From Reinekea forsetii (GTDB lineage Bacteria; Pseudomonadota; Gammaproteobacteria; Pseudomonadales; Natronospirillaceae), in the NCBI RefSeq assembly GCF_002795845.1, contig NZ_CP011797.1, positions 2,379,501-2,443,500 of the forward strand: a stretch of 64,000 bases of DNA, written 5' to 3'. Made by a program: the position numbers and the translations under genes. Shown here one piece after another: positions 1-64,000 of the stretch (positions are counted from its first letter, which is position 1; each line of letters starts with the position of its first letter). The notes beneath the pieces are model-generated. The model had not been told where the DNA came from. It saw nothing but the letters and a program-made list of their open reading frames with translations, and made no database searches.

Positions 1-119
1 CGTTCGCCTTCTTTTACTTTTACCTGGACAACCACGGTATCACCGGGGCCAAACGCAGGAATTACTTTGTTCATCTGTTCAGCTTCAATTTGCTGAATAA
101 TCAGATTCTTATTGCTCAT
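1..119 (-). CDS. rplS: 50S ribosomal protein L19 (partial, 3' end outside window)
   Basis: The complementary strand from 119 down to 1 encodes the N-terminal ~39 residues of L19, starting [16 protein letters not shown] and continuing through a [15 protein letters not shown] stretch typical of the family. L19 sits at the interface of the 30S and 50S subunits. The gene is cut by the window edge, so its C-terminus is not seen. It is the last gene of the classical rpsP-rimM-trmD-rplS operon and begins 3 bases after the trmD stop, so it is very probably co-transcribed and translationally coupled with trmD. The ATG at 119-117 follows a GGAGCTGA-type ribosome binding site lying inside the trmD stop region. 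Confidence 0.95.
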
Positions 120-122
120 GAT

Positions 123-911
123 TCAGCTCCTGATCGGTCGCGTGAGCTTTTGCTCACTTTTAAATTCATCTAAAAGAGTCAGTTGTTCTTTAGTCAACTG
201 GCGACCCTCTATTAAGTCAGGTCGTCTTTCCCATGTCCGGCCTATCGCTTGCTTGGCACGCCATCGACGAATATTTTCGTGATGACCGCTTAACAGCACA
301 TCCGGTACACCCTTGTTATCGAGCACTTCAGGCCGAGTGTAGTGTGGACAATCTAACAAACCATCGAAAAAAGAATCCTCAACTGATGACATTGCGTGAC
401 CGAGTACACCCGGGACCAGTCGACTGACCGCGTCCATAAAGGACATTGCCGCCAACTCACCACCGCTGAGTACAAAATCCCCCAGCGACCACTGTTCATC
501 AATATCGGCTTCCAGCAACCGTTCATCTATGCCTTCATAACGTCCGCAGACCAAAATCAAACGTTCATTATGAGCCAAATCTGTAACACCCTGTTGATCC
601 AGTTTCCGCCCTTGCGGTGATAAATAAATCACCTTGGTCTGCACTGCGCTGGCCGCTTTCGCTGCCGTAATTGCATCCCGCAAGGGCTGTACTTTCATCA
701 ACATTCCGGGACCACCGCCAAAAGGTCGGTCGTCCACTGTTCGGTGACGGTCAGTGGTAAAGTCACGCGGGTTCCAGCATTGAACTGAAACAACCCCCTG
801 CTTTACGGCCCGCCCCGTTACGCCGTAGTCGGTAAATGCATTAAACATCTCCGGGAACAGGGTAACGATGCCAAACTCAAGTGCTGGTTGTGAAGCACCT
901 TCTTCGATCAA
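123..911 (-). CDS. trmD: tRNA (guanine-N1)-methyltransferase
   Basis: TrmD methylates N1 of G37, next to the anticodon in tRNAs reading CUN, CCN and CGG codons, and so prevents +1 frameshifting. It is a cytosolic SPOUT (knotted) enzyme. The protein carries [11 protein letters not shown] and [10 protein letters not shown] at the N-terminus and the AdoMet-binding knot [14 protein letters not shown] in the middle. It is about 260 residues, normal for the family. No ATG lies near the expected N-terminus. In-frame TTG codons occur at 926 and 911, and I chose 911 because its TTG overlaps the rimM stop as TTGA, a typical coupling arrangement. Starting at 926 would add five residues (267 aa). Third gene of the rpsP operon. 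Confidence 0.95.
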
Positions 912-1441
912 AACTCTGGATCCCAATCGACAATCACCTGACCTACACCGAGGTCAACTTCAATTACAAATTGGTCGATGTAGGGTACAAGTCGTTCGCG
1001 TCGATCAATACTCTTCGCGTCGCCTTTGATCACCAATACATCATTGCCAGAGCCTGCGCTCATTACATAATCTACTGTGCCGAGGATAACGTCGTGCGTT
1101 GTTATCACCGTTAAGCCTTCCAGTTCATACCAATAGCATTCACCTTCGGACAACTCGGGAAGACGGCTTCGAGGTACACAAATATCGGCACCCGAATATC
1201 TCTTCGCAATTTCGCGGTCATCGACCCCTTTAAAATGCGCGACCATCCCCTTGCCATGACTCCGTCCCATGTCCACTTCAATCGGAATCAGATCCTGACC
1301 CTGCTTCAGCGTCCAGTTACCATATTCCAGGATACGATCCATTGGTTCGGTAAACGAAAAGACTTTCACCCAACCCTTTACTCCGTAAACGGAGGAAACC
1401 TTTCCTAAAACGACATAATCTTCTGGTAGTAACGGTGTCAT
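908..1441 (-). CDS. rimM: Ribosome maturation factor RimM
   Basis: RimM assists late assembly of the 30S head domain and binds S19. The 177-residue product has the usual two-part structure. An N-terminal barrel begins [18 protein letters not shown], and a C-terminal PRC-barrel contains CYWYELEGL and a VLVIKGD segment with RERLVPYI near the end. The length is normal. It lies between rpsP (27-base gap) and trmD, whose TTG start overlaps the rimM stop. Start is ATG at 1441. Expression is expected to follow the rpsP operon promoter. Confidence 0.96.
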
Positions 1442-1467
1442 AACGAAACCCTCTGCCTCAGCATCAC

Positions 1468-1719
1468 TCAGGCTTGGGCTTTCTTAAACTCTTTAAGCAA
1501 ATGGGCGACACGATCAGAAGCCTGTGCACCCTTGCTTACCCAATAGTCAACACGATCTAGGCTAACGCGAATGCGCTCTTCTTGACCACGGGCTACTGGG
1601 TTAAAGAAACCAACACGCTCAATAAAACGTCCATCACGGGCGTTTCGGCTGTCGGCTACAGATAGATGATAAAACGGGCGTTTCTTAGACCCGCCACGTG
1701 AAAGTCGAATGACTACCAT
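1468..1719 (-). CDS. rpsP: 30S ribosomal protein S16
   Basis: S16 is a small 30S protein needed for assembly of the 5' domain of 16S rRNA. The 83-residue product starts [25 protein letters not shown], the highly conserved S16 N-terminus, and contains the [16 protein letters not shown] motif. The ATG at 1719 is preceded by AGGAGAACGCG, a strong ribosome binding site. It is the first gene of the rpsP-rimM-trmD-rplS operon. The promoter should lie in the ~230 bases between this start and the end of ffh. Confidence 0.97.
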
Positions 1720-1948
1720 CGCGTTCTCCTAGTTGGGCAAGCTTTAAAATCACCTGCCATTTTGGAATGTTAAAGGGGTTACCTTTATTCAGTGTCCAAA
1801 GTTTAAATTACCCGAGCAAAACTCGGAAATTAGCGCCGGCGAAGTATACGGAATACCCCCAATATTACAAGGATAACAGTGGACTGGGGCAAATAAGGCT
1901 CAGACGTGGCGCCGTGGGGGCTGTTTTTTGGCTCCGGCGTCGGGCCAT

Positions 1949-1973
1949 TAAAAAAGGCGCCCTAGGCGCCCTA
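1949..1973 (-). terminator. Rho-independent terminator of ffh
   Basis: Read on the minus strand, GGCGCC-TAG-GGCGCC forms a 6-bp GC stem followed directly by TTTTTT. It lies 16 bases after the ffh stop codon, which is the expected place for a terminator separating ffh from the downstream rpsP operon. Confidence 0.85.
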
Positions 1974-1988
1974 TTTGGATCTGCAGTC

Positions 1989-3404
1989 TTAGAACGGCGA
2001 TTTGCCGCCGCCCAGTCCGGGTGGCAGACCACCACCGGGGGCCATGCCACCCTGCCCGCCCATCATACCGCCCATGCCGCGCATCATCTTTTGCATGCCG
2101 CCTTTTTGACCGACCTTCTTAAACATCTTGGCCATCTGCTTGTGCTGCTTCAGGAGCCGGTTAACATCCTGTATTTGGGTGCCCGAGCCCATCGCGATAC
2201 GACGTTTACGCGAGCCGACTATCTTGTCGGGAAAATGGCGTTCCAACGGCGTCATCGAATCGATGATTACCCCCATCTGATGGAATTGCTTTTCGGCACC
2301 TTGGAGCTGATTGCCAGCCTTGGCCATCTGACCCATGCCCGGTAGCTTGTCCATCATGCCCGTCAAGCCGCCCATATTGCTCATCTGATCGAGCTGCTCG
2401 CGGAAATCTTGCAGGTCGAAGGCCTTACCCTTTTTAATCTTGCCAGCCAGTCGCTCGGCCTTAACCTTGTCGACCTTGCGCTCAACTTCTTCAATCAGTG
2501 ACAACACGTCACCCATATCAAGGATACGAGAGGCGATCCGATCGGGATAGAAGGCTTCCAAGGCATCGGTTTTCTCGCCCATACCGATGAATTTAATCGG
2601 CTTGCCAGTGATATGACGCACCGACAGGGCGGCACCGCCGCGCGCATCGCCATCAGCCTTAGACAGAACCACACCGGTGATCGGGATGGCATCGTTGAAG
2701 GCTTTGGCGGTGTTGGCAGCATCCTGACCGGTCATCGCATCGACGACAAACAGGGTTTCGACCGGCTCAATCGCTTTATGCAAGGCCTTAATCTCGGCCA
2801 TCATCTGCTCATCGATCGCCAAACGCCCGGCGGTGTCGACCAGTAACACATCAACGGCCTGCTTGCGGGCCGCATCGACCGCGTCCCGGACTATCCGCTC
2901 GGGCTGCTGACTGCTATCGCTGGGAAAGAACAGGGCCCCGACTTCTGCCGCCAGCGTCTCCAATTGTTGAATTGCCGCCGGACGATATATGTCGGCTGAC
3001 ACCACCATAACCTTCTTCTTTTCCCGCTCACTCAGGAATCGGGCCAACTTGGCAACGGTTGTGGTCTTACCGGCACCCTGCAGACCGGCCATCAGGATGA
3101 TCGCGGGCGGCTGTGCTTTGAGGTTCAAGACCTCGTTTTGCTCGCCCATTACATGGACCAGCTCGCTCTGAACGATCTTTAAAAACTGTTGGCCGGGGTT
3201 GAGCGCTTCGGCCACTTCCTGGCCCACCGCTCGGTCTTTCACCCGATCAATAAAGGCCTTCACCACCGGCAAGGCGACATCGGCTTCTAACAAGGCCATG
3301 CGCACTTCCCGGAGGGAGGTCTTAATATTGTCTTCGGTCAGTTTAGACTGACCGGTAATTTGCTTTAGGGTTAGGCTTAACCGTTCTGATAAACTATTAA
3401 ACAT
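1989..3404 (-). CDS. ffh: Signal recognition particle protein Ffh
   Basis: Ffh is the GTPase of the bacterial signal recognition particle. It binds 4.5S RNA and signal sequences on nascent membrane proteins and docks with FtsY. The 471-residue protein has an N domain, then the G domain with GLQGAGKTTTVAKLA (P-loop, ~residue 105), DTAGRLAID and TKADG-like SKADGDARGG. The C-terminal M domain is methionine-rich, ending in a Gly/Met/Pro tail. Start ATG at 3404. It is monocistronic, with its own terminator downstream. A ypjD-like gene is transcribed divergently from 53 bases upstream, the usual ffh neighbour in gammaproteobacteria. Confidence 0.97.
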   Translation of the reverse strand: MFNSLSERLSLTLKQITGQSKLTEDNIKTSLREVRMALLEADVALPVVKAFIDRVKDRAVGQEVAEALNPGQQFLKIVQSELVHVMGEQNEVLNLKAQPPAIILMAGLQGAGKTTTVAKLARFLSEREKKKVMVVSADIYRPAAIQQLETLAAEVGALFFPSDSSQQPERIVRDAVDAARKQAVDVLLVDTAGRLAIDEQMMAEIKALHKAIEPVETLFVVDAMTGQDAANTAKAFNDAIPITGVVLSKADGDARGGAALSVRHITGKPIKFIGMGEKTDALEAFYPDRIASRILDMGDVLSLIEEVERKVDKVKAERLAGKIKKGKAFDLQDFREQLDQMSNMGGLTGMMDKLPGMGQMAKAGNQLQGAEKQFHQMGVIIDSMTPLERHFPDKIVGSRKRRIAMGSGTQIQDVNRLLKQHKQMAKMFKKVGQKGGMQKMMRGMGGMMGGQGGMAPGGGLPPGLGGGKSPF

Positions 3405-3457
3405 GCTGGTTTCACATCTGCAATCAATCGCAATAGTATAGCAGTGCGGCTATATTC

Positions 3458-4339
3458 ATGGCTATGCTCCGCTATCAAGTGAAAAGCTGGGCGGTTAGTG
3501 GCACACTGGCTCAAATTTTTAATTTCTGGACCTTCACAGGCTTCGTTATGCTTTTATGGCTCGCAATCATCACCTACTTCATCAGCGGACTGGCGGCATT
3601 CAGCGCTTTAGTTAAACAGCGACCCATTGTCCCGTGGCTGCTTTATGGCCCAGCCCTTATTGGCTTAGCGGCGCACTCGGCGCAATTAATTTCCGAGGTT
3701 ATGGTCGCCGGGATGCTGCAAATGAGCCTGCTGAACACCATTTCCATCTGTGTTTGGATGACCATTGCGGTGATTTTGATCTCATCTTTATCCAAACCAT
3801 TGCACAACCTCTTTGTTTTCTTAATGCCGGTCGGCGCGGCCTTTTTGGTTTTAGCCCTGTTTGCACCCCATCTGGCCAGCCCCAAGACCTACACCACGGG
3901 CATGTTGGTGCATATATTTATCTCACTCTTGGCTTACAGCGTAATGATTATTGCCACGCTGCAGGCTATTCTGGTCAACATCCAAAGTAACGATCTGCAG
4001 CAGCATCGCTTAAACAATCGCATATCGCGCATCTTACCGCCGTTGCAATCTATGGAACGCTTGATGTTTGAGTGGCTAATGATCGGCTTTGTGCTTTTGA
4101 CGGCCTCGATTATCACTGGCGGCATCTATGTCGACGATATGTTGGCTCAGCATCTGATTCATAAAACGGTCTTAACCCTCATCGCTTGGGGCTTCTTTGC
4201 TATCCTTATCTTTGGTCATTTTTATCTGGGTTGGCGCGGTCGACGCGCCAGCAAGCTAATTTATGTCGGTTTCGGCTTTTTGTTGGTTGCCTTCATCGGA
4301 TCCAAATTCGTCTTGGAATATCTGCTGCACACTTTTTAA
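3458..4339 (+). CDS. ypjD: YpjD-family inner membrane protein (cytochrome c assembly-like)
   Basis: Multi-pass membrane protein of the CcsA/CcmC-like cytochrome c assembly family, related to E. coli YpjD. Shared segments are GMLVHIFISLLAYSVMIIA and HKTVLTLIAWG followed by GHFYLGWRGRRA, and about eight hydrophobic segments are visible. The conserved histidines suggest haem handling, but the function of YpjD itself is not established. The first possible start (3458) gives 293 residues. The ATG at 3548 gives 262 residues, matching the usual length, and may be the true start. Neither has a clear ribosome binding site. It is divergent from ffh, a conserved pairing. Confidence 0.85.
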   Translation: MAMLRYQVKSWAVSGTLAQIFNFWTFTGFVMLLWLAIITYFISGLAAFSALVKQRPIVPWLLYGPALIGLAAHSAQLISEVMVAGMLQMSLLNTISICVWMTIAVILISSLSKPLHNLFVFLMPVGAAFLVLALFAPHLASPKTYTTGMLVHIFISLLAYSVMIIATLQAILVNIQSNDLQQHRLNNRISRILPPLQSMERLMFEWLMIGFVLLTASIITGGIYVDDMLAQHLIHKTVLTLIAWGFFAILIFGHFYLGWRGRRASKLIYVGFGFLLVAFIGSKFVLEYLLHTF

Positions 4340-4479
4340 GCGACCCTGTTCGTTCGGTCATGCTTGCACCCTTAATTGGGTGAATCTCGACCATTTCCAG
4401 CCTATTTGTAGTGCAACGCTTGACAGTGACTCGACATACCGCTAAAAAACCTTAACTTAGTTAATGAGGCTTCTCGCTT

Positions 4480-5769
4480 TTGAACGATTTACCCTTGGGC
4501 TTGCTTTTTGGCGCACTCGCCCTGCTGTTATTGGCTTCCGCATTCTTTTCCAGTTCCGAAACCAGCATGCTGTCGCTCAACCGTTATCGCTTAAAGCATT
4601 TAGCTAATGAAGGAAATCGCTCGGCAAAACTCGCCCAGCGGCTCCTGGAAACACCGGAGCAGCTGATCAGTGTGATTCTGATCGGCAACAACTTGGTGAA
4701 TATAGCGGCCGCCACCCTGGCCACGCTGATCGCCCAGCAGTTGCTCCCGGACAATGAAAAGCTCGGCATCACCATCTCGACCATCGCGCTCACCCTCGCG
4801 GTGCTAATCTTTTCCGAGGTCACCCCTAAAACCATAGCCCAACGCCATCCAGAGCGAATCGCCTTCCCAGCGTCTTACGTTTTGCGCATGCTGTCCTGGT
4901 TACTCGCCCCGGCGGTCTGGTTTATAAATGGCATTGTGCGCATACTGTTCTGGATGTTGCGTATCGGCAAGGGTAATGAAAATGTTGAGGCCCTGTCCTC
5001 GGCAGAACTGAAGACCCTGGTCAACGAATCCGGCAGCACCTTGCCAGTACAGCGCCAGTCGATGTTGTTAGGCATATTGGAGCTGGAGAATGTTACCGTT
5101 GACGACATTATGGTGCCGCGCAACGAGGTCAATGGTATCGATATAGAGGGTAGTATTGAGCAGATCGCCGACAGCATTCGCCAGAATGGCTATACCCGCT
5201 TTCCGCTGTTCAAAGGCGATATCGACAAGGTTATCGGCATCCTACATATCCGCGATGCCGCGGAGTTCCTGTATGCCGATGCACCGACCAAGGTGATGCT
5301 CACCAAGGCCGCTAAAGATCCGTACTTTGTCCCCGAAGGCACGCCACTGCACACTCAACTGCTGAACTTCCAGAGCTTGCAGTTGCGTATGGCACTGGTA
5401 GTTGATGAATACGGCGATATTCAGGGGCTGGTCACGTTGGAAGATCTGCTGGAAGAGATAGTCGGCGAATTTACTACCGACCTAACCAACAACAGCAAGG
5501 AAATACATCCTCAGCGCGACGGCAGCTTCGTTATCGATGGCACCGCGTCAATACGGGATATCAATAAGGTTCTGCAATGGGATCTCCCGACCGATGGACC
5601 GAAAACCTTAAACGGCCTCATCCTCGAGTATATTGAGGAAATCCCCGATGCCAACCTAAGCATCAAGATAGATCGTTTTCTGATTGAAATCCTGCAAATA
5701 AAGGACAACGCGGTGACCGCCGCCCGTATTCGTTATTTAGGCAAGTTGCCGACCGAATCGGACCGATAA
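4480..5769 (+). CDS. HlyC/CorC-family transporter (DUF21 + CBS pair + CorC domain)
   Basis: A 429-residue membrane protein of the CNNM/CorC group, very close in layout to E. coli YfjD (CorB). The order is a DUF21 transmembrane domain (about residues 1-190, with FFSSSETSMLSLNRYRL and GNNLVNIAAA), two CBS domains (about 195-330, VDDIMVPRNEV and DEYGDIQGLVTLEDLLEEIVG), and a C-terminal CorC/HlyC transporter-associated domain (DGTASIRDINK). Members are linked to Mg2+/Co2+ export or resistance. The start is TTG at 4480, preceded by GAGG. It places the first membrane segment exactly where the family begins, and no better ATG exists. It follows ypjD, as in many relatives. Confidence 0.9.
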   Translation: MNDLPLGLLFGALALLLLASAFFSSSETSMLSLNRYRLKHLANEGNRSAKLAQRLLETPEQLISVILIGNNLVNIAAATLATLIAQQLLPDNEKLGITISTIALTLAVLIFSEVTPKTIAQRHPERIAFPASYVLRMLSWLLAPAVWFINGIVRILFWMLRIGKGNENVEALSSAELKTLVNESGSTLPVQRQSMLLGILELENVTVDDIMVPRNEVNGIDIEGSIEQIADSIRQNGYTRFPLFKGDIDKVIGILHIRDAAEFLYADAPTKVMLTKAAKDPYFVPEGTPLHTQLLNFQSLQLRMALVVDEYGDIQGLVTLEDLLEEIVGEFTTDLTNNSKEIHPQRDGSFVIDGTASIRDINKVLQWDLPTDGPKTLNGLILEYIEEIPDANLSIKIDRFLIEILQIKDNAVTAARIRYLGKLPTESDR

Positions 5770-5987
5770 CGGTCCAGTCAGCACCGCGCGTTGGGCAAGC
5801 GCGGCAAGCCTTATAGGACTACCATTTGTTGCGCAGATGGTTGCTATTATTCGGCCCGCCTGATTATACTCAAAGCTGTTGTATCAATAAGCAATGGGCC
5901 CTGTGCATAAGATTGCTTGAGGCCATGTCGACCTCGGCGGCACATGCCCGACAAACCCAATAAAAATAGAGAAGGAGTAGGTACTGC

Positions 5988-6596
5988 ATGATACTAAACC
6001 ATATCTGGGGCATATTTGCTCATCCCGATGAAGAGTGGGAAAGCATCCGTGCCGAACCCAATACCCTCAGCCGTCACTACTTCACCCACGCTTTGCTGCT
6101 CGCCGCCATTCCGGCCGTGTGCGGCTATATAGGGATCACCCAGGTCGGCTGGACGGTCGGTGCCAGCGATACGGTGTACCGCCTGACCACCGAAAGCGCG
6201 CTGTTTCTGTGCATCCTTTTTTACGGTGCGATGATTGTTGGCGTAATCGTCTTGGGCAAATTTATCGACTTCCTAGCGGAGACTTTTCGCGGCGATGACC
6301 ACACACCCAGGGGTATTGCCTTGGCCACCTATACTACGGCACCGCTCTTTCTCAGCGGGCTGGTAGCTCTTTACCCGGTGTTATGGCTCGATCTCATCGT
6401 CGGCTTGGTGGCCTTGGCCTATTCGGTCTACCTCTTGTACGAAGGCATTCCGATATTAATGAATATCCCCAAAGAACGAGGTTTTATCTTTGCCAGCGCC
6501 ATCGTGACCATTGGCATGGTGATGTTTGTCGCCCTGTTGGCGATAACCGTGATCATTTGGGGCATCGGCCTCGGACCCATCTATATTACCGGTTAA
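5988..6596 (+). CDS. Yip1-family membrane protein
   Basis: A 202-residue protein that starts MILNHIWGIFAHPDEEWESI, the typical N-terminus of bacterial Yip1-domain proteins (a cytosolic stretch with a PxxEW motif). Five hydrophobic segments follow between about residues 30 and 200. The role of bacterial Yip1 proteins is not known. The eukaryotic Yip1 relation to vesicle traffic says little about bacteria. A strong GAAGGAGTAG ribosome binding site precedes the ATG. The gene stands alone between the CorC-like gene and trmJ, with a terminator directly downstream. Confidence 0.8.
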   Translation: MILNHIWGIFAHPDEEWESIRAEPNTLSRHYFTHALLLAAIPAVCGYIGITQVGWTVGASDTVYRLTTESALFLCILFYGAMIVGVIVLGKFIDFLAETFRGDDHTPRGIALATYTTAPLFLSGLVALYPVLWLDLIVGLVALAYSVYLLYEGIPILMNIPKERGFIFASAIVTIGMVMFVALLAITVIIWGIGLGPIYITG

Positions 6597-6610
6597 CAGC
6601 TCAGCTATCA

Positions 6611-6643
6611 GGGTGTTCCGAGCCTGAACGGACGCCCTTTTTT
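6611..6643 (+). terminator. Rho-independent terminator after Yip1-family gene
   Basis: GGGTGTTCCG and CGGACGCCC can pair (with G-U wobbles) around a short loop and are followed by a run of six T. It starts 15 bases after the Yip1-family stop codon. Confidence 0.75.
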
Positions 6644-6704
6644 ACCCATCCTGAGACACACAGTGATAGACTCACCGGGTTTTTACTACACCGGTCCCAA
6701 TCTT

Positions 6705-7415
6705 ATGTCGCTTAATATCCGCATTGTCCTGATAAAAACCTGGCACCCCGGCAACATCGGCGCTGTGGCTCGCGCCATGAAGAATATGGGCCTTGCGCAA
6801 TTGGTGCTGGTCGACCCGGTCGACTTTCCCAGCGCGGAAGCCACCAGCCGTGCCGGCCAGGCAACCGATGTCCTGGCCAATGCTCGGGTCGTGGCCACCC
6901 TGGCGGAAGCGATCGCCGATTGCGCGCTGGTAATAGGTACCAGTGCCCGCGACCGCTCGATCCCCCTACCTGCACTCAGCGCCGAGCTGAGTGCCCAGAA
7001 GGCTGTAGCCGAACAGAGCGAGTCGCCTGTTGCTATTGTCTTTGGCCGCGAACGCATGGGGCTGCATAACGATGAAATTCAACAGTGTCATTTCCAACTC
7101 AATATTGACGCCAGTCCCGATTATCCGGTCTTGAATCTCAGCCAGGCCGTTCAGCTCGTCTGCTATGAGATTCATAAGGCCAGCCTGATCGCTCCTACAG
7201 CGGTACCGGAGGCCTATCCCTTGCACCAAGAGCTGACGCTCTTCCAAGAACACCTGGCCGGTACAGCCCACGCCATCGGCTTTATCAATGATCGCCATCC
7301 GGGCCAGGTTTTGGAACATTTGCAGTCGCTGTTCCGGCGCGCGCGCTTAACCCGCAAAGAGCTCAGCCTACTGCGTGGCTTCTTGACCGCCGTAGACAAA
7401 ACGCACAGCAAGTAG
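6705..7415 (+). CDS. trmJ: tRNA (cytidine/uridine-2'-O-)-methyltransferase TrmJ
   Basis: SPOUT-family enzyme that adds 2'-O-methyl groups at position 32 in the tRNA anticodon loop. The N-terminus NIRIVLIKTWHPGNIGAVARAMKN and the knot motifs IVFGRERMGLHNDEI and VLNLSQAVQLVCYEI are diagnostic. The C-terminal helical tail ends with RRARLTRKELSLLRGFL, as in TrmJ. I use the ATG at 6705 (236 residues) because it aligns with the family N-terminus. An earlier GTG at 6663 would add 14 unconserved residues and lies close to the upstream terminator. In many relatives trmJ lies between suhB and iscR. Neither is here. Confidence 0.92.
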   Translation: MSLNIRIVLIKTWHPGNIGAVARAMKNMGLAQLVLVDPVDFPSAEATSRAGQATDVLANARVVATLAEAIADCALVIGTSARDRSIPLPALSAELSAQKAVAEQSESPVAIVFGRERMGLHNDEIQQCHFQLNIDASPDYPVLNLSQAVQLVCYEIHKASLIAPTAVPEAYPLHQELTLFQEHLAGTAHAIGFINDRHPGQVLEHLQSLFRRARLTRKELSLLRGFLTAVDKTHSK

Positions 7416-7736
7416 CCCCCTGCCAGCGCGCCAAATCAATAGTCACCCGACAGATCCAGGGCTATTTTATAGCGTTTGCTGGGGGTCGCTGGGCCTTCTT
7501 GAGACCAGCCAGCTGCACGCTCGACTGGGGCTGGTTAGACTTTTCAATGTGGACTCAAAAGATCGCTTGCCCAGATGCCGAAAAGAGCCTATATAGCATT
7601 CCAGCATTGTGTTTTTAGTCGTCAACCCGTTCGGGTGCTGACTACTGCGGAGCCCTTGTTGCTTGATCGCGCGCCGCTGCGCGATCAAACCAGCCCTATA
7701 CTGGCGGCAGACCCCATTCATTGAAAAGGCCCTCAA
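7416..7736. other. Intergenic region with two inverted repeats
   Basis: No gene is evident in these 321 bases. At 7504-7535 ACCAGCC and GGCTGGT can pair around an 18-base loop, about 90 bases past the trmJ stop. It lacks a good T tract, so it is at best a weak terminator. At 7663-7688 there is a perfect 10-bp inverted repeat with a 6-base loop (listed separately). The region must hold the promoter for the ATP-grasp gene. Confidence 0.6.
7663..7688 (+). repeat. Perfect 10-bp inverted repeat upstream of ATP-grasp gene
   Basis: TTGATCGCGC, loop GCCGCT, GCGCGATCAA: a perfect 10-bp stem 48 bases before the GTG start of the ATP-grasp ligase gene. It has no T tract after it, so it is unlikely to be a terminator. 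It could be an operator for a dimeric regulator or an RNA structure in the 5' untranslated region. Confidence 0.6.
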
Positions 7737-9185
7737 GTGGACAAAACGCTCATCGTCGTTGATCAAGATCTGAATTTAGGTGACAACCATCCCAATGTGA
7801 TTGATTTTGATACCTATCTCAAAGAGTATCCAAAAATTAATGAACCCAATACCCGAATTATTAACCTCTGTGATACCCAAACCTATCTGAGTAAGGGCTA
7901 TTACTGTTCCTTGTTGGCTGAAGCCCGCAATCACAAGGTGTTGCCAAGCGTTAAGACCATCAACGCCTTGCGCAATGACGCGCTCAATAATGAGATGATG
8001 ATCACCTCCAAGAATGATCTCGGCGAGCTGGCCGATACGGAACTGAACCGAGCCCACTGGGTGTTTTTTGGCAAGATTGACCAGCCGGCACTGCAAAAAA
8101 TTGCCACCAAGGTGTTCAACCAATATCAGGCGCCGATCCTCAAGATACAACTGAGCGCCGAGACGGCCAGTTTGTCGGTGCACACCGAACGCGTGGCCTA
8201 TGCCGCACTGGATGAGCATGCCAGAGCGCGCTTGCTCGTGCGCCTCGATGAATTTACCAATAAGGTCTGGCGTGATGCGCGCAAGAAGCAACATCGCTGG
8301 GAAATGGCCATCCTGGTAAACCCGAATGAGAGCACGCCACCGAGTGATAAGGAGGCCATCAGTCGGTTTATTAAGGCCGCTGCCAAACAGGGTATTCACG
8401 CCCAAGCGCTGACCATCGATCAGCTGCAAAACATCAACTTCTATGATGCGCTCTTTATTCGTGAAGCCACGGCGATTGACCATTACACTTACCGCTTGGC
8501 GATCCAAGCGGAAAACAACGGTCTGGTGGTCATGGATGATGCCCAATCCATTCTGCGCTGTTGCAATAAGGTCTATTTGCACGACGCCTTCAGTTATCAA
8601 AAGGTCCCTAGCCTTATTACCGAAGTGGTCAATGAGTACAGTGCCGCCACCATGGATTTCTTGGAACAGAAGTTTGGTTACCCGCTGGTACTGAAGATGC
8701 CAGAAGGTTCTTTTTCCCGTGGAGTGTTCAAGGTCGCTAATCGCACCGAATTGAGCGCTCGGCTCCAGGAGCTCTTTGTCGACAGCGCATTAGTTTTGGC
8801 GCAGGAATATCTCTATACCGAATACGACTGGCGTATCGGCGTCCTCAACGGTCGCGCCATTTACGCCTGCCGCTATCTGATGGCCCGCAACCATTGGCAA
8901 ATCTATAATCATGTGGGTACAAAAAGCATTTCCGGTGGCTTTGATACGCTACCGACCTTCGAGGTACCCAAATCGGTGCTCGACGCCGCCCTTAAAGCCA
9001 CCCAGGTGGTCGGGAAGGGCCTGTATGGCGTGGACATCAAGGAAGTGAATCACAAGGCCTATGTGCTTGAAGTGAACGACAACCCAAGTATCGATCATAA
9101 GGTGGAAGACGCCTATCTGGGCGATGAGCTCTATATGCAAATCATGGCTGAATTCCAACGCCGCCTCGAAGCTCGCGGCCGCTAG
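7737..9185 (+). CDS. RimK-like ATP-grasp ligase with N-terminal RLAN domain
   Basis: A 482-residue predicted carboxylate-amine ligase. Residues 1 to about 150 match the RLAN type of N-terminal domain found on some RimK-like proteins. From about 190 comes an ATP-grasp domain with VLKMPEGSFSRGVFKV (nucleotide loop), YDWRIGVLNGRAIYACRY, and the metal-binding GVDIKEVN and LEVNDNPSIDHK segments near the end. ATP-grasp enzymes of this group join amino acids or peptides through acyl-phosphate intermediates. The substrate here is unknown, and it is not the ribosomal S6 modifier RimK itself. Start is GTG at 7737 with AAAGGC upstream. It lies 11 bases before a GNAT/C39-like gene, so the two are almost certainly one transcription unit. 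Confidence 0.85.
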   Translation: MDKTLIVVDQDLNLGDNHPNVIDFDTYLKEYPKINEPNTRIINLCDTQTYLSKGYYCSLLAEARNHKVLPSVKTINALRNDALNNEMMITSKNDLGELADTELNRAHWVFFGKIDQPALQKIATKVFNQYQAPILKIQLSAETASLSVHTERVAYAALDEHARARLLVRLDEFTNKVWRDARKKQHRWEMAILVNPNESTPPSDKEAISRFIKAAAKQGIHAQALTIDQLQNINFYDALFIREATAIDHYTYRLAIQAENNGLVVMDDAQSILRCCNKVYLHDAFSYQKVPSLITEVVNEYSAATMDFLEQKFGYPLVLKMPEGSFSRGVFKVANRTELSARLQELFVDSALVLAQEYLYTEYDWRIGVLNGRAIYACRYLMARNHWQIYNHVGTKSISGGFDTLPTFEVPKSVLDAALKATQVVGKGLYGVDIKEVNHKAYVLEVNDNPSIDHKVEDAYLGDELYMQIMAEFQRRLEARGR

Positions 9186-9196
9186 GCTGCAGATCG

Positions 9197-10333
9197 ATGA
9201 CGCCTCTTGATGATTTCAGTTATCGGACGGCCACACGGGGCGATCTAGAGTCCCTTATGGCCATCGAACAGGCTTGCTTTAGCGCGGACCGTATTAGTTT
9301 GCGCAGCTTCCGCCGTTGGCTTGCGTCCAGCGGCAACATACTGCTGGTGGCGGAACGAGATGGATTGGTACTCGGTTATGGACTGGTAGTGTGCAATAAG
9401 GGCACTCGCCTGGCGCGCCTGTATTCCCTGGCAGTCCTGCCGGCCATGCGCGGCTCTGGTTTGGCGCGCCAATTATTGACTGCATTGGAGGCCAACGCGG
9501 CACGGGCCAATCGACTGTTTATGCGTTTAGAGGTGGCCAAACCCAATAGCGCCGCCATTCGACTCTATGAACACTGTGGCTATCGAGTTTTCGGTGAATA
9601 TTCCGACTACTACGACGATCACAGCGATGCCCTGCGGATGCAGAAGACTATCCGCCTGATCCAGAGTGAGCAGATCCATCGTCCCACGCCCTGGTACCAA
9701 CAAACCACCGAGTTCACCTGTGGGCCGGCCGCGTTGATGATGGCTATGGCCAGCCTTGACTCCCACTTTGCGTTAGAGCAGACGGTTGAACTCGATCTCT
9801 GGCGCGAAGCGACAACCATCTTTATGACCTCGGGTCACGGCGGTTGCCACCCAGTAGGTTTGGCCTTGGCGGCGCACCGACGAGGCTTTGAAGCCGCCGT
9901 CTATATCAATACCGACCAGCCCCTGTTTGTCGACGGAGTCCGCTCCGCCAAGAAAAAGGCCATTATGGCCACGGTCCACGATCAGTTTGTTTATCAGGCC
10001 CAACGGCAGAGCGTTGCGCTCCATTACCAGGACATCAGTCAGCATCAAGTAGAGCAATGGTTACAAGAAGGCCTAGGGGTTGTGATATTGATCAGCACCT
10101 ATAGGCTCGATGGTAAAAAGAGTCCGCATTGGGTCACGGTGACCACGATCGATGAGTTCTGCTTTTATGTGCACGATCCCGATCTCGATGACAAGCAACA
10201 TCAACGACCCATCGACTGCCAATATCTGCCGCTGGCGCGCGATGACTTTGAGAAAATGTCGTCCTTTGGCTCCGGGCGATTACGCACGGCGGTAACCCTT
10301 AGACGCCGCGACGCGAGCGCAGTGCCGGGTTAG
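9197..10333 (+). CDS. GNAT acetyltransferase fused to C39-like peptidase
   Basis: A 378-residue two-domain protein. Residues 1 to about 150 form a GNAT N-acyltransferase with LARLYSLAVLPAMRGSGLARQLL (acetyl-CoA loop) and NSAAIRLYEHCGYRVFGEY. From about 160 onward comes a papain-like C39-type peptidase domain, with the likely nucleophile cysteine in FTCGPAALMMAM, the histidine in SPHWVTV and the aspartate in YVHDPDLDD. The same fusion occurs next to RLAN/ATP-grasp ligases in other gammaproteobacteria, which points to a pathway that builds, acylates and trims a peptide or modifies a protein. The product is unknown. It is not a bacteriocin exporter, because no ABC or membrane domain is present. 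Confidence 0.85.
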   Translation: MTPLDDFSYRTATRGDLESLMAIEQACFSADRISLRSFRRWLASSGNILLVAERDGLVLGYGLVVCNKGTRLARLYSLAVLPAMRGSGLARQLLTALEANAARANRLFMRLEVAKPNSAAIRLYEHCGYRVFGEYSDYYDDHSDALRMQKTIRLIQSEQIHRPTPWYQQTTEFTCGPAALMMAMASLDSHFALEQTVELDLWREATTIFMTSGHGGCHPVGLALAAHRRGFEAAVYINTDQPLFVDGVRSAKKKAIMATVHDQFVYQAQRQSVALHYQDISQHQVEQWLQEGLGVVILISTYRLDGKKSPHWVTVTTIDEFCFYVHDPDLDDKQHQRPIDCQYLPLARDDFEKMSSFGSGRLRTAVTLRRRDASAVPG

Positions 10334-10496
10334 TCAGCGCCATCCGGCCCGATGTCATGGCGCAAACCGAGGTTGGTGGCTAGGCGACACGGGCGTCTCC
10401 AAGGGACGCTGCAAACGAAGTTGCCGCTCGTGTCGAACAGGTCCGGTTGGGGTGGCAACTTGCTAGGGCTTCATCTGGGCTGGCGTAACGAACCGA

Positions 10497-10946
10497 TCAA
10501 TCCTTAGCTTCCATCGCCGTGAGCATGCGAGAGACCAAGGTTCGCCCCTGAGCGTCGACCATCAACACCTTGGGGACTTGGCCGTTGAGACGGGACTGGG
10601 GCTTATTTAACCAAGCATGAGCCAACTCCGGCTCACCCAGCACCTGACAGGCACGGATGACCAGCTTGGTAATATCATCGACCGCTCCCGTCATGGGAGG
10701 CTCTTCCGACATATCCACCGACACCAACTCGGCACCCGGCATCGCATTCAAGACCTGCTCCCGGGCATAGTTCAAGAGATCCGCGGCATGGTCGCCTTCC
10801 CGGGCAAAATGGACACTGAACTCGGTGCCGGCCAAATCTGCAGTTTCAACATGGAAGTCACTGCCGGCAATACGTTGCGCAACTTTTTTAACGTCGACAG
10901 CCTGGCGCTCTGTGACTTTAAAAGTCAGCGAAAAATGATGCTTCAT
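10497..10946 (-). CDS. Orphan protein with ParS/MbcA-like (DUF2384) C-terminal domain
   Basis: A 149-residue protein. The C-terminal ~55 residues (VIRACQVLGEPELAHAWLNKPQSR and then LNGQVPKVLMVDAQGRTLVSRML) resemble the toxin-binding domain of Xre/ParS/MbcA antitoxins, with the WLN-P-L-G-P pattern and a terminal LL/MLxxME helix. The N-terminal half (FSLTFKV and then FAREGDHAADLLNYAREQVLNAMPGAELV) looks like an alpha/beta domain and carries no recognisable helix-turn-helix. Classical partners are RES-domain toxins, but none lies beside this gene. It may be an orphan antitoxin-like regulator or may have lost its toxin. It stands alone on the minus strand downstream of mazG. Confidence 0.65.
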   Translation of the reverse strand: MKHHFSLTFKVTERQAVDVKKVAQRIAGSDFHVETADLAGTEFSVHFAREGDHAADLLNYAREQVLNAMPGAELVSVDMSEEPPMTGAVDDITKLVIRACQVLGEPELAHAWLNKPQSRLNGQVPKVLMVDAQGRTLVSRMLTAMEAKD

Positions 10947-11027
10947 AATAGGTTACGTCATAATAAATATAGGCTTAAGCATAACGAATCGATATAGATT
11001 AAGCCAGTTCCGGAGCCAATCTGGGCC

Positions 11028-11056
11028 AGTTGCCGGCCAATTATATTGGCCCAACT
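11028..11056. repeat. Strong inverted repeat between mazG and the ParS-like gene
   Basis: GGCCAAT-TAT-ATTGGCC is a perfect 7-bp stem with a 3-base loop (11035-11051). It is extended by AGTTG/CAACT pairing across a two-base CC bulge. There is no T tract on either strand, so it is not a standard terminator. It sits about 80 bases upstream of the ParS-like gene and could be an operator or RNA structure. Confidence 0.6.
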
Positions 11057-11120
11057 GCGGAGTACCCCAGCGAGAAATCAAGCTGCTGCTTAAGTCGAGG
11101 GTGCAATTCAGCTAGTGGGT

Positions 11121-11930
11121 CTATTTGCGCTCCAAATCCTTCGCTTCACGCCAAAACGCATCCAGACTGTCCAGCTCAAAATCAGGCCAAGATTGGCCGC
11201 TGCCACGGACCCGATCCTCAACATGACCGAAACGTCGGCTAAACTTCTGATTGGTTCGGCGCACCGCCTGCTCTGGATCCAATCCAGTATGGCGGGCGAC
11301 ATTGGCCAGAACGAAGAGCAGATCACCGAGTTCGTCCTCGATGGCATCGGCATCTCCGGAGGCGATCGCTTCTTTGAGCTCTGCCAACTCTTCATCGGCC
11401 TTGCTCATTACATCGGCAATCAGCGGCCAATCGAAACCGACCCGCGCCGCCTTCGCCTGCAATTTTTTAGCCCGCAACAGACCGGGCAAGGCCAAGGGCA
11501 CATCATCGAGCACGCGAGCATTAGCCGGCTTCTTCAGACCCTTCAAGCGCTCCCACTGATCGTTCACGGCACCGTCGGTTATAGCTGAGGCGCCGGCTCG
11601 ACTGGCCAGAGAGCCATCGGGAAAGACGTGCGGATGACGATAAACCAGCTTGGTCACCAGCCCATGGACCACATCATCGAGCGAGAAATGGCCCTCTTCG
11701 GCGGCAATTTGGGCATAAAAAACCACCTGAAACAACAGATCACCCAACTCTTCGGCCAGATGAGGCAAATCATTGCGTTCGATGGTGTCGATCACCTCAT
11801 AGACCTCTTCGAGCGTGTGGGGGACAATCGATGCATAGGTCTGTTTGATATCCCACGGACAGCCATCCACCGGGTCGCGTAACCGCGCCATCAGGGTCTG
11901 TAAATCCGCATAGTCGAAGCGTGCCGTCAT
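11121..11930 (-). CDS. mazG: Nucleoside triphosphate pyrophosphohydrolase MazG
   Basis: MazG hydrolyses NTPs and dNTPs to monophosphates and, in E. coli, helps lower ppGpp during starvation. Two MazG domains are visible. The first has GCPWDIKQTYASIVPHTLEEVYEVID and EELGDLLFQVVFYAQ, the second EELAELKEAI and EDELGDLLFVLANVAR, with the acidic metal-binding residues intact. I chose ATG at 11930 (269 residues) because GGAG lies nine bases upstream. A TTG at 11948 overlapping the relA stop (TTGA) is an alternative start. Last gene of the cysM-rlmD-relA-mazG operon, which pairs ppGpp synthesis with a ppGpp-lowering enzyme. Confidence 0.95.
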   Translation of the reverse strand: MTARFDYADLQTLMARLRDPVDGCPWDIKQTYASIVPHTLEEVYEVIDTIERNDLPHLAEELGDLLFQVVFYAQIAAEEGHFSLDDVVHGLVTKLVYRHPHVFPDGSLASRAGASAITDGAVNDQWERLKGLKKPANARVLDDVPLALPGLLRAKKLQAKAARVGFDWPLIADVMSKADEELAELKEAIASGDADAIEDELGDLLFVLANVARHTGLDPEQAVRRTNQKFSRRFGHVEDRVRGSGQSWPDFELDSLDAFWREAKDLERK

Positions 11931-11944
11931 CTGCCTAACTCCAA

Positions 11945-14185
11945 TCAATGAATTTTTGGGTACACGCGCCGAACATCGGCGACATTGGCAACCTTTGACA
12001 ACAGTGCCATAACCCGGCCCAAACCGTGCAAGTCTTCGACCTCCACGGTGAGTCTCATTTCCACTGTGTTGTCAGCCTTATTCGACAAGCTGTTCATGGA
12101 GATAATATTAACCCCTATATTGGCCAGCACCGTCATCATATCCTTGAGCAGACCGGTTCGATCATAGGCGACCACCAACAACTCGACCGGATAGGTGGTG
12201 CGTACCTCGCCACCCCAGGACACGTCCAGAATCCGTTCCGGTTCAATGGCTTTCAACTGCAGCAGGTTCGAGCAATCATCGCGATGTATCGATACCCCGC
12301 GGCCCACGGTAATAAAGCCTTCAACCGCATCGCCCGGTACCGGTTTGCAACAATTGGCGATGGTCGTTAAGAGATTTCCGACGCCATGAATCACTAAATC
12401 GCTTGAATGGTTCTGCTTTTTCGGCACCGCTAAATTAATGGCTTTAACCTTGGGCGGATTGACCATGTCTTCGGCGTGATGCACGACATGCATCAGGCGC
12501 ACATCGCCAGCACCCAAGGCCGCAAAGAGATCGTCGTCGCTGTGGAAATTGACCAGCTGGGCCAGCTGTTTCATATCGATCTTATCGATATTGAAGCGGC
12601 GCAGTTCGCGCACCAACATGTCTTTGCCGTCGCGGATATTGATGTCCCGGTCCTGCGATTTAAACCAATGCTTTATTTTCGCGCGCGTCCGGGATGAGCG
12701 CACAAAACCCAGATCGGCGTTCAACCAATCGCGGCTCGGTGTAGCCTCATTGCCGGTCAAGATTTCTATCTGGTCGCCAATGCTCAGCGGGGTATTCAGC
12801 GGGACAATGCGGCCATTAACCTTGGCACCTCGGCATCGGTGACCAATATCGGTATGGACCTTATAGGCAAAATCAATTGGCGTAGCACTAGCTGATAGGT
12901 CGACAACATGGCCCTCTGGCGTTAACACATAGATACGATCGACGGTGACTTCGGCGCCCAGTTCCTCGACCATCTCGTCGATACCACCAAGTTCATCATG
13001 CCACTCCAACACTTGACGTAACCAGGCGACCTTCTCTTCGTAGCCGCGTGATTGAGAACGCTTAGCATCGGTGCCCTTGTAGAGCCAATGGGCACAGACG
13101 CCCAGTTCAGCGTCCTCATGCATATCGGCGGTCCGAATCTGTATTTCGACGACCTTACCTTCCGGGCCAATTACCGCGGTGTGCAATGAGCGATAGCCGT
13201 TTTGCTTAGGCGAAGCGATGTAGTCATCAAACTCACGCGGGATATGACGCCAGAGTGAGTGCACGATACCGAGCACCGAATAACAGTCGCGCACGGCGGG
13301 GACGAGAATGCGAAAGGCACGAATATCATAGACCTGGCTGAAGCTAATATTCTTGCGCTTCATTTTTCGCCAGATCGAATAGATGTGTTTGGCGCGGCCT
13401 TGAATCTGCGCCTTGTGAATATCGGCCGCTTCGATTTGCTCGGTAATCAAACTCTGAACTTTCTCGATATAGTCCTGCCGGTCGAGCCGTTTTTCATCGA
13501 GCAACTGGGCGATTTTCTTATAGTCTTGCGGCTCCAGATAACGGAAGGCCAGATCCTCAAGCTCCCACTTCAGGTGGCCAACGCCGAGCCGATGAGCCAG
13601 GGGGGCATATATATCAAAAACCTCGCGGGCGACCTTGTAACGGCGCGCCACCGGGGCGTTTTTGACGGCCCGAATGGCACAGGTGCGCTCGGCCAATTTA
13701 ATCAGCGCCACGCGCACATCATCAATCATCGCAACCAGCATCTTGCGAACCGCCTCGCCCTGGGTTTCGGTTTGCCCGAGCACACTCGATTTGGTCGACT
13801 TTTGTTGCCGATGGATCGCAGCCATGCGCGCCACGCCATTAATCAGGGTGGCAACCTTAGGGCCGAACTGATCCTTAACGGTGTCCAACTCCAATTCTTC
13901 TTCACGTACCGTACGATATAAGATTCCGGCCACTATGGCGTCCTGGTCGAGGCTCAGGTCCGCCAGAATCTCAGCCATTTCCAGACCGGTTTTAAAGGCC
14001 GAGGCGTCTGTGCCCCAATCATTGGCGCGATGGTCGGCCTCTTGTTCGGCGGTGCGAGCAATACGGCAGGCGCGCAGCAGTTGCTCTTCGTCTACGATCG
14101 TGGCTTTGCTTTTTACTCGTTCCAGCCAGGCATTTAGGTCGACGGTTCCGTCGCTGAACACTGGCTGATCTTCACGTACTTTCAA
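11945..14185 (-). CDS. relA: GTP pyrophosphokinase RelA
   Basis: RelA makes (p)ppGpp on stalled ribosomes carrying uncharged tRNA. The 746-residue protein has a degenerate N-terminal HD domain, with YRTV where the catalytic HD would be, so hydrolase activity is expected to be lost as in E. coli RelA. A synthetase domain follows (YDIRAFRILV, IPREFDDYIASPKQNGYRSLHTAV, EIQIRTADMHEDAELGVCAHW), then a TGS domain (IYVLTPEGHVVDL) and a C-terminal zinc-finger/ACT region (NCCKPVPGD, IHRDDCSN, VELLVVAYDRTGLL). The start ATG overlaps the rlmD stop by four bases (ATGA), indicating coupled translation. Operon cysM-rlmD-relA-mazG. Confidence 0.97.
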   Translation of the reverse strand: MKVREDQPVFSDGTVDLNAWLERVKSKATIVDEEQLLRACRIARTAEQEADHRANDWGTDASAFKTGLEMAEILADLSLDQDAIVAGILYRTVREEELELDTVKDQFGPKVATLINGVARMAAIHRQQKSTKSSVLGQTETQGEAVRKMLVAMIDDVRVALIKLAERTCAIRAVKNAPVARRYKVAREVFDIYAPLAHRLGVGHLKWELEDLAFRYLEPQDYKKIAQLLDEKRLDRQDYIEKVQSLITEQIEAADIHKAQIQGRAKHIYSIWRKMKRKNISFSQVYDIRAFRILVPAVRDCYSVLGIVHSLWRHIPREFDDYIASPKQNGYRSLHTAVIGPEGKVVEIQIRTADMHEDAELGVCAHWLYKGTDAKRSQSRGYEEKVAWLRQVLEWHDELGGIDEMVEELGAEVTVDRIYVLTPEGHVVDLSASATPIDFAYKVHTDIGHRCRGAKVNGRIVPLNTPLSIGDQIEILTGNEATPSRDWLNADLGFVRSSRTRAKIKHWFKSQDRDINIRDGKDMLVRELRRFNIDKIDMKQLAQLVNFHSDDDLFAALGAGDVRLMHVVHHAEDMVNPPKVKAINLAVPKKQNHSSDLVIHGVGNLLTTIANCCKPVPGDAVEGFITVGRGVSIHRDDCSNLLQLKAIEPERILDVSWGGEVRTTYPVELLVVAYDRTGLLKDMMTVLANIGVNIISMNSLSNKADNTVEMRLTVEVEDLHGLGRVMALLSKVANVADVRRVYPKIH

Positions 14186-15447
14186 GATTTGGCTCGCTTT
14201 TCTAAGTAGACCATCGTCTCAATATGACGAGTTTGGGGAAACATATCGATTAGGCCGATTTTCCGAACCCGCCACTTCGCGTCGACCAAGAGCGTTAGGT
14301 CACGCGCCAAGGTCGCCGGATCACAGGACACATAAAGGATCTTTTTCACCGAGGGTATCTTCTTCAACACCGCACAAAGAGCTTCAGCGCCCGCTCGGGG
14401 TGGATCGAGTAGCATTACCGTTGGCTCAAAGCTGCGGACCGCGGCCAGCTTGGAGAGATCTACCGTAAAGAGATCGGCCTGTTCAAACAGAACCTGCGGA
14501 CGACCTTGCGCGGCACTAGTCGCCTGCGTAATGGCCGAATGGCTGGCTTCCAAACCCAAGCAAGCTGCAACCTCATCGGCTAACGCCAGACTGAGATTGC
14601 CATTGCCACAGAACAGGTCGAGCAGGCGATCGGTAGCGGTCAATTGCAGCCATTGACGCGCCTGTGCAATCATCTGCTGATTTACCGAGCGATTCACCTG
14701 GGTGAATTCACCGGGTAAAGCGGTCACGGTTGCCGCGCCGGCCTGATAACTGAGCGCTTGAGTGGACCACCAGCCCTGGCTATTCGACCAGAGGTAAAAG
14801 TCCGCACTGGCGATCGGCTTGCCGTCCAAAACCACAACCCCGATCTGGCCTTGATCGTCCACCACCAGTTCAAATTGCACGATGCCGACCATCGGGGCTG
14901 ACGCCACTAAGGTCTGATAGGCCTGCTCCAGCGCCGGCGTTAACACCGGGCACTGAGCGACTGGAACCAGCCGATTACCCTTCTCGGCGTGAAAGCCAAC
15001 CTGGCCCTTCTTGTCGACATGGAATCGGGCTCGATGGCGATAGCCATAGGGCTCCGACAGCAATGGCTCAGACCAGGCCTGCTCCTTAAATCCATTTCGA
15101 CGTAAATGATCACTTACGGTCTGCTGCTTAACCGGCAATTGATTGGCGTGCTGCAGATGTTGCAGCTGGCAGCCGCCGCACACGCCATAGAGTTTGCAAG
15201 GTGCCGCCAAACGCACTGGGCTGGCAGTGATAATACTGGTACTGCGGCCTTGCCATAGCTTGCTGCCCGCCTGATCGATCGTCGCGACGACCTGCTCACC
15301 GGGCAAGGCATTGGCGACCATTACCACGCGCCCTTCGTGACTGGCAATGCCGCGCCCATCGTGGCTATAGCGCAGAATATCCAGGGTTAACGGCGCTGGT
15401 AACGGTTTTGAACTGGCTTTGGAAAATTGATTCGGTTTGCGCTTCAA
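14182..15447 (-). CDS. rlmD: 23S rRNA (uracil-1939-C5)-methyltransferase RlmD
   Basis: RlmD (RumA) methylates U1939 of 23S rRNA using AdoMet and needs a [4Fe-4S] cluster. The protein has a TRAM domain (about residues 20-75), the cluster cysteines in CKLYGVCGGCQLQH with a later CPVL, the AdoMet motif DLFCGNGNLSLALA, LLDPPRAGAE and the catalytic cysteine region LYVSCDPATLARDL. I chose the TTG at 15447, which overlaps the cysM stop as TTGA (421 residues). A GTG at 15492 would add 15 residues inside cysM. The four-base overlap with relA downstream places it firmly in the operon. Confidence 0.93.
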   Translation of the reverse strand: MKRKPNQFSKASSKPLPAPLTLDILRYSHDGRGIASHEGRVVMVANALPGEQVVATIDQAGSKLWQGRSTSIITASPVRLAAPCKLYGVCGGCQLQHLQHANQLPVKQQTVSDHLRRNGFKEQAWSEPLLSEPYGYRHRARFHVDKKGQVGFHAEKGNRLVPVAQCPVLTPALEQAYQTLVASAPMVGIVQFELVVDDQGQIGVVVLDGKPIASADFYLWSNSQGWWSTQALSYQAGAATVTALPGEFTQVNRSVNQQMIAQARQWLQLTATDRLLDLFCGNGNLSLALADEVAACLGLEASHSAITQATSAAQGRPQVLFEQADLFTVDLSKLAAVRSFEPTVMLLDPPRAGAEALCAVLKKIPSVKKILYVSCDPATLARDLTLLVDAKWRVRKIGLIDMFPQTRHIETMVYLEKRAKS

Positions 15448-16337
15448 CTGTTGTATACCCCGGTTGATAAATAGCGGTCGCCACGATCGCACACTATGGC
15501 AACAATTACGGCATTATTTACCCGTTCTGACAAGAGCAAGGCACCGGCGATCGACCCCCCGGAACTGACCCCGGCGAAGATGCCTTCCTCGGCGGCTAGG
15601 CGTTTCATGGCGTGCTCAGCGCTTGACTGGTCCATATCGATAATACTATCGACGCGCTGGGCGTCAAAGATGGACGGCAGGTAGGCCTCCGGCCAACGTC
15701 GAATGCCCGGGATTTGGGCGCCATCGGTCGGTTGCAAGCCAATAATTTGCACCGCTGGATTCTGTTCTTTCAGGTAGCGTGAGCAACCCATAATGGTACC
15801 GGTGGTACCCATGGAGGCAATAAAATGCGTCACCTGCCCTTGGCTGTCCTGCCAAATTTCCGGCCCGGTGCTGAGGTAATGTGCCTGTGGATTGTCCGGA
15901 TTACTGAACTGATCTAGCACGATCCCCAAGCCTTGGGCCTGCATGCGTTGGGCCAAGTCGCGGGCATGTTCCATGCCCTCTTGCGCACTCACCGAGATGA
16001 TCGAGGCGCCGTAGGCACGCATGCTCGCGCGCCGCTCTTCGGACTGATTGGCCGGCATGATCAGCGTCATTTTATACCCCATGATGGCCGCAGCCATGGC
16101 CAAGGCAATACCGGTATTGCCACTGGTCGCTTCGATCAGCGTATCGCCCGGACTGATCTGGCCACGCAATTGGGCCTGACGAATCATATTCATGGCCGGC
16201 CGATCCTTAACCGACCCGGCTGGGTTGTTGCCTTCTAGCTTGGCGAGAATGGTATTGCTCGGATTGGGGTTCATTCTTTGCAACCGCACCAACGGGGTGT
16301 GCCCGATAAAGTCTTCAATGGTGGGAAATGGGCTCAT
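15444..16337 (-). CDS. cysM: Cysteine synthase B
   Basis: PLP enzyme that forms cysteine from O-acetylserine and sulfide, and in the CysM type also from thiosulfate. Residues IGHTPLVRLQRMNP, KLEGNNPAGSVKDRP (PLP lysine K44) and EATSGNTGIALAMAAA (phosphate-binding loop) are seen, with GVSSGGSIAGAL toward the end. The KLEGNNPAGSVKDR wording and 297-residue length favour CysM over CysK. ATG at 16337 has GGAAG five bases upstream. A GTG at 16364 is less likely. First gene of the operon leading to relA and divergent from gacS, an arrangement shared with Pseudomonas. Confidence 0.94.
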   Translation of the reverse strand: MSPFPTIEDFIGHTPLVRLQRMNPNPSNTILAKLEGNNPAGSVKDRPAMNMIRQAQLRGQISPGDTLIEATSGNTGIALAMAAAIMGYKMTLIMPANQSEERRASMRAYGASIISVSAQEGMEHARDLAQRMQAQGLGIVLDQFSNPDNPQAHYLSTGPEIWQDSQGQVTHFIASMGTTGTIMGCSRYLKEQNPAVQIIGLQPTDGAQIPGIRRWPEAYLPSIFDAQRVDSIIDMDQSSAEHAMKRLAAEEGIFAGVSSGGSIAGALLLSERVNNAVIVAIVCDRGDRYLSTGVYNS

Positions 16338-16622
16338 CTGACTTCCAAATTCAGTAATCTCCACCCTATTGTAGCTTGTTATAACTCAAAGAAATAATAA
16401 CCAAAGGGCACAACTTATCGAATTTGGGTTATTAGCCGCCCCAGCCGAAGCGCAAAGCCACCAAACCAAACAGTGGACGTTTAATTCACCGGCCATTTGC
16501 CACAATTAACGGCAAATTCTCCTCCATTTTTTGCACTTGTGGACCATAATAATACAGCTTGCTGGTCTCTCCCGATAACAACCGGCTACCTGATTCGGTG
16601 TTACAACAAGATAAGGCTGGAT

Positions 16623-19478
<2,856 letters not shown>

Positions 19479-19535
19479 GCTAAAAGCCATTGTTCGGCGC
19501 ATAACCCAGCGACCGTGCGTCGGCTAATAAACCGG

Positions 19536-19907
19536 CTAGAGGAGCACGGCAAAGGCCACGGCATAGTCTTGTTCGTCGCTGAGACTGATTTTAGCCTGCG
19601 TCGCGCCCAAGGCGGTTAGCCGCTCAAGTGCCACTCCCCTGAGCGTCACCTCCGGCTGACCGAATGTATTGGGCAGTATTTCCAAATCGACAAAGCGCAC
19701 GCCCTGCCCGATTCCGGTACCCAAGGCTTTGGCGAGGGCTTCTTTGCCAGCAAAGCGATTGGCCAAAAAACTGATCGCTTGGTGCCGTTGATGAAAAATT
19801 TGCTGCTCAGCCGACGACAGGATCCGCGCGACAAAACGCTCACCCTGTCGGTCATAGACCGTCTTGATACGTGAAATCTGGACTATATCGGTGCCAATGC
19901 CTTTCAT
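19536..19907 (-). CDS. acpS: Holo-[acyl-carrier-protein] synthase
   Basis: AcpS moves the 4'-phosphopantetheine arm from CoA to the serine of acyl carrier protein. The 123-residue product has GIGTDIVQISRI with the Mg-binding aspartate and FAGKEALAKALGTGIGQGV with the catalytic glutamate and lysine. ATG at 19907 overlaps the recO stop as ATGA. In most gammaproteobacteria pdxJ lies between recO and acpS. Here it is missing and the two genes are fused into one translational unit. Its 3' end faces the gacS 3' end across a 57-base spacer. Confidence 0.94.
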   Translation of the reverse strand: MKGIGTDIVQISRIKTVYDRQGERFVARILSSAEQQIFHQRHQAISFLANRFAGKEALAKALGTGIGQGVRFVDLEILPNTFGQPEVTLRGVALERLTALGATQAKISLSDEQDYAVAFAVLL

Positions 19908-20596
19908 TTGGACGATTCTCGATGCGGTGCCGATGTGGCAATAGACCACTTGCGGCTAAATAGGGCTTGGGGCTGAAGGATCGCCTCGATCTGCTGCTGC
20001 TGACATTCCCGAGCGAGGGTCAGCGCACCAGCTATATCATAATCGGCGCGTGCCACACTGAGCAATTGGGCCCCGGTGTAACGCCCATCGGCACTTGGAT
20101 TAAAGCCGCTATTGGCCATGAAATTATAGCGCTGCTGTTCGACAATGGCCTGAGAGTTTCGGTCGGCGCGATAGTCAAGCGCATGCCCAATCAACTGCAG
20201 GACCCGCTGTTCAAAAAACCGCAAGGCTGCCTGGACCCGAATGCGCACTTCAAGATGCGCCAGGGTGGCCAGGTAACTGCCGTATAGGGATTCATCCACC
20301 AGCGCAGTAGGGACGAGGCGGTAGACCAGTTCATTAACATAGAGCCCGATCAGCCGTGCTTCGTTATGGCGAATCAACAGCGACTGGGTGTAGCGGAAGT
20401 CGCTTGCCGAAAAGTAACCCTTGGCTTGGGTTACTTTAATCTCAAACGGGCGGAATGCCTCCGGGCGGCTGTTGCGCATATGGCAGCGGATCCGGCCGCA
20501 TTTTTCGGTCATCAATTCGACCAGAAAATCCGTTTCCCGATAGGGCCAGGCGTGGATCAATAGCGCCTCGGTGCGGACAACACGTGCGAACGCCAT
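19904..20596 (-). CDS. recO: DNA repair protein RecO
   Basis: RecO works with RecF and RecR to load RecA on gapped DNA and anneals SSB-coated strands. The 230-residue protein begins MAFARVVRTEALLIHAWPYRETDFLVELMTEKCGR, the usual OB-fold start. It has the helical C-terminal domain (RFFEQRVLQLIGHAL, with YNFMANSGFN in place of the zinc-cysteine set, as in other gammaproteobacteria). ATG at 20596 lies two bases after the era stop. Longer frames upstream would overlap era and are not conserved. Operon rnc-era-recO-acpS. Confidence 0.93.
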   Translation of the reverse strand: MAFARVVRTEALLIHAWPYRETDFLVELMTEKCGRIRCHMRNSRPEAFRPFEIKVTQAKGYFSASDFRYTQSLLIRHNEARLIGLYVNELVYRLVPTALVDESLYGSYLATLAHLEVRIRVQAALRFFEQRVLQLIGHALDYRADRNSQAIVEQQRYNFMANSGFNPSADGRYTGAQLLSVARADYDIAGALTLARECQQQQIEAILQPQALFSRKWSIATSAPHRESSK

Positions 20597-20598
20597 GA

Positions 20599-21507
20599 TT
20601 ACTGGTCGTAGTAACCGAGACTTTTCAGCGCTCGTTCGTCGTCGGCCCAGCCGCCCTTTACCTTCACCCACAGGTTGAGCATCACCTTGGTTTCGAACAA
20701 GTTTTCCATATCGACACGGGCTTCTTGGCCGACTTTTTTAATTCGCTCGCCCTTGTCACCGATCACGATGCGCTTTTGTCCTGAGCGCTCAACCAAAATC
20801 AAACCGTGGATATGCAGAATCCGGTCTTCAAACTCAAACTGTTCAATTTCAACGGCCGTCGAATAGGGCAGCTCGGCACCCAACTGGCGCATGATTTTCT
20901 CACGGATGATTTCGGCGGCCATAAAGCGCTGGCTGCGATCGGTAACCTGATCTTCGGGAAAATGAAACAGACCCGCCGGTATTTTTGCACTCAAGACTTT
21001 GATCAGGGTATCGAGGTTGTGGCCCTGCAGCGCCGACACCGGTATCACATCGGCGAAGGGGTATTTTTTATTGACCTGCTCAAGATGCGGCAACAAGGAC
21101 TGCTTGTTTTCCAGATGATCCACCTTGTTGATAATCAAGATAACCGGTGCCTTGATGCCATCCAGCTTATCGAGCACCCATTGATCTTCATCGGACCAGA
21201 CGGTGCGGTCAACCACCATCAAGACAGCATCGACATCATTCAGGGCTGAGTCCGCCGCCTTGTTCATCACCCGATTAATGGCCTTTTCCTGGCCACGATG
21301 CATGCCCGGGGTGTCAACGAAGACGATTTGGGTCTGCTCTTCGGTCCAGATGCCGGTAATCTGATGACGAGTGGTTTGGGGCTTGCGCGAGGTAATGGAA
21401 ATCTTCTGACCTAAGAGATGGTTCATCAGCGTCGATTTGCCAACATTCGGTCGTCCAACGATGGCGACAAAGCCACATTGGGTATCCAGGGTAAACTGTT
21501 CGGTCAT
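20599..21507 (-). CDS. era: GTPase Era
   Basis: Era is an essential GTPase that binds the 3' end of 16S rRNA and helps 30S maturation. The 302-residue protein has the G1 motif [13 protein letters not shown], a switch region with [15 protein letters not shown]3 [10 protein letters not shown]4 NKVDHLE, and the C-terminal KH domain with [18 protein letters not shown]. Start ATG at 21507 with GAGG upstream inside the end of rnc, two bases after its stop. Part of the rnc-era-recO-acpS operon. Confidence 0.97.
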
Positions 21508-21508
21508 C

Positions 21509-22189
21509 TTATTGGTCCTCGCCTAATGCTTTTAACGCGGCCTGAGCCGCTTCTTGTTCGGCGATGCGCCGACTATTACCCACCCCAACAAAGGGTTCCG
21601 CCATCGTTTCAACCGCGCAATGAACCGTAAACTCTTGTTGATGGGCCTCACCGGCAATGGCCGTGACCTGGTAATCAGGCAGTGGCATTCGACGTGCTTG
21701 CAGGTACTCCTGCAATTTCGTTTTGGAATCTTTAATGTTTTCGCTTAGATCTAGGCGGGACAGGCGATCCTCGTACCAGCTTAACAGCACCCGCTGCGCC
21801 TGAGCCAAATCGGCGTCCAGACTGATGGCACCGATGATCGCTTCGACGCCGTCGGCGAGAATGCTGTCGCGCCGGAAACCGCCGCTTTTAAGCTCACCGC
21901 TGCCTAACTTGAGGAAATCACCCAAATTAAACTCTCGGCCCAACTCGGCCAGCGTTTCACCCTTGACCAATTGGGCCCGCAGACGCGACATCTGACCTTC
22001 TTTGGCATTAGGGAAACGCTCGAATAGGGCTTGGGCTATGGTGCAGTTCAAGATTGCATCACCGAGAAATTCCATCCGTTCATAGTTCTTGCGGGAAAAA
22101 CTTCGATGCGACAGGGCCTGCTCGAGCAGCTCTTGATCTTGAAAGGTGTATTGAATCGACTTAAAGAGGCGTGGATAGTGGGTTAACAA
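21509..22189 (-). CDS. rnc: Ribonuclease III
   Basis: RNase III cleaves double-stranded RNA, processes rRNA precursors and controls some mRNAs. The 226-residue protein has the signature [14 protein letters not shown] (catalytic Glu/Asp) and a later [15 protein letters not shown] with the second set of metal ligands. A C-terminal double-stranded RNA binding domain (about 155-225, [20 protein letters not shown]) follows. The start is a TTG at 22189, two bases after the DUF4845 gene stop. No nearby ATG fits the family N-terminus. Operon DUF4845-rnc-era-recO-acpS. Confidence 0.95.
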
Positions 22190-22191
22190 GG

Positions 22192-22557
22192 CTACAACTC
22201 ATATTCTTGATGGAAAGACATAACCACATCAACATTCAAAAACAGATGTTCGCGTTTTTCATAGTTGAGCACCACAACAGGCGGACTTTGGCGTTTGTCG
22301 TAGGTGAGTTCTTTTTTTAAATCAATGCGAATACCATTGATTTGCATGTTTTTGGCCACCCGATCGAAGAATTCAGACTCGGAAAAACCGGTGGCAGTTT
22401 GGCCTGCCAACGCGTTCCGGATCGTCTTATTCAGGGTCTGATGATCATAATAAACTCCGGACATCTTGACGAGCAGCAAGCCGGTGAACAGCACCAACGC
22501 AGTTAGGAACACAACGCCCCACAGTGACATACCGCGCTGTCGGTGCAAACTCTTCAT
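22192..22557 (-). CDS. DUF4845 membrane protein
   Basis: A 121-residue protein of the DUF4845 family found almost always between lepB and rnc in Pseudomonas-like bacteria. It has one N-terminal membrane segment (about residues 12-31) preceded by RQRGMSLWG, reminiscent of a type IV pilin-like leader, and a periplasmic domain of about 85 residues. The function is unknown. The conserved position suggests envelope quality control or a link to protein export. ATG at 22557 with GGAGACAAAC upstream. Co-directional with lepB and rnc. Confidence 0.85.
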
Positions 22558-22585
22558 GTTTGTCTCCTGCCTACTGTCCGGTCAA

Positions 22586-23689
22586 TTATTGGATAAAGCC
22601 CGTGCGGGCAAAGCTGGGGTAGAACCCCTGCCAATGCATCCAGATAACGAAAGCTTGGCCCAGAATGGAATCTTCGTCAACAAAACCCCAGGCATTGTTG
22701 CCATTGTTGCTAAAATCGCCGGTTTGCAGCCGTCGAGTGCCTTCCCAATAACGGGCATCCTGACTGTTGTCGCGGTTGTCGCCCATCACAAAGTACTTAC
22801 CTTCAGGCACCGTAACACCATTGATCGGCAACCATTCATCGGGACGGCGTATCGCTCGAGACTGATTGTTGTAGATCTGGTGCTCACGACCGAACAGATT
22901 TTCACTGTAGAGGTTATATCGACCGGCCTCATCGGTGCGTTTTTCAATCAGGTCTTTAGGCACCACCTCGCCATTGACGCGCAGGATCTTGCGAGAATAA
23001 TCGTACTGAATCAGGTCACCCGGCACACCGATCACCCGCTTGATAAAATTCTTATCCGGCTCATGGGGTGGTTTAAAGACGATCACATCGCCTTGCCGGG
23101 GCGTCCCGATTGGGATGATCACCTTATTGGAAATCGGCATGCGGATGCCATAGACAAAGCGATTGACCAGAATAAAGTCACTGATTTCAAGAGTTGGCTT
23201 CATAGACCCAGACGGAATTTGAAAGGGCTCGAGCAGAAAACTGCGCAAGACAAACACGAAGACCAGGATGGGGAAAAAGGCCCGGCTATTTTCAATCAAA
23301 CCCGGTTCCAATGTGGCCGTGTCAACGGTCTCCTCAAACTCGGGAATCTGCACGCTCGCCCGCTCTAGGATGGCCAGACGGGTCTTGCGGGTAAGGCGGT
23401 AATCAAGGAGATAGACGAAGCCGGTAAAGCCGGTCGCACCAATCATCAGCAAGGCAAAATCAAAGCCTTGGGTGATGGTCTGCCAGATCAGATAACCGAT
23501 CAGAGCCACCAGGGCATAGCCCAAACCGCGCTCAAGTGGCGTAGACGTGAACATCTGCTGCAGCGACATTTCGGTGACGTCAGACTCGACCGTGAGCTCA
23601 GCCAAGCGTTTTCGATAGCTGAGAAACACTAAAGCCGTCAATACAGTACCTAACAGTAAGACTAGGGCGGATAAGCCATACAAACTCAT
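22586..23689 (-). CDS. lepB: Signal peptidase I
   Basis: LepB removes signal peptides from exported proteins at the outer face of the inner membrane. The 367-residue protein has N-terminal membrane segments (about 1-20, 55-100 and 135-155), then QIPSGSMKPTLEISDFILV with the catalytic serine, FIKRVIGVPGD with the general-base lysine, and GKYFVMGDNRDNSQDARYWE. It is longer than E. coli LepB (324) because of an extended second cytoplasmic/membrane region. ATG at 23689 with AAGGAGAATG upstream. It lies 188 bases downstream of lepA, the usual order. Confidence 0.96.
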   Translation of the reverse strand: MSLYGLSALVLLLGTVLTALVFLSYRKRLAELTVESDVTEMSLQQMFTSTPLERGLGYALVALIGYLIWQTITQGFDFALLMIGATGFTGFVYLLDYRLTRKTRLAILERASVQIPEFEETVDTATLEPGLIENSRAFFPILVFVFVLRSFLLEPFQIPSGSMKPTLEISDFILVNRFVYGIRMPISNKVIIPIGTPRQGDVIVFKPPHEPDKNFIKRVIGVPGDLIQYDYSRKILRVNGEVVPKDLIEKRTDEAGRYNLYSENLFGREHQIYNNQSRAIRRPDEWLPINGVTVPEGKYFVMGDNRDNSQDARYWEGTRRLQTGDFSNNGNNAWGFVDEDSILGQAFVIWMHWQGFYPSFARTGFIQ

Positions 23690-23878
23690 TCATTCTCCTT
23701 AAAAGTAGGTTCTAGCCCACCCTTAGCAAATTAAGACGTCACTCTAGTGGCGGGCATTCAGTGCGCAGAGTGCCCTTGGTCATATAAATTCGCTGCAATG
23801 GGCCTGTTTACACAAGGCTGCGAACCCTTTAGGTGACCCACCTTTCTCTTTGTATTGGCCACCATCGGTAGCTTCAGC

Positions 23879-25693
23879 CTAGCTATCAATCTTCAACACG
23901 GCTAGGAAGGCTTCCTGAGGAATGGATACCGAGCCGACCTGTTTCATGCGTTTCTTACCGTCTTTTTGCTTTTGCAGCAGTTTCTTCTTGCGCGATATAT
24001 CACCGCCGTAACATTTGGCAATAACGTTTTTGCGCAGCGCCTTAACCGTGGTTCGAGCGACCACATTACTGCCGACCGCGGCTTGAATGGCCACATCGAA
24101 CATCTGACGGGGAATTAGTTCCTTCATCTTGTCGCACAAGCTGCGACCGCGGCGCTGGATCGTGTCGCTGTGCATGATGATCGCCAACGCATCGACGCGC
24201 TCACCATTGACCAACACGTCCAGGCGCGTCAGACGCGAGTCTTCGAAGTGATCAAAGCTAAAGTCGAGCGAAGCAAAGCCCCGACTGACTGATTTTAATC
24301 GGTCAAAGAAATCCAGAACCACTTCGGCCATGGGCAAATAATAGCTGAGCGACACCTGGCCACCGATATATTGCATCTCACGTTGTATACCGCGCTTTTC
24401 GATGCACAGGGTGATCACGTTACCAACGTGCTCTTTAGGAACCAGTATGTTGGCCAACACGATGGGTTCACGAAATTCTTGAATATTATTAGCTGCCGGT
24501 AACTTAGACGGATTGTCTACCATCACCACGGTACCATCGGTCTTGAGAATCTCGTATACCACGGTCGGAGCGGTGGTAATTAGATCGAGATTGTATTCCC
24601 GCTCGAGGCGCTCCTGGACAATTTCCATATGCAACATGCCAAGGAAACCACAGCGAAACCCAAAGCCCAAGGCATCGGAACTTTCTGGTTCAAAAAAGAG
24701 CGAAGCATCGTTGAGCTGCAACTTATTTAAGGCATCTCGAAATGCTTCAAAGTCGTCTGAGGTGACCGGAAACAAGCCCGCATAGACCTGCGGCTTAACC
24801 TTCTTGAAACCGGGCAATTGAGCCACATCGGGGGTATTATGTGCGGTAATGGTATCCCCGACGGGGGCGCCCTTAATTTCTTTGATGGAGGCGCAGATGA
24901 AACCGACTTCGCCGGCTTTCAACTCCTTAGTATCGGTCATCTTGGGGGTAAAGATACCCAGACGATCCACTACGTGGGTGCGTCCGGAACTCTTGATTAA
25001 TATTTTCTCGCCCTTCTTGAGCACGCCATTTTTGACCCGCACCAAGGAGACAATACCGAGATAATTATCGAACCAAGAATCGATAATCAAGGCTTGCAGG
25101 TCTTCTGTAAGATCGCCTACCGGCGGCGGAACCCGACGCACAATTTCTTCCAAGGCGTCTTGGATGCCAATACCGCTCTTGGCCGACAAACGCACCGCGT
25201 CGTGGGCCTCAATGCCGATAATTTCTTCAATTTCATTGGCGACTCGATCCGGCTCGGCCTGCGGCAGATCCATCTTATTCAATACCGCAACCACTTCCAA
25301 ACCCTGTTCGATCGCAGTGTAGCAGTTGGCGACCGACTGGGCTTCAACGCCCTGGGCGGCATCGACCACTAAGAGGGCACCTTCACAGGCGGCCAAGGAG
25401 CGCGACACTTCGTATGAAAAATCGACATGGCCAGGCGTATCGATAAAGTTCAGCTGGTACACCTTACCGTCTTTGGCTGGGTAATTCAGGGTGACACTCT
25501 GGGCCTTGATGGTGATGCCCCGTTCGCGTTCGATATCCATGGTATCGAGCACCTGGGCCGCCATATCGCGGTCGGCTAGGCCACCGCAATGTTGGATAAA
25601 ACGGTCAGCCAGGGTCGATTTACCATGGTCGATATGGGCAATGATTGAAAAATTGCGGATATGGGATAAATCGCTGCTCACGTAGGCGTTCAC
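23879..25693 (-). CDS. lepA: Elongation factor 4 (LepA)
   Basis: LepA is a translational GTPase that acts during ribosome stress or initiation and can promote back-translocation. The 604-residue protein has G1 [15 protein letters not shown]3 [16 protein letters not shown] and G4 [11 protein letters not shown]. The characteristic C-terminal domain contains [11 protein letters not shown] and [26 protein letters not shown]. Length and motifs are normal. ATG at 25693. It is co-directional between mucD and lepB, the standard order in Pseudomonas-like genomes. Confidence 0.97.
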
Positions 25694-25847
25694 TTGCTAA
25701 AAATGGGGCGGCGAGTTTAAACCATTTCACCTGCGAACACTATCGTCAACGGGGCAATAAACTCGATATAAGCCACAGCGGGGGCTGGTGCGGTGGCATG
25801 GACTGCAATTGCTGAGGGGCTTAAAAAAACCAACGGCCGAACGTCAG

Positions 25848-25869
25848 GACCCTGCGCGGTGGCAGGGCC
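25848..25869 (-). terminator. Possible terminator hairpin after mucD
   Basis: On the minus strand GGCCCTGC and GCAGGGTC pair (8 bp, one G-U) about 10 bases after the mucD stop codon. A run of seven T follows only ~18 bases later, so termination efficiency is uncertain. Confidence 0.4.
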
Positions 25870-25878
25870 TTAGGTTAT

Positions 25879-27261
25879 TTACTTGGTCGGGATGGCCAGG
25901 TAAACAATGTTCTCGCCCCGCAAAATGCGCACCGCTACCGCGCCATTTTCAGGCAAATCGGTCACAATGCGGTCAAAGTCGCCCTTATCGCGGACAAACT
26001 CATTCCTCATCATGGTAATGATATCCCCCTTGCGCAGACCGGCGCGGAGAGCCGGACCGTCGAGTATATCTAACACCACCACGCCATTTCGCTCACCGGC
26101 ATCTTCGATGAAAATGTTCAGTGGGTTGTCCGCTTGCGGTTGGGCTGGGGTAACGCTCCGGGCCATGGCTTGCGGATTAAACACGCCGATTTTAACGGTC
26201 AGAGATTTATTTTTGCCGGCCCGAACCACCTTGACCTCAACCTCAGCACCGGGACTGATCACGCCGACTAGAGGTGGTAAGTCGGAATAGCGCTTGATCT
26301 TAATGCCGTCAAACTCAACCAGCACATCGTCAGCTAATAAGCCCGCGTCGGCGGCGGGGCTACCCTGGATAACTCGCGCTAGCAGTGCACCTTCGGGTCG
26401 CTCCAAACCGAGGGACTTGGCCAGGTCAACATCATCATTAAAAGGAGGGTACATTTCGACCCCAAGCCAACCGCGCAGAACCGAGCCATTTTCTTTCAAT
26501 TGCTCGGCAACATTCTTGACAATGTTAATCGGTATCGCGAAAGAGACACCCATGAAACCACCCGAACGGGTATAGATCTGCGAGTTGATGCCAACCACTT
26601 CACCCTTGAGATTAAACAAGGGCCCACCGGAGTTACCGGGGTTGATCGCGACATCGGTTTGGATAAAGGGCACGTAGCGGTCACTGCCGCCCAATGCACG
26701 ACCCTTAGCACTTACGATGCCTTGGGTGACGCTGTATTCGAAGTTAAAGGGCGAGCCGATGGCCAAGACCCATTCGCCGACCTTCAACTCATCGCTGTTG
26801 CCAAAGGTCACGGCCGGTAGTTTGCTGGCCTCGATCTTCAGTAAGGCCACATCGCTGGCCGGATCGGCCCCGATCACCGTGGCGGCATATTCGTCCCCAT
26901 TGGTGAGGCGCACGTTGACCTCGTCGGCACCCTCGATGACATGATTGTTGGTCAAAATATAGCCATCAGCAGAGATAATGAAGCCCGAGCCCAAACCCTG
27001 ACTGGGTTGCGGGGTATTGAATTCAAAGCCTTCCGGGAGTTGATCGCCGAAGAAGTAGCGAAACAATTCTGGGATATCTTCCTGAGTTTGACCTTGGGAA
27101 TTGGTCATACGACTGGCGACGGTGCTGATCTTCACCACCGAAGGGGACTGTTGCTCAACTAGGACTGTGAAATCGGGCAATACCACCGTGGCGGAATATG
27201 CCAGGGTACTGGCCAGAAAAGCCATGGCCGCCAGGAAGGCGACTGGTAATCGATGCTGCAT
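25879..27261 (-). CDS. mucD: DegP/MucD-type periplasmic serine protease
   Basis: HtrA-family protease and chaperone for misfolded envelope proteins. The 460-residue protein has a signal peptide (first ~24 residues ending in LAYSA), and a trypsin-like domain with the triad in NNHVIEGADE (His), PASDVALLKIE (Asp) and NPGNSGGPLF (Ser). Two PDZ domains follow (about 260-350 and 370-455). ATG at 27261. In Pseudomonas mucD follows algU-mucA-mucB-mucC. Here the gene upstream is an RseC-like gene and no algU, mucA or mucB is present. Confidence 0.93.
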   Translation of the reverse strand: MQHRLPVAFLAAMAFLASTLAYSATVVLPDFTVLVEQQSPSVVKISTVASRMTNSQGQTQEDIPELFRYFFGDQLPEGFEFNTPQPSQGLGSGFIISADGYILTNNHVIEGADEVNVRLTNGDEYAATVIGADPASDVALLKIEASKLPAVTFGNSDELKVGEWVLAIGSPFNFEYSVTQGIVSAKGRALGGSDRYVPFIQTDVAINPGNSGGPLFNLKGEVVGINSQIYTRSGGFMGVSFAIPINIVKNVAEQLKENGSVLRGWLGVEMYPPFNDDVDLAKSLGLERPEGALLARVIQGSPAADAGLLADDVLVEFDGIKIKRYSDLPPLVGVISPGAEVEVKVVRAGKNKSLTVKIGVFNPQAMARSVTPAQPQADNPLNIFIEDAGERNGVVVLDILDGPALRAGLRKGDIITMMRNEFVRDKGDFDRIVTDLPENGAVAVRILRGENIVYLAIPTK

Positions 27262-27348
27262 AGGTTGTACTCCAATTCGACGATGTTTCGCGCTGTAGAG
27301 TACGGCCAGAAGCTTGCCGTGGGCTGCCGCTTTACATCTGATTTACAC

Positions 27349-27828
27349 CTAGGTCATCGGGCTTGACGCGATTAGGTCCGGACTTTTACGCAACCCATGC
27401 AGCCGAACTATTTGCGGCACCAAACGGGTGTATTTATCAAAGTGAATGCGACTTAAGGCCAGATAGGATAGACCGAGGCAGGCGATCAAGCAGAGCAATT
27501 GGATCGGTTCTGACAAACCCAGCCAAACCGCCAAACTCAGACCTAAAAAAGCGTTCAGTAAGGGCACTAAATAGACTAATAGGGCGACCACACTGAGCGT
27601 ATCTGGCGTCATACCTAGGTCAACTCGCGTACCGACCTCGGCACCAAGCACGGCAGGCACCTTAAAATGATTTTTCTGCTGCTGAGTCGGGGCATCACCC
27701 CACTCACTCATAAGCGCTTGGCCGCAGCCTTGCCGGGCGCTGCACGACCCGCAGGCCGAGGTCTGCAACACTTCCACCACCAACCAGTCGGCGTTGGCGG
27801 CCACGACGGTACCCTGTTCAATTATCAT
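27349..27828 (-). CDS. rseC: SoxR-reducing system protein RseC/MucC family
   Basis: A 159-residue inner membrane protein. The N-terminus IIEQGTVVAANADWLVVEVLQTSACGSCSARQGCG carries the family's cysteine cluster, and two membrane segments lie at about residues 78-125. RseC is part of the system that re-reduces the SoxR iron-sulfur cluster in E. coli, and MucC is its Pseudomonas counterpart. It is normally the fourth gene of the rpoE-rseA-rseB-rseC operon. Here it is the first gene of its unit, divergent from nadB, with mucD 87 bases downstream. ATG at 27828. Confidence 0.88.
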   Translation of the reverse strand: MIIEQGTVVAANADWLVVEVLQTSACGSCSARQGCGQALMSEWGDAPTQQQKNHFKVPAVLGAEVGTRVDLGMTPDTLSVVALLVYLVPLLNAFLGLSLAVWLGLSEPIQLLCLIACLGLSYLALSRIHFDKYTRLVPQIVRLHGLRKSPDLIASSPMT

Positions 27829-28030
27829 TGCAACTGGCCCTTAACTTTACTGCATCTTATAGCGCGGGCGAGGCAATCGACAGCACCTAGGCACTTTTTT
27901 TCGCCCTAAATCCATATGTCATAACAAAATGACCACTCAAAAGGGACGTAACAGTGACTTTTGCGGTAAATCAATACCCAAGCGCCCGCCCTATACCTTA
28001 TGATTGATCTTATTTTGGAGGCTTTAGCCC

Positions 28031-29632
28031 ATGTCTGTGCGCCTTGCGACCGATGTTTTGATTATTGGCTCTGGAGCGGCCGGTTTAACAACCGCGCTCA
28101 GCTTGCCCACCTCGATGAACATCCTGGTGATCAGCAAAGGAAAGATCGGCACCGGTTCCACTGCCTGGGCTCAGGGCGGTGTCGCTGGGGTGCTGGACGA
28201 GGTCGATTCAGTTGATCAGCATGTCCAGGACACCGTCAATGCTGGCGCAGGCCTGTGTGATCCAGCCGCCGTGCGCCATACCATCGAGCGCTCCAGCAGT
28301 GCCATCCATTGGTTGATTGAGCAAGGCGTGCCGTTCACTCGGGTCGATGGCTCCGATGTCGAATTTCATCTGACCCGGGAAGGCGGCCACAGTCAACGGC
28401 GCATTATTCACGCCGCAGACGCGACCGGTCTGGCCATTTCCGAGACGCTGATCAAACGCGTCCGACAGGCGCCCAATATCCAAATATTGGAGAACCATGT
28501 CGCCATTGATCTGATTACCACCGAGAAACTCGGCCTTGTCGACCAGGAAAATCGCTGCGTTGGGGCCTATATTCTCGACACCCTGACCGACCAGGCGGTT
28601 ACCATTGGCGCCCGCTTTACTGTGCTCACCAGCGGCGGGGCCAGCAAGGTCTACCTGTACACATCCAATCCGGATGGCGCGACCGGTGACGGCATTGCCA
28701 TGGCTTGGCGAGCGGGGTGCCGGATTGTTAATATGGAGTTTAATCAGTTCCATCCGACCTGTTTATTTCACCCCAAGGCCAAATCCTTTTTGATTTCCGA
28801 GGCGCTGCGCGGTGAAGGCGGGCTCCTCAAGCTGCCCAATGGCGAACGCTTTATGCAGCACTTTGATGAACGGGCCGAATTGGCCCCCCGGGATATAGTC
28901 GCCCGAGCCATTGACCATGAGATGAAACGTCTGGGCGTCGACAATCTGTATCTGGATATTTCTCACAAATCGCCGGACTTTATTAAAAGCCATTTTCCGA
29001 CCATTTATCGCCGCTGTCTGGAATATGGCTTCGATATGACCAAGGAGCCCTTGCCGGTTGTCCCGGCGGCACACTATACCTGCGGCGGCATCCGCATCGA
29101 TGCTCAGGGCGCAACCGATTTGGCCGGCCTGTTTGCCGCCGGCGAATGCACCTATACCGGATTACACGGCGCCAATCGCCTGGCCTCCAATTCGCTGCTC
29201 GAATGCATCGTTTATGCCCAGGCCGCTGCGGAACACATTCAAGTGTCCTCGGCCACTCAGTTTGATCCGGAAAAACTGCCCTTATGGGATGAATCGAGAG
29301 TCGGAGATTCCGATGAGAAGATTGTGATCACCCATAACTGGGACGAATTGCGCCGCTTTATGTGGGATTATGTTGGCATCGTGCGGACCGACAAACGACT
29401 GGAGCGCGCCAAGCGACGAGTGGGATTGCTTAAGCAAGAGATTAGCGAATATTATTCGAACTTCCGTGTCACGGCCGATCTATTGGAGCTACGCAATCTG
29501 GTTGTGGTCGCCGAATTAATTATCGAATCGGCGCTGTCACGCAAAGAAAGTCGCGGCTTGCACTTCACCCGCAGTCATCCAGAGCTCAGCGATCAGGCCC
29601 AGATCACCGTCCTGTCACCTAAAAAAGCCTGA
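28031..29632 (+). CDS. nadB: L-aspartate oxidase
   Basis: FAD enzyme that converts L-aspartate to iminoaspartate, the first step of de novo NAD synthesis. The 533-residue protein has the dinucleotide-binding start VLIIGSGAAGLTTAL, the substrate-binding STAWAQGGVAGV, the HPTCLF segment and HYTCGGIRIDAQGATDLAGLFAAGE. These are diagnostic for NadB rather than SdhA. ATG at 28031 with TTTGGAGGC upstream. It is divergent from rseC, in place of the usual divergent algU. Its last 14 bases overlap the 3' end of ygfX on the other strand. Confidence 0.96.
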   Translation: MSVRLATDVLIIGSGAAGLTTALSLPTSMNILVISKGKIGTGSTAWAQGGVAGVLDEVDSVDQHVQDTVNAGAGLCDPAAVRHTIERSSSAIHWLIEQGVPFTRVDGSDVEFHLTREGGHSQRRIIHAADATGLAISETLIKRVRQAPNIQILENHVAIDLITTEKLGLVDQENRCVGAYILDTLTDQAVTIGARFTVLTSGGASKVYLYTSNPDGATGDGIAMAWRAGCRIVNMEFNQFHPTCLFHPKAKSFLISEALRGEGGLLKLPNGERFMQHFDERAELAPRDIVARAIDHEMKRLGVDNLYLDISHKSPDFIKSHFPTIYRRCLEYGFDMTKEPLPVVPAAHYTCGGIRIDAQGATDLAGLFAAGECTYTGLHGANRLASNSLLECIVYAQAAAEHIQVSSATQFDPEKLPLWDESRVGDSDEKIVITHNWDELRRFMWDYVGIVRTDKRLERAKRRVGLLKQEISEYYSNFRVTADLLELRNLVVVAELIIESALSRKESRGLHFTRSHPELSDQAQITVLSPKKA

Positions 29633-30077
29633 GCCATGCGCCATCTGGCAAATGTTGACGGTCCTGGGCGGCGCGCAATGTCGGTTGCATTACCCGGAAG
29701 CCCATATTCAAGGCGCGCCAGCTGGCCGCGCTGACGCTGTCCTGCCAGATGGTGAGGGTCAGTCGCTGACCGTCGTCTTGGCTTAGTTCAAGCTGCATAA
29801 AAGCGTGAGATAAGCGCCCTTCACCGTGCCATTGAAAGCGCTCTATGGCCGTGTCGGTCGATAACTGGACGCCATCGAGTGCCAAACGAATCCGCTTCGC
29901 TCGATATTCCGCAGACCAAAAAAAATGCCCTAAGAAGGGCAACGTGAACCACAGTAGATGGGTCGTTAGCGGCCAAGACAACAGAGTCGAGAGCACCATG
30001 CCTTGGAAAGTTGCCAGCCAAAGGTATCCGGCGCGTCGGTTGGGCGCACTGATACCAGCCTCAATGACTACGGGCAT
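29619..30077 (-). CDS. ygfX: YgfX-family membrane protein
   Basis: A small inner membrane protein (152 residues) with two hydrophobic segments near the N-terminus (about 17-55) and a soluble C-terminal part. It starts after sdhE, with which its start overlaps by about 17 bases, as ygfX does with sdhE (ygfY) in E. coli. Enterobacterial YgfX (CptA) has been linked to the SdhE pair and to cell-division inhibition, but its role here is unknown. ATG at 30077 puts the SAPNRRAGYLWL basic/aromatic stretch at the family position. A start at 30113 would add 12 residues. Sequence similarity is weak, so the name rests partly on position. Confidence 0.75.
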   Translation of the reverse strand: MPVVIEAGISAPNRRAGYLWLATFQGMVLSTLLSWPLTTHLLWFTLPFLGHFFWSAEYRAKRIRLALDGVQLSTDTAIERFQWHGEGRLSHAFMQLELSQDDGQRLTLTIWQDSVSAASWRALNMGFRVMQPTLRAAQDRQHLPDGAWLRLF

Positions 30078-30327
30078 TATCCAAAACCAATTCAACAATG
30101 CGCTGAATTTCACTATCGGCCGATTTAGATTTTTCCAGAAACCAATTAAACAGGTCCTGATCTTCGCAATCGATCATGCGACGATAGACCATTTTATCCG
30201 TTTCATTAAGAGCGCTGTAATGATTTTCAGTAAAGGGTAATAACAATACGTCCAACTCCAGCATCCCGCGTCGGCTGTGCCAAACCAGTCGGCGTAGCTG
30301 TTCTGCTTGTTTTTCTATAGTGTCCAC
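30061..30327 (-). CDS. sdhE: FAD assembly factor SdhE
   Basis: SdhE helps attach FAD covalently to succinate dehydrogenase SdhA. The ~88-residue product has the hallmark RRGMLELDVLLLPF motif and the CEDQDLFNWFLE segment. GTG at 30327 with GGA nine bases upstream is my preferred start. A TTG at 30333 is possible. It is followed by overlapping ygfX and divergent from ygfZ, a conserved cluster in gammaproteobacteria. Confidence 0.93.
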   Translation of the reverse strand: MDTIEKQAEQLRRLVWHSRRGMLELDVLLLPFTENHYSALNETDKMVYRRMIDCEDQDLFNWFLEKSKSADSEIQRIVELVLDNARSH

Positions 30328-30396
30328 TGTCAATTATCCAATTAGGGCCTATTATAGGCCTAAGTTTAACACCAACAGGTAACCAAACCGAGCCTT

Positions 30397-31275
30397 ATGA
30401 AGCAAATAACCGCCTATCCGCTGGAGCATCTCGCCGTACTCACCATCAGCGGTAAAGACACCGTGAAATTCCTTCAGGGCCAATGCACTCAAGACATCAA
30501 CCTGCTGATTCCTGAGCAGGCCAGCCCCGGCGCCTTCTGTAACGCCAAGGGTCGCGCCATCACCAATGTCTGGTTGATTCGCAGCAAGGCTGCCGAGCCG
30601 ATTATTCACCTCTGCTGTCATCGCAGCAGCGCCGTCCGCTTGGCAAAACATTTGAGCCAATACATCGCTTTTTTTCGCGGCACGCAGTTGACCGATAATT
30701 CTGACCGGTTTGAGGGCTTTGGACTGCTCGGTGAGTCTGGCGAGAACTGGCTCACAACTCTACCCGAGGAGGCCACGGGCCGCTTTCAGTGCCAAGCGCC
30801 AGACGGTCGTTGGTTGGTTTGGCTGGATAGCGATGCGCAGTTTTATCAGTCGGTCATGGACCATCTGTTGCCATTAATGGCCAGCGACAGCGGTGTTTGG
30901 CAGGCCGCTGATATCACCAGTCAAACGCTCTGGCTGACCGACGACCAGGCCGAAAAGTGGATTCCGCAGAATTTCAGCCTGGACAAACAGGGCGGTATTT
31001 CGTTCAAAAAAGGCTGTTATACGGGACAAGAAGTCATTGCCCGGCTACATTTTAAAGGGGCCAGCAAAAAAAGCCTCTGTGCCTTGCGCTGGTCCGGCCA
31101 AGTGCCATCGGCCGATGGCAAGATATACCAAGGCACTGTAGCCATCGGGGATATAGTACAGGCGGGCGCTACTGAAACGTCACAGTTAGCCTTAGCGATT
31201 CTCAAAATCGGACCCGATCACCCCACTCTTTATGCTGATAACAATCAGCAGGTTGTAGCAGAGCGACTAGACTGA
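30397..31275 (+). CDS. ygfZ: tRNA-modifying/iron-sulfur repair protein YgfZ
   Basis: Folate-binding GcvT-like protein needed for activity of some iron-sulfur enzymes such as MiaB. The 292-residue product contains the diagnostic KGCYTGQEVIARLHFKG motif near residue 210, with the essential cysteine, and a GcvT-like N-terminal fold (VKFLQGQCTQDINLL). ATG at 30397. It is divergent from sdhE-ygfX and followed 33 bases later by an HDOD gene on the same strand. Confidence 0.93.
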   Translation: MKQITAYPLEHLAVLTISGKDTVKFLQGQCTQDINLLIPEQASPGAFCNAKGRAITNVWLIRSKAAEPIIHLCCHRSSAVRLAKHLSQYIAFFRGTQLTDNSDRFEGFGLLGESGENWLTTLPEEATGRFQCQAPDGRWLVWLDSDAQFYQSVMDHLLPLMASDSGVWQAADITSQTLWLTDDQAEKWIPQNFSLDKQGGISFKKGCYTGQEVIARLHFKGASKKSLCALRWSGQVPSADGKIYQGTVAIGDIVQAGATETSQLALAILKIGPDHPTLYADNNQQVVAERLD

Positions 31276-31308
31276 GATTTAACAATCTTATGGAACCTAA
31301 TCGGCAGC

Positions 31309-32145
31309 ATGAGTTACTTAGTTGAAACGATAGCGAATGACATCTTGGCCGCCTTACAAAACGACCGGCTGACCCTGCCTAGCCTGCCGGAAGTGGCGTT
31401 AAAGGTTCGAGATGTCGCTGAATGCGACAATTCCACCATCCTAAACCTGACCGAAATCATCGCTCAAGATGCCGCCTTATCGGCGCGCATTATTCGCGTA
31501 GTCAATAGTCCGCTATTGCGGGCGCCACAGGAGGTCAATGATCTCACCGTCGCGGTCAGTCGACTGGGCATGCATTACACCTCAAATCTAGCGATCGGCC
31601 TGGCCATGGAGCAGATGTTTCAAGCCACCAGCGAGATGATTGAAAAGCGCCTGCGGGCCTTGTGGCAACTGACCGGACAAGTGTCCAACTGGGCGACCGT
31701 ATTGGCCACGCACTGCCATCTAGTGCCGCCCGATGAGGCCCTGCTAGCGGGCCTTGTCCATCGTTTGGGTGCGCTCCCCATCCTAGCCTATGCTGAAGCA
31801 CGCGATGATTTAATTCAGGACAATATCACCTTGGGCAAGGTCATCGATCGGCTGCACGGGCCCTTGGGCTCCGCCATCTTAGAAAAATGGTCGTTTCCGC
31901 AGAAGCTCGCCGACGTTCCCCGACTGTACCGCAAAATTAGTCGGGCCTCATCGGTGCCAGACCCCGCTGGGTTGATCACCCTGGCCAATCTAATCCACAA
32001 TCGGGACCGACACATTGGCTGGGGGCTCCAGAATTGGGAAGAATTATCACTGTTCAAAACCTTTAACCTGCCTACTGATAAAAAAGACCCACTCTATGCC
32101 CAGCTGGCAATCCGCGTGGCACAGAGCAGCTCAGCCTTTTTCTAG
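31309..32145 (+). CDS. HDOD domain protein
   Basis: A 278-residue cytosolic protein made almost wholly of an HDOD domain, an HD-like fold lacking the metal-binding residues and common in signalling proteins. Visible blocks are LPSLPEVALKVRDVAECDNSTILNLTEIIAQDAALSARIIRVVNSP-type helices at residues 22-68 and ALLAGLVHRLGALPIL near 145. The specific role is unknown. Relatives act in regulation of motility, biofilm or virulence. It probably shares a transcript with ygfZ. Its last 15 bases overlap the end of the ykgJ-like gene on the other strand. Confidence 0.85.
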   Translation: MSYLVETIANDILAALQNDRLTLPSLPEVALKVRDVAECDNSTILNLTEIIAQDAALSARIIRVVNSPLLRAPQEVNDLTVAVSRLGMHYTSNLAIGLAMEQMFQATSEMIEKRLRALWQLTGQVSNWATVLATHCHLVPPDEALLAGLVHRLGALPILAYAEARDDLIQDNITLGKVIDRLHGPLGSAILEKWSFPQKLADVPRLYRKISRASSVPDPAGLITLANLIHNRDRHIGWGLQNWEELSLFKTFNLPTDKKDPLYAQLAIRVAQSSSAFF

Positions 32146-32439
32146 GGCTAGCCATTCATTTGAACAGTGCGGCTGAGGTTGATTTTCCTCAGGTATCAGC
32201 CCTTCTAGGGTCAACATAATCTGCATCGCCTCTTGTTGGCTCGTGCCACAAAAAGCCACTTCTGGCCTAAAGTCCGCACAAACTTGGGGTCTGCGCGGGT
32301 CGCCAAATAGCTGGCATCCCAGGTGTCGATCCAGATGCACACAGGCTACACCCGCAGGCTTACCCTGTGGCATGCCATAAAATGGTTGCTTAATCGCCGG
32401 CGCAATACAGCAGGCGCCACACTTTTCTCGACATTCCAT
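32131..32439 (-). CDS. ykgJ: YkgJ-family cysteine cluster protein
   Basis: A small protein of ~102 residues, very close to E. coli YkgJ. It starts MECREKCGACCIAPAI and has PGKPAGVACVHLD-like and RPQVCADFRP segments, giving a CxxCxxCC plus later cysteines set likely to bind zinc or an iron-sulfur cluster. Function is unknown. I use the ATG at 32439 because AGGA lies six bases upstream, while the ATG at 32445 abuts it. Convergent with the HDOD gene. Confidence 0.88.
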   Translation of the reverse strand: MECREKCGACCIAPAIKQPFYGMPQGKPAGVACVHLDRHLGCQLFGDPRRPQVCADFRPEVAFCGTSQQEAMQIMLTLEGLIPEENQPQPHCSNEWLALEKG

Positions 32440-32695
32440 AACCATTCCTAACCTCAGTGTGTAATGTTAGCGCCTTACGCCCTATCCGCACTCGAGCAGT
32501 CGAGGTGATTTTATCCTCTGACGTAGCTGCGTTGTCGATCGGCGCTACTATAGCCAGTATCCGGTTGGGCTGCTAGGCCAGCATAGCTCGACGCTTAACC
32601 GTCAACCTCGGGGTGCATGGGTCGGCCAAATAGCAGATGGCTTTTAAAAATTTCGCTCGGTAAACTGCTGCGACTCTTCGCATACTGGTAGCACA

Positions 32696-33466
32696 ATGAT
32701 TTACAGCGAAACATTAGGCTCGGGCCCGGATCTAATCTTCCTTCATGGCCTATTCGGTGCCGGTGACAACTGGCGCAGTATTGGCCGGCAACTGAGTGAC
32801 CGGTATCGGGTACATCTGCTCGACCTGCCCAATCACGGGCGCTCGCCCTGGCTGGATGATCCGACCTTGGTCAATCTCGCCGCGGCGGTAAATGACTGGA
32901 TCGACCATCAAGGTATCGAACGCTACCGACTGCTTGGTCATTCACTGGGCGGTAAGGTCGCCATGCAATTGGCTCTCAACGAGCATGTTGGCGAGTTGAC
33001 GCGACTGATCGTAGTCGATATAGCGCCCAAGCCTTACCCACCGCACCATCAAGACATCTTTTTGGCGCTCAAGCGCGCCGACCTGGCTACCCTACCCGAT
33101 CGTAAAGCCGTAGAGGCCGATATCGCCGATCTGGTGACCGATGTTGGCGTGCGCCAGTTTTTGTTAAAAAGCCTTTATAAACAGGACGGCAAACTGGCCT
33201 GGCGCTTTAATCTCTCGGTCTTGGAGTCACGTTACGAGAGCATTGCGCAGGCACCAACCACGACTCAGCCCTTTGACGGCCCAACGCTCTTTATCAAAGG
33301 CATGAACAGCCACTATATAGCCGCCGAAGACCAAGAGTTGATCCGCTCGATGTTTCCCCAGTCGAGCGCCAAACTGATCGAGGGCGCCGGACATTGGCCC
33401 CATGCCGAAAAACCGCTGGTCTTCGGTAAATTATTGACTGACTTTTTAGCCAAGGAAAATATCTGA
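32696..33466 (+). CDS. ybfF: Alpha/beta hydrolase, YbfF-type esterase
   Basis: A 256-residue alpha/beta hydrolase close to E. coli YbfF, a thioesterase/esterase acting on short-chain acyl-CoA and related esters. It has LIFLHGLFGAGDNWRSIG (oxyanion region), the nucleophile elbow GHSLGGK with Ser83, and the catalytic histidine in EGAGHWPHAEKP. No signal peptide is visible, so it should be cytosolic. The stop codon shares one base with the ATG of a 32-codon DUF808-like fragment, suggesting a former two-gene unit. Confidence 0.9.
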   Translation: MIYSETLGSGPDLIFLHGLFGAGDNWRSIGRQLSDRYRVHLLDLPNHGRSPWLDDPTLVNLAAAVNDWIDHQGIERYRLLGHSLGGKVAMQLALNEHVGELTRLIVVDIAPKPYPPHHQDIFLALKRADLATLPDRKAVEADIADLVTDVGVRQFLLKSLYKQDGKLAWRFNLSVLESRYESIAQAPTTTQPFDGPTLFIKGMNSHYIAAEDQELIRSMFPQSSAKLIEGAGHWPHAEKPLVFGKLLTDFLAKENI

Positions 33467-33564
33467 TGGCCGGATCCAGCCTGTTTATGCTGCTTGATGT
33501 TATTGGCCTGATGACCAAGGTTGCTGCGCCTAAGTCCAGCGAAGTGACCAGTCGGCGCGCTTGA
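33466..33564 (+). pseudogene. Remnant of a DUF808 (YedI-like) gene
   Basis: A 32-codon frame begins MAGSSLFMLLDVIGLMTKV and continues AAPKSSEVTSRRA before a stop. DUF808 membrane proteins such as E. coli YedI (about 300 residues) begin MAG-LL-D-I--LDD---M-KVA-KKT. The opening residues and the MTKVAA block match, with a gap of about seven residues between them. Nothing of the remaining ~270 residues is present before the convergent kinase gene. I read it as a deletion remnant. A genuine micro-protein is less likely. Confidence 0.5.
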
Positions 33565-33591
33565 GACCGGCACAACAATCCCCATTCACAC

Positions 33592-35733
33592 CTAGGATTT
33601 AGGCTCGACGAGATCAATCGAACCGGCCTCAAAGCTCTGATGACGAGCGGCCGGTTTCAGTAGCGCACGAAAACCATTGCCTTGTGCCGATTGCACCTCA
33701 ATGGTCCAAAACAACTTCTGTGATAAGAGATTGTAGACTATATGCATACCCAAGCCGCTGCCGCCCTTGCCACGCGTAGTGGTGAAAAAGGGATCGAATA
33801 TCTGCTTTACAGTCGCTGCATTGGCGCCCTTACCGTTATCCTGAGTACTCAATTCAAATCCCGATCGGGTCTTCTTCAAACGCATCTCGATGGTACCGGC
33901 CAGCTCACCGTCATCGAAGCCATGGACTAAGGCATTCATAAACAGATTGGTCACCACCTGAGCAACCGCCCCAGGGTAGGTGTCGACCACAATGCCCGAC
34001 TCAAAGTCGGTTATGAGCTCAACCTGGGTGCCCTTCAACTGATGGCGCAAGCTAACCAAGACGCTGGTCAGGTAGTCACCCAAATCAAAGATTCGTTTTG
34101 CCTCGCCAGTTTGGTCAACCGACACCAACTTAAAGTTCGAAATAAGGTTGGCAGCCCGGCTTAAACTTTGAAAAATAATCTCGGCGTATTCGATCGCGTC
34201 GGTAAGGTAGGCGTCAAAGTTCGATCGGGTCATACTGTTGTTTGAAATTTGTGTCTGCAATGCATGGGTCGCCGTTAATAACGATGAGGCGGCTAACTTG
34301 CCGGTACCGATCGGCGTATTGATTTCGTGCGCTACGCCACTGACCAGACTGCCCAACGATGCCATGCGGGCGTTCATTTCATTGAGTTGACGATAATGCT
34401 CGCTAGTACGCACCAGCGCATCGGCGTGCAAAACCTCGGACAGCTGGACGCCGATAACCTCAATAAATTCGGCTGCATCCGGAGCACAGCTGGCCACCAT
34501 ATAGCCAAAGTGCTCGTCATCGAATTCCAGCGTACAGATTAAAGAGTAGTTGCCCGAACTAACGGGTTCTAAAAAGGACAGCGGGATCATCGGCTGAGCA
34601 TAGGGTGTGTTGGTGCCCTGCCCAGCCAAATTTATTTCGCTGAAAAACCGACTGCCATCTTCCGGATGGGTCAGCAAAAAAAGCGAAAGCTGATCAACTT
34701 CCAATTCCGCCAAGGGTGCCTTGGCGCTGACCATCACCTCTGCCAGTGGCACCTGCGCCTTTAACAGCCGCAACAGGTCGAGTTTGCGTGATTTATTATC
34801 CCGTTGATATATTAGCGCCCACTGCTCCGACAGGTTTTGATCGTGATTACTGACCGTAGGGGGCGAATTGTCGGTGGTTTCCCGAAAGACCGGCGCGCCT
34901 TTGACCACCCGGTCTACCAGCCGCTGACTAGGTTTGACCAGCAGTGCCAAGGCCTGCTCCCCAGCGAGCTTGCCCAAGGCTTTGGCTGGAAAGTGCACGG
35001 TGGTCAATCCCGGGAGCATGGCGGCGGCATATTCGAAATCATCGTAACCGGTCACCCAGCACTGTCCTGGGCATTCGATCCCGTGCGCCTTAAGACTGTC
35101 GAGCACACCCTTGGCGCTCAGATCGTTGCCGCACACTATGACATCGGCCCACGACCCGGCGGCGAGATAGGCGTCAATCAGGGTGCGCGCGGCAAAGGTG
35201 GTGAAATTACCGACCAGCACCTCAATGTCAGTGCTCGAACGACCGGACTCTTCGAAGGCGCGATACAAGGCGTGCTGACGAATCTGACTGTCGACATTGC
35301 CCACCGGCCCACTCAGATACAAAAACCGGGCGGTAGAGCGGCGTGCCACAATATCGACCATTAGCTCATACATGCCGTCGAAATTATCGACCAAGACATT
35401 GGCCACGTCGGGTACCGCGCTGCCGATATTTACGATTGGGATACCCTGATAGAGGGCGAGTATTTTTTCATAGCTGCCATTGCCCGACACATAACCTAAA
35501 CCGCCGCCATAACCGATCAACACCGACGGCTGCAGCGCTCGAAACTGATGATGGATCCAAAGACAGCGATCCAGTTGCGCCGCCGATTCCGGCAAATATT
35601 GCAGCGGCGCAAAGATGACCCTTATCGCTTGATCGGAAAATGCTTCGGCAATGCCGCTGCAGATGCGCTGCTCAATTGTATGAATAAAGGTTGGAACCAA
35701 TACCAAGGCTATTTTATCGGTCAAGGAAAACAC
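33592..35733 (-). CDS. Soluble histidine kinase with LacI-type ligand-binding domain
   Basis: A 713-residue protein without signal peptide or membrane segments. Residues 1 to ~285 form a LacI/periplasmic-binding-protein fold (ADVIVCGNDLSAKGVLDSLKAHGI, CWVTGYDDFEYAAAMLPGLTTV) but lack a helix-turn-helix. A GAF-like middle region follows (~310-455). The C-terminal kinase has H469 in SLVSGVAHEINTPIGTG, the N-box NLFMNALVHGF, DNGKGANAATVKQIFDPFF and GGSGLGMHIVYNL. It has no receiver domain and no response regulator next door. Starts are GTG at 35733 or TTG at 35724, which has GAGG eight bases upstream. It probably senses a cytoplasmic sugar, nucleoside or similar ligand, but ligand and target are unknown. 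Confidence 0.88.
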   Translation of the reverse strand: MFSLTDKIALVLVPTFIHTIEQRICSGIAEAFSDQAIRVIFAPLQYLPESAAQLDRCLWIHHQFRALQPSVLIGYGGGLGYVSGNGSYEKILALYQGIPIVNIGSAVPDVANVLVDNFDGMYELMVDIVARRSTARFLYLSGPVGNVDSQIRQHALYRAFEESGRSSTDIEVLVGNFTTFAARTLIDAYLAAGSWADVIVCGNDLSAKGVLDSLKAHGIECPGQCWVTGYDDFEYAAAMLPGLTTVHFPAKALGKLAGEQALALLVKPSQRLVDRVVKGAPVFRETTDNSPPTVSNHDQNLSEQWALIYQRDNKSRKLDLLRLLKAQVPLAEVMVSAKAPLAELEVDQLSLFLLTHPEDGSRFFSEINLAGQGTNTPYAQPMIPLSFLEPVSSGNYSLICTLEFDDEHFGYMVASCAPDAAEFIEVIGVQLSEVLHADALVRTSEHYRQLNEMNARMASLGSLVSGVAHEINTPIGTGKLAASSLLTATHALQTQISNNSMTRSNFDAYLTDAIEYAEIIFQSLSRAANLISNFKLVSVDQTGEAKRIFDLGDYLTSVLVSLRHQLKGTQVELITDFESGIVVDTYPGAVAQVVTNLFMNALVHGFDDGELAGTIEMRLKKTRSGFELSTQDNGKGANAATVKQIFDPFFTTTRGKGGSGLGMHIVYNLLSQKLFWTIEVQSAQGNGFRALLKPAARHQSFEAGSIDLVEPKS

Positions 35734-36084
35734 CTCATGGGTCGGGCTAAACTCTTGTCTTGATTGCTGACCGGCGCGGACCTAACACGCCGTTTAAAAA
35801 AACGGTGCTGATGAATTTCGCAGACAGCACCGATACTAATCTGAATACCCTAGACCATGATCGGCACAATGCGAGCATCGCCTGGCTTCTACCCTATAAA
35901 AATCGTCCTACGTTGCAGCAGACTTTGCCGCTTCTGAGGTGTGAGACTTTACTTGGGCGTTGGGGCCGACCAGACCTCGGTTGTTAATAACCCGGTAGCT
36001 TCCGCAACGGCTGGCGATGACCTGTTGTGCCCAAAGTACGGGCTGCGGGCTGAGATCATTAGCGTTCCGGGTTCGCTCCATCGG

Positions 36085-36099
36085 GCACCACTAAGGCCC
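36085..36099 (+). promoter_or_regulatory. NtrC-like enhancer site 1 of the nas operon
   Basis: GCACC-ACTAA-GGCCC compared with the NtrC consensus GCACC-N5-GGTGC: left half 5/5, right half 3/5. Its centre (36092) is about 139 bases upstream of the predicted sigma54 start at ~36231. Confidence 0.5.
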
Positions 36100-36115
36100 A
36101 ATACCACCCTATAAC

Positions 36116-36130
36116 GCCCATTAATAGTGC
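36116..36130 (+). promoter_or_regulatory. NtrC-like enhancer site 2 of the nas operon
   Basis: GCCCA-TTAAT-AGTGC compared with GCACC-N5-GGTGC: left 3/5, right 4/5. The centre (36123) is 31 bases from site 1 and about 108 bases upstream of the predicted start. The paired NtrC sites of E. coli glnA lie at about -140 and -108. Confidence 0.5.
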
Positions 36131-36204
36131 ATAAAACCGACCAGCTTAAACAAAACACAACGTCTGGGCGCCAGATACCCCCAGAGGAGCGACCTGAACA
36201 GAAC

Positions 36205-36220
36205 TGGCACGACCTTCGCT
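36205..36220 (+). promoter_or_regulatory. Sigma54 promoter of the nas operon
   Basis: TGGCAC-GACCT-TCGCT has the invariant GG and GC separated by ten bases and matches the TGGCAC-N5-TTGCW consensus except for one base (C for T in the -12 element). Transcription would start near 36231, giving a leader of about 113 bases before the first gene. Confidence 0.7.
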
Positions 36221-36232
36221 AAGTAATTTACT

Positions 36233-36330
36233 GCGCAACGTGGCCTTAGGTTTGGAGGCATGTTGCGCTTAGGTACGTTATTTTTGAATTGAGCATTGGC
36301 GCTCTTGGGTTTTCCCGAGGGCGTTTTTTT
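36233..36330 (+). promoter_or_regulatory. Attenuator leader of the nas operon (possible ANTAR/NasT target)
   Basis: The leader can form a hairpin with a 7-bp base GCGCAAC/GTTGCGC (36233-36239 with 36262-36268). It can form a small hairpin GAGC-ATTGGC-GCTC (36291-36304), or instead the terminator at 36299-36330, which uses the same bases 36299-36304. The small hairpin's six-base loop has A at position 1 and G at position 4, the feature recognised by ANTAR antiterminators such as NasR and NasT. A second matching loop (AACGTG at 36237-36242) has only a weak stem. Stabilising the small hairpin would prevent the terminator and let transcription enter the operon. Confidence 0.55.
36299..36330 (+). 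terminator. Intrinsic terminator in the nas leader
   Basis: GCGCTCTTGGG, loop TTTT and CCCGAGGGCGT form an 11-bp stem with G-U pairs, followed by seven T (36324-36330). No gene on this strand lies upstream, so it must act as a conditional (attenuating) terminator for the operon starting at 36344. Confidence 0.85.
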
Positions 36331-36343
36331 ATGGGTGTTATTT

Positions 36344-37564
36344 ATGTTTTCAGACCTGGCTAACAATCCTCCGGACGATACCTTGCTGATCATTGGTTTC
36401 GGCATGGCCACGGCGCGCCTGCTAAATCGCTTGGCCGATTTGGGCTACCCGGGTCCGATTTGCGTGGTCAGTCGCGAAAAAAATGTCGGCTACAATCGCA
36501 TTCAACTAACGCCTTGGTTGGCAAACCCGGAGGCCGATATTGACCTCAATCTGGTCAATGCAACAGTGCTGGCGCGGTTAAACATTCGCATCCTAGCCCA
36601 AACCGATGTGGTCTCCTTCAGCGCCGATTTACATCGGGTTCGGTTGAGTGATGGCAGCGAAATGCCATTCGCTCGCGCCGTAATAGCCACCGGATCTCAG
36701 CCTGTTCTACCGGAGTGCGACTTTAGGTCGCAACCGGCCATCCGCGCATTTCGTACCCTGGAGGATGGCTATTTCCTCAGGGCGCTGCCTGAGCAATCCC
36801 ATGTTGCGGTATTGGGCGGTGGCTTGCTCGGCCTAGAAGCAGCTTGGGGGCTTCGTCAACTCGGTCACCGGGTAACCCTGATCCACCGCAATAACCATTT
36901 ATTGAACCGTCAGCTCAGTGCGCCCTTGGCCGCGCTCTTGGCCAACAGCTTTGTTAAGGCCGGCATCACGTTGCGTCTGAAGCGCCAAATTCGCGCCATC
37001 GACAGCGACCCACGCTTGGCCAGCATCACCCTTGATAACGCTGAAGCCCTACCAGTCCATTGCCTGATCGCCGCGGCGGGCATCCGTCCCAATATCGACT
37101 TGGCTCAGCGCGCCGGGTTGGCCACAGGGCAAGGCATCCAGGTTAATGAGGCTCTGCAAACCTCTGCTGGCCATATTTTCGCGCTCGGTGAGTGCACCGA
37201 ATTTGCCGCTCAAACCTTCGGACTGGTGGCCCCAGTCTATGCCCAGGCCGAAGTATTGGCGCAGCGCCTGATGGGCGGGGCATCCGAGTTCGCGTTAACC
37301 CAGACCGATACCCGATTAAAGATTTCCGGCTTAGATGTTTTCTCAACCGGGCAGATCAATCACCCCAAAGCACAGGTACTCAGCCTGGTCGATCAGTACC
37401 AACAACGCGGCCGTACGCTGCATTTTCTCAACCATCGACTCATTGGTGCAGAGCTGTTGGGTGACCTCAGCCTGGCCAATTATTGTCAGGATTTAATTCA
37501 AACCAAACACCCCATCAGCGACCCCCGAGATGTGATCTTGGGTCGCTTGCAGAACGCTGCCTGA
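36344..37564 (+). CDS. FAD/NAD(P)-dependent oxidoreductase, assimilatory nitrate reductase electron-transfer subunit
   Basis: A 406-residue pyridine nucleotide-disulfide oxidoreductase-like protein: FAD motif TLLIIGFGMATARLL, NAD motif VAVLGGGLLGLEAAWGLRQLG and FAD-pyrophosphate segment AGHIFALGECTEF. It resembles the N-terminal part of NirB and rubredoxin reductases. At the head of a nirB-nirD-nasA operon it most likely passes electrons from NAD(P)H to the NasA nitrate reductase, like NasB/NasC. ATG at 36344 follows GGGTG. An in-frame TTG at 36296 lies inside the terminator stem and cannot be the start. Confidence 0.82.
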   Translation: MFSDLANNPPDDTLLIIGFGMATARLLNRLADLGYPGPICVVSREKNVGYNRIQLTPWLANPEADIDLNLVNATVLARLNIRILAQTDVVSFSADLHRVRLSDGSEMPFARAVIATGSQPVLPECDFRSQPAIRAFRTLEDGYFLRALPEQSHVAVLGGGLLGLEAAWGLRQLGHRVTLIHRNNHLLNRQLSAPLAALLANSFVKAGITLRLKRQIRAIDSDPRLASITLDNAEALPVHCLIAAAGIRPNIDLAQRAGLATGQGIQVNEALQTSAGHIFALGECTEFAAQTFGLVAPVYAQAEVLAQRLMGGASEFALTQTDTRLKISGLDVFSTGQINHPKAQVLSLVDQYQQRGRTLHFLNHRLIGAELLGDLSLANYCQDLIQTKHPISDPRDVILGRLQNAA

Positions 37565-37574
37565 GGATAAAACA

Positions 37575-40118
37575 ATGCACAGTACACAAAAGAAGAACCT
37601 GGTCATCATTGGCAATGGCATGGTCGGTCATCATTTTATCGCGCAGTGGCAGAAGCAGGCGGCCGCCGCCGGTTGGCAACTGCATATCATTGGCGCCGAA
37701 CAGCAATCGGCCTATGACCGAGTGCATCTGTCAGAATACTTCCAAGGTAAGGGTCACGCCGATCTGGCCTACTGCCAGGAAGACGATTACCGTGCCCTGG
37801 GCTACAAGACCTATTTGGGTGTAACCTGCACCGAGATCGATCGGGCCCAGCGGAGAGTGCAACTCGATAACGGGATGAGCCTAGACTACGATAAGTTGGT
37901 CTTGGCCACCGGCTCCTATCCCTTTGTGCCACCGATACCCGGCTACCAAAATGCGCGCAGCTTTGTCTACCGTACCCTGGACGATCTCGATGCGATTGCG
38001 CAGGCCGCGCAGGGTCGCTCCACTGGCGTGGTGATCGGTGGCGGTCTGCTCGGCCTGGAGGCGGCCAACGCCTTGAAATCCTTGGGCCTGAAAACCCATG
38101 TCATCGAGTTTGCCCCGCGTCTGATGCCGGTCCAGTTAGATGACCCGGCCGGTGCCCTGCTAAAAACAAAGATTGAACAAATCGGCGTGTCGGTTCATAC
38201 CCAGACCGGTACCCAGGCGATCGACGTCACCGACGACGATCGCCTGCGGCTCACCTTTGCCAGCGGTGAGCCGTTACTGACCGATGTGCTGGTATTTTCT
38301 GCCGGTATCCGCCCGCAGGATGCAGTCGGCGGTGCCTGTGGTTTGCAGGTTGGTGAGCGCGGCGGCATCGTGATCAACGATCACTGCCAAACATCCGATG
38401 CCGACATCTACGCCATTGGTGAGGTCGCGCTCTGGCAAGAGCGCATCTACGGACTTGTGGCACCCGGTTATCGCATGGCCGAAACCGCTGCACAGTCGAT
38501 CGCCGAGGTTGAGGTAAGCGCCTTTCTCGGCGCCGACATGAGCACCAAACTTAAGTTACTCGGGGTCGATGTTGGCTCCATTGGGGATGCCCACGGCCAG
38601 TTGCCGGGTGCCCTGTCCTTCCGTTACAGCAATGAGGCCAAGGGCGTTTACAAAAAGATCGTGACCACGGCCGATGGCAAGAAATTACTCGGTGCCATGT
38701 TAGTCGGTGATAACAGCGCGTACGACACCCTACTGCAATACCATCTCAATGATATTGACCTGCCCGCCGAACCCGATAGCCTAATCTTGCCCAACCTGGC
38801 CAGCAACGCGGCACCGGCGTTAAGGTTAGATGCCCTGCCAGACGGCGCGACCATCTGCTCGTGCCTCAATGTCAGTAAGGGCGATATCATCGCGGCCCTC
38901 GATGGCGGTTGTGCGTCGACGGCCGAGGTCAAGGGTGCGACCCAAGCCAGCACCGGTTGCGGCGGGTGCGCTGCCATGCTTAAGGAGGTTGTCGATAAGA
39001 CCTTGGCCGCGCGCGGCGTGGCGATTGACACCTCAATCTGTGAACATTTTTCGCACACTCGCCAGGAGCTCTATCACCTGGTGCAGATCCACGACCATCG
39101 CTCGTTCGATGCTCTGATCGCACAACATGGCACCGGCCTCGGCTGTGAAATCTGCAAACCCACGGTGTCGTCGATTCTGGCCAGTCTCTACAACGAGCCG
39201 GTGCTCGATCCGGCCCATGTCAAGTTACAGGATACCAACGATACCTTTCTCGCCAATATGCAAAAGGACGGCACCTACTCGATTGTGCCGCGTATCGCCG
39301 GTGGCGAAATCACCCCCGCAGGCCTGATCAAGATCGGCCAGTTGGCGCAGGAATTCAACCTCTATACCAAGATCACCGGCGGCCAACGGATCGATATGTT
39401 CGGGGCCCAGTTGCATGAACTGCCGCTGATCTGGCGTCAGTTGGTCGACGCCGGCTTTGAAACCGGACAGGCCTATGGCAAGTCGGTCCGCACGGTAAAA
39501 AGTTGTGTCGGTAGCACCTGGTGTCGATTTGGTGTTCAGGATGCCGTCAATATGGCGATCCTGATCGAGAATCGTTACAAGGGTTTGCGCGCACCCCATA
39601 AGCTGAAGTTCGCGGTCTCTGGCTGCACCCGCGAATGTGCCGAAGCACAGAGTAAGGATGTTGGCATTATTGCCACCGAAAACGGCTGGAATCTCTATGT
39701 CGGCGGCAATGGTGGGATGAAGCCACGCCATGCCGATCTGTTCGCGACCGATCTCAATGACGTCGAACTGATACAAACCATCGACCGCTTTTTGATGTTC
39801 TATATTCGCACCGCCGATCGGTTACAACGCACCGCCCGCTGGTTGGAAAACCTCGACGGCGGACTGGACTATCTCACCGAGGTTATCCTCAACGACTCAC
39901 TGGGTTTGGGCGATGATTTGCAAGCGCAGATGCATCGCATCGTGGCCACCTTTGAATGTGAATGGACCTCAACCCTGAACGACCCAGAGAAACTCAAACG
40001 CTTTCGGACCTTTGTAAACAGCGACGCGCATGACAGCAATATCGTCTTTGTCGAGGAGCGCGCTCAAAAACGGCCCGCAACCGACGCTGAAAAAATATCA
40101 CTGATCGCCACGAGCTGA
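37575..40118 (+). CDS. nirB: Assimilatory nitrite reductase [NAD(P)H] large subunit
   Basis: NirB reduces nitrite to ammonium with NAD(P)H in the cytosol. The 847-residue protein has an FAD/NAD domain (VIIGNGMVGHHF, GVVIGGGLLGLEAANAL) and a BFD-like [2Fe-2S] region (ICSCLNVSKGDII and STGCGGCAAMLKEV). A second cysteine pair GLGCEICKP follows, then the sirohaem/[4Fe-4S] domain with KSCVGSTWCRFGV and VSGCTRECAEAQSKDVG. All four cluster cysteines are present. ATG at 37575 with GAGGATAAAAC upstream, 10 bases after the preceding gene. Second gene of the nas operon. Confidence 0.96.
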   Translation: MHSTQKKNLVIIGNGMVGHHFIAQWQKQAAAAGWQLHIIGAEQQSAYDRVHLSEYFQGKGHADLAYCQEDDYRALGYKTYLGVTCTEIDRAQRRVQLDNGMSLDYDKLVLATGSYPFVPPIPGYQNARSFVYRTLDDLDAIAQAAQGRSTGVVIGGGLLGLEAANALKSLGLKTHVIEFAPRLMPVQLDDPAGALLKTKIEQIGVSVHTQTGTQAIDVTDDDRLRLTFASGEPLLTDVLVFSAGIRPQDAVGGACGLQVGERGGIVINDHCQTSDADIYAIGEVALWQERIYGLVAPGYRMAETAAQSIAEVEVSAFLGADMSTKLKLLGVDVGSIGDAHGQLPGALSFRYSNEAKGVYKKIVTTADGKKLLGAMLVGDNSAYDTLLQYHLNDIDLPAEPDSLILPNLASNAAPALRLDALPDGATICSCLNVSKGDIIAALDGGCASTAEVKGATQASTGCGGCAAMLKEVVDKTLAARGVAIDTSICEHFSHTRQELYHLVQIHDHRSFDALIAQHGTGLGCEICKPTVSSILASLYNEPVLDPAHVKLQDTNDTFLANMQKDGTYSIVPRIAGGEITPAGLIKIGQLAQEFNLYTKITGGQRIDMFGAQLHELPLIWRQLVDAGFETGQAYGKSVRTVKSCVGSTWCRFGVQDAVNMAILIENRYKGLRAPHKLKFAVSGCTRECAEAQSKDVGIIATENGWNLYVGGNGGMKPRHADLFATDLNDVELIQTIDRFLMFYIRTADRLQRTARWLENLDGGLDYLTEVILNDSLGLGDDLQAQMHRIVATFECEWTSTLNDPEKLKRFRTFVNSDAHDSNIVFVEERAQKRPATDAEKISLIATS

Positions 40119-40149
40119 ACGAACCATCTGCCACCTGAGGAGAAATACC

Positions 40150-40491
40150 ATGACCACGATAGACAATAAAGAATGGCTACTGGCCTGCACGAAGGCCGAC
40201 TTGGTGGCCCAGTCCGGCGTTGCCATATTGGTTAAAAATCAGCAAGTTGCGTTATTTTATTTGCCGGAAAACGACACCATCTATGCCTTGAGTAACTACT
40301 GTCCGTTCAGCCGGGCCAATGTTATCGCACGCGGTATTATCGGCGATCTCAAGGGCCAGCTGGTCGTGGCCAGTCCGATCTATAAACAACATTTTTGCTT
40401 GCTCAGCGGGGCCTGTCTTGAAGACAGTCAGGTTGCCTTGAACGTCTATGACGTAAAGGTTCAAGACGACCTTATTCAGATTGCCCTCTAA
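40150..40491 (+). CDS. nirD: Nitrite reductase small subunit
   Basis: NirD is the Rieske-fold partner of NirB. The 113-residue product has the family layout (ILVKNQQVALFYLPENDTIYALSNYCPFSRANVIARGIIGD, with later KQHFCLLSGACLED). As in most bacterial NirD the full Rieske Cys-His ligand set is not present, so it is probably structural or assembles the complex rather than carrying a cluster. ATG at 40150 follows GAGGAGAAATACC, 31 bases after nirB. Confidence 0.92.
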   Translation: MTTIDNKEWLLACTKADLVAQSGVAILVKNQQVALFYLPENDTIYALSNYCPFSRANVIARGIIGDLKGQLVVASPIYKQHFCLLSGACLEDSQVALNVYDVKVQDDLIQIAL

Positions 40492-40506
40492 CCGAAAAGA
40501 GATCTT

Positions 40507-43182
40507 ATGAACCAGACTGGCCTAAAAACAACCTGCGCCTATTGTGGCGTCGGCTGCGGTGTCACGGTGCCGACCGAAAACGACCGTCGGGTCAACGTCA
40601 GTGGCGATGCACAGCACCCGGCCAATAGGGGGCGGTTGTGCGTTAAGGGTACCCATCTGGGGGATGTCTTACCGCTTAAGGATCGCTTGCTGGTACCCAG
40701 CGTGCACGGCGAACCGGTCAGTTGGGATCTGGCCAGCCAGACCATCGCCGATAAGATCCGCCAGGCCCAGGCCCAGTATGGTGCCAACTCGGTGGCCTTT
40801 TATCTCTCCGGCCAACTGCTCACCGAAGACTATTACGCCGCCAATAAGCTGGCCAAGGGTTTTTTAGGCACCGCCAATGTCGACACCAACTCGCGTCTCT
40901 GCATGGCGTCGGCGGTGGCCGCACACGTGCGCGCCTTCGGTGAGGATGCCCCGCCCAGTTGCTATGAGGATGTGGAAATCGCCGACCTGGTGGTGGTGAC
41001 CGGATCCAACTTGGCGTGGGCCCATCCGGTTTTGTTTCAACGTTTGCAAGCCGCCCGCGCCGAGCAGCCGAGTAAAAAAATGGTGGTTATCGATCCCCGC
41101 AAGACCGCCACCGCCCTGGAAGCGGACCTGCACTTGGCGATCAAACCCGGCGCCGATGGCCAGTTGTTTAATGCCTTGTTGGTCTATCTGGATAAGCATC
41201 AGGCCTGCGCTAGGGAGTACATCGCCGAGCACGTCAGCGGTTATGCACAAACCCTGGCCGCGGCGACATTGGATGTGGGTACCGATAGCCGCATCCAGGC
41301 GGAATTGTGCGGCCTACCCGAAGCGGATCTGTTGGCATTCTTTGCCCTGTTCGCCCAAACCCCTAAAACCACTACCCTATGGTCGATGGGCATCAATCAG
41401 TCGGAGTCTGGGGTCGATAAAAGCAACGCCATTATTAATGTTCATCTGGCCACCGGCCGCATCGGTCAACCCGGTGCCAGCGCCTTCTCGATCACCGGTC
41501 AGCCCAACGCCATGGGCGGTCGGGAGGTTGGGGGCCTGGCCAACCAGTTGGCCATCCACCGCGGTTTCGATGCCGACAGCATTGCCCAGGTCGGCGCCTT
41601 TTGGCAGGCCAGCCATATGGCCCAAAAGCCCGGCCTCAAAGCCGTGGATCTGTTCGATGCCTGCCTGGCCGGTGACATCAAGGTGTTATGGATTATGGCC
41701 ACCAACCCGGTGGCCAGCCTGCCCGACGCCAATAAGATTCGCGCCGCCTTGGCCCAGGTCGAGACGTTGATCGTCTCCGAAGTCGTGCAGTCGACCGATA
41801 CGCTCGACTGTGCCGATATTCGCCTACCGGCCCTAGCCTGGGGTGAAAAGGACGGCACGGTGACCAACTCCGAGCGCACCATTTCCCGTCAACGGCCCTT
41901 CTTAATAGCCCCAGGCCAAGCCCGGGCCGACTGGTGGGCGCTCGCCACGGTGGCAAAAAAACTGGGTTTCAGCGACGCCTTTGCTTGGCACCATGCCCAT
42001 GAAATCTTTCGTGAACACGCCCGACTCAGTCGCCTCAATCGCGCCACCGCGCTGAGCTTTGACCTGTCGGCCGTGGCCGACCTGAGCCTGGCCGAATACC
42101 AAGATTGGTTGCCCCAACAGTGGCCCCTTGATGGCACAACTCGAACACCCCGGCTGTTTGGCGATGGCCAATTCCCGAGCCACGACGGTCGCGCCCAAAT
42201 GGTGCCGATCAGTCCGATCTCGGTCGACCAACCGGACGGCGGGGACTATATTTTAAACACCGGTCGCCTGCGCGATCAGTGGCATACCATGGCCCGCACC
42301 GGCTATGCCATGGCGTTAAACCAACACAGCCCGCAGTTTGAACTGCATATCCACCCGAACGATGCCGAGCACAATGCCATCGTCAATGGAGACCTGGTTG
42401 CGGTCCGCTCCGATCTGGGCAGCTTTTACGCCCTGGCCCGGATCGACGCCGCACAGCAGCCATCGGAGCTGTTCGCGGCCATGCATTGGAACCGCCAGTT
42501 CGCCAGCCACGGTGGCGTCGCCAATGTGATTGCCAGCCGAGTCGATCCTATTTCCGGCCAGCCGGCCAGCAAGCACGCCCGGGTACAGCTGGCCAAACAA
42601 ACCAGCCAGGCCAACGGTTTTCTCTTTATCGGCGACGGTCAACCCGCACCGGATTGGCTCAACGAGCTGCTATGGTTTAAGACCCACACGCGCCAAGGTA
42701 CCCTGTACCGGTTTTTTAGCCTGCAGCAATCTCTGGCCGACTTTATAGCATTGCGCAGTCAGGACGGCACACCCTGCACGATGAGCCTGACCGACAGCAG
42801 TCAACAATCGGCGCAATGGATTGGCCAGGACGCTGGCGGCTTGCAGTTTTGGCTCAGTATCCATCGCGCAGCCACGCCATGGCCCGACAGCCTATTTCTC
42901 GATCGAGCCGCCGAACAGCCAAACCCAGGGCTGAGCCTCAATGCCCTATTGACCGGACAGCAGGACGATGCCCCGATCCGTGGCAAGATCGTCTGTACCT
43001 GTTTCTCGGTATCGGACAGCCAAATCACCGACTTCTTGCAGAGCCATGCGCAAGCGAGTTTGAGCACACTGCAAACGGCCCTCTGTTGCGGTACCAATTG
43101 CGGCAGCTGCCTGACCGAGGTCAAGACGCTGGTGAAGGACAAGGCGAGCGCCCAAACGGCATCGGCAGACGCGCTCTGCTAA
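40507..43182 (+). CDS. nasA: Assimilatory nitrate reductase catalytic subunit
   Basis: Molybdenum enzyme that reduces nitrate to nitrite in the cytosol. The 891-residue protein begins with a [4Fe-4S] motif CAYCGVGCGV, has the Mo-bis-MGD domains with the likely Mo-ligand cysteine in SRLCMASAVAAH, and a molybdopterin dinucleotide domain from about 570 (NTGRLRDQWHTM). The C-terminus has a BFD-like [2Fe-2S] domain (IVCTCFSVSDSQITDFL and CCGTNCGSCLTEV), as in Klebsiella NasA. There is no TAT signal, which separates it from NapA. ATG at 40507 with AAGAGAT upstream. Last gene of the operon. No nitrate transporter or NasS/NasT gene accompanies it here. Confidence 0.95.
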   Translation: MNQTGLKTTCAYCGVGCGVTVPTENDRRVNVSGDAQHPANRGRLCVKGTHLGDVLPLKDRLLVPSVHGEPVSWDLASQTIADKIRQAQAQYGANSVAFYLSGQLLTEDYYAANKLAKGFLGTANVDTNSRLCMASAVAAHVRAFGEDAPPSCYEDVEIADLVVVTGSNLAWAHPVLFQRLQAARAEQPSKKMVVIDPRKTATALEADLHLAIKPGADGQLFNALLVYLDKHQACAREYIAEHVSGYAQTLAAATLDVGTDSRIQAELCGLPEADLLAFFALFAQTPKTTTLWSMGINQSESGVDKSNAIINVHLATGRIGQPGASAFSITGQPNAMGGREVGGLANQLAIHRGFDADSIAQVGAFWQASHMAQKPGLKAVDLFDACLAGDIKVLWIMATNPVASLPDANKIRAALAQVETLIVSEVVQSTDTLDCADIRLPALAWGEKDGTVTNSERTISRQRPFLIAPGQARADWWALATVAKKLGFSDAFAWHHAHEIFREHARLSRLNRATALSFDLSAVADLSLAEYQDWLPQQWPLDGTTRTPRLFGDGQFPSHDGRAQMVPISPISVDQPDGGDYILNTGRLRDQWHTMARTGYAMALNQHSPQFELHIHPNDAEHNAIVNGDLVAVRSDLGSFYALARIDAAQQPSELFAAMHWNRQFASHGGVANVIASRVDPISGQPASKHARVQLAKQTSQANGFLFIGDGQPAPDWLNELLWFKTHTRQGTLYRFFSLQQSLADFIALRSQDGTPCTMSLTDSSQQSAQWIGQDAGGLQFWLSIHRAATPWPDSLFLDRAAEQPNPGLSLNALLTGQQDDAPIRGKIVCTCFSVSDSQITDFLQSHAQASLSTLQTALCCGTNCGSCLTEVKTLVKDKASAQTASADALC

Positions 43183-43403
43183 GCCCGCGACCGGTACTAG
43201 AAAAAAGTTTGCGACCCATGCACGCGGATAAACAATACCCTATCTAAACAATCAACCTTGATCCGCCAACCTTCTTTACAGCGGCCTGACATGGCGCGAA
43301 AATTCGCCCTGCCGGTTAGATGGCGTTTTCAACCGGTACAACAGTTTGTGATTATAAAAAAATCACATTATCTAAATATTCATTTTGGTACTGGAGTTAT
43401 CAT

Positions 43404-43862
43404 ATGAACCTTTCTCTAATTAAACCCCTAACCCTAACGGCATTGGCCCTGGTTTTTTCCGGCACAGCCATCGCCTCCGACCAGTCAACCTATACCGCCT
43501 GGTCATGGCAACGCGGTAACACGGTCAACATCCCAGAAGCTCGGGTCGCTCAGCTTTGTGGCGATATAGACGGCTGTGAAGTTCGCATTGCCATGTACAA
43601 CTGGGACGGCTCCGGCCGCACCGCGTCGCGCAGCTCACTATTTTACTACAACACCCGCAACCGCGCCTGGCGAGCTGAGGCCGGCGATCGGGCCGGCACC
43701 AGCAACAACAACCAAACCGAACACGTGATGAACGCCTGGTCCTGCTACTTCACCGATGGCAACTATTCACAGTGGTACAACCATGGCGATCTGGACGGGA
43801 ACTTTGCGGTACTGTCTTGGAACCAATACAACGCGACTTGTCGCGTCACCCTGGTCGATTAG
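43404..43862 (+). CDS. Secreted protein of unknown function, four cysteines
   Basis: A 152-residue protein with a clear Sec signal peptide (KPLTLTALALVFSGTAIA, cleavage near AIA-SD), leaving about 128 residues. The mature part is rich in Trp, Tyr and Asn and has four cysteines (LCGDIDGCEV, AWSCYF, ATCRV) that could form two disulfides, plus NYSQWYNHGDLDGNFAVLSW. No family is recognised. ATG at 43404 has GGAG eight bases upstream. A longer frame upstream has no support. It stands alone after the nas operon, with an AT-rich likely promoter just before it. Confidence 0.75.
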   Translation: MNLSLIKPLTLTALALVFSGTAIASDQSTYTAWSWQRGNTVNIPEARVAQLCGDIDGCEVRIAMYNWDGSGRTASRSSLFYYNTRNRAWRAEAGDRAGTSNNNQTEHVMNAWSCYFTDGNYSQWYNHGDLDGNFAVLSWNQYNATCRVTLVD

Positions 43863-43972
43863 CCTAAGGCTTTAGCGTGCTAGCAAGCGGTTAAAAAATC
43901 GAACGCAAGGGTTAATCAACTGGATTGCGATGTAGTTGGCCAGAGCGAGGGCAGCGCAATCCGGTTTAACTT

Positions 43973-44020
43973 AGTCAGCAAGTAAGACAGTCAGCAAACA
44001 AGACGATTGGCAAACTAGGA
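43973..44020 (+). repeat. 16-bp imperfect tandem repeat upstream of a membrane-anchored protein gene
   Basis: AGTCAGCAAGTAAGAC (43973-43988) is followed directly by AGTCAGCAAACAAGAC (43989-44004) and by a more diverged third unit to 44020. The array ends 14 bases before the ATG at 44035 and runs into its AGGAGGG ribosome binding site. Confidence 0.65.
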
Positions 44021-44034
44021 GGGCCGGCAAGCAG

Positions 44035-44595
44035 ATGAAATTAAGGTTAACTTTTTTGGCGCTACTCGGTGCCGGCGCCATGCTGCTCCTGACACTAATT
44101 TGGCTTGGGCCGGGAAGCGCTGCGCCCAATCTCGAGGCACCGCTGGTTGAAAGAGCTGGCCCCCTAAAACGGATCAGTGCTTGGCAGGCGGCGTCAGACT
44201 CGGCACCGACCGCAGTGCCAGATACGCCCGTTATTGCCGACTCGCCAGGGCTCGACGTGGCCGACCGTCAAACCTGGACCATGGTGCCGGATGACAGCCA
44301 CGATTGGGCACCGGACGGCGGATATAGCCCACACGAGCCAACGCCCGAGAACGCCGACATGCTCGCCTGGGGGGAGCGGGCCGAAGAGGTTAATTTGCCC
44401 ACGACCCTCTGCTGGGGCGGGAGTTGCGCCGACGAACGACATCTAGATGTGCAGCCAGACCCGGTAACGGCGGAACAGATCGATCAGGGCTGGTTGAATG
44501 TTGAGGCGCTCCCGCCCCTGTTCGAGGTCACGGACGAAAGCGGTCCGTCTGTGATCACCGGTCGCTCGGGGCTGCCCGAGCCTGAGCGCGACTAA
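44035..44595 (+). CDS. Membrane-anchored acidic protein of unknown function
   Basis: A 186-residue protein with one N-terminal membrane segment (about residues 4-27, LTFLALLGAGAMLLLTLIW). The rest is a low-complexity, proline- and aspartate/glutamate-rich periplasmic or extracytoplasmic part (PDTPVIADSPGLD, SPHEPTPENADM) with one cysteine pair LCWGGSCAD. No lipobox and no family are recognised. ATG at 44035 follows AGGAGGG within a tandem repeat. It stands between the secreted-protein gene and the convergent yqcC-like gene. It is probably real given the strong ribosome binding site. Confidence 0.6.
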   Translation: MKLRLTFLALLGAGAMLLLTLIWLGPGSAAPNLEAPLVERAGPLKRISAWQAASDSAPTAVPDTPVIADSPGLDVADRQTWTMVPDDSHDWAPDGGYSPHEPTPENADMLAWGERAEEVNLPTTLCWGGSCADERHLDVQPDPVTAEQIDQGWLNVEALPPLFEVTDESGPSVITGRSGLPEPERD

Positions 44596-44637
44596 GTACC
44601 CTAGGCCTGGCTTAGACTGCCGACAAGCGCATTGAGG

Positions 44638-44949
44638 TTAGGCCAGCGCCCGATCCAGATCGCGCACCAACGCAATCAGCGTGGTGACCTTAGCACCCTC
44701 AGCCTTTAGTGCCTCCTCCGCATAGGGTGCCACCTGCGCACCCATCGGCATGGGCCGGCCGGCATCGATAAGCGCGCGCAAGCGGGCGAGATAAATCCAT
44801 TGTAACCATTCTAAAAAGTCCATGCTGTTGATACAGAATGGGTCGGTACTCATCATCGCCTCGGCTGAGGGGGCCATACTCTGCCACCGGCCGTCGCGCA
44901 TCATAAGCGCCTGTATCTCATCTAATATTACACTAATCGATTTGGACAT
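44638..44949 (-). CDS. yqcC: YqcC-family protein (DUF446)
   Basis: A 103-residue cytosolic protein with the family core FCINSMDFLEWLQWIYLARL and a following PMPMGAQVAPYAEEAL segment, aligning over its length with E. coli YqcC. The function is unknown. In E. coli it is followed by truC. No truC is present here. Neighbour is a MarC-family gene upstream on the same strand, 34 bases away. Confidence 0.9.
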   Translation of the reverse strand: MSKSISVILDEIQALMMRDGRWQSMAPSAEAMMSTDPFCINSMDFLEWLQWIYLARLRALIDAGRPMPMGAQVAPYAEEALKAEGAKVTTLIALVRDLDRALA

Positions 44950-44983
44950 CTTTCCCCCTGACTCTGCGCTAGCGGTACAAAAC

Positions 44984-45589
44984 CTAATTTAAAAAATTGT
45001 CGATACCGGTAAAGATAATTTCCGCCGCCATGGCCGCGAGAATAAGACCGCTCAGCTTGGAGAGTATATTCAGCCCGGTGCGACCGAGCAGTTTTTCGAT
45101 GCTACCGGAGATGAACAACATGCCAGCCACTGCGAACAAGGCCGTTACCATGCCCAGTAGACCGACCAGGCTTTCCGTCATGGATGGTAACTCGGCACCC
45201 AACACCAAAATGGTACCGATGGTCGCGGGACCGACGATGATCGGAATGGCCAAGGGCACAACGGACACATCATCGCGTTCCTCGTTCGGCAAACCCTTGG
45301 CATGTGATCGGGTGCCGTGATTCACCAAACTGACCGCGGTTAAGAACAGCAAGGCGCCCGATCCGATCCGGAAGGAGTCCAGCGTGATGCCAATAAGCTC
45401 GAATAGGGGCGTGCCGACGAAGAACAGTACCGTTCCGATACCGCCAGCGACCAGGGTCGCACGGATCGCGATATGGCGTTTGGCGGCCTGACTTTCGCCA
45501 TGGGTCAAGACCAAAAACATCGACACCACAAAAAAGGGAGCAAAGAGAAACAGGAACTTAATCGCAATGGAGATATAAAGATTAAACAT
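44984..45589 (-). CDS. MarC-family inner membrane protein
   Basis: A 201-residue, six-segment membrane protein of the MarC/UPF0056 family. Markers are FFVVSMFLVLTHG near the N-terminus, PLAIPIIVGPATIGTILVLG in the middle and GLNILSKLSGLILAAMAAEII toward the end. Despite the name, MarC is not shown to give multiple antibiotic resistance, and its transport role is unproven. ATG at 45589. Co-directional with the yqcC-like gene. Confidence 0.9.
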   Translation of the reverse strand: MFNLYISIAIKFLFLFAPFFVVSMFLVLTHGESQAAKRHIAIRATLVAGGIGTVLFFVGTPLFELIGITLDSFRIGSGALLFLTAVSLVNHGTRSHAKGLPNEERDDVSVVPLAIPIIVGPATIGTILVLGAELPSMTESLVGLLGMVTALFAVAGMLFISGSIEKLLGRTGLNILSKLSGLILAAMAAEIIFTGIDNFLN

Positions 45590-45787
45590 ACAACCTCGAC
45601 CGGGCCAGTAATGAGAGGGGCGGCAATATATAGGGTTAATTGGCCGCAGGACAGTGCTTGTTTGGTTATTTCATTTGTTACGTCACTCTAGCACAGCTCG
45701 GCGTGCGATCGATTCAAAAGTTGGGGCTGTTCAAGCGCTGCAACTGGGTATATTATATAAAACTAATATATAGCGGAGTACAGGCCC

Positions 45788-46609
45788 ATGTTGGTCGAAC
45801 AAGCAATGCTCTTTCGCCTCTCAGCCTTTGTGCTAATCCTCTTTTTGATGCTCAGCTGGGAAAGCTGGCGTCCGGCGCAGAGCGGCTATGGCCGCGGCCA
45901 GGCTCGCTGGCGCAATAATCTGGCGCTGGCCCCGATCAACATTGGCGCAGCCGCCCTGCTGGGTCCCTTGACGGCCGTCAACGCGGCGAGCTGGGCCCAA
46001 GCCGAGAACTGGGGCCTGCTGCCTCGACTGATCGACAATCCATACGTGCTGATAGGGCTGGCCATTGTGTTATTGGATCTGGCGATCTATGCGCAACATC
46101 GCTTGGCCCATCGCTTACCCTGGTTTTGGCGCTCACATCGGGTCCACCATGCCGATCCGGGCTTCGATGTGACCACCGCGGTCCGCTTTCACCCGCTGGA
46201 AATCCTAGTCTCAATCCTGATCAAGACCGTGGTTATTGTCCTGCTCGGGGCACCGGTGGTGGCGGTTATCCTGTTCGAAATATTGCTCAATGGCATGGCC
46301 ATGTTTAACCATGCCAATGTCAATCTCTCGGCTCGGGCGGAAAAGACCGTGCGCAGCCTCTGGGTGACCCCGGCCATGCACCGCATTCATCATTCCCTGC
46401 GCGCCCGGGAACATCACTCTAATTTCGGTTTTAGTCTGTCCGTCTGGGATCGCCTGTTTAAGACCTATACAGCGAGTGCGCACGCAACACCGATCCAAAT
46501 CGGTCTACGCGCTTATCCGAGCCTGGCACAGACTAGTCGCCTCTGGTCGATGCTCGGTTTACCCTTCCAATCAAAGTCCAGAGCGCAGCGCTCGGGGCCG
46601 TCCTCGTAA
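45788..46609 (+). CDS. Sterol desaturase / fatty acid hydroxylase family protein
   Basis: A 273-residue integral membrane protein with the diiron histidine motifs of the superfamily: HRLAHRLPWFWRSHRVHH, then FHPLE, NHANV and HRIHHSLRAREHHSNFG. Four or so membrane segments surround them. Bacterial members hydroxylate or desaturate membrane lipids, and the substrate here is unknown. ATG at 45788 with GGAG ten bases upstream and an AT-rich promoter-like stretch (TATATTATAT) before it. Confidence 0.88.
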   Translation: MLVEQAMLFRLSAFVLILFLMLSWESWRPAQSGYGRGQARWRNNLALAPINIGAAALLGPLTAVNAASWAQAENWGLLPRLIDNPYVLIGLAIVLLDLAIYAQHRLAHRLPWFWRSHRVHHADPGFDVTTAVRFHPLEILVSILIKTVVIVLLGAPVVAVILFEILLNGMAMFNHANVNLSARAEKTVRSLWVTPAMHRIHHSLRAREHHSNFGFSLSVWDRLFKTYTASAHATPIQIGLRAYPSLAQTSRLWSMLGLPFQSKSRAQRSGPSS

Positions 46610-46721
46610 GGACGGTGGCATTAACGCAGATTGCCTATTTGCTTGAGTTCGAGCGGTTAGGGTCGACTCCCGCATAGCGCTCGCTATAATGACGATTTGA
46701 ATATGACAGGACACCTGCGCC

Positions 46722-47750
46722 ATGAACGTACCCAGCCTGTCCGGCTTCTTAGCCCTGAGCGACGCAAAGTATCGCTTGTTTGACCTCGGCACCCAACTGC
46801 GACCCTTGCCCGACGACAGCCTCGCGAGTCTGGACCAGGGTCTGCCCTACCCCTATCCCTATCTGGGTTACGGCTGGCTGGTGATCTTTAGTTGGCACCC
46901 CCAGGTGAGCGAACAAAATAGCCTCTGGTTTCTCAAATTGCCACTCGATGAGCAGGGCATTGTCTCCGCCGCCGCGCATGGCGAACTGGTCAACCGCCTG
47001 TATCGCTCGTTGCAAACCGATGACGCGCAAGAACGACAACGCCTGCTCACGGACCATCTGTTTCACTTTAAACCCGATACCGACAAGATGGCCGCCCTGC
47101 ACGCGACGGCCACCGCCCTATTGGGTCTGCCCGCCAGTCAATATCTGCCCACGGCGGAGGAATTTTTGCTCTCAAACAAGGGCTCAATCGACTGGCAGTC
47201 GATTGGCTTGCAGGGCATCGCTGACTTTGTCGTCCGAGCGAGCGAGGCAGACCTGGGCCAGCTGGCCGGTCGGCTAACGCCATTGGCTGAGGCACCCTTT
47301 ATCGCCTTGACCGGACAATTGGAGCATCGCAACCTGAGCACATCCCTGGTGTCGGCGCTGATAGCCAAGGCCCAATTGGACCCAAATCAGATCGCCATCG
47401 AAAATGCCTGTCTCAGGGCCTGCTCTCAGTCGACCGACGCCCAGCTTTGTCAGGCGCTGATCGACCGTCGGTTGTCCGCTCCGGACGTGAGTCTGGAGTT
47501 TCTCTTGATCGTGCTGAGTCGCTACAGCACCCTGCTACAGGACACTGACCGAGCGTTGTTAATCATGGATCAACTGGCCCAGCTGGCCGATGCCGACGGT
47601 TTTCACCGCCTGGTCACCCACCTGGTGATGCAACCGGGTCTGGCGCAGTTGATGCGTACCCTACTCGGCCACCCGCGCCTGACCCCAGCCTTGGCTAATG
47701 CGATCGCCCTGCTGTTGCAGACCCAGCGGAGTCGCCATGTCCAACACTGA
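46722..47750 (+). CDS. DUF3549 family protein
   Basis: A 342-residue soluble protein without known catalytic motifs. It matches the DUF3549 family of Pseudomonas and relatives (SLSGFLALSDAKYRLFDLGTQ at the N-terminus, YPYPYLGYGWLVIFSWHP further on), with a mainly helical, HEAT-like C-terminal half. Function unknown. ATG at 46722. Its last 14 bases overlap the start of the YchJ-family gene, so the two are likely translated from one transcript. Confidence 0.82.
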   Translation: MNVPSLSGFLALSDAKYRLFDLGTQLRPLPDDSLASLDQGLPYPYPYLGYGWLVIFSWHPQVSEQNSLWFLKLPLDEQGIVSAAAHGELVNRLYRSLQTDDAQERQRLLTDHLFHFKPDTDKMAALHATATALLGLPASQYLPTAEEFLLSNKGSIDWQSIGLQGIADFVVRASEADLGQLAGRLTPLAEAPFIALTGQLEHRNLSTSLVSALIAKAQLDPNQIAIENACLRACSQSTDAQLCQALIDRRLSAPDVSLEFLLIVLSRYSTLLQDTDRALLIMDQLAQLADADGFHRLVTHLVMQPGLAQLMRTLLGHPRLTPALANAIALLLQTQRSRHVQH

Positions 47751-48117
47751 GGCCTGTCCCTGCGGCCTGGAGGCGAGCTATCTCAGTTGTTGCGGTCGCT
47801 TTATTGACCTGGGCGCACCCCCTCAGAGCGCCGAACTGCTGATGCGCAGCCGATACAGTGCCTTTGTCCGCGCCAATCGGGCCTATCTGTTAAAGAGTTG
47901 GCACCCCGATACTCGCCCGGACCTAGACCAGGCCGAACTGGACCGAGGTGAGTGGCTCAAATTAGAAATTTTGACCGTCAAACCCGGACTGAAAAAATCG
48001 ATTGTTGAGTTTAAGGCCTACTATCTCGAGGCGGGGATGCAACGCTGTTTGCATGAAACCTCCTTGTTCAAAAAGGTTAAGCAGCGCTGGCATTATGTTG
48101 AGGCATTGGCCGAGTAA
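47737..48117 (+). CDS. YchJ-family SEC-C motif protein
   Basis: A 126-residue protein with an N-terminal SEC-C zinc motif (ACPCGLEASYLSCCGRFI) and a YchJ core (AELLMRSRYSAFVRANRAYLLKSW, with HPDTRP after it). The family is small and its role is unknown. SEC-C motifs bind zinc and often mediate protein contacts. ATG at 47737 with GGAG upstream lies inside the end of the DUF3549 gene. The earlier in-frame ATG at 47698 is not supported. Confidence 0.88.
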   Translation: MSNTEACPCGLEASYLSCCGRFIDLGAPPQSAELLMRSRYSAFVRANRAYLLKSWHPDTRPDLDQAELDRGEWLKLEILTVKPGLKKSIVEFKAYYLEAGMQRCLHETSLFKKVKQRWHYVEALAE

Positions 48118-48149
48118 GTGGCGTGGTTCAATGGTTCGCGCCAATCGGC

Positions 48150-48866
48150 CTAGTAGCCAGACACATCGAGTACCTCGGTATGGCTCACCGGTTCAGCCAA
48201 ACGCCGATAGATATTCTGCGCCACGGTTTCAGGCGCCGCTAACTGGCCATTCTGGTGCAATTGGATAAAACTCTGTACCTGACTGAATTGCGCCACACTG
48301 GCTTCGCGCAAGGTGGCTTGCATCTGCGTCGCCATAACACCCGGGTCCAATATTGCGCACTCGATCGGCAGAGGCTGCAAACTCTGCTCCGCGGCCATAA
48401 CCCGTAAGAAATGATTCACCCCGGCCTTACTGGCGCAGTACAGGCCCCAACCGTCGATGGCGCTGTGCGCCGCCCCAGAAGAAACAAAGGCAGCCACTTT
48501 TCGAGCCGGGTAGGCCCCAAAATGATATTGGTAACGGCCAAGGATCGAGATCGGCACGGTGAAATTGACATCCAGATGTTGCCACCACTGTTTGGGCTCA
48601 CTTAAGGCTAGGGGACCAATGGGGCCGATCGTCGCGGCATTAATGATCAGCTGAACCTCATCCCAGCGCTCGCGCGCCAGGTCGGCCAGCATCCGATCGA
48701 CGGTATCGATAGCCGCTTCACGGCGTGACATATCGAGCTCAAGGTGTTCGTCTCCGCTGCCGGAACGAGACAATTCCAGCACGGTAAAACCCTGCTGCTG
48801 ATAAAGCGCTAACAGGGATTTACCCAGGCCGCGTGACCCGCCAATTAAAATACAAACCTTTGCCAT
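48150..48866 (-). CDS. SDR-family NAD(P)-dependent oxidoreductase
   Basis: A 238-residue short-chain dehydrogenase/reductase. It has the cofactor motif IGGSRGLGKSLL, the NAAT structural motif (LIINAATIGPIG), the catalytic Ser in VSSGAAHSAIDGWG, and YCASK with the catalytic tyrosine and lysine. The GGSRGLG start resembles benzil-reductase/sepiapterin-reductase-like SDRs. The substrate is unknown. ATG at 48866 has GGAG eight bases upstream. A GTG at 48881 is less likely. Confidence 0.9.
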   Translation of the reverse strand: MAKVCILIGGSRGLGKSLLALYQQQGFTVLELSRSGSGDEHLELDMSRREAAIDTVDRMLADLARERWDEVQLIINAATIGPIGPLALSEPKQWWQHLDVNFTVPISILGRYQYHFGAYPARKVAAFVSSGAAHSAIDGWGLYCASKAGVNHFLRVMAAEQSLQPLPIECAILDPGVMATQMQATLREASVAQFSQVQSFIQLHQNGQLAAPETVAQNIYRRLAEPVSHTEVLDVSGY

Positions 48867-49115
48867 GCCGTGTCGCTCCACTTTATTGCCTCACATTACT
48901 GAGCCCAAAAATCACCCTATTCCCCGCCCAATGCAGCCTTGGCGCCGGACAACACTATAGTACTGCAGATGAAAGTCTAGTCGAATTGGCCCCCTCTAAG
49001 GATCCCAGGCAAGGCTCCAATTGAGGGCACTGGATGCCGCATGAGGGCTCGGGAGGCTCATCAGCCGGACAGAGTCCGGATTGACCATGGGCTCATGTAT
49101 CGCCCGATTGGCCGA

Positions 49116-49718
49116 CTACTCCCAACCGGGGACGCCGCTCATATCGGGCAGGTGATGGGCAATGCCCTTGTGGCAGTCGATACAGGTCTTATCGCCGCTG
49201 GCCAAGGCTGTGCTGTGTTGGTTCGAGGCACGTTCGCTTTGGCGGGTAAAGTCCATCGCAGCGAACTCGTGACAGTTGCGGCATTCCAATGAGTCGTTGG
49301 CTTTAAAGCGCGCCCATTCATGCTCGGCCAACTCACGGCGCTTGGCCTCAAACTTCTCCCGCGTGTTAATAGTACCAAAGACCTTACCCCAGACTTCTTT
49401 AGAGGCCTGGATCTTACGCGCGATCTTGTAGGTCCATTCGTGCGGCACATGGCAATCGGAACAAGTCGCGCGGACGCCGGAACGGTTTGAGAAGTGGATG
49501 GTTTCTTGTAATTCAACATAGACATTGGTGCGCATCTCATGACAGCTGATGCAGAATGCTTCGGTATTGGCCGCTTCGAGTGCGGTATTAAAACCACCCC
49601 AGAAGATAATCCCGGCGACAAAACCGCCCAGGGTTAAAAAGCCCAAGGAATAATGGCTGGCTGGCCGTGCCAAAACCCGCCAGCTGGAAATTAATAGAGA
49701 CATAAAGCGGCTCCACAT
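49116..49718 (-). CDS. napC: Cytochrome c-type protein NapC
   Basis: NapC is the membrane-anchored tetrahaem quinol dehydrogenase that feeds electrons to NapB and NapA. The 200-residue protein has one N-terminal membrane segment (about 22-45) and four haem-binding motifs CISCH, CSDCH, CRNCH and CIDCH, with distal ligands expected in the NapC/NirT pattern. ATG at 49718 with AAGGAGAAGTAT upstream. Longer in-frame extensions overlap napB and are not conserved. Last gene of napEFDABC. Confidence 0.95.
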
Positions 49719-49728
49719 ATACTTCTCC

Positions 49729-50181
49729 TTAATGGCTGGCGCCGGCTTTGAGAAACAGTTCATCCATGCTGATAAAGTCGTTTTCAATAAGCAGCTTGAC
49801 CGACTGTTGTGAGGCATGGCATTGGGTACAAAAATAGCGATTGGGCGATACATCGGCGAGAAAATTACCATCTCGATTCATAAAGTGAGTCACCGATATC
49901 ATCGGTGCCTGCGAGTCGGCGACGCGCAAACGGTTATGACAGGACAGGCATTTATTCACCTTTAAATCGATCTGATAACCGGCGATCTTATGCGGTATGG
50001 TCGGTGCCGCCATCGGATAATCCCGCACCCGACGCTGGTCGTTATTTATTTCGTCGGCCATGGCCGGCGGCTGCGCAGTGTCGAGTAGCTCCGCTGAGCC
50101 GCGCAGGGTGGCGACCTGATTATCAGCCTGGGCAAGACTCAATAGGACCAGCAGACTACAGAGGGCGAATCGTTTTTTCAT
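49729..50181 (-). CDS. napB: Periplasmic nitrate reductase small subunit, dihaem cytochrome c NapB
   Basis: NapB is the soluble dihaem cytochrome that passes electrons from NapC to NapA. The 150-residue protein has a signal peptide ([15 protein letters not shown]) and two haem motifs CLSCH and CTQCH, with the family's [20 protein letters not shown] and [11 protein letters not shown] contexts. ATG at 50181 with GGAGATCCCA upstream, 9 bases after napA. Confidence 0.95.
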
Positions 50182-50190
50182 TGGGATCTC

Positions 50191-52686
50191 CTATACCTTA
50201 GCCACTTTGACAGCACATTTTTTATAGTCAGTCTGTTTGGAAATCGGATCCATGGCATCCAAGGTGCACTTATTAATCAGCTGACTGGCATCGAACCAGG
50301 GCACGAAGATCAAGCCTACGGGCGGTTTATTGCGGCCACGCGTTTCCACTCGGGTGCGGATTTCGCCCCGCCGAGACGCCACGCGAATTTCATCACCGCG
50401 CCGCAGGCCGCGACTGCGAGCGTCGTCTGGGTGCATATAGCAGAGTGCATCGGGCAGGGCGTTATACAACTCCGGCACACGCTGGGTCATCGAACCGGAG
50501 TGCCAATGCTCGAGCACGCGGCCGGTCGATAACCAGAGATCGTATTCGGCATCGGGGCTTTCTGCTGGTGGCTCATAGGGCAGCGCAAAGATAATCGCCC
50601 GGCCGTCTGACTTACCATAAAACTGCACGCCTCGACCCGGCTCAACATAGGGGTCATAGCCTTCGCGAAAACGCCATTGGGTTTCCTTGCCCGCCACCAC
50701 CGGCCAACGCAGGCCGCGTTCTTCGTGGTAGCGATCGAAGGGGGCCAGGTCGTGACCGTGACCGCGCCCGAACTCGGCGTATTCTTCAAACAGGCCCTTC
50801 TGCACATAAAAACCGAAGGCGTCGGCCTCATCATTGGCGTATTTTTTGTCGACCTCATCCAGGCCAAAACGGTCAACTGTGCCATTGCGAAACAGCACAT
50901 CGAACATCGACCGGTCCTTGTAGTCTGGATTCGCCGCCAGCAGCTCGGCCGGCCAAACGTCTTCCATGGTGAAGCGCTTGGCGAACTCCATAAGTTGCCA
51001 TAGATCGGAGCGTGCTTCGCCCGGTGCTTGGGTCAACTGGTGCCAGAATTGGGTGCGCCGTTCGGCGTTGCCATAGGCGCCCTCCTTTTCCACCCACATG
51101 GCGGTCGGCAAAATCAAGTCTGCCGCCTCACAGGTCACGGTTGGATAAGCATCGGAGACCACGATAAAGTTTTCCGGATTACGGTAACCGGGATAGGTTT
51201 CCTCCATCATGTTGGCGGCCGCCTGCATGTTATTGTTCACCTGGACCCAGTAGCAATTGATCTTACTGTCCTTAAGATGGCGGTTTTGCAGCGCGGCGTG
51301 GGCACCCACCTTGGACGGCACAGTGCCTTCCGGCAGGCGCCATATTTTTTCGGCCCGCAGGCGGTGGGCTGGGTTAGTCACGACCAGGTCTGCGGGCAGA
51401 CGATGGGCGAAGGTGCCCACTTCACGCGCCGTGCCGCAGGCCGAGGGTTGCCCGGTCAGGGAAAAGGGGCTGTTGCCCGGTGCGGATATTTTGCCGGTGA
51501 GCAGGTGCAGGTTGTAGATCATATTGTTCATCCACACTCCTCGAGTGTGCTGATTAACGCCCATGGTCCAGAGAGACATCACCTTGGTCTTCGGATCGGC
51601 ATAGATGTCGGCCAAGGCGCGCAAGGCCGGTTCCGAGACGCCCGATTCCTTGGCGGCATAGGCCAGGGTATAGGGCTTAACAAACGCCGCGTAGGCTTTA
51701 AAATCGATGCTTTCAGAGTCGTTCGCCGTGGCGGCGTTTTTCGCCTGCTGCTCCAATGGGTGCTCCGGCCGCAGGCCATAGCCAATATCGTCGGTGCCCT
51801 TGCGGAAGTTAACGTGCTTGGCAACAAAGTCCTTATTGACTCTATCATTCTCAATAAGGTAATTGGCCAAGGCATTAGCGATGATCAGATCGGTTTGCGA
51901 TTTGAACACCATCGGGATATCGGCCAGATCAAAACTGCGATGTTGGTAAGTCGACATCACCACCACCTTGACATGAGGATGCGAGAGCCGACGATCGGTA
52001 ATGCGGGTCCACAGAATTGGATGCATTTCGGCCATATTCGAGCCCCATAAGACAAAGGCATCGGCGTGTTCGAAGTCGTCATAGCAGCCCATCGGTTCAT
52101 CGATGCCGAAGGTGCGCATAAAGCCGGCCACGGCCGAGGCCATACAGTGGCGCGCATTGGGATCGAGATTATTGCTGCGGAAACCGGCTTTCATCAGCTT
52201 GACCGCCGCGTAGCCCTCCCAGACGGTCCATTGACCCGAACCGAACATGCCAATGGCCTCAGGACCCTTGGTCTTGAGTGTGGCTTTCCATTTCTCGGCC
52301 ATAGCATCGAACGCCTCATCCCAAGACACTGGCGTAAATTCACCGTTCTTGTCATACACGCCATTGGTTTTGCGTAACAGCGGTTGGGTCAAGCGATCGC
52401 GGCCATAGATGATTTTGGCGAGAAAATAGCCCTTGATGCAATTAAGACCCCGGTTCACCGGTGACAGTTGATCGCCATGGGTGGCGACCACCTTGCCGGC
52501 CTTGGTACCGACCGAGACCGAACAGCCGGTGCCACAAAAACGACAGGGTGCCTTATCCCATTGGATTTGATTTTCCGCACTGCTGGTGATCAGGTTGGTG
52601 GCCTGGACGGGCATCGATAAGCCCGCAACTGAGGCGGCTACGGCCGCGGCTTGCGCCTTAATGACGTCACGGCGGGTCAGCTTCAT
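50191..52686 (-). CDS. napA: Periplasmic nitrate reductase catalytic subunit NapA
   Basis: Molybdoenzyme that reduces nitrate in the periplasm. The 831-residue protein has a TAT signal ([19 protein letters not shown]), a [4Fe-4S] motif [10 protein letters not shown], the Mo-ligand cysteine in [17 protein letters not shown], and the NapA markers [22 protein letters not shown] and [19 protein letters not shown]. It has the normal length. The start ATG overlaps the napD stop by four bases. NapD, encoded just before, is its dedicated TAT proof-reading chaperone. It depends on Mo cofactor, for which moeA is encoded 4 kb away. Confidence 0.97.
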
Positions 52687-53045
52687 AGGGTGCTCCTAGC
52701 GATAATCTGGGCTGGGTCGGGGTCGGCTTTACCGAGTATCAGACTCGACATTTCAATTTCCTGATTGAGGTACTCAGACGCTTCGGTATGGTGTGCCACC
52801 AGGGTCGCGCTGAGCACGCCCTCGATAGTCTGCAGCGCCTCGATTTGCTGCATCACCTGACGGGCGGTCGGCGCACCGATGACCAGTACATACTTGCCCA
52901 GTTCGTCCTGTACCACGCGTTCAACACCCGCCAGGGTGTCCATGGCCAGCTCAATCGCCAGACGATGCTCTGGCCGGCCGTGCAGGATTACGCTGACTAT
53001 GTGTTCTTCATCCTTGCCGGTATTCAGGGCTACTGCGTTTCTCAT
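52683..53045 (-). CDS. napD: NapA maturation chaperone NapD
   Basis: NapD binds the TAT signal of NapA and holds back export until the cofactor is inserted. The 120-residue product has the ferredoxin-like fold motifs [15 protein letters not shown] and [34 protein letters not shown]-type blocks (about residues 50-85), and ends with a variable tail. ATG at 53045. The stop overlaps the napA start. It lies 12 bases after napF. Confidence 0.92.
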
Positions 53046-53057
53046 CGGGGTTGCATC

Positions 53058-53603
53058 CTATCGGTTCGAGCCCGCTGCAGAGGTCTCCAGCGGATTAATG
53101 AACAAGCTGTTGACCGGGCAGACCGACACGCATTCGCCACAGGCCACACAGACGTCGGGGTTAAACACCGGTTGCGGTGTGGTCAGCGTGATCGGAAACT
53201 CGATAGCCTGGAGATCACAGGCATCCTTACAGGCCTGACAGGTCACGCCCTGATTGGCCAGACAGTCACCACTCACGCTGACCTGCCCCATCGGCCAGGC
53301 CGGTGCTCCGGGCTGCAAGGCCTGTGGCTGGCAGGCACTGATACAGTCGCCACATCCGGTGCACCCGGCGGCGGAGAAATTTAGCTCCGGAAAACCACCG
53401 TCGCCGCGCACGATGATCTGGCTCGGGCAGGCCCTAAGGCAGGCTTCGCAGCGGCTGCACAGGTCGATAAAGTCGGCCTCCGCCCGGGCGCCGGGCGGAC
53501 GGCAGGGCACGAGCGATGCTGTCCGGCCGGGGTGCAGCAGGCGTTTAAACAGGCCGCGGCGCGCGGCATTGGTGGGCAAGTAAGCTGACGGCGCCACCCT
53601 CAA
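53058..53603 (-). CDS. napF: Ferredoxin-type protein NapF
   Basis: NapF is a cytosolic iron-sulfur protein that acts on NapA before export. The ~181-residue protein has the AARRGLFKRLL N-terminal stretch seen in NapF and four cysteine clusters: CSRCEACLRACP, CTGCGDCISACQ, CQACKDACD and CVACGECVSVCP. These fit up to four [4Fe-4S] clusters, though the third is shorter. The start is uncertain. TTG at 53603 overlaps the napE stop as TTGA, and GTG at 53597 and TTG at 53579 are alternatives. Second gene of the nap operon. Confidence 0.9.
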   Translation of the reverse strand: MRVAPSAYLPTNAARRGLFKRLLHPGRTASLVPCRPPGARAEADFIDLCSRCEACLRACPSQIIVRGDGGFPELNFSAAGCTGCGDCISACQPQALQPGAPAWPMGQVSVSGDCLANQGVTCQACKDACDLQAIEFPITLTTPQPVFNPDVCVACGECVSVCPVNSLFINPLETSAAGSNR

Positions 53604-53752
53604 TAGGTGCTCGGACCGAGTAACAGCTGCGACATCCAGATGGCCAACCCGTAACCGCCCACCAGAACAATGGTCATAAAGGGAAACAAAAACACCGTTA
53701 TAAATAGGAAGGCTCGGCGCTCATGCTTTTTTTCGGTCGGTTGTTGAGCCAT
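53600..53752 (-). CDS. napE: Small membrane protein NapE
   Basis: A 50-residue frame that begins MAQQPTEKKHERRAFLFI, followed by one membrane segment (TVFLFPFMTIVLVGGYGLAIW) and the tail MSQLLLGPSTY. The length, the charged N-terminus, the FPFMTIVLVGGYG core and the position ahead of napF identify NapE, a nap-operon membrane protein of unknown role found in Pseudomonas and Paracoccus. ATG at 53752 has GGAG upstream. Its TGA overlaps the TTG candidate start of napF. Confidence 0.88.
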   Translation of the reverse strand: MAQQPTEKKHERRAFLFITVFLFPFMTIVLVGGYGLAIWMSQLLLGPSTY

Positions 53753-53773
53753 CGATCGCGCTCCATTGTGTTG

Positions 53774-53821
53774 CTGGGTCTGGGTCTGGGTCTGGGTCTG
53801 GGTCTGGGTCTGGGTCTGGGT
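53774..53821. repeat. Eight-copy CTGGGT hexanucleotide tandem repeat
   Basis: Eight perfect copies of CTGGGT (ACCCAG on the nap coding strand), with a further partial copy to 53825. The array ends 21 bases before the napE ATG and lies downstream of the predicted nap promoter, so it should be in the nap 5' untranslated region. Perfect short repeats of this kind change copy number by replication slippage. Confidence 0.9.
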
Positions 53822-53843
53822 CTGGACGGGTCTTGCTTACAGC

Positions 53844-53849
53844 ATTAGG
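53844..53849 (-). promoter_or_regulatory. Candidate -10 element of the nap promoter
   Basis: On the minus strand CCTAAT matches TATAAT at 4/6. Its position fits a start near 53837. This puts the NarP-like site at about -45 and the FNR-like site at about -66, close to -44.5 and -64.5 at E. coli napF. No clear -35 is present, as expected for an activator-dependent promoter. Confidence 0.4.
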
Positions 53850-53874
53850 GTAAATCAGTTTCGGCACATAGGCG

Positions 53875-53890
53875 TACCTTGCTGGAGGTA
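53875..53890. promoter_or_regulatory. NarP/NarL-like 7-2-7 site
   Basis: TACCTTG-CT-GGAGGTA is an inverted heptamer pair with a 2-base spacer. Compared with TACYYMT-N2-AKRRGTA the left half scores 5/7 and the right half 6/7. It lies between napE and the nitrate sensor gene, 21 bases from the FNR-like site. Confidence 0.55.
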
Positions 53891-53896
53891 TAGCTG

Positions 53897-53910
53897 TTGT
53901 TCTATATCAA
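53897..53910. promoter_or_regulatory. FNR-like site between nap and narQ
   Basis: TTGTT-CTAT-ATCAA matches the FNR consensus TTGAT-N4-ATCAA at 9/10. It would make the nap operon, and perhaps the divergent sensor-regulator genes, responsive to oxygen limitation through FNR/ANR. Confidence 0.65.
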
Positions 53911-53960
53911 GCAAAGGACATTTCTAGTAATAACGGCTTAATTTGGCGTAAACTGTTGAA

Positions 53961-55688
53961 ATGGTCAGATTAGCCCGTTACCCCATCGCCAGGTCGTTAA
54001 GTCTGAGTCTTTCTTTAGTGATCGTCCTGGTAAGTATCTCGTTTTTGTTGGATATCCGCCTCACCACCGGCCTGTCCGGTGACGCTGCGGCCATCAATCA
54101 CGCAGGGTCGATGCGCATGCAGTCGTACCGGCTGGCCTATGCCATCGAAAAAGAGACCCCACTATCCGAACGGGAGAAGTTGATTAACGAATTTGCGTCT
54201 AATCTGAATGCGCCGACATTGGCCCGCCGGATAGCGACCGCTCAACTTGCGCTGCAGGCACAGTTTGCCCTTGTGCAACGCGATTTTCAGACCATGAAAG
54301 GGTTCGCTTTGAACGACCCGCCTGCATATCTTCGGGCAGTAGACGACTTTGTCGGTGAACTCGATCAGCTGGTTAAGCTGATAGTACTGAGGAGCGTAAG
54401 CAAGCTTAGTCTGTTACGCCGACTACAAATTATGATCTATACGATCGCCCTATTATCCGGCATCGGCTTCACGCTATTATTGTTCAAACAGGTTATTTCA
54501 CCCTTCCGGCATCTTGTGACTGCAGTGGAAAAACTCGGTCAAGGCGACGATTGGGATGATCTCAATTTTCGCGGTGATGGCGAATTCGCTGAACTGTCCC
54601 AAGCCTTTAACAGGATGGCGCAGAAAGCGACCGCCACTCAGCTAACCCTGGAGTACAGAATTCACCAGCAGACCGAGGCCGTAAAGCGAAATAATAGGGC
54701 GTTAGAATTACTCTTCAATCTGAGTCAGACCCTGAATACTGAGCACCCGTCCATTGAGGTTTTTAAGAACAAGGCCGCGGCCGACTTGCAAAGTCTTTTT
54801 GGCGAGAAGTCGATCTACTGGACCACCCTCAAGGTGAACAAGGGCGCCAACAGGGTAGTTTTCACGTGTGCAACCGATGACTCACAGCTGGTCTGTATAA
54901 CCTTAAGTCCGCTTGCGTCCTGGCAATACCAGACGCTGGATACGGTTACGGCTCTGTTTGATATCGCCCTCAATCGTATCGGTGCCCAAAAGAGCGAAAA
55001 CAGAATCGCGCTACTCAATGAACGCTCATCCATGGCCCGAGAATTACACGATTCGCTTGCCCAGTCCCTGAGTTACCTCAAGATACAGGTTGCTCGTTGG
55101 CTAGCGTTACGCGAGCGCGGTGCCGAAATGACGAGTTTGGATGCTATCGCTATTGAGCTGCGCGATGGGCTCAGTACCACCTATCGTAAACTCAGGGAAC
55201 TGTTAGTGACCTTTCGCAGTACATCCGGTGAGCTGGGGCTGGTACCCTCGATCACCGCGGCTGTTGCTGAGGTCAACCGCCTTGGCCACCGTACGAGCGT
55301 GCACCTTCATATAGATGATAATTGGCCGGAAGACCTTTCCCCTAGCCAGGAAATTCATTGCCTGCATATTGTTCGCGAAGCAATGAGCAATACCTTAAAA
55401 CATGCTCAGGCCAATAATGCAGTGGTATCGTTACAGAATAGGCTGACTTTTCTGGAGATCTCCATTACCGATGATGGCGTCGGCTTTGGCGACACGCTGG
55501 CCGAAATGGGTCAGTTTGGGCTACAAATTATGACCGAACGGGCCTTACGTATCGGTGGCCGCATCGAATACCAGACTCTGCAGGCGGGTGGCGCCAGCGT
55601 ACTATTATGCTTCAATGCACAACCCGACAACCAAGGGTCATTGCTTATTGAGCCCTACCCGATTGAACACGGAGAACCGCCCTTGTGA
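53961..55688 (+). CDS. narQ: Nitrate/nitrite sensor histidine kinase (NarQ/NarX-like)
   Basis: A 575-residue membrane kinase. An N-terminal membrane segment (about 10-33) is followed by a periplasmic helical domain with the nitrate-binding P-box INHAGSMRMQSYRLA. Then come a second membrane segment (about 155-177), HAMP, a GAF-like region, and a HisKA_3/HATPase core with H363 in MARELHDSLAQSLSYLKIQV, an N-box REAMSNTLKHAQ and DDGVGFG. The NarX-type cysteine cluster between HAMP and kinase is missing, which favours NarQ. ATG at 53961. It is divergent from nap and overlaps the regulator gene by four bases. Confidence 0.88.
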   Translation: MVRLARYPIARSLSLSLSLVIVLVSISFLLDIRLTTGLSGDAAAINHAGSMRMQSYRLAYAIEKETPLSEREKLINEFASNLNAPTLARRIATAQLALQAQFALVQRDFQTMKGFALNDPPAYLRAVDDFVGELDQLVKLIVLRSVSKLSLLRRLQIMIYTIALLSGIGFTLLLFKQVISPFRHLVTAVEKLGQGDDWDDLNFRGDGEFAELSQAFNRMAQKATATQLTLEYRIHQQTEAVKRNNRALELLFNLSQTLNTEHPSIEVFKNKAAADLQSLFGEKSIYWTTLKVNKGANRVVFTCATDDSQLVCITLSPLASWQYQTLDTVTALFDIALNRIGAQKSENRIALLNERSSMARELHDSLAQSLSYLKIQVARWLALRERGAEMTSLDAIAIELRDGLSTTYRKLRELLVTFRSTSGELGLVPSITAAVAEVNRLGHRTSVHLHIDDNWPEDLSPSQEIHCLHIVREAMSNTLKHAQANNAVVSLQNRLTFLEISITDDGVGFGDTLAEMGQFGLQIMTERALRIGGRIEYQTLQAGGASVLLCFNAQPDNQGSLLIEPYPIEHGEPPL

Positions 55689-56326
55689 CTGATGTCATTA
55701 TCGTCGACGACCACCCCATGTTGCGCAAGGGGATCGCCCAGCTACTCGAGTTAGAGCCTGATCTGCAGCTTATCGCCGAGATAGGTGATGCCCGCGATGC
55801 GCTCAAGGTTATACTCCAACACGAGCCCGATTTGATCTTGCTCGATCTGAATATGCCTGGTCAAGATGGGCTCCATACGCTCAATTTACTGCGCAATGCT
55901 GGTGTCTATGCGCGCATCATCATCTTCACCGTTTCGGACGACCAGTCCGATATCCACCGAGCGATCCACAATGGGGCCGATGGCTATCTGCTCAAGGATA
56001 TTGATCCCTTGGAACTGCTCGCGTCGATCAAACAGTGTGTCAAAGGTGAGCAGGTGATCAGTCCGGAAATCGCGCAGGTGGTGCACCACGCGCTAACCCA
56101 GCGTTTACCGGAGAACATGCACCCGGCGCTGAATGAACTGACAGAACGGGAACGCGAGGTGTTGCGCCTGGTCGCATCGGGTTGCAGCAATAAGGCGATC
56201 GGCCAACAATTGCTTATTGCCGAGGGCACCGTCAAGGTGCATGTAAAGCGGGTGCTGGCCAAGCTTCATCTGCGCTCGCGCGTCGAGGCGGCTATTTTTG
56301 CCCTGCACCATAACAAGGAATTTTAG
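55685..56326 (+). CDS. narP: NarP/NarL-family response regulator
   Basis: A 213-residue regulator: receiver domain with DDHPMLRKG, the phospho-acceptor D54 in LILLDLNMPGQDG and the GYLLKDIDPLELL switch region. A LuxR/FixJ-type helix-turn-helix follows, with LTEREREVLRLVASGCSNKAIGQQLLIAEGTVKVHVKRVLAKL-type blocks at about residues 150-192. It aligns closely with E. coli NarP. The GTG start at 55685 overlaps the sensor stop (GTGA). With the adjacent sensor it should control the nap operon through the 7-2-7 site upstream. Confidence 0.9.
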   Translation: MTDVIIVDDHPMLRKGIAQLLELEPDLQLIAEIGDARDALKVILQHEPDLILLDLNMPGQDGLHTLNLLRNAGVYARIIIFTVSDDQSDIHRAIHNGADGYLLKDIDPLELLASIKQCVKGEQVISPEIAQVVHHALTQRLPENMHPALNELTEREREVLRLVASGCSNKAIGQQLLIAEGTVKVHVKRVLAKLHLRSRVEAAIFALHHNKEF

Positions 56327-56335
56327 GAGCTCACT

Positions 56336-57565
56336 ATGGCCACTTGCGACCGACCGGGCTTGATGCCGCTCAACGAGGGCATCGCCAAACTCTTGGCCGC
56401 TGTATCCGGCCAGGCACGCACCGAGACCGTGGCGTTGGCTGCGGCCGCAAACCGAGTACTGGCCGAGGATGTTTTCGCCCCGGCACCGGTTCCTGGCTTC
56501 GATAACTCGGCCATGGACGGCTACGCCGTGCGGGCAGCCGATATGGCCCTGGGTAAAACCTATACCGTTCAAGGCAGGGCGCTGGCCGGTGCCGCCTTCG
56601 ACCAATGGCTTCATCCCAATCAGGTCGTGCGCATAATGACCGGCGCGGCCATCCCGCGCGGAGCGGACACGGTGATCGCACAGGAAGACAGCCTACTCGA
56701 CGGCGCGGCTGTCGGCTTTAGCGAACTTGCGCCCTTGGGCAGTCATGTACGCAGGGCGGGCGATGATATAGCGCAGGGCAGCCGGGTTGTCGCGGCCAAA
56801 ACTCGGCTAAATGCCGTCCATCTGGCGCTCTTGGCCAGTGTCGGCTGCGCTAGCGTCACGGTTTATGGCAAAACCACCGTGGCGTTGATTTCTACCGGTG
56901 ATGAACTGAAATCACCCGGGCAAGCGCTCGACTATGGCGATATCTACAACTCCAATGCACCCGCTCTAACCCGGATGCTGGCCAAGCTGGGGGTCGACAT
57001 CATCGACTATGGCATTGTCCAGGATGACCCCGAGCTGTTTCGTTTGGCTTTTCAGCGCGCCGATCGGGAATGTGATTTCATCCTCACCTCGGGCGGGGTC
57101 AGTGTCGGCGAAGCCGACTACACTCGGGATATACTGGAGGAGCTGGGCCATATCGACTTCTGGCGACTAGCGATCAAACCCGGCAAACCCTTTGCCTTCG
57201 GTCGCCTGCCCAATAGTTATTTTATCGGCCTGCCCGGAAATCCGGTGTCGGCCTTGGTCACCTTTCATTTGCTCGGCAGCCAGGCGATCCGCCAACATCA
57301 GCACCTGGGTTACCAACCCATGAGCCAACTTCAGGCCATAACGACCGAGCCCATCCAGAAAGCACCGGGCCGCATGGATTTCCAGCGCGGTCATTGGCAG
57401 TCGAGCGCTGAGGGTGTCGAGGTAGCACCGACCGGTCGGGCGCAAGGTTCCCATATCCTCACCAGCCTGGCCGATGCCAACTGCTATATAGCCTTGGAGC
57501 AGGAACGCGGATCGGTCGCCGCGGGTGAGTCGGTGACCCTGTGGCTGTTTGACGAGATGTTTTAG
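56336..57565 (+). CDS. moeA: Molybdopterin molybdotransferase MoeA
   Basis: MoeA inserts molybdenum into adenylated molybdopterin, the last step before forming the Mo-bis-MGD cofactor used by NasA and NapA. The 409-residue protein has VPGFDNSAMDGYAVRAAD, VRIMTGAAIPRGADTVIAQE, ALISTGDEL, ILTSGGVSVGEADYT and FIGLPGNPVSALVTF, all diagnostic. ATG at 56336 with AGGAGC upstream lies 9 bases after the response regulator, so it is probably in the same transcript and may be induced with nitrate respiration. Confidence 0.96.
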   Translation: MATCDRPGLMPLNEGIAKLLAAVSGQARTETVALAAAANRVLAEDVFAPAPVPGFDNSAMDGYAVRAADMALGKTYTVQGRALAGAAFDQWLHPNQVVRIMTGAAIPRGADTVIAQEDSLLDGAAVGFSELAPLGSHVRRAGDDIAQGSRVVAAKTRLNAVHLALLASVGCASVTVYGKTTVALISTGDELKSPGQALDYGDIYNSNAPALTRMLAKLGVDIIDYGIVQDDPELFRLAFQRADRECDFILTSGGVSVGEADYTRDILEELGHIDFWRLAIKPGKPFAFGRLPNSYFIGLPGNPVSALVTFHLLGSQAIRQHQHLGYQPMSQLQAITTEPIQKAPGRMDFQRGHWQSSAEGVEVAPTGRAQGSHILTSLADANCYIALEQERGSVAAGESVTLWLFDEMF

Positions 57566-57635
57566 CCCTAGACTCGGCCTATACATTAGGCATTGGGCTA
57601 TGCTGAGCCGACAGCGTCATGAACGATCGATGGGT

Positions 57636-57681
57636 AAAAAAAAAGGCCTGAGGAGTCGGCTGTCGCCGCACTTCTCAGACC
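57636..57681 (-). terminator. Rho-independent terminator of gapA
   Basis: On the minus strand GGTCTGAG and CTCAGGCC pair (8 bp with one G-U) and are followed by nine T. It lies about 45 bases after the gapA stop and faces the end of moeA. Confidence 0.75.
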
Positions 57682-57687
57682 CTTATC

Positions 57688-57706
57688 AAGACCCTATCAG
57701 GGTCTT
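57688..57706 (-). repeat. Perfect hairpin directly after gapA
   Basis: AAGACCCT-ATC-AGGGTCTT is a perfect 8-bp stem with a 3-base loop, 20 bases past the gapA stop and just ahead of the T-tract terminator. It may protect the gapA mRNA 3' end or assist termination. Confidence 0.65.
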
Positions 57707-57726
57707 GTTAAGCTCTTAAACGAACC

Positions 57727-58818
<1,092 letters not shown>

Positions 58819-58843
58819 TTAGTGCGGCAAATCAAAATTTAAT

Positions 58844-58858
58844 TGGATTTAAACTACA
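58844..58858 (-). promoter_or_regulatory. HexR-like operator 1 of gapA
   Basis: On the minus strand TGTAGTTTAAATCCA matches the gammaproteobacterial HexR consensus TGTAATTAAATTACA at 11 of 15 positions. It lies about 80 bases upstream of the predicted gapA start. Part of it forms an 11-bp inverted repeat with operator 2. Confidence 0.4.
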
Positions 58859-58892
58859 TTATGGCTTCAAACGGATCTAAAATCGCGCGTAT

Positions 58893-58907
58893 TGTAGTTT
58901 AAAAACA
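58893..58907 (+). promoter_or_regulatory. HexR-like operator 2 of gapA
   Basis: TGTAGTTTAAAAACA matches TGTAATTAAATTACA at 11 of 15 positions and keeps both TGT and ACA ends. It lies 49 bases from operator 1. gapA is a known HexR target in several gammaproteobacteria. The regulator gene itself is not in this window. Confidence 0.45.
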
Positions 58908-59024
58908 TCCTAGGACGCACTCATTTTGTGTCTGAAGGGGTCAAATGACCGGATATTTCGCACTATTTGGGCAAAATATCCGTTATTGAGGCGAGCTAGG
59001 ACGCAGAAAAGCAGTCCTGAAGGG

Positions 59025-59636
59025 TCAATCGAGGAAGTCGACGATACCGGTTTCGAGTGAATATTGTGCACCGATCACCTTGAGATTTCCGCTTAGAATA
59101 TGTTTCTCTAAGATCGGCGACGAGCATCGAATCTGACTCACCGAGGCCCGAATATTGGCCCGTACGGCAAAACGGACCAGCGCTTCTTCGTCGTGTTTTA
59201 AATCGGTTTCAACCAGGGTTTCGATCGAGGGGCGAATTCGGGACACGATGGACATCAAATTAAAGGATGGCTGCGTCTCGGGGTTCTTTAAGGCATCCAG
59301 AGTCGCCTGTATAGCACCACATTGGGTATGCCCTAATACGACAACGAGCGGCGTGCCATAGGTTTCAACCGCGAATTCGATACTGCCAACCTGTGACGGC
59401 GCGACTATATTGCCGGCAACCCGAATAACGAACAGGTCACCCAAACCCTGATCAAACACAATCTCAGCGGGTACGCGAGAATCGGAGCACCCCAGAATGA
59501 CCGCAAAGGGCATCTGCCCATCGATCAGGCTGTTACGGCGCCGTTCACTGGACAGCTCACTGTGTTCGCTGAGCTCGCCCACAAAACGTTGATTGCCGGC
59601 TTTTAACCGGGTTAATACTTCAGCGGAACTTATCAT
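59025..59636 (-). CDS. Beta-class carbonic anhydrase
   Basis: Zinc enzyme interconverting CO2 and bicarbonate. The 203-residue product has the beta-class signature: C50, D52 and R54 in LGCSDSRVPAEIVFDQGLGDLFVIR-type block, then GSIEFAVETYGTPLVVVLGHTQCGA with H103 and C106. ATG at 59636 puts the family start ISSAEVLTRLKAGNQRF in place. Earlier in-frame starts would add a hydrophobic stretch of up to 24 residues that looks signal-like, so a longer, exported form cannot be fully excluded. It stands between gapA and prpD on the same strand. Confidence 0.9.
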   Translation of the reverse strand: MISSAEVLTRLKAGNQRFVGELSEHSELSSERRRNSLIDGQMPFAVILGCSDSRVPAEIVFDQGLGDLFVIRVAGNIVAPSQVGSIEFAVETYGTPLVVVLGHTQCGAIQATLDALKNPETQPSFNLMSIVSRIRPSIETLVETDLKHDEEALVRFAVRANIRASVSQIRCSSPILEKHILSGNLKVIGAQYSLETGIVDFLD

Positions 59637-59797
59637 GGCGGGTACGGCTACTCTTTTGACTGTGAATATCGATAGTGCAAACGATATATTGCTCAGGCAA
59701 AAAAACAAGCCGATTTAAAGCAGAGGTTTGATGAATTTTAGGCAAAAACAACGGTGCGATTGCGCTCCGGTAGAGCGACAACCACACCCATGGGCCA

Positions 59798-61282
59798 TTA
59801 GATTACGAAACGGTCCATAAAATTATGCACCGGCGTGGCGGACAACTGAGCCGAATCTTTACACAACGCCATTATTTGTTGACTGCGTTGCGCTGGGAAA
59901 CGGGTCGCCAAATTAGCCCGGAACTTGTCTTCCAGCAATGGCATGCCCTGCTCTCGCCGACGACGATGGCCGATCGGGTATTCCACGACGACCTTCTCGG
60001 TCGAGCTGCCATCGTGAAAGAACACTTGAATCGCGTTGGCGATCGAGCGCTTGTCCGGTTCGTGGTATTCGGCTGAATAACGGGCATCTTCGGCGACCAC
60101 CATCAGTTCGCGCAACCGATCGATTTCCGGATGGCTGGCGTGAAAGTCATCTTCATATTGCTCTGCGACCAGCTCGCCGGTTAACAGAGGCACTGCCACC
60201 ATATATTGCAGGCAATGGTCTCGATCGGCCGAGTTGGCCAATGCGCCGACCTTGCTGATAATCCGAATCGCGGATTCGTGGGTGGTCAGCTCGATGCGGG
60301 CTATATCCTGGAGCCGATCCTTTATCTGCGGGTGCAGCGTTACGGCCGCTTCAGCAGCGGTTTGGGCATGAAACTCGGCCGGGAAGCTAATTTTGAACAG
60401 TACGTTCTCCATTACATAGCTGCCAAATTCGCGCTGAAAACTGAAGGCACGTTCGGCCTCCGGCTTGAGTTTTTGATCTTTATTGGTCTTGCTAAACAGG
60501 ACATCATAAAAACCCCACTGCGGCGCCGTCAGGGCGCCTGGGATACCCATTTCACCGCGTAAGGCCATATCAACCAAACGCACAGCCCGGCTGGTTGCAT
60601 CGCCGGCGGCCCAGCTCTTGCGTGAGCCGGCATTGGGCGCATGACGATAGGTACGCAAGGCTTGGCCATCGACCCAGGCGTGGGAGATAGCACTTAACAT
60701 CTGCTCGCGCGTGGCACCCATCAGCTTGGCGACAACCGCGGTTGAGGCTACCTTGACCAGCAGGACGTGATCGAGCCCGACCCGGTTGAAGGAGTTATCC
60801 AAAGCCAGCACGCCTTGGATTTCATGCGCCTTGATCATGGCCTCGAGAACATCCGTCATCAACAGCGGGGCTTCGCCACGCTGCACTCGGACTTGAGATA
60901 GGTGGTCGGCGACGGCTAGGATGCCGCCTAGGTTGTCGGATGGGTGGCCCCATTCGGCCGCCAACCAGGTATCGTTATAATCGAGCCAACGCACCAAGGC
61001 GCCTATATCCCAGGCGGCTTTAACCGGATCCAGACAAAACTGGGTCCCAGGCACGCGCGCGCCATTGGGCACAACAGTACCGGCGACCATGGGCCCTAGG
61101 TGCTTGGTGCACTCGGGAAAGCGTAACGCCAAGAGGCCGCACCCGAGCGTATCCATCAGACAAAAGCGCGCCGTCTCCCAGGCGGTTTCACTGACGATTT
61201 CGTAATCTAGGACGTAATCGGCGATTTTCTGAATCACCTCATCATATTCAGGCCGTTCATTCGTTTCTACATTCGCACTCAT
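59798..61282 (-). CDS. prpD: 2-methylcitrate dehydratase
   Basis: PrpD removes water from 2-methylcitrate in the methylcitrate cycle for propionate use. The 494-residue protein has the MmgE/PrpD markers [63 protein letters not shown] and [17 protein letters not shown] at 61282 with AAAGGATC upstream. It follows prpC by 22 bases in the order prpB-prpC-prpD, as in enterobacteria. The acnD-prpF alternative pathway genes of Pseudomonas and Shewanella are not present between them. Confidence 0.95.
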
Positions 61283-61304
61283 GTTGATCCTTTTGGGTAG
61301 ATGA

Positions 61305-62435
61305 CTACCGGTTGCGCGTTGATAGGGGGCTATAGGTTCTCGGTTCTGCGCCTATATATTCAGCGCCCGGGCGGATAATACGATTATTGCTGCGCTGCTC
61401 TTTGACGTGGGCTGTCCAGCCGGACACGCGCGACATCACAAAGATTGGCGTAAAGAGTTCGGTGGGAATGCCCAGCAGATGATAGGCCGAGGCATGATAA
61501 AAATCGGCATTAGCAAAGAGCTTTTTTTCTCGCCACATAACCGCTTCACAACGTTCGGAAATATCGAAGAGCTTCATATCATTTTTGGCTTCACCGATTT
61601 TACGCGACCATTCTTTGATGATCGCATTGCGCGGATCATTGGTACGGTAGACCGCATGACCGAAGCCCATGATCTTTTCTTTCGCCGCCAACATGCTGAG
61701 CAAGCCGGCCTCAGCTGCATCAGGCGTATCGAAGCTCTGAATCAAGGCCATGGCGGCCTCATTGGCGCCACCGTGCAACGGTCCGCGTAAGGTGCCGATA
61801 GCGCCGGTCACCGCACTGTAAATGTCGGTTAGGGTGCTAGCGGCGACGCGTGCGGAAAAGGTTGAGGCATTAAACTCATGCTCCGCATAGAGGATCAACG
61901 AGGCATGCATCACGGCAATCTCGGTTTCTGACGGTTCGCGCTGATTTAGCAGGGTTAAAAAATGCGCGCCGACCGAATCCGCATTTGAACCCGTATCGAT
62001 ACGAGTACCAAAATGCGAGAAGTGATACCAGTAACAGCAGATGGCCGGGAATTGGGCCAACATTCGAATGGCGTGTTGATCTTGGTCGGCAAAGCTGAGT
62101 TCCGGCGCGAGCACACCCATAGCCGAACAGCCGGTGCGCATCACATCCATTGGGTTAGCATCTTTGGGAATACGTTCCAATATTTCGCACAGCAACGGTG
62201 ACAGGGCGCGATTTTCGGACAAGCTCTGCTTAAAGGCTGCCAATTCAGTCTGGGACGGTAACTCACCCCTCTGCAAGAGAAAGGCGACCTCCTCGAAACT
62301 GGCGTTAGCCGCTAAGTCGGCAATATCGTAACCGCAATAGGTCAGACCGCTGCCAGAGAGGCCCACCGTACACAAGCTCGTGGCGCCCGCTACCTGGCCA
62401 TGTAAACCTCGGCTGTCGTTGGATTTTTGCACCAT
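61305..62435 (-). CDS. prpC: 2-methylcitrate synthase
   Basis: PrpC joins propionyl-CoA and oxaloacetate to form 2-methylcitrate. The 376-residue citrate-synthase-fold protein has [18 protein letters not shown] (first active-site His), [27 protein letters not shown] (second His) and the catalytic Asp in [16 protein letters not shown]. The length and the [12 protein letters not shown]-terminus favour PrpC over GltA. ATG at 62435 has AGGAGCGAC upstream. An array of short tandem repeats separates it from prpB. Confidence 0.94.
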
Positions 62436-62450
62436 GTCAGTCGCTCCTGT

Positions 62451-62525
62451 TGTAGTTATGAGTTCAGTTGTTATAGGTCAATTGTTATGGGTCAATTGTG
62501 ATGAGTTCAGTCGTTATAAGTTCAG
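62451..62525. repeat. Five-unit imperfect 14-15-bp tandem repeat between prpB and prpC
   Basis: Units TAGTTATGAGTTCAG, TTGTTATAGGTCAA, TTGTTATGGGTCAA, TTGTGATGAGTTCAG and TCGTTATAAGTTCAG lie head to tail, with consensus TTGTTATRRGTYCAR. The array fills most of the 101-base gap between the prpB stop and the prpC start, ending 16 bases from the prpC ATG. Confidence 0.85.
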
Positions 62526-62536
62526 TAACGGCGCCC

Positions 62537-63409
62537 TTATTTACCGTCGGTAAACAGGGCGTCGAGTTTGGCTTCAAACTGGTGATAATTGAGCACGTCA
62601 TAAAGGTCGGCACGAGTCTGCATTGAGTCGACGACTGCCTTTTGATCACCTTGGCTGAGAATAGACTGGTACACATCAATGGCGGCGGCACTCATGGCAC
62701 GAAAGGCCGACAAGGGATACAGAACCATGCCACAGCCTGCTGCGGCCAGTTCGGCTTGATTATAGAGTGGGGTTTGACCGAACTCGGTAATATTGGCCAA
62801 TATCGGCACCGATAAGGCGTTGGCGAAGGCCTGGTAGTCTTCTAGGCTGTGCACGGCTTCGGCGAAAATACCGTCGGCACCGGCCTCAACACAGGCGGCG
62901 GCTCGATCGAGGGCTGCGGACAGGCCCTCTTGAGCAAAGGCATCGGTGCGCGCCATAATAAAAAAATTATTGTCGGTGCGGGCATCGACACAGGCCTTGA
63001 TACGATCGACCATTTCAGTCTTGGATACGATGGCCTTATTCGGGCGATGCCCACAGCGCTTCTGTAAGACCTGATCTTCAATATGGATAGCCGCCACGCC
63101 GGCCCGCTCCATTTCCTTGATGGTTCGACCGATATTAAAGGCCCCACCCCAACCGGTATCGATATCAACCAGCAAGGGCAAATCGGTCGCACCCGTGATA
63201 CGGCGAGCGTCCTCGGCGACATCGTTGAGCGAGGTCATACCCAGGTCGGGGAGACCGAAGGATGCATTGGCCACTCCCGCCCCCGAAAGGTAGAGCGCTT
63301 GATGACCCGATCGGGCCGCCAACATCGCACAATAAGCGTTTACGGCTCCGACGATGGCCAGCGGTGCGTTATTTTCTAATGCGGTTCGAAAGGCGAATCC
63401 TGCACTCAT
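62537..63409 (-). CDS. prpB: 2-methylisocitrate lyase
   Basis: PrpB splits 2-methylisocitrate into pyruvate and succinate, the final step of the methylcitrate cycle. The 290-residue protein shows the isocitrate-lyase superfamily features [34 protein letters not shown] (Mg2+ ligands), [20 protein letters not shown] with the catalytic KRCGH, and [15 protein letters not shown] at 63409 follows TAGGAGAACGAC. First structural gene after the GntR-type regulator gene. Confidence 0.96.
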
Positions 63410-63482
63410 GTCGTTCTCCTAGTTAACGGGGGCACTGATTATTCTTGTAGTGGAAATTCTAATTGTCGATGCTCGAACAGAC

Positions 63483-63511
63483 ATTGTTCTAATAACTATT
63501 GTTCTAATAAC
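63483..63511. repeat. Tandem duplication of the regulator gene 3' end
   Basis: ATTGTTCTAATAAC occurs at 63483-63496 and again at 63498-63511. On the coding strand the second copy repeats the last codons TTA TTA GAA CAA of the GntR gene just past its TAG stop. Confidence 0.7.
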
Positions 63512-64000
63512 AGCCGTGCGGCTGATATATGCCGTTTCATCAGCATACTGGCCAGCTCGCCGTCGCGGTTCTGCAGCGCCTCTAAGATCCGTTTATGATC
63601 TTCCAGAGCCTGGGTCGGACGACCCCGATTATGGGCGGATTGAAAGCGATACATGCGCACTCGGTGGTACAACTCATCACACAGTAAACGAATCAACCAA
63701 CGATTCTGAGAACCTTGGATAATCATAAAATGAAAATCCAGGTCGGCTTCCTGCTCGATGTAGAGTTGCCCGTCGTGGTCCGATAAGTATTGGGCATGTT
63801 GTTCGATGAGACGGGCCAAGGCATCCAATTGCGTCTGGGACATCCGCGTCGCGGCCAGCTCGCAGGCCAGGCCCTCCAAATTTTCCCGCAACTGATAAAT
63901 TTCGATCACCTCGGTCACATCGAGGCCTACCACCTGGGCTCCCACGTGCGGCACCTTGGTGACTAGCTTGCGACTTTCCAGGCGATTCAGCGCCTCACGC
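63496..64000 (-). CDS. GntR-family transcriptional regulator (FCD domain), partial
   Basis: The 5' end lies beyond the window. The visible ~168 codons start inside the winged helix (REALNRLESRKLVTKVPHVGAQVV) and continue into an FCD ligand-binding domain with EVIEIYQLRENLEGLACELAA, DLDFHFMIIQGSQN (metal-binding Asp/His pattern) and a final DHKRILEALQNRDGELASMLMKRHI. The frame is open to the window edge, so it is not a short protein starting at the GTG at 63954. Its place ahead of prpBCD suggests it controls that operon in answer to a methylcitrate-pathway intermediate, as GntR-type regulators do in Pseudomonas. Confidence 0.9.
   Translation of the reverse strand, partial: REALNRLESRKLVTKVPHVGAQVVGLDVTEVIEIYQLRENLEGLACELAATRMSQTQLDALARLIEQHAQYLSDHDGQLYIEQEADLDFHFMIIQGSQNRWLIRLLCDELYHRVRMYRFQSAHNRGRPTQALEDHKRILEALQNRDGELASMLMKRHISAARLLLEQ

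Follow-up and report, generated by a model that had tools for sequence, protein, structure and literature searches.

Organization of the locus

Within the window, by which we mean the whole stretch of 64,000 nucleotides of Reinekea forsetii DNA analyzed here, a structured leader lies directly upstream of nirBD and nas genes on the plus strand, the arrangement expected of a leader of the NalA type. The first gene (36344-37564) encodes an FAD/NAD(P)-dependent oxidoreductase recognized by the Pfam family Pyr_redox_2. Its best NCBIfam match is to the N-terminal half of NirB, below the cut-off, and the protein would be an electron-transfer subunit of the NasC/NirB kind. Then come nirB (37575-40118), encoding the large subunit of nitrite reductase, with TIGR02374 and NF011565 both over their cut-offs, and nirD (40150-40491), encoding the small subunit, with TIGR02378 over its cut-off. 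The gene at 40507-43182 corresponds by Pfam to a molybdopterin assimilatory nitrate reductase of the NasA type with a C-terminal BFD-like [2Fe-2S] domain; in NCBIfam, models of formate dehydrogenase and of assimilatory nitrate reductase match it, all below cut-off, and the name nasA is taken from the context. A search for a NarK-type porter gave nothing except a match below cut-off, and no similar DNA was found in plasmids. Elsewhere in the window (49116-56326) there is a napFDABC-like periplasmic nitrate reductase cluster on the minus strand, and a NarX/NarL-like two-component pair is divergent from it; these names were taken by eye from the translations.

Upstream of the leader is a sigma54-type promoter, CTGGCACGACCTTCGC (36204-36219, plus strand), and the GG/GC spacing of its -24/-12 element places the predicted +1 near 36231. 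This agrees with the start originally proposed, the element preceding the leader and not following 36330. Its TGGCAC and the GC of the -12 region are invariant across seven aligned leaders, that of the window included, and the genome encodes an NtrC-type protein that scores over its curated cut-off; such an element and NtrC would be expected of the NalA type, the start itself being a prediction. No sigma70-type site was found within 35700-36500. The nearest gene upstream (33592-35733) is on the minus strand, in keeping with the claim that no gene precedes the terminator. This gene is divergent to the operon and encodes a LacI-like periplasmic-binding-type domain fused to a histidine kinase. 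In genome G005 a protein with a similar start is encoded at the equivalent place (locus L220, 2534-4657, minus strand).

The leader RNA (36231-36345) folds with a z-score of -5.1, and none of 200 shuffled sequences was equally stable. At the 5' end a strong hairpin (36233-36268, plus strand, -20.2 kcal/mol) occupies the position usual for P1, the first hairpin of an ANTAR target, and lacks a hexaloop with A at position 1 and G at position 4 (A1/G4). A linker of 22 nt (36269-36290, plus strand) connects it to P2 (36291-36304, plus strand), the hairpin GAGC-AUUGGC-GCUC, which has a 4-bp stem and the hexaloop AUUGGC (36295-36300), with A1 at 36295 and G4 at 36298. We assign P2 as the putative ANTAR-type antiterminator hairpin from its sequence, conservation and energy, and from modeling of the growing transcript. 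It is followed by an intrinsic terminator (36300-36330, plus strand) that is exclusive with P2, having a stem formed by 36300-36309 and 36314-36323, a UUUU loop and a run of seven U at 36324-36330. The end of the terminator lies 14 nt before the ATG (36344) of the first gene.

P2 competes with the terminator

The original prediction placed before the first gene a terminator with an 11-bp stem and seven U, with which the GAGC-AUUGGC-GCUC hairpin would compete through bases 36299-36304. The terminator, the U7 and the competing A1/G4 hairpin are all present. The stem has 10 pairs (a terminator scanner counts 12 by including two closing G-U pairs), and the shared bases are 36300-36304. A strict script found one such terminator on the plus strand of the 64-kb window and none on the minus strand, and it is this one that the A1/G4 hairpin overlaps. 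An A1/G4 hexaloop on a stem of at least 3 bp that overlaps the 5' arm of a terminator is what defines P2 of an ANTAR target in the available part of PMC3369931, and all of these features are found here.

Considered as isolated hairpins, P2 has an energy of -4.0 kcal/mol compared with -16.8 kcal/mol for the terminator. When the growing transcript is folded, the probability of the closing pair of P2 is 0.91 for an RNA ending at 36304 and 0.26-0.80 for ends between 36308 and 36320, and it becomes 0.00 once the 3' arm of the terminator has emerged (RNA end 36323). In these folding models P2 would thus form first and then be displaced by the completed terminator, so that the architecture favors termination unless P2 is held.

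The putative regulator

The genome, a single contig of 3.66 Mb, contains exactly one match to the ANTAR domain (76.3 bits, the cut-off being 27.3), and an ANTAR protein is thus available to such a leader. It lies in a protein of 187 residues comprising a receiver-like domain, for which the match is below the Pfam cut-off, and the ANTAR domain. Adjoining its gene is that of an NMT1_2 protein of 369 residues, of the NasS type. NCBIfam names neither protein, and the names NasT and NasS are therefore given from domain content and neighborhood; with that reading of the names, the nasS and nasT pair of the NalA type is present. An ANTAR-type regulator that might be NasR or NasT had been anticipated. 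Such a regulator is indeed encoded, beside a NasS-like partner, and as the sole ANTAR match in the genome is of the NasT type, NasR would not seem to be the regulator here. A search for the NIT domain in this genome gave no match, with the controls equally silent.

The closest relatives of solved structure are 1s8n (a putative antiterminator), 6wsh and 6ww6 (a response regulator) and 4akk (the nitrate regulatory protein NasR). We take the 6wsh and 6ww6 entries to be EutV. Among the RNA contacts of EutV given in the available part of PMC8934654, R142, K143, K149, E160, M172, N173 and R177 are kept by aligned position in the NasT-like protein, and three are changed, K147 to R, Y164 to F and R175 to N.

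Conservation of the leader

The P2 pattern followed by a T-run is found in 11 of 22 genomes of the family, at one site in each, and a reversed-pattern control gave no match in any of the 22. A longer or somewhat altered form occurs in three further genomes (G011, G012 and G001). In relatives whose neighborhoods were read, and in other bacteria, P2 and the terminator precede nas or nir genes. The conservation of P2 that the original prediction needed is therefore borne out by both the alignment and the pattern scan. All 14 leader-bearing genomes of the family encode an ANTAR protein, and the five of 22 that have no ANTAR match (G007, G010, G013, G014 and G015) also lack the pattern. G004, G006 and G008 encode an ANTAR protein and have no pattern match; the leaders of G006 and G008 have other hexaloop sequences beside a terminator.

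A scan of public genomes with the pattern gave at least 120 matches at at least 119 loci. Among the matches listed, genes of the nas, nir or NasS/NrtA-like kinds lie downstream in 69 of 120, and an ANTAR protein is encoded in 30 of the 31 genomes searched that carry a nitrate-linked leader outside the family. The other 51 of the 120 listed, many from Firmicutes, Actinobacteria and Spirochaetes, have no nas/nir-like genes downstream (L075, L089, L092, L096, L104, L106, L120, L124, L130 and others). Possibly these belong to ANTAR regulons of other functions. Locus L120 carries two copies of the pattern.

A search of the window against Rfam gave no match at gathering. At a loose threshold only Spot 42 (E = 0.2) and 5.8S rRNA (E = 9.4) appeared, a result that is silent on ANTAR membership.

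The first hexaloop is missing

According to the portion of PMC3369931 available, the classical ANTAR target has two hexaloops. Among the matches listed, 63 of 127 distinct leaders have an A1/G4 hexaloop with at least four pairs no more than 75 nt upstream of P2; loops with five alternative pairs of letters in these positions occur in 5 to 14 of the 127. We have also forced every A1/G4 hexaloop that the predicted transcript allows, taking 90 nt upstream where no sigma54 site was recognized and counting near-identical leaders separately in the P1 tallies. By this measure a hexaloop of -6 kcal/mol or better lies upstream of P2 in 53 of the 65 leaders that are nitrate-linked and from outside the family, again among the matches listed (L079, L085, L102 and L185 were left out of the 65, being from the same genomes as the family set), and in just one of 14 leaders of the window's own family, the exception being G011. 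The figure of 53 is a low estimate, since L095 was scored as having no P1 from a wrongly picked promoter when a 6-bp A1/G4 P1 is present, and the A1 rule misses L164 and L179. In L164, L179 and L216 (G006) the first hexaloops begin with G and keep G4, suggesting that the A1 rule for P1 is not strict.

In the nine leaders from Reinekea and Saccharospirillum, that of the window among them, the best forced A1/G4 hexaloop reaches -2.8 kcal/mol at most, and at the other extreme there is no candidate. Other letter combinations give stable hairpins in the nine leaders, and it is therefore the recognition loop that is missing and not structure as such. Within -500 to +100 of the reference point no A1/G4 hexaloop with at least five pairs was found in eight of the nine, and the ninth, L008, has one at -463. 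No second, upstream A1/G4 hexaloop of the kind that PMC3369931 describes was found in the window leader, nor is there a linker between two hexaloops, the 5' hairpin ending 22 nt before P2. Strictly defined, the leader is therefore not a full member of the dual-hexaloop class of ANTAR targets. The remark in the original prediction that the usual second ANTAR hairpin is weak, with the strong hairpin of 36233-36268 in its place, is true here and holds in the nine leaders.

The sequences thus give good support to a leader variant lacking P1, and leaders of this kind look like single-hexaloop ANTAR antiterminators, which would be unexpected under current models. On balance we favor, by a modest degree, a single-hexaloop ANTAR lineage in which P1 was lost or has no room, where a 5' hairpin and a linker of 19-22 nt would stand instead, and whose readers would be of both NasT and NasR type.

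The strongest competing explanation is that the leader is a classical dual-hexaloop one, with P1 a weak or non-canonical loop such as AACGUG, or a loop formed only with the protein. We regard this as unlikely, though deserving serious consideration. AACGUG (36237-36242) is the best forced A1/G4 hexaloop of the window leader and has A1, G4 and a C-G closing pair. The published models demand two hexaloops (in the available parts of PMC3369931 and PMC8934654), and the G-for-A1 loops of L164, L179 and G006 indicate that the rules for P1 are looser than A1/G4. However, the AACGUG hairpin reaches only -1.1 kcal/mol when forced, and it lies inside the 5' hairpin, with whose -20 kcal/mol it must compete. 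The other eight leaders have no A1/G4 hexaloop better than -2.8 kcal/mol and none at a common place. Moreover, the predicted start is just 19 nt before P2 in L027 (genome G001) and 11 nt before P2 in L181, which leaves no room for a first hexaloop. The ANTAR proteins of these last two are open frames of 431 and 427 residues, respectively, NasR-like by length only.

The hairpin in the position of P1

Returning to the single-hexaloop reading, we have asked what stands in the position of P1. In all nine leaders a hairpin starts no more than 4 nt from the predicted transcript start and ends 19-22 nt before P2. These hairpins are of four outer-stem types, with apical loops of 3-7 nt that have no common sequence; their folding z-scores lie between -1.1 and -3.2, and three of the nine hairpins are not clearly better than shuffled sequences (36-45 of 300 shuffles being as good). 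In eight of the nine leaders, with either type of regulator, the stretch directly before P2 is the same, ACACTGTGATTTGCGTATC, and it has diverged in the window. A minimal hairpin within the conserved linker of the relatives, GAT-TTGCGT-ATC, is a poor candidate for a substitute P1 and was discarded, as it has no A1/G4 and is unstable in the folds; by eye, its equivalent in the window has two pairs.

In genomes G009 and G016 the sole ANTAR match is a NIT-ANTAR protein of the NasR type, and the remaining genomes of the nine leaders have a NasT-type protein. The leaders L028 and L221 (G009) and L025 (G016) are near-identical to L004-L008 and L032, with the same linker and P2, and the regulators are of different types. 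Comparison of G009 and G016 with their sister genomes is suggestive of a sensor swap on a kept RNA.

Tyr164 of EutV stacks on loop base G4. At this position Phe or His is found in 15 of the 22 genomes scored as lacking P1 and in 4 of the 24 scored as bearing it (Fisher p = 0.0008, uncorrected for kinship and with exceptions on both sides), and p = 0.0008 is also obtained when two doubtful Microbulbifer genomes are moved. The proteins compared were those of L002 (8789-9352) and L192-L256, and second ANTAR proteins of several genomes were left out. Loss of P1 might possibly be tied to replacement of Tyr164, which we offer as a lead only.

Relation to known systems

Romeo et al. in 2012 reportedly dealt with the NalA leader of the Pseudomonas nirBD operon and its NasT-NasS control. 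In the accessible part of PMC12830290 that leader is associated with sigma54, NtrC, NasS and NasT. By description (PMC12830290 and PMC3973561, in the parts available) the present leader resembles it in having a sigma54-type promoter, with NtrC encoded in the genome, a leader terminator and nirBD downstream, and in the proposed antitermination by NasT once nitrate or nitrite has released it from NasS. The present operon differs in adding the upstream FAD oxidoreductase and nasA in one unit. ANTAR-controlled antitermination of the NalA/nirBD type is our best reading of the locus.

The nasF leader of Klebsiella oxytoca, the target of NasR, shares the A1/G4 hexaloop, the C-G closing pair, the overlap with a terminator and the nas genes, as far as the available portions of PMC7496416 and PMC3369931 describe it. 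There, however, two hexaloops are read by a one-component NIT-ANTAR protein, compared with one hexaloop and a NasS-NasT pair here. In the eut system of Enterococcus faecalis an ANTAR hexaloop is likewise exclusive with a terminator, and the RNA-contact residues of EutV are largely shared; in contrast to the present leader, both hexaloops and a short linker are needed and EutV is activated by phosphorylation (PMC8934654, in part). The nasA leader of Paracoccus denitrificans is similar by description in its NasS-NasT control via leader hairpins, of which there are two, HI and HII, that have been mutated in that organism (PMC3795266 and PMC5424462, in part). Nitrate dissociates the Paracoccus NasS-NasT complex, and NasT binds the nasA leader (PMC3795266, in part).

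In the available parts of PMC3369931 and PMC8934654, antitermination by EutV needs both hexaloops and their spacing. The linker between ANTAR hexaloops is 5-12 nt in eut, and in actinobacteria it spans 2-25 nt (PMC8164766). The affinity of NasR for P2 by itself is roughly 12-fold below that for P1P2 (about 12 compared with 1 μM; PMC7496416, in part). The accessible text of PMC8934654 explains the need for two hexaloops by a recruitment hairpin that hands the protein to the antiterminator hairpin, foresees single-hexaloop sites where there is no transcription time limit, and leaves open whether single hexaloops work. Leaders of the window's type would be single-hexaloop sites at which the time limit is present. 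No description of a single-hexaloop leader was found in the literature searched, which covered few subscription papers and had the original nasF and 2012 Pseudomonas reports outside it. Natural leaders with a terminator and a nitrate operon and without P1 make the question of the single hexaloop directly testable by existing assays, and they are a caution that a search relying on two hexaloops will overlook genuine ANTAR targets.

A proposed mechanism and its alternatives

Very probably, in our view, the leader acts as an attenuator that makes transcription of the nas/nir operon responsive to nitrate or nitrite, with NasT reading one hexaloop. When nitrogen is scarce, NtrC and sigma54 RNA polymerase would start the transcript near 36231, as the promoter sequence suggests. 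Without nitrate, NasS would hold NasT, by analogy with the NasS-NasT literature; with NasT held, the terminator would displace the weak P2 as in the structural modeling, and transcription would stop after about 100 nt. With nitrate or nitrite present NasT would be released from NasS, as the same literature leads us to expect, and the ANTAR domain of the freed protein would bind the P2 hexaloop (A36295 and G36298) as P2 leaves the polymerase. The domain would hold 36300-36304, so that the terminator could not form. The 5' hairpin and the 19-22-nt linker might serve as a spacer, as protection of the RNA 5' end or as a docking surface. Given the published need for two hexaloops and the roughly 12-fold weaker affinity for P2 alone, a leader with one hexaloop might work only weakly or rely on a second, hidden contact. 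The nitrate/nitrite-controlled ANTAR antitermination put forward in the original prediction is thus supported by the anatomy of the leader, the modeled exclusivity of its hairpins, the regulator and the conservation.

It is improbable, in our judgment, that termination serves to make a small RNA of about 100 nt, like NalA or Spot 42, with control of the operon secondary. In Pseudomonas the terminated leader is, by description, a small RNA, NalA (PMC12830290 and PMC3973561, in part), and the Rfam Spot 42 model (RF00021) matches weakly at 20.8 bits (E = 0.2), which nevertheless falls far short of the 80 bits needed for gathering. Leader and operon adjoin, with 14 nt from the end of the terminator to the ATG, and an accumulating leader RNA would in any case be compatible with attenuation.

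Finally, an unregulated terminator or pause overlapped by an A1/G4 hairpin through chance is scarcely credible: short hairpins are common and near-matches to P2 in the genome itself are numerous, but the exact hairpin is joined to a terminator in those 11 of 22 family genomes with none in the control, and its pattern precedes nitrate genes in 69 of 120 of the matches listed from other genomes. About one copy of the P2 14-mer with up to two mismatches is expected per window, and the genome contains 377 such near-copies (181 forward and 196 reverse), with 152 for the reversed-pattern control, an excess from which we draw no conclusion. One copy with a single mismatch (50498-50511, minus strand) lies inside the napA coding sequence and was set aside.
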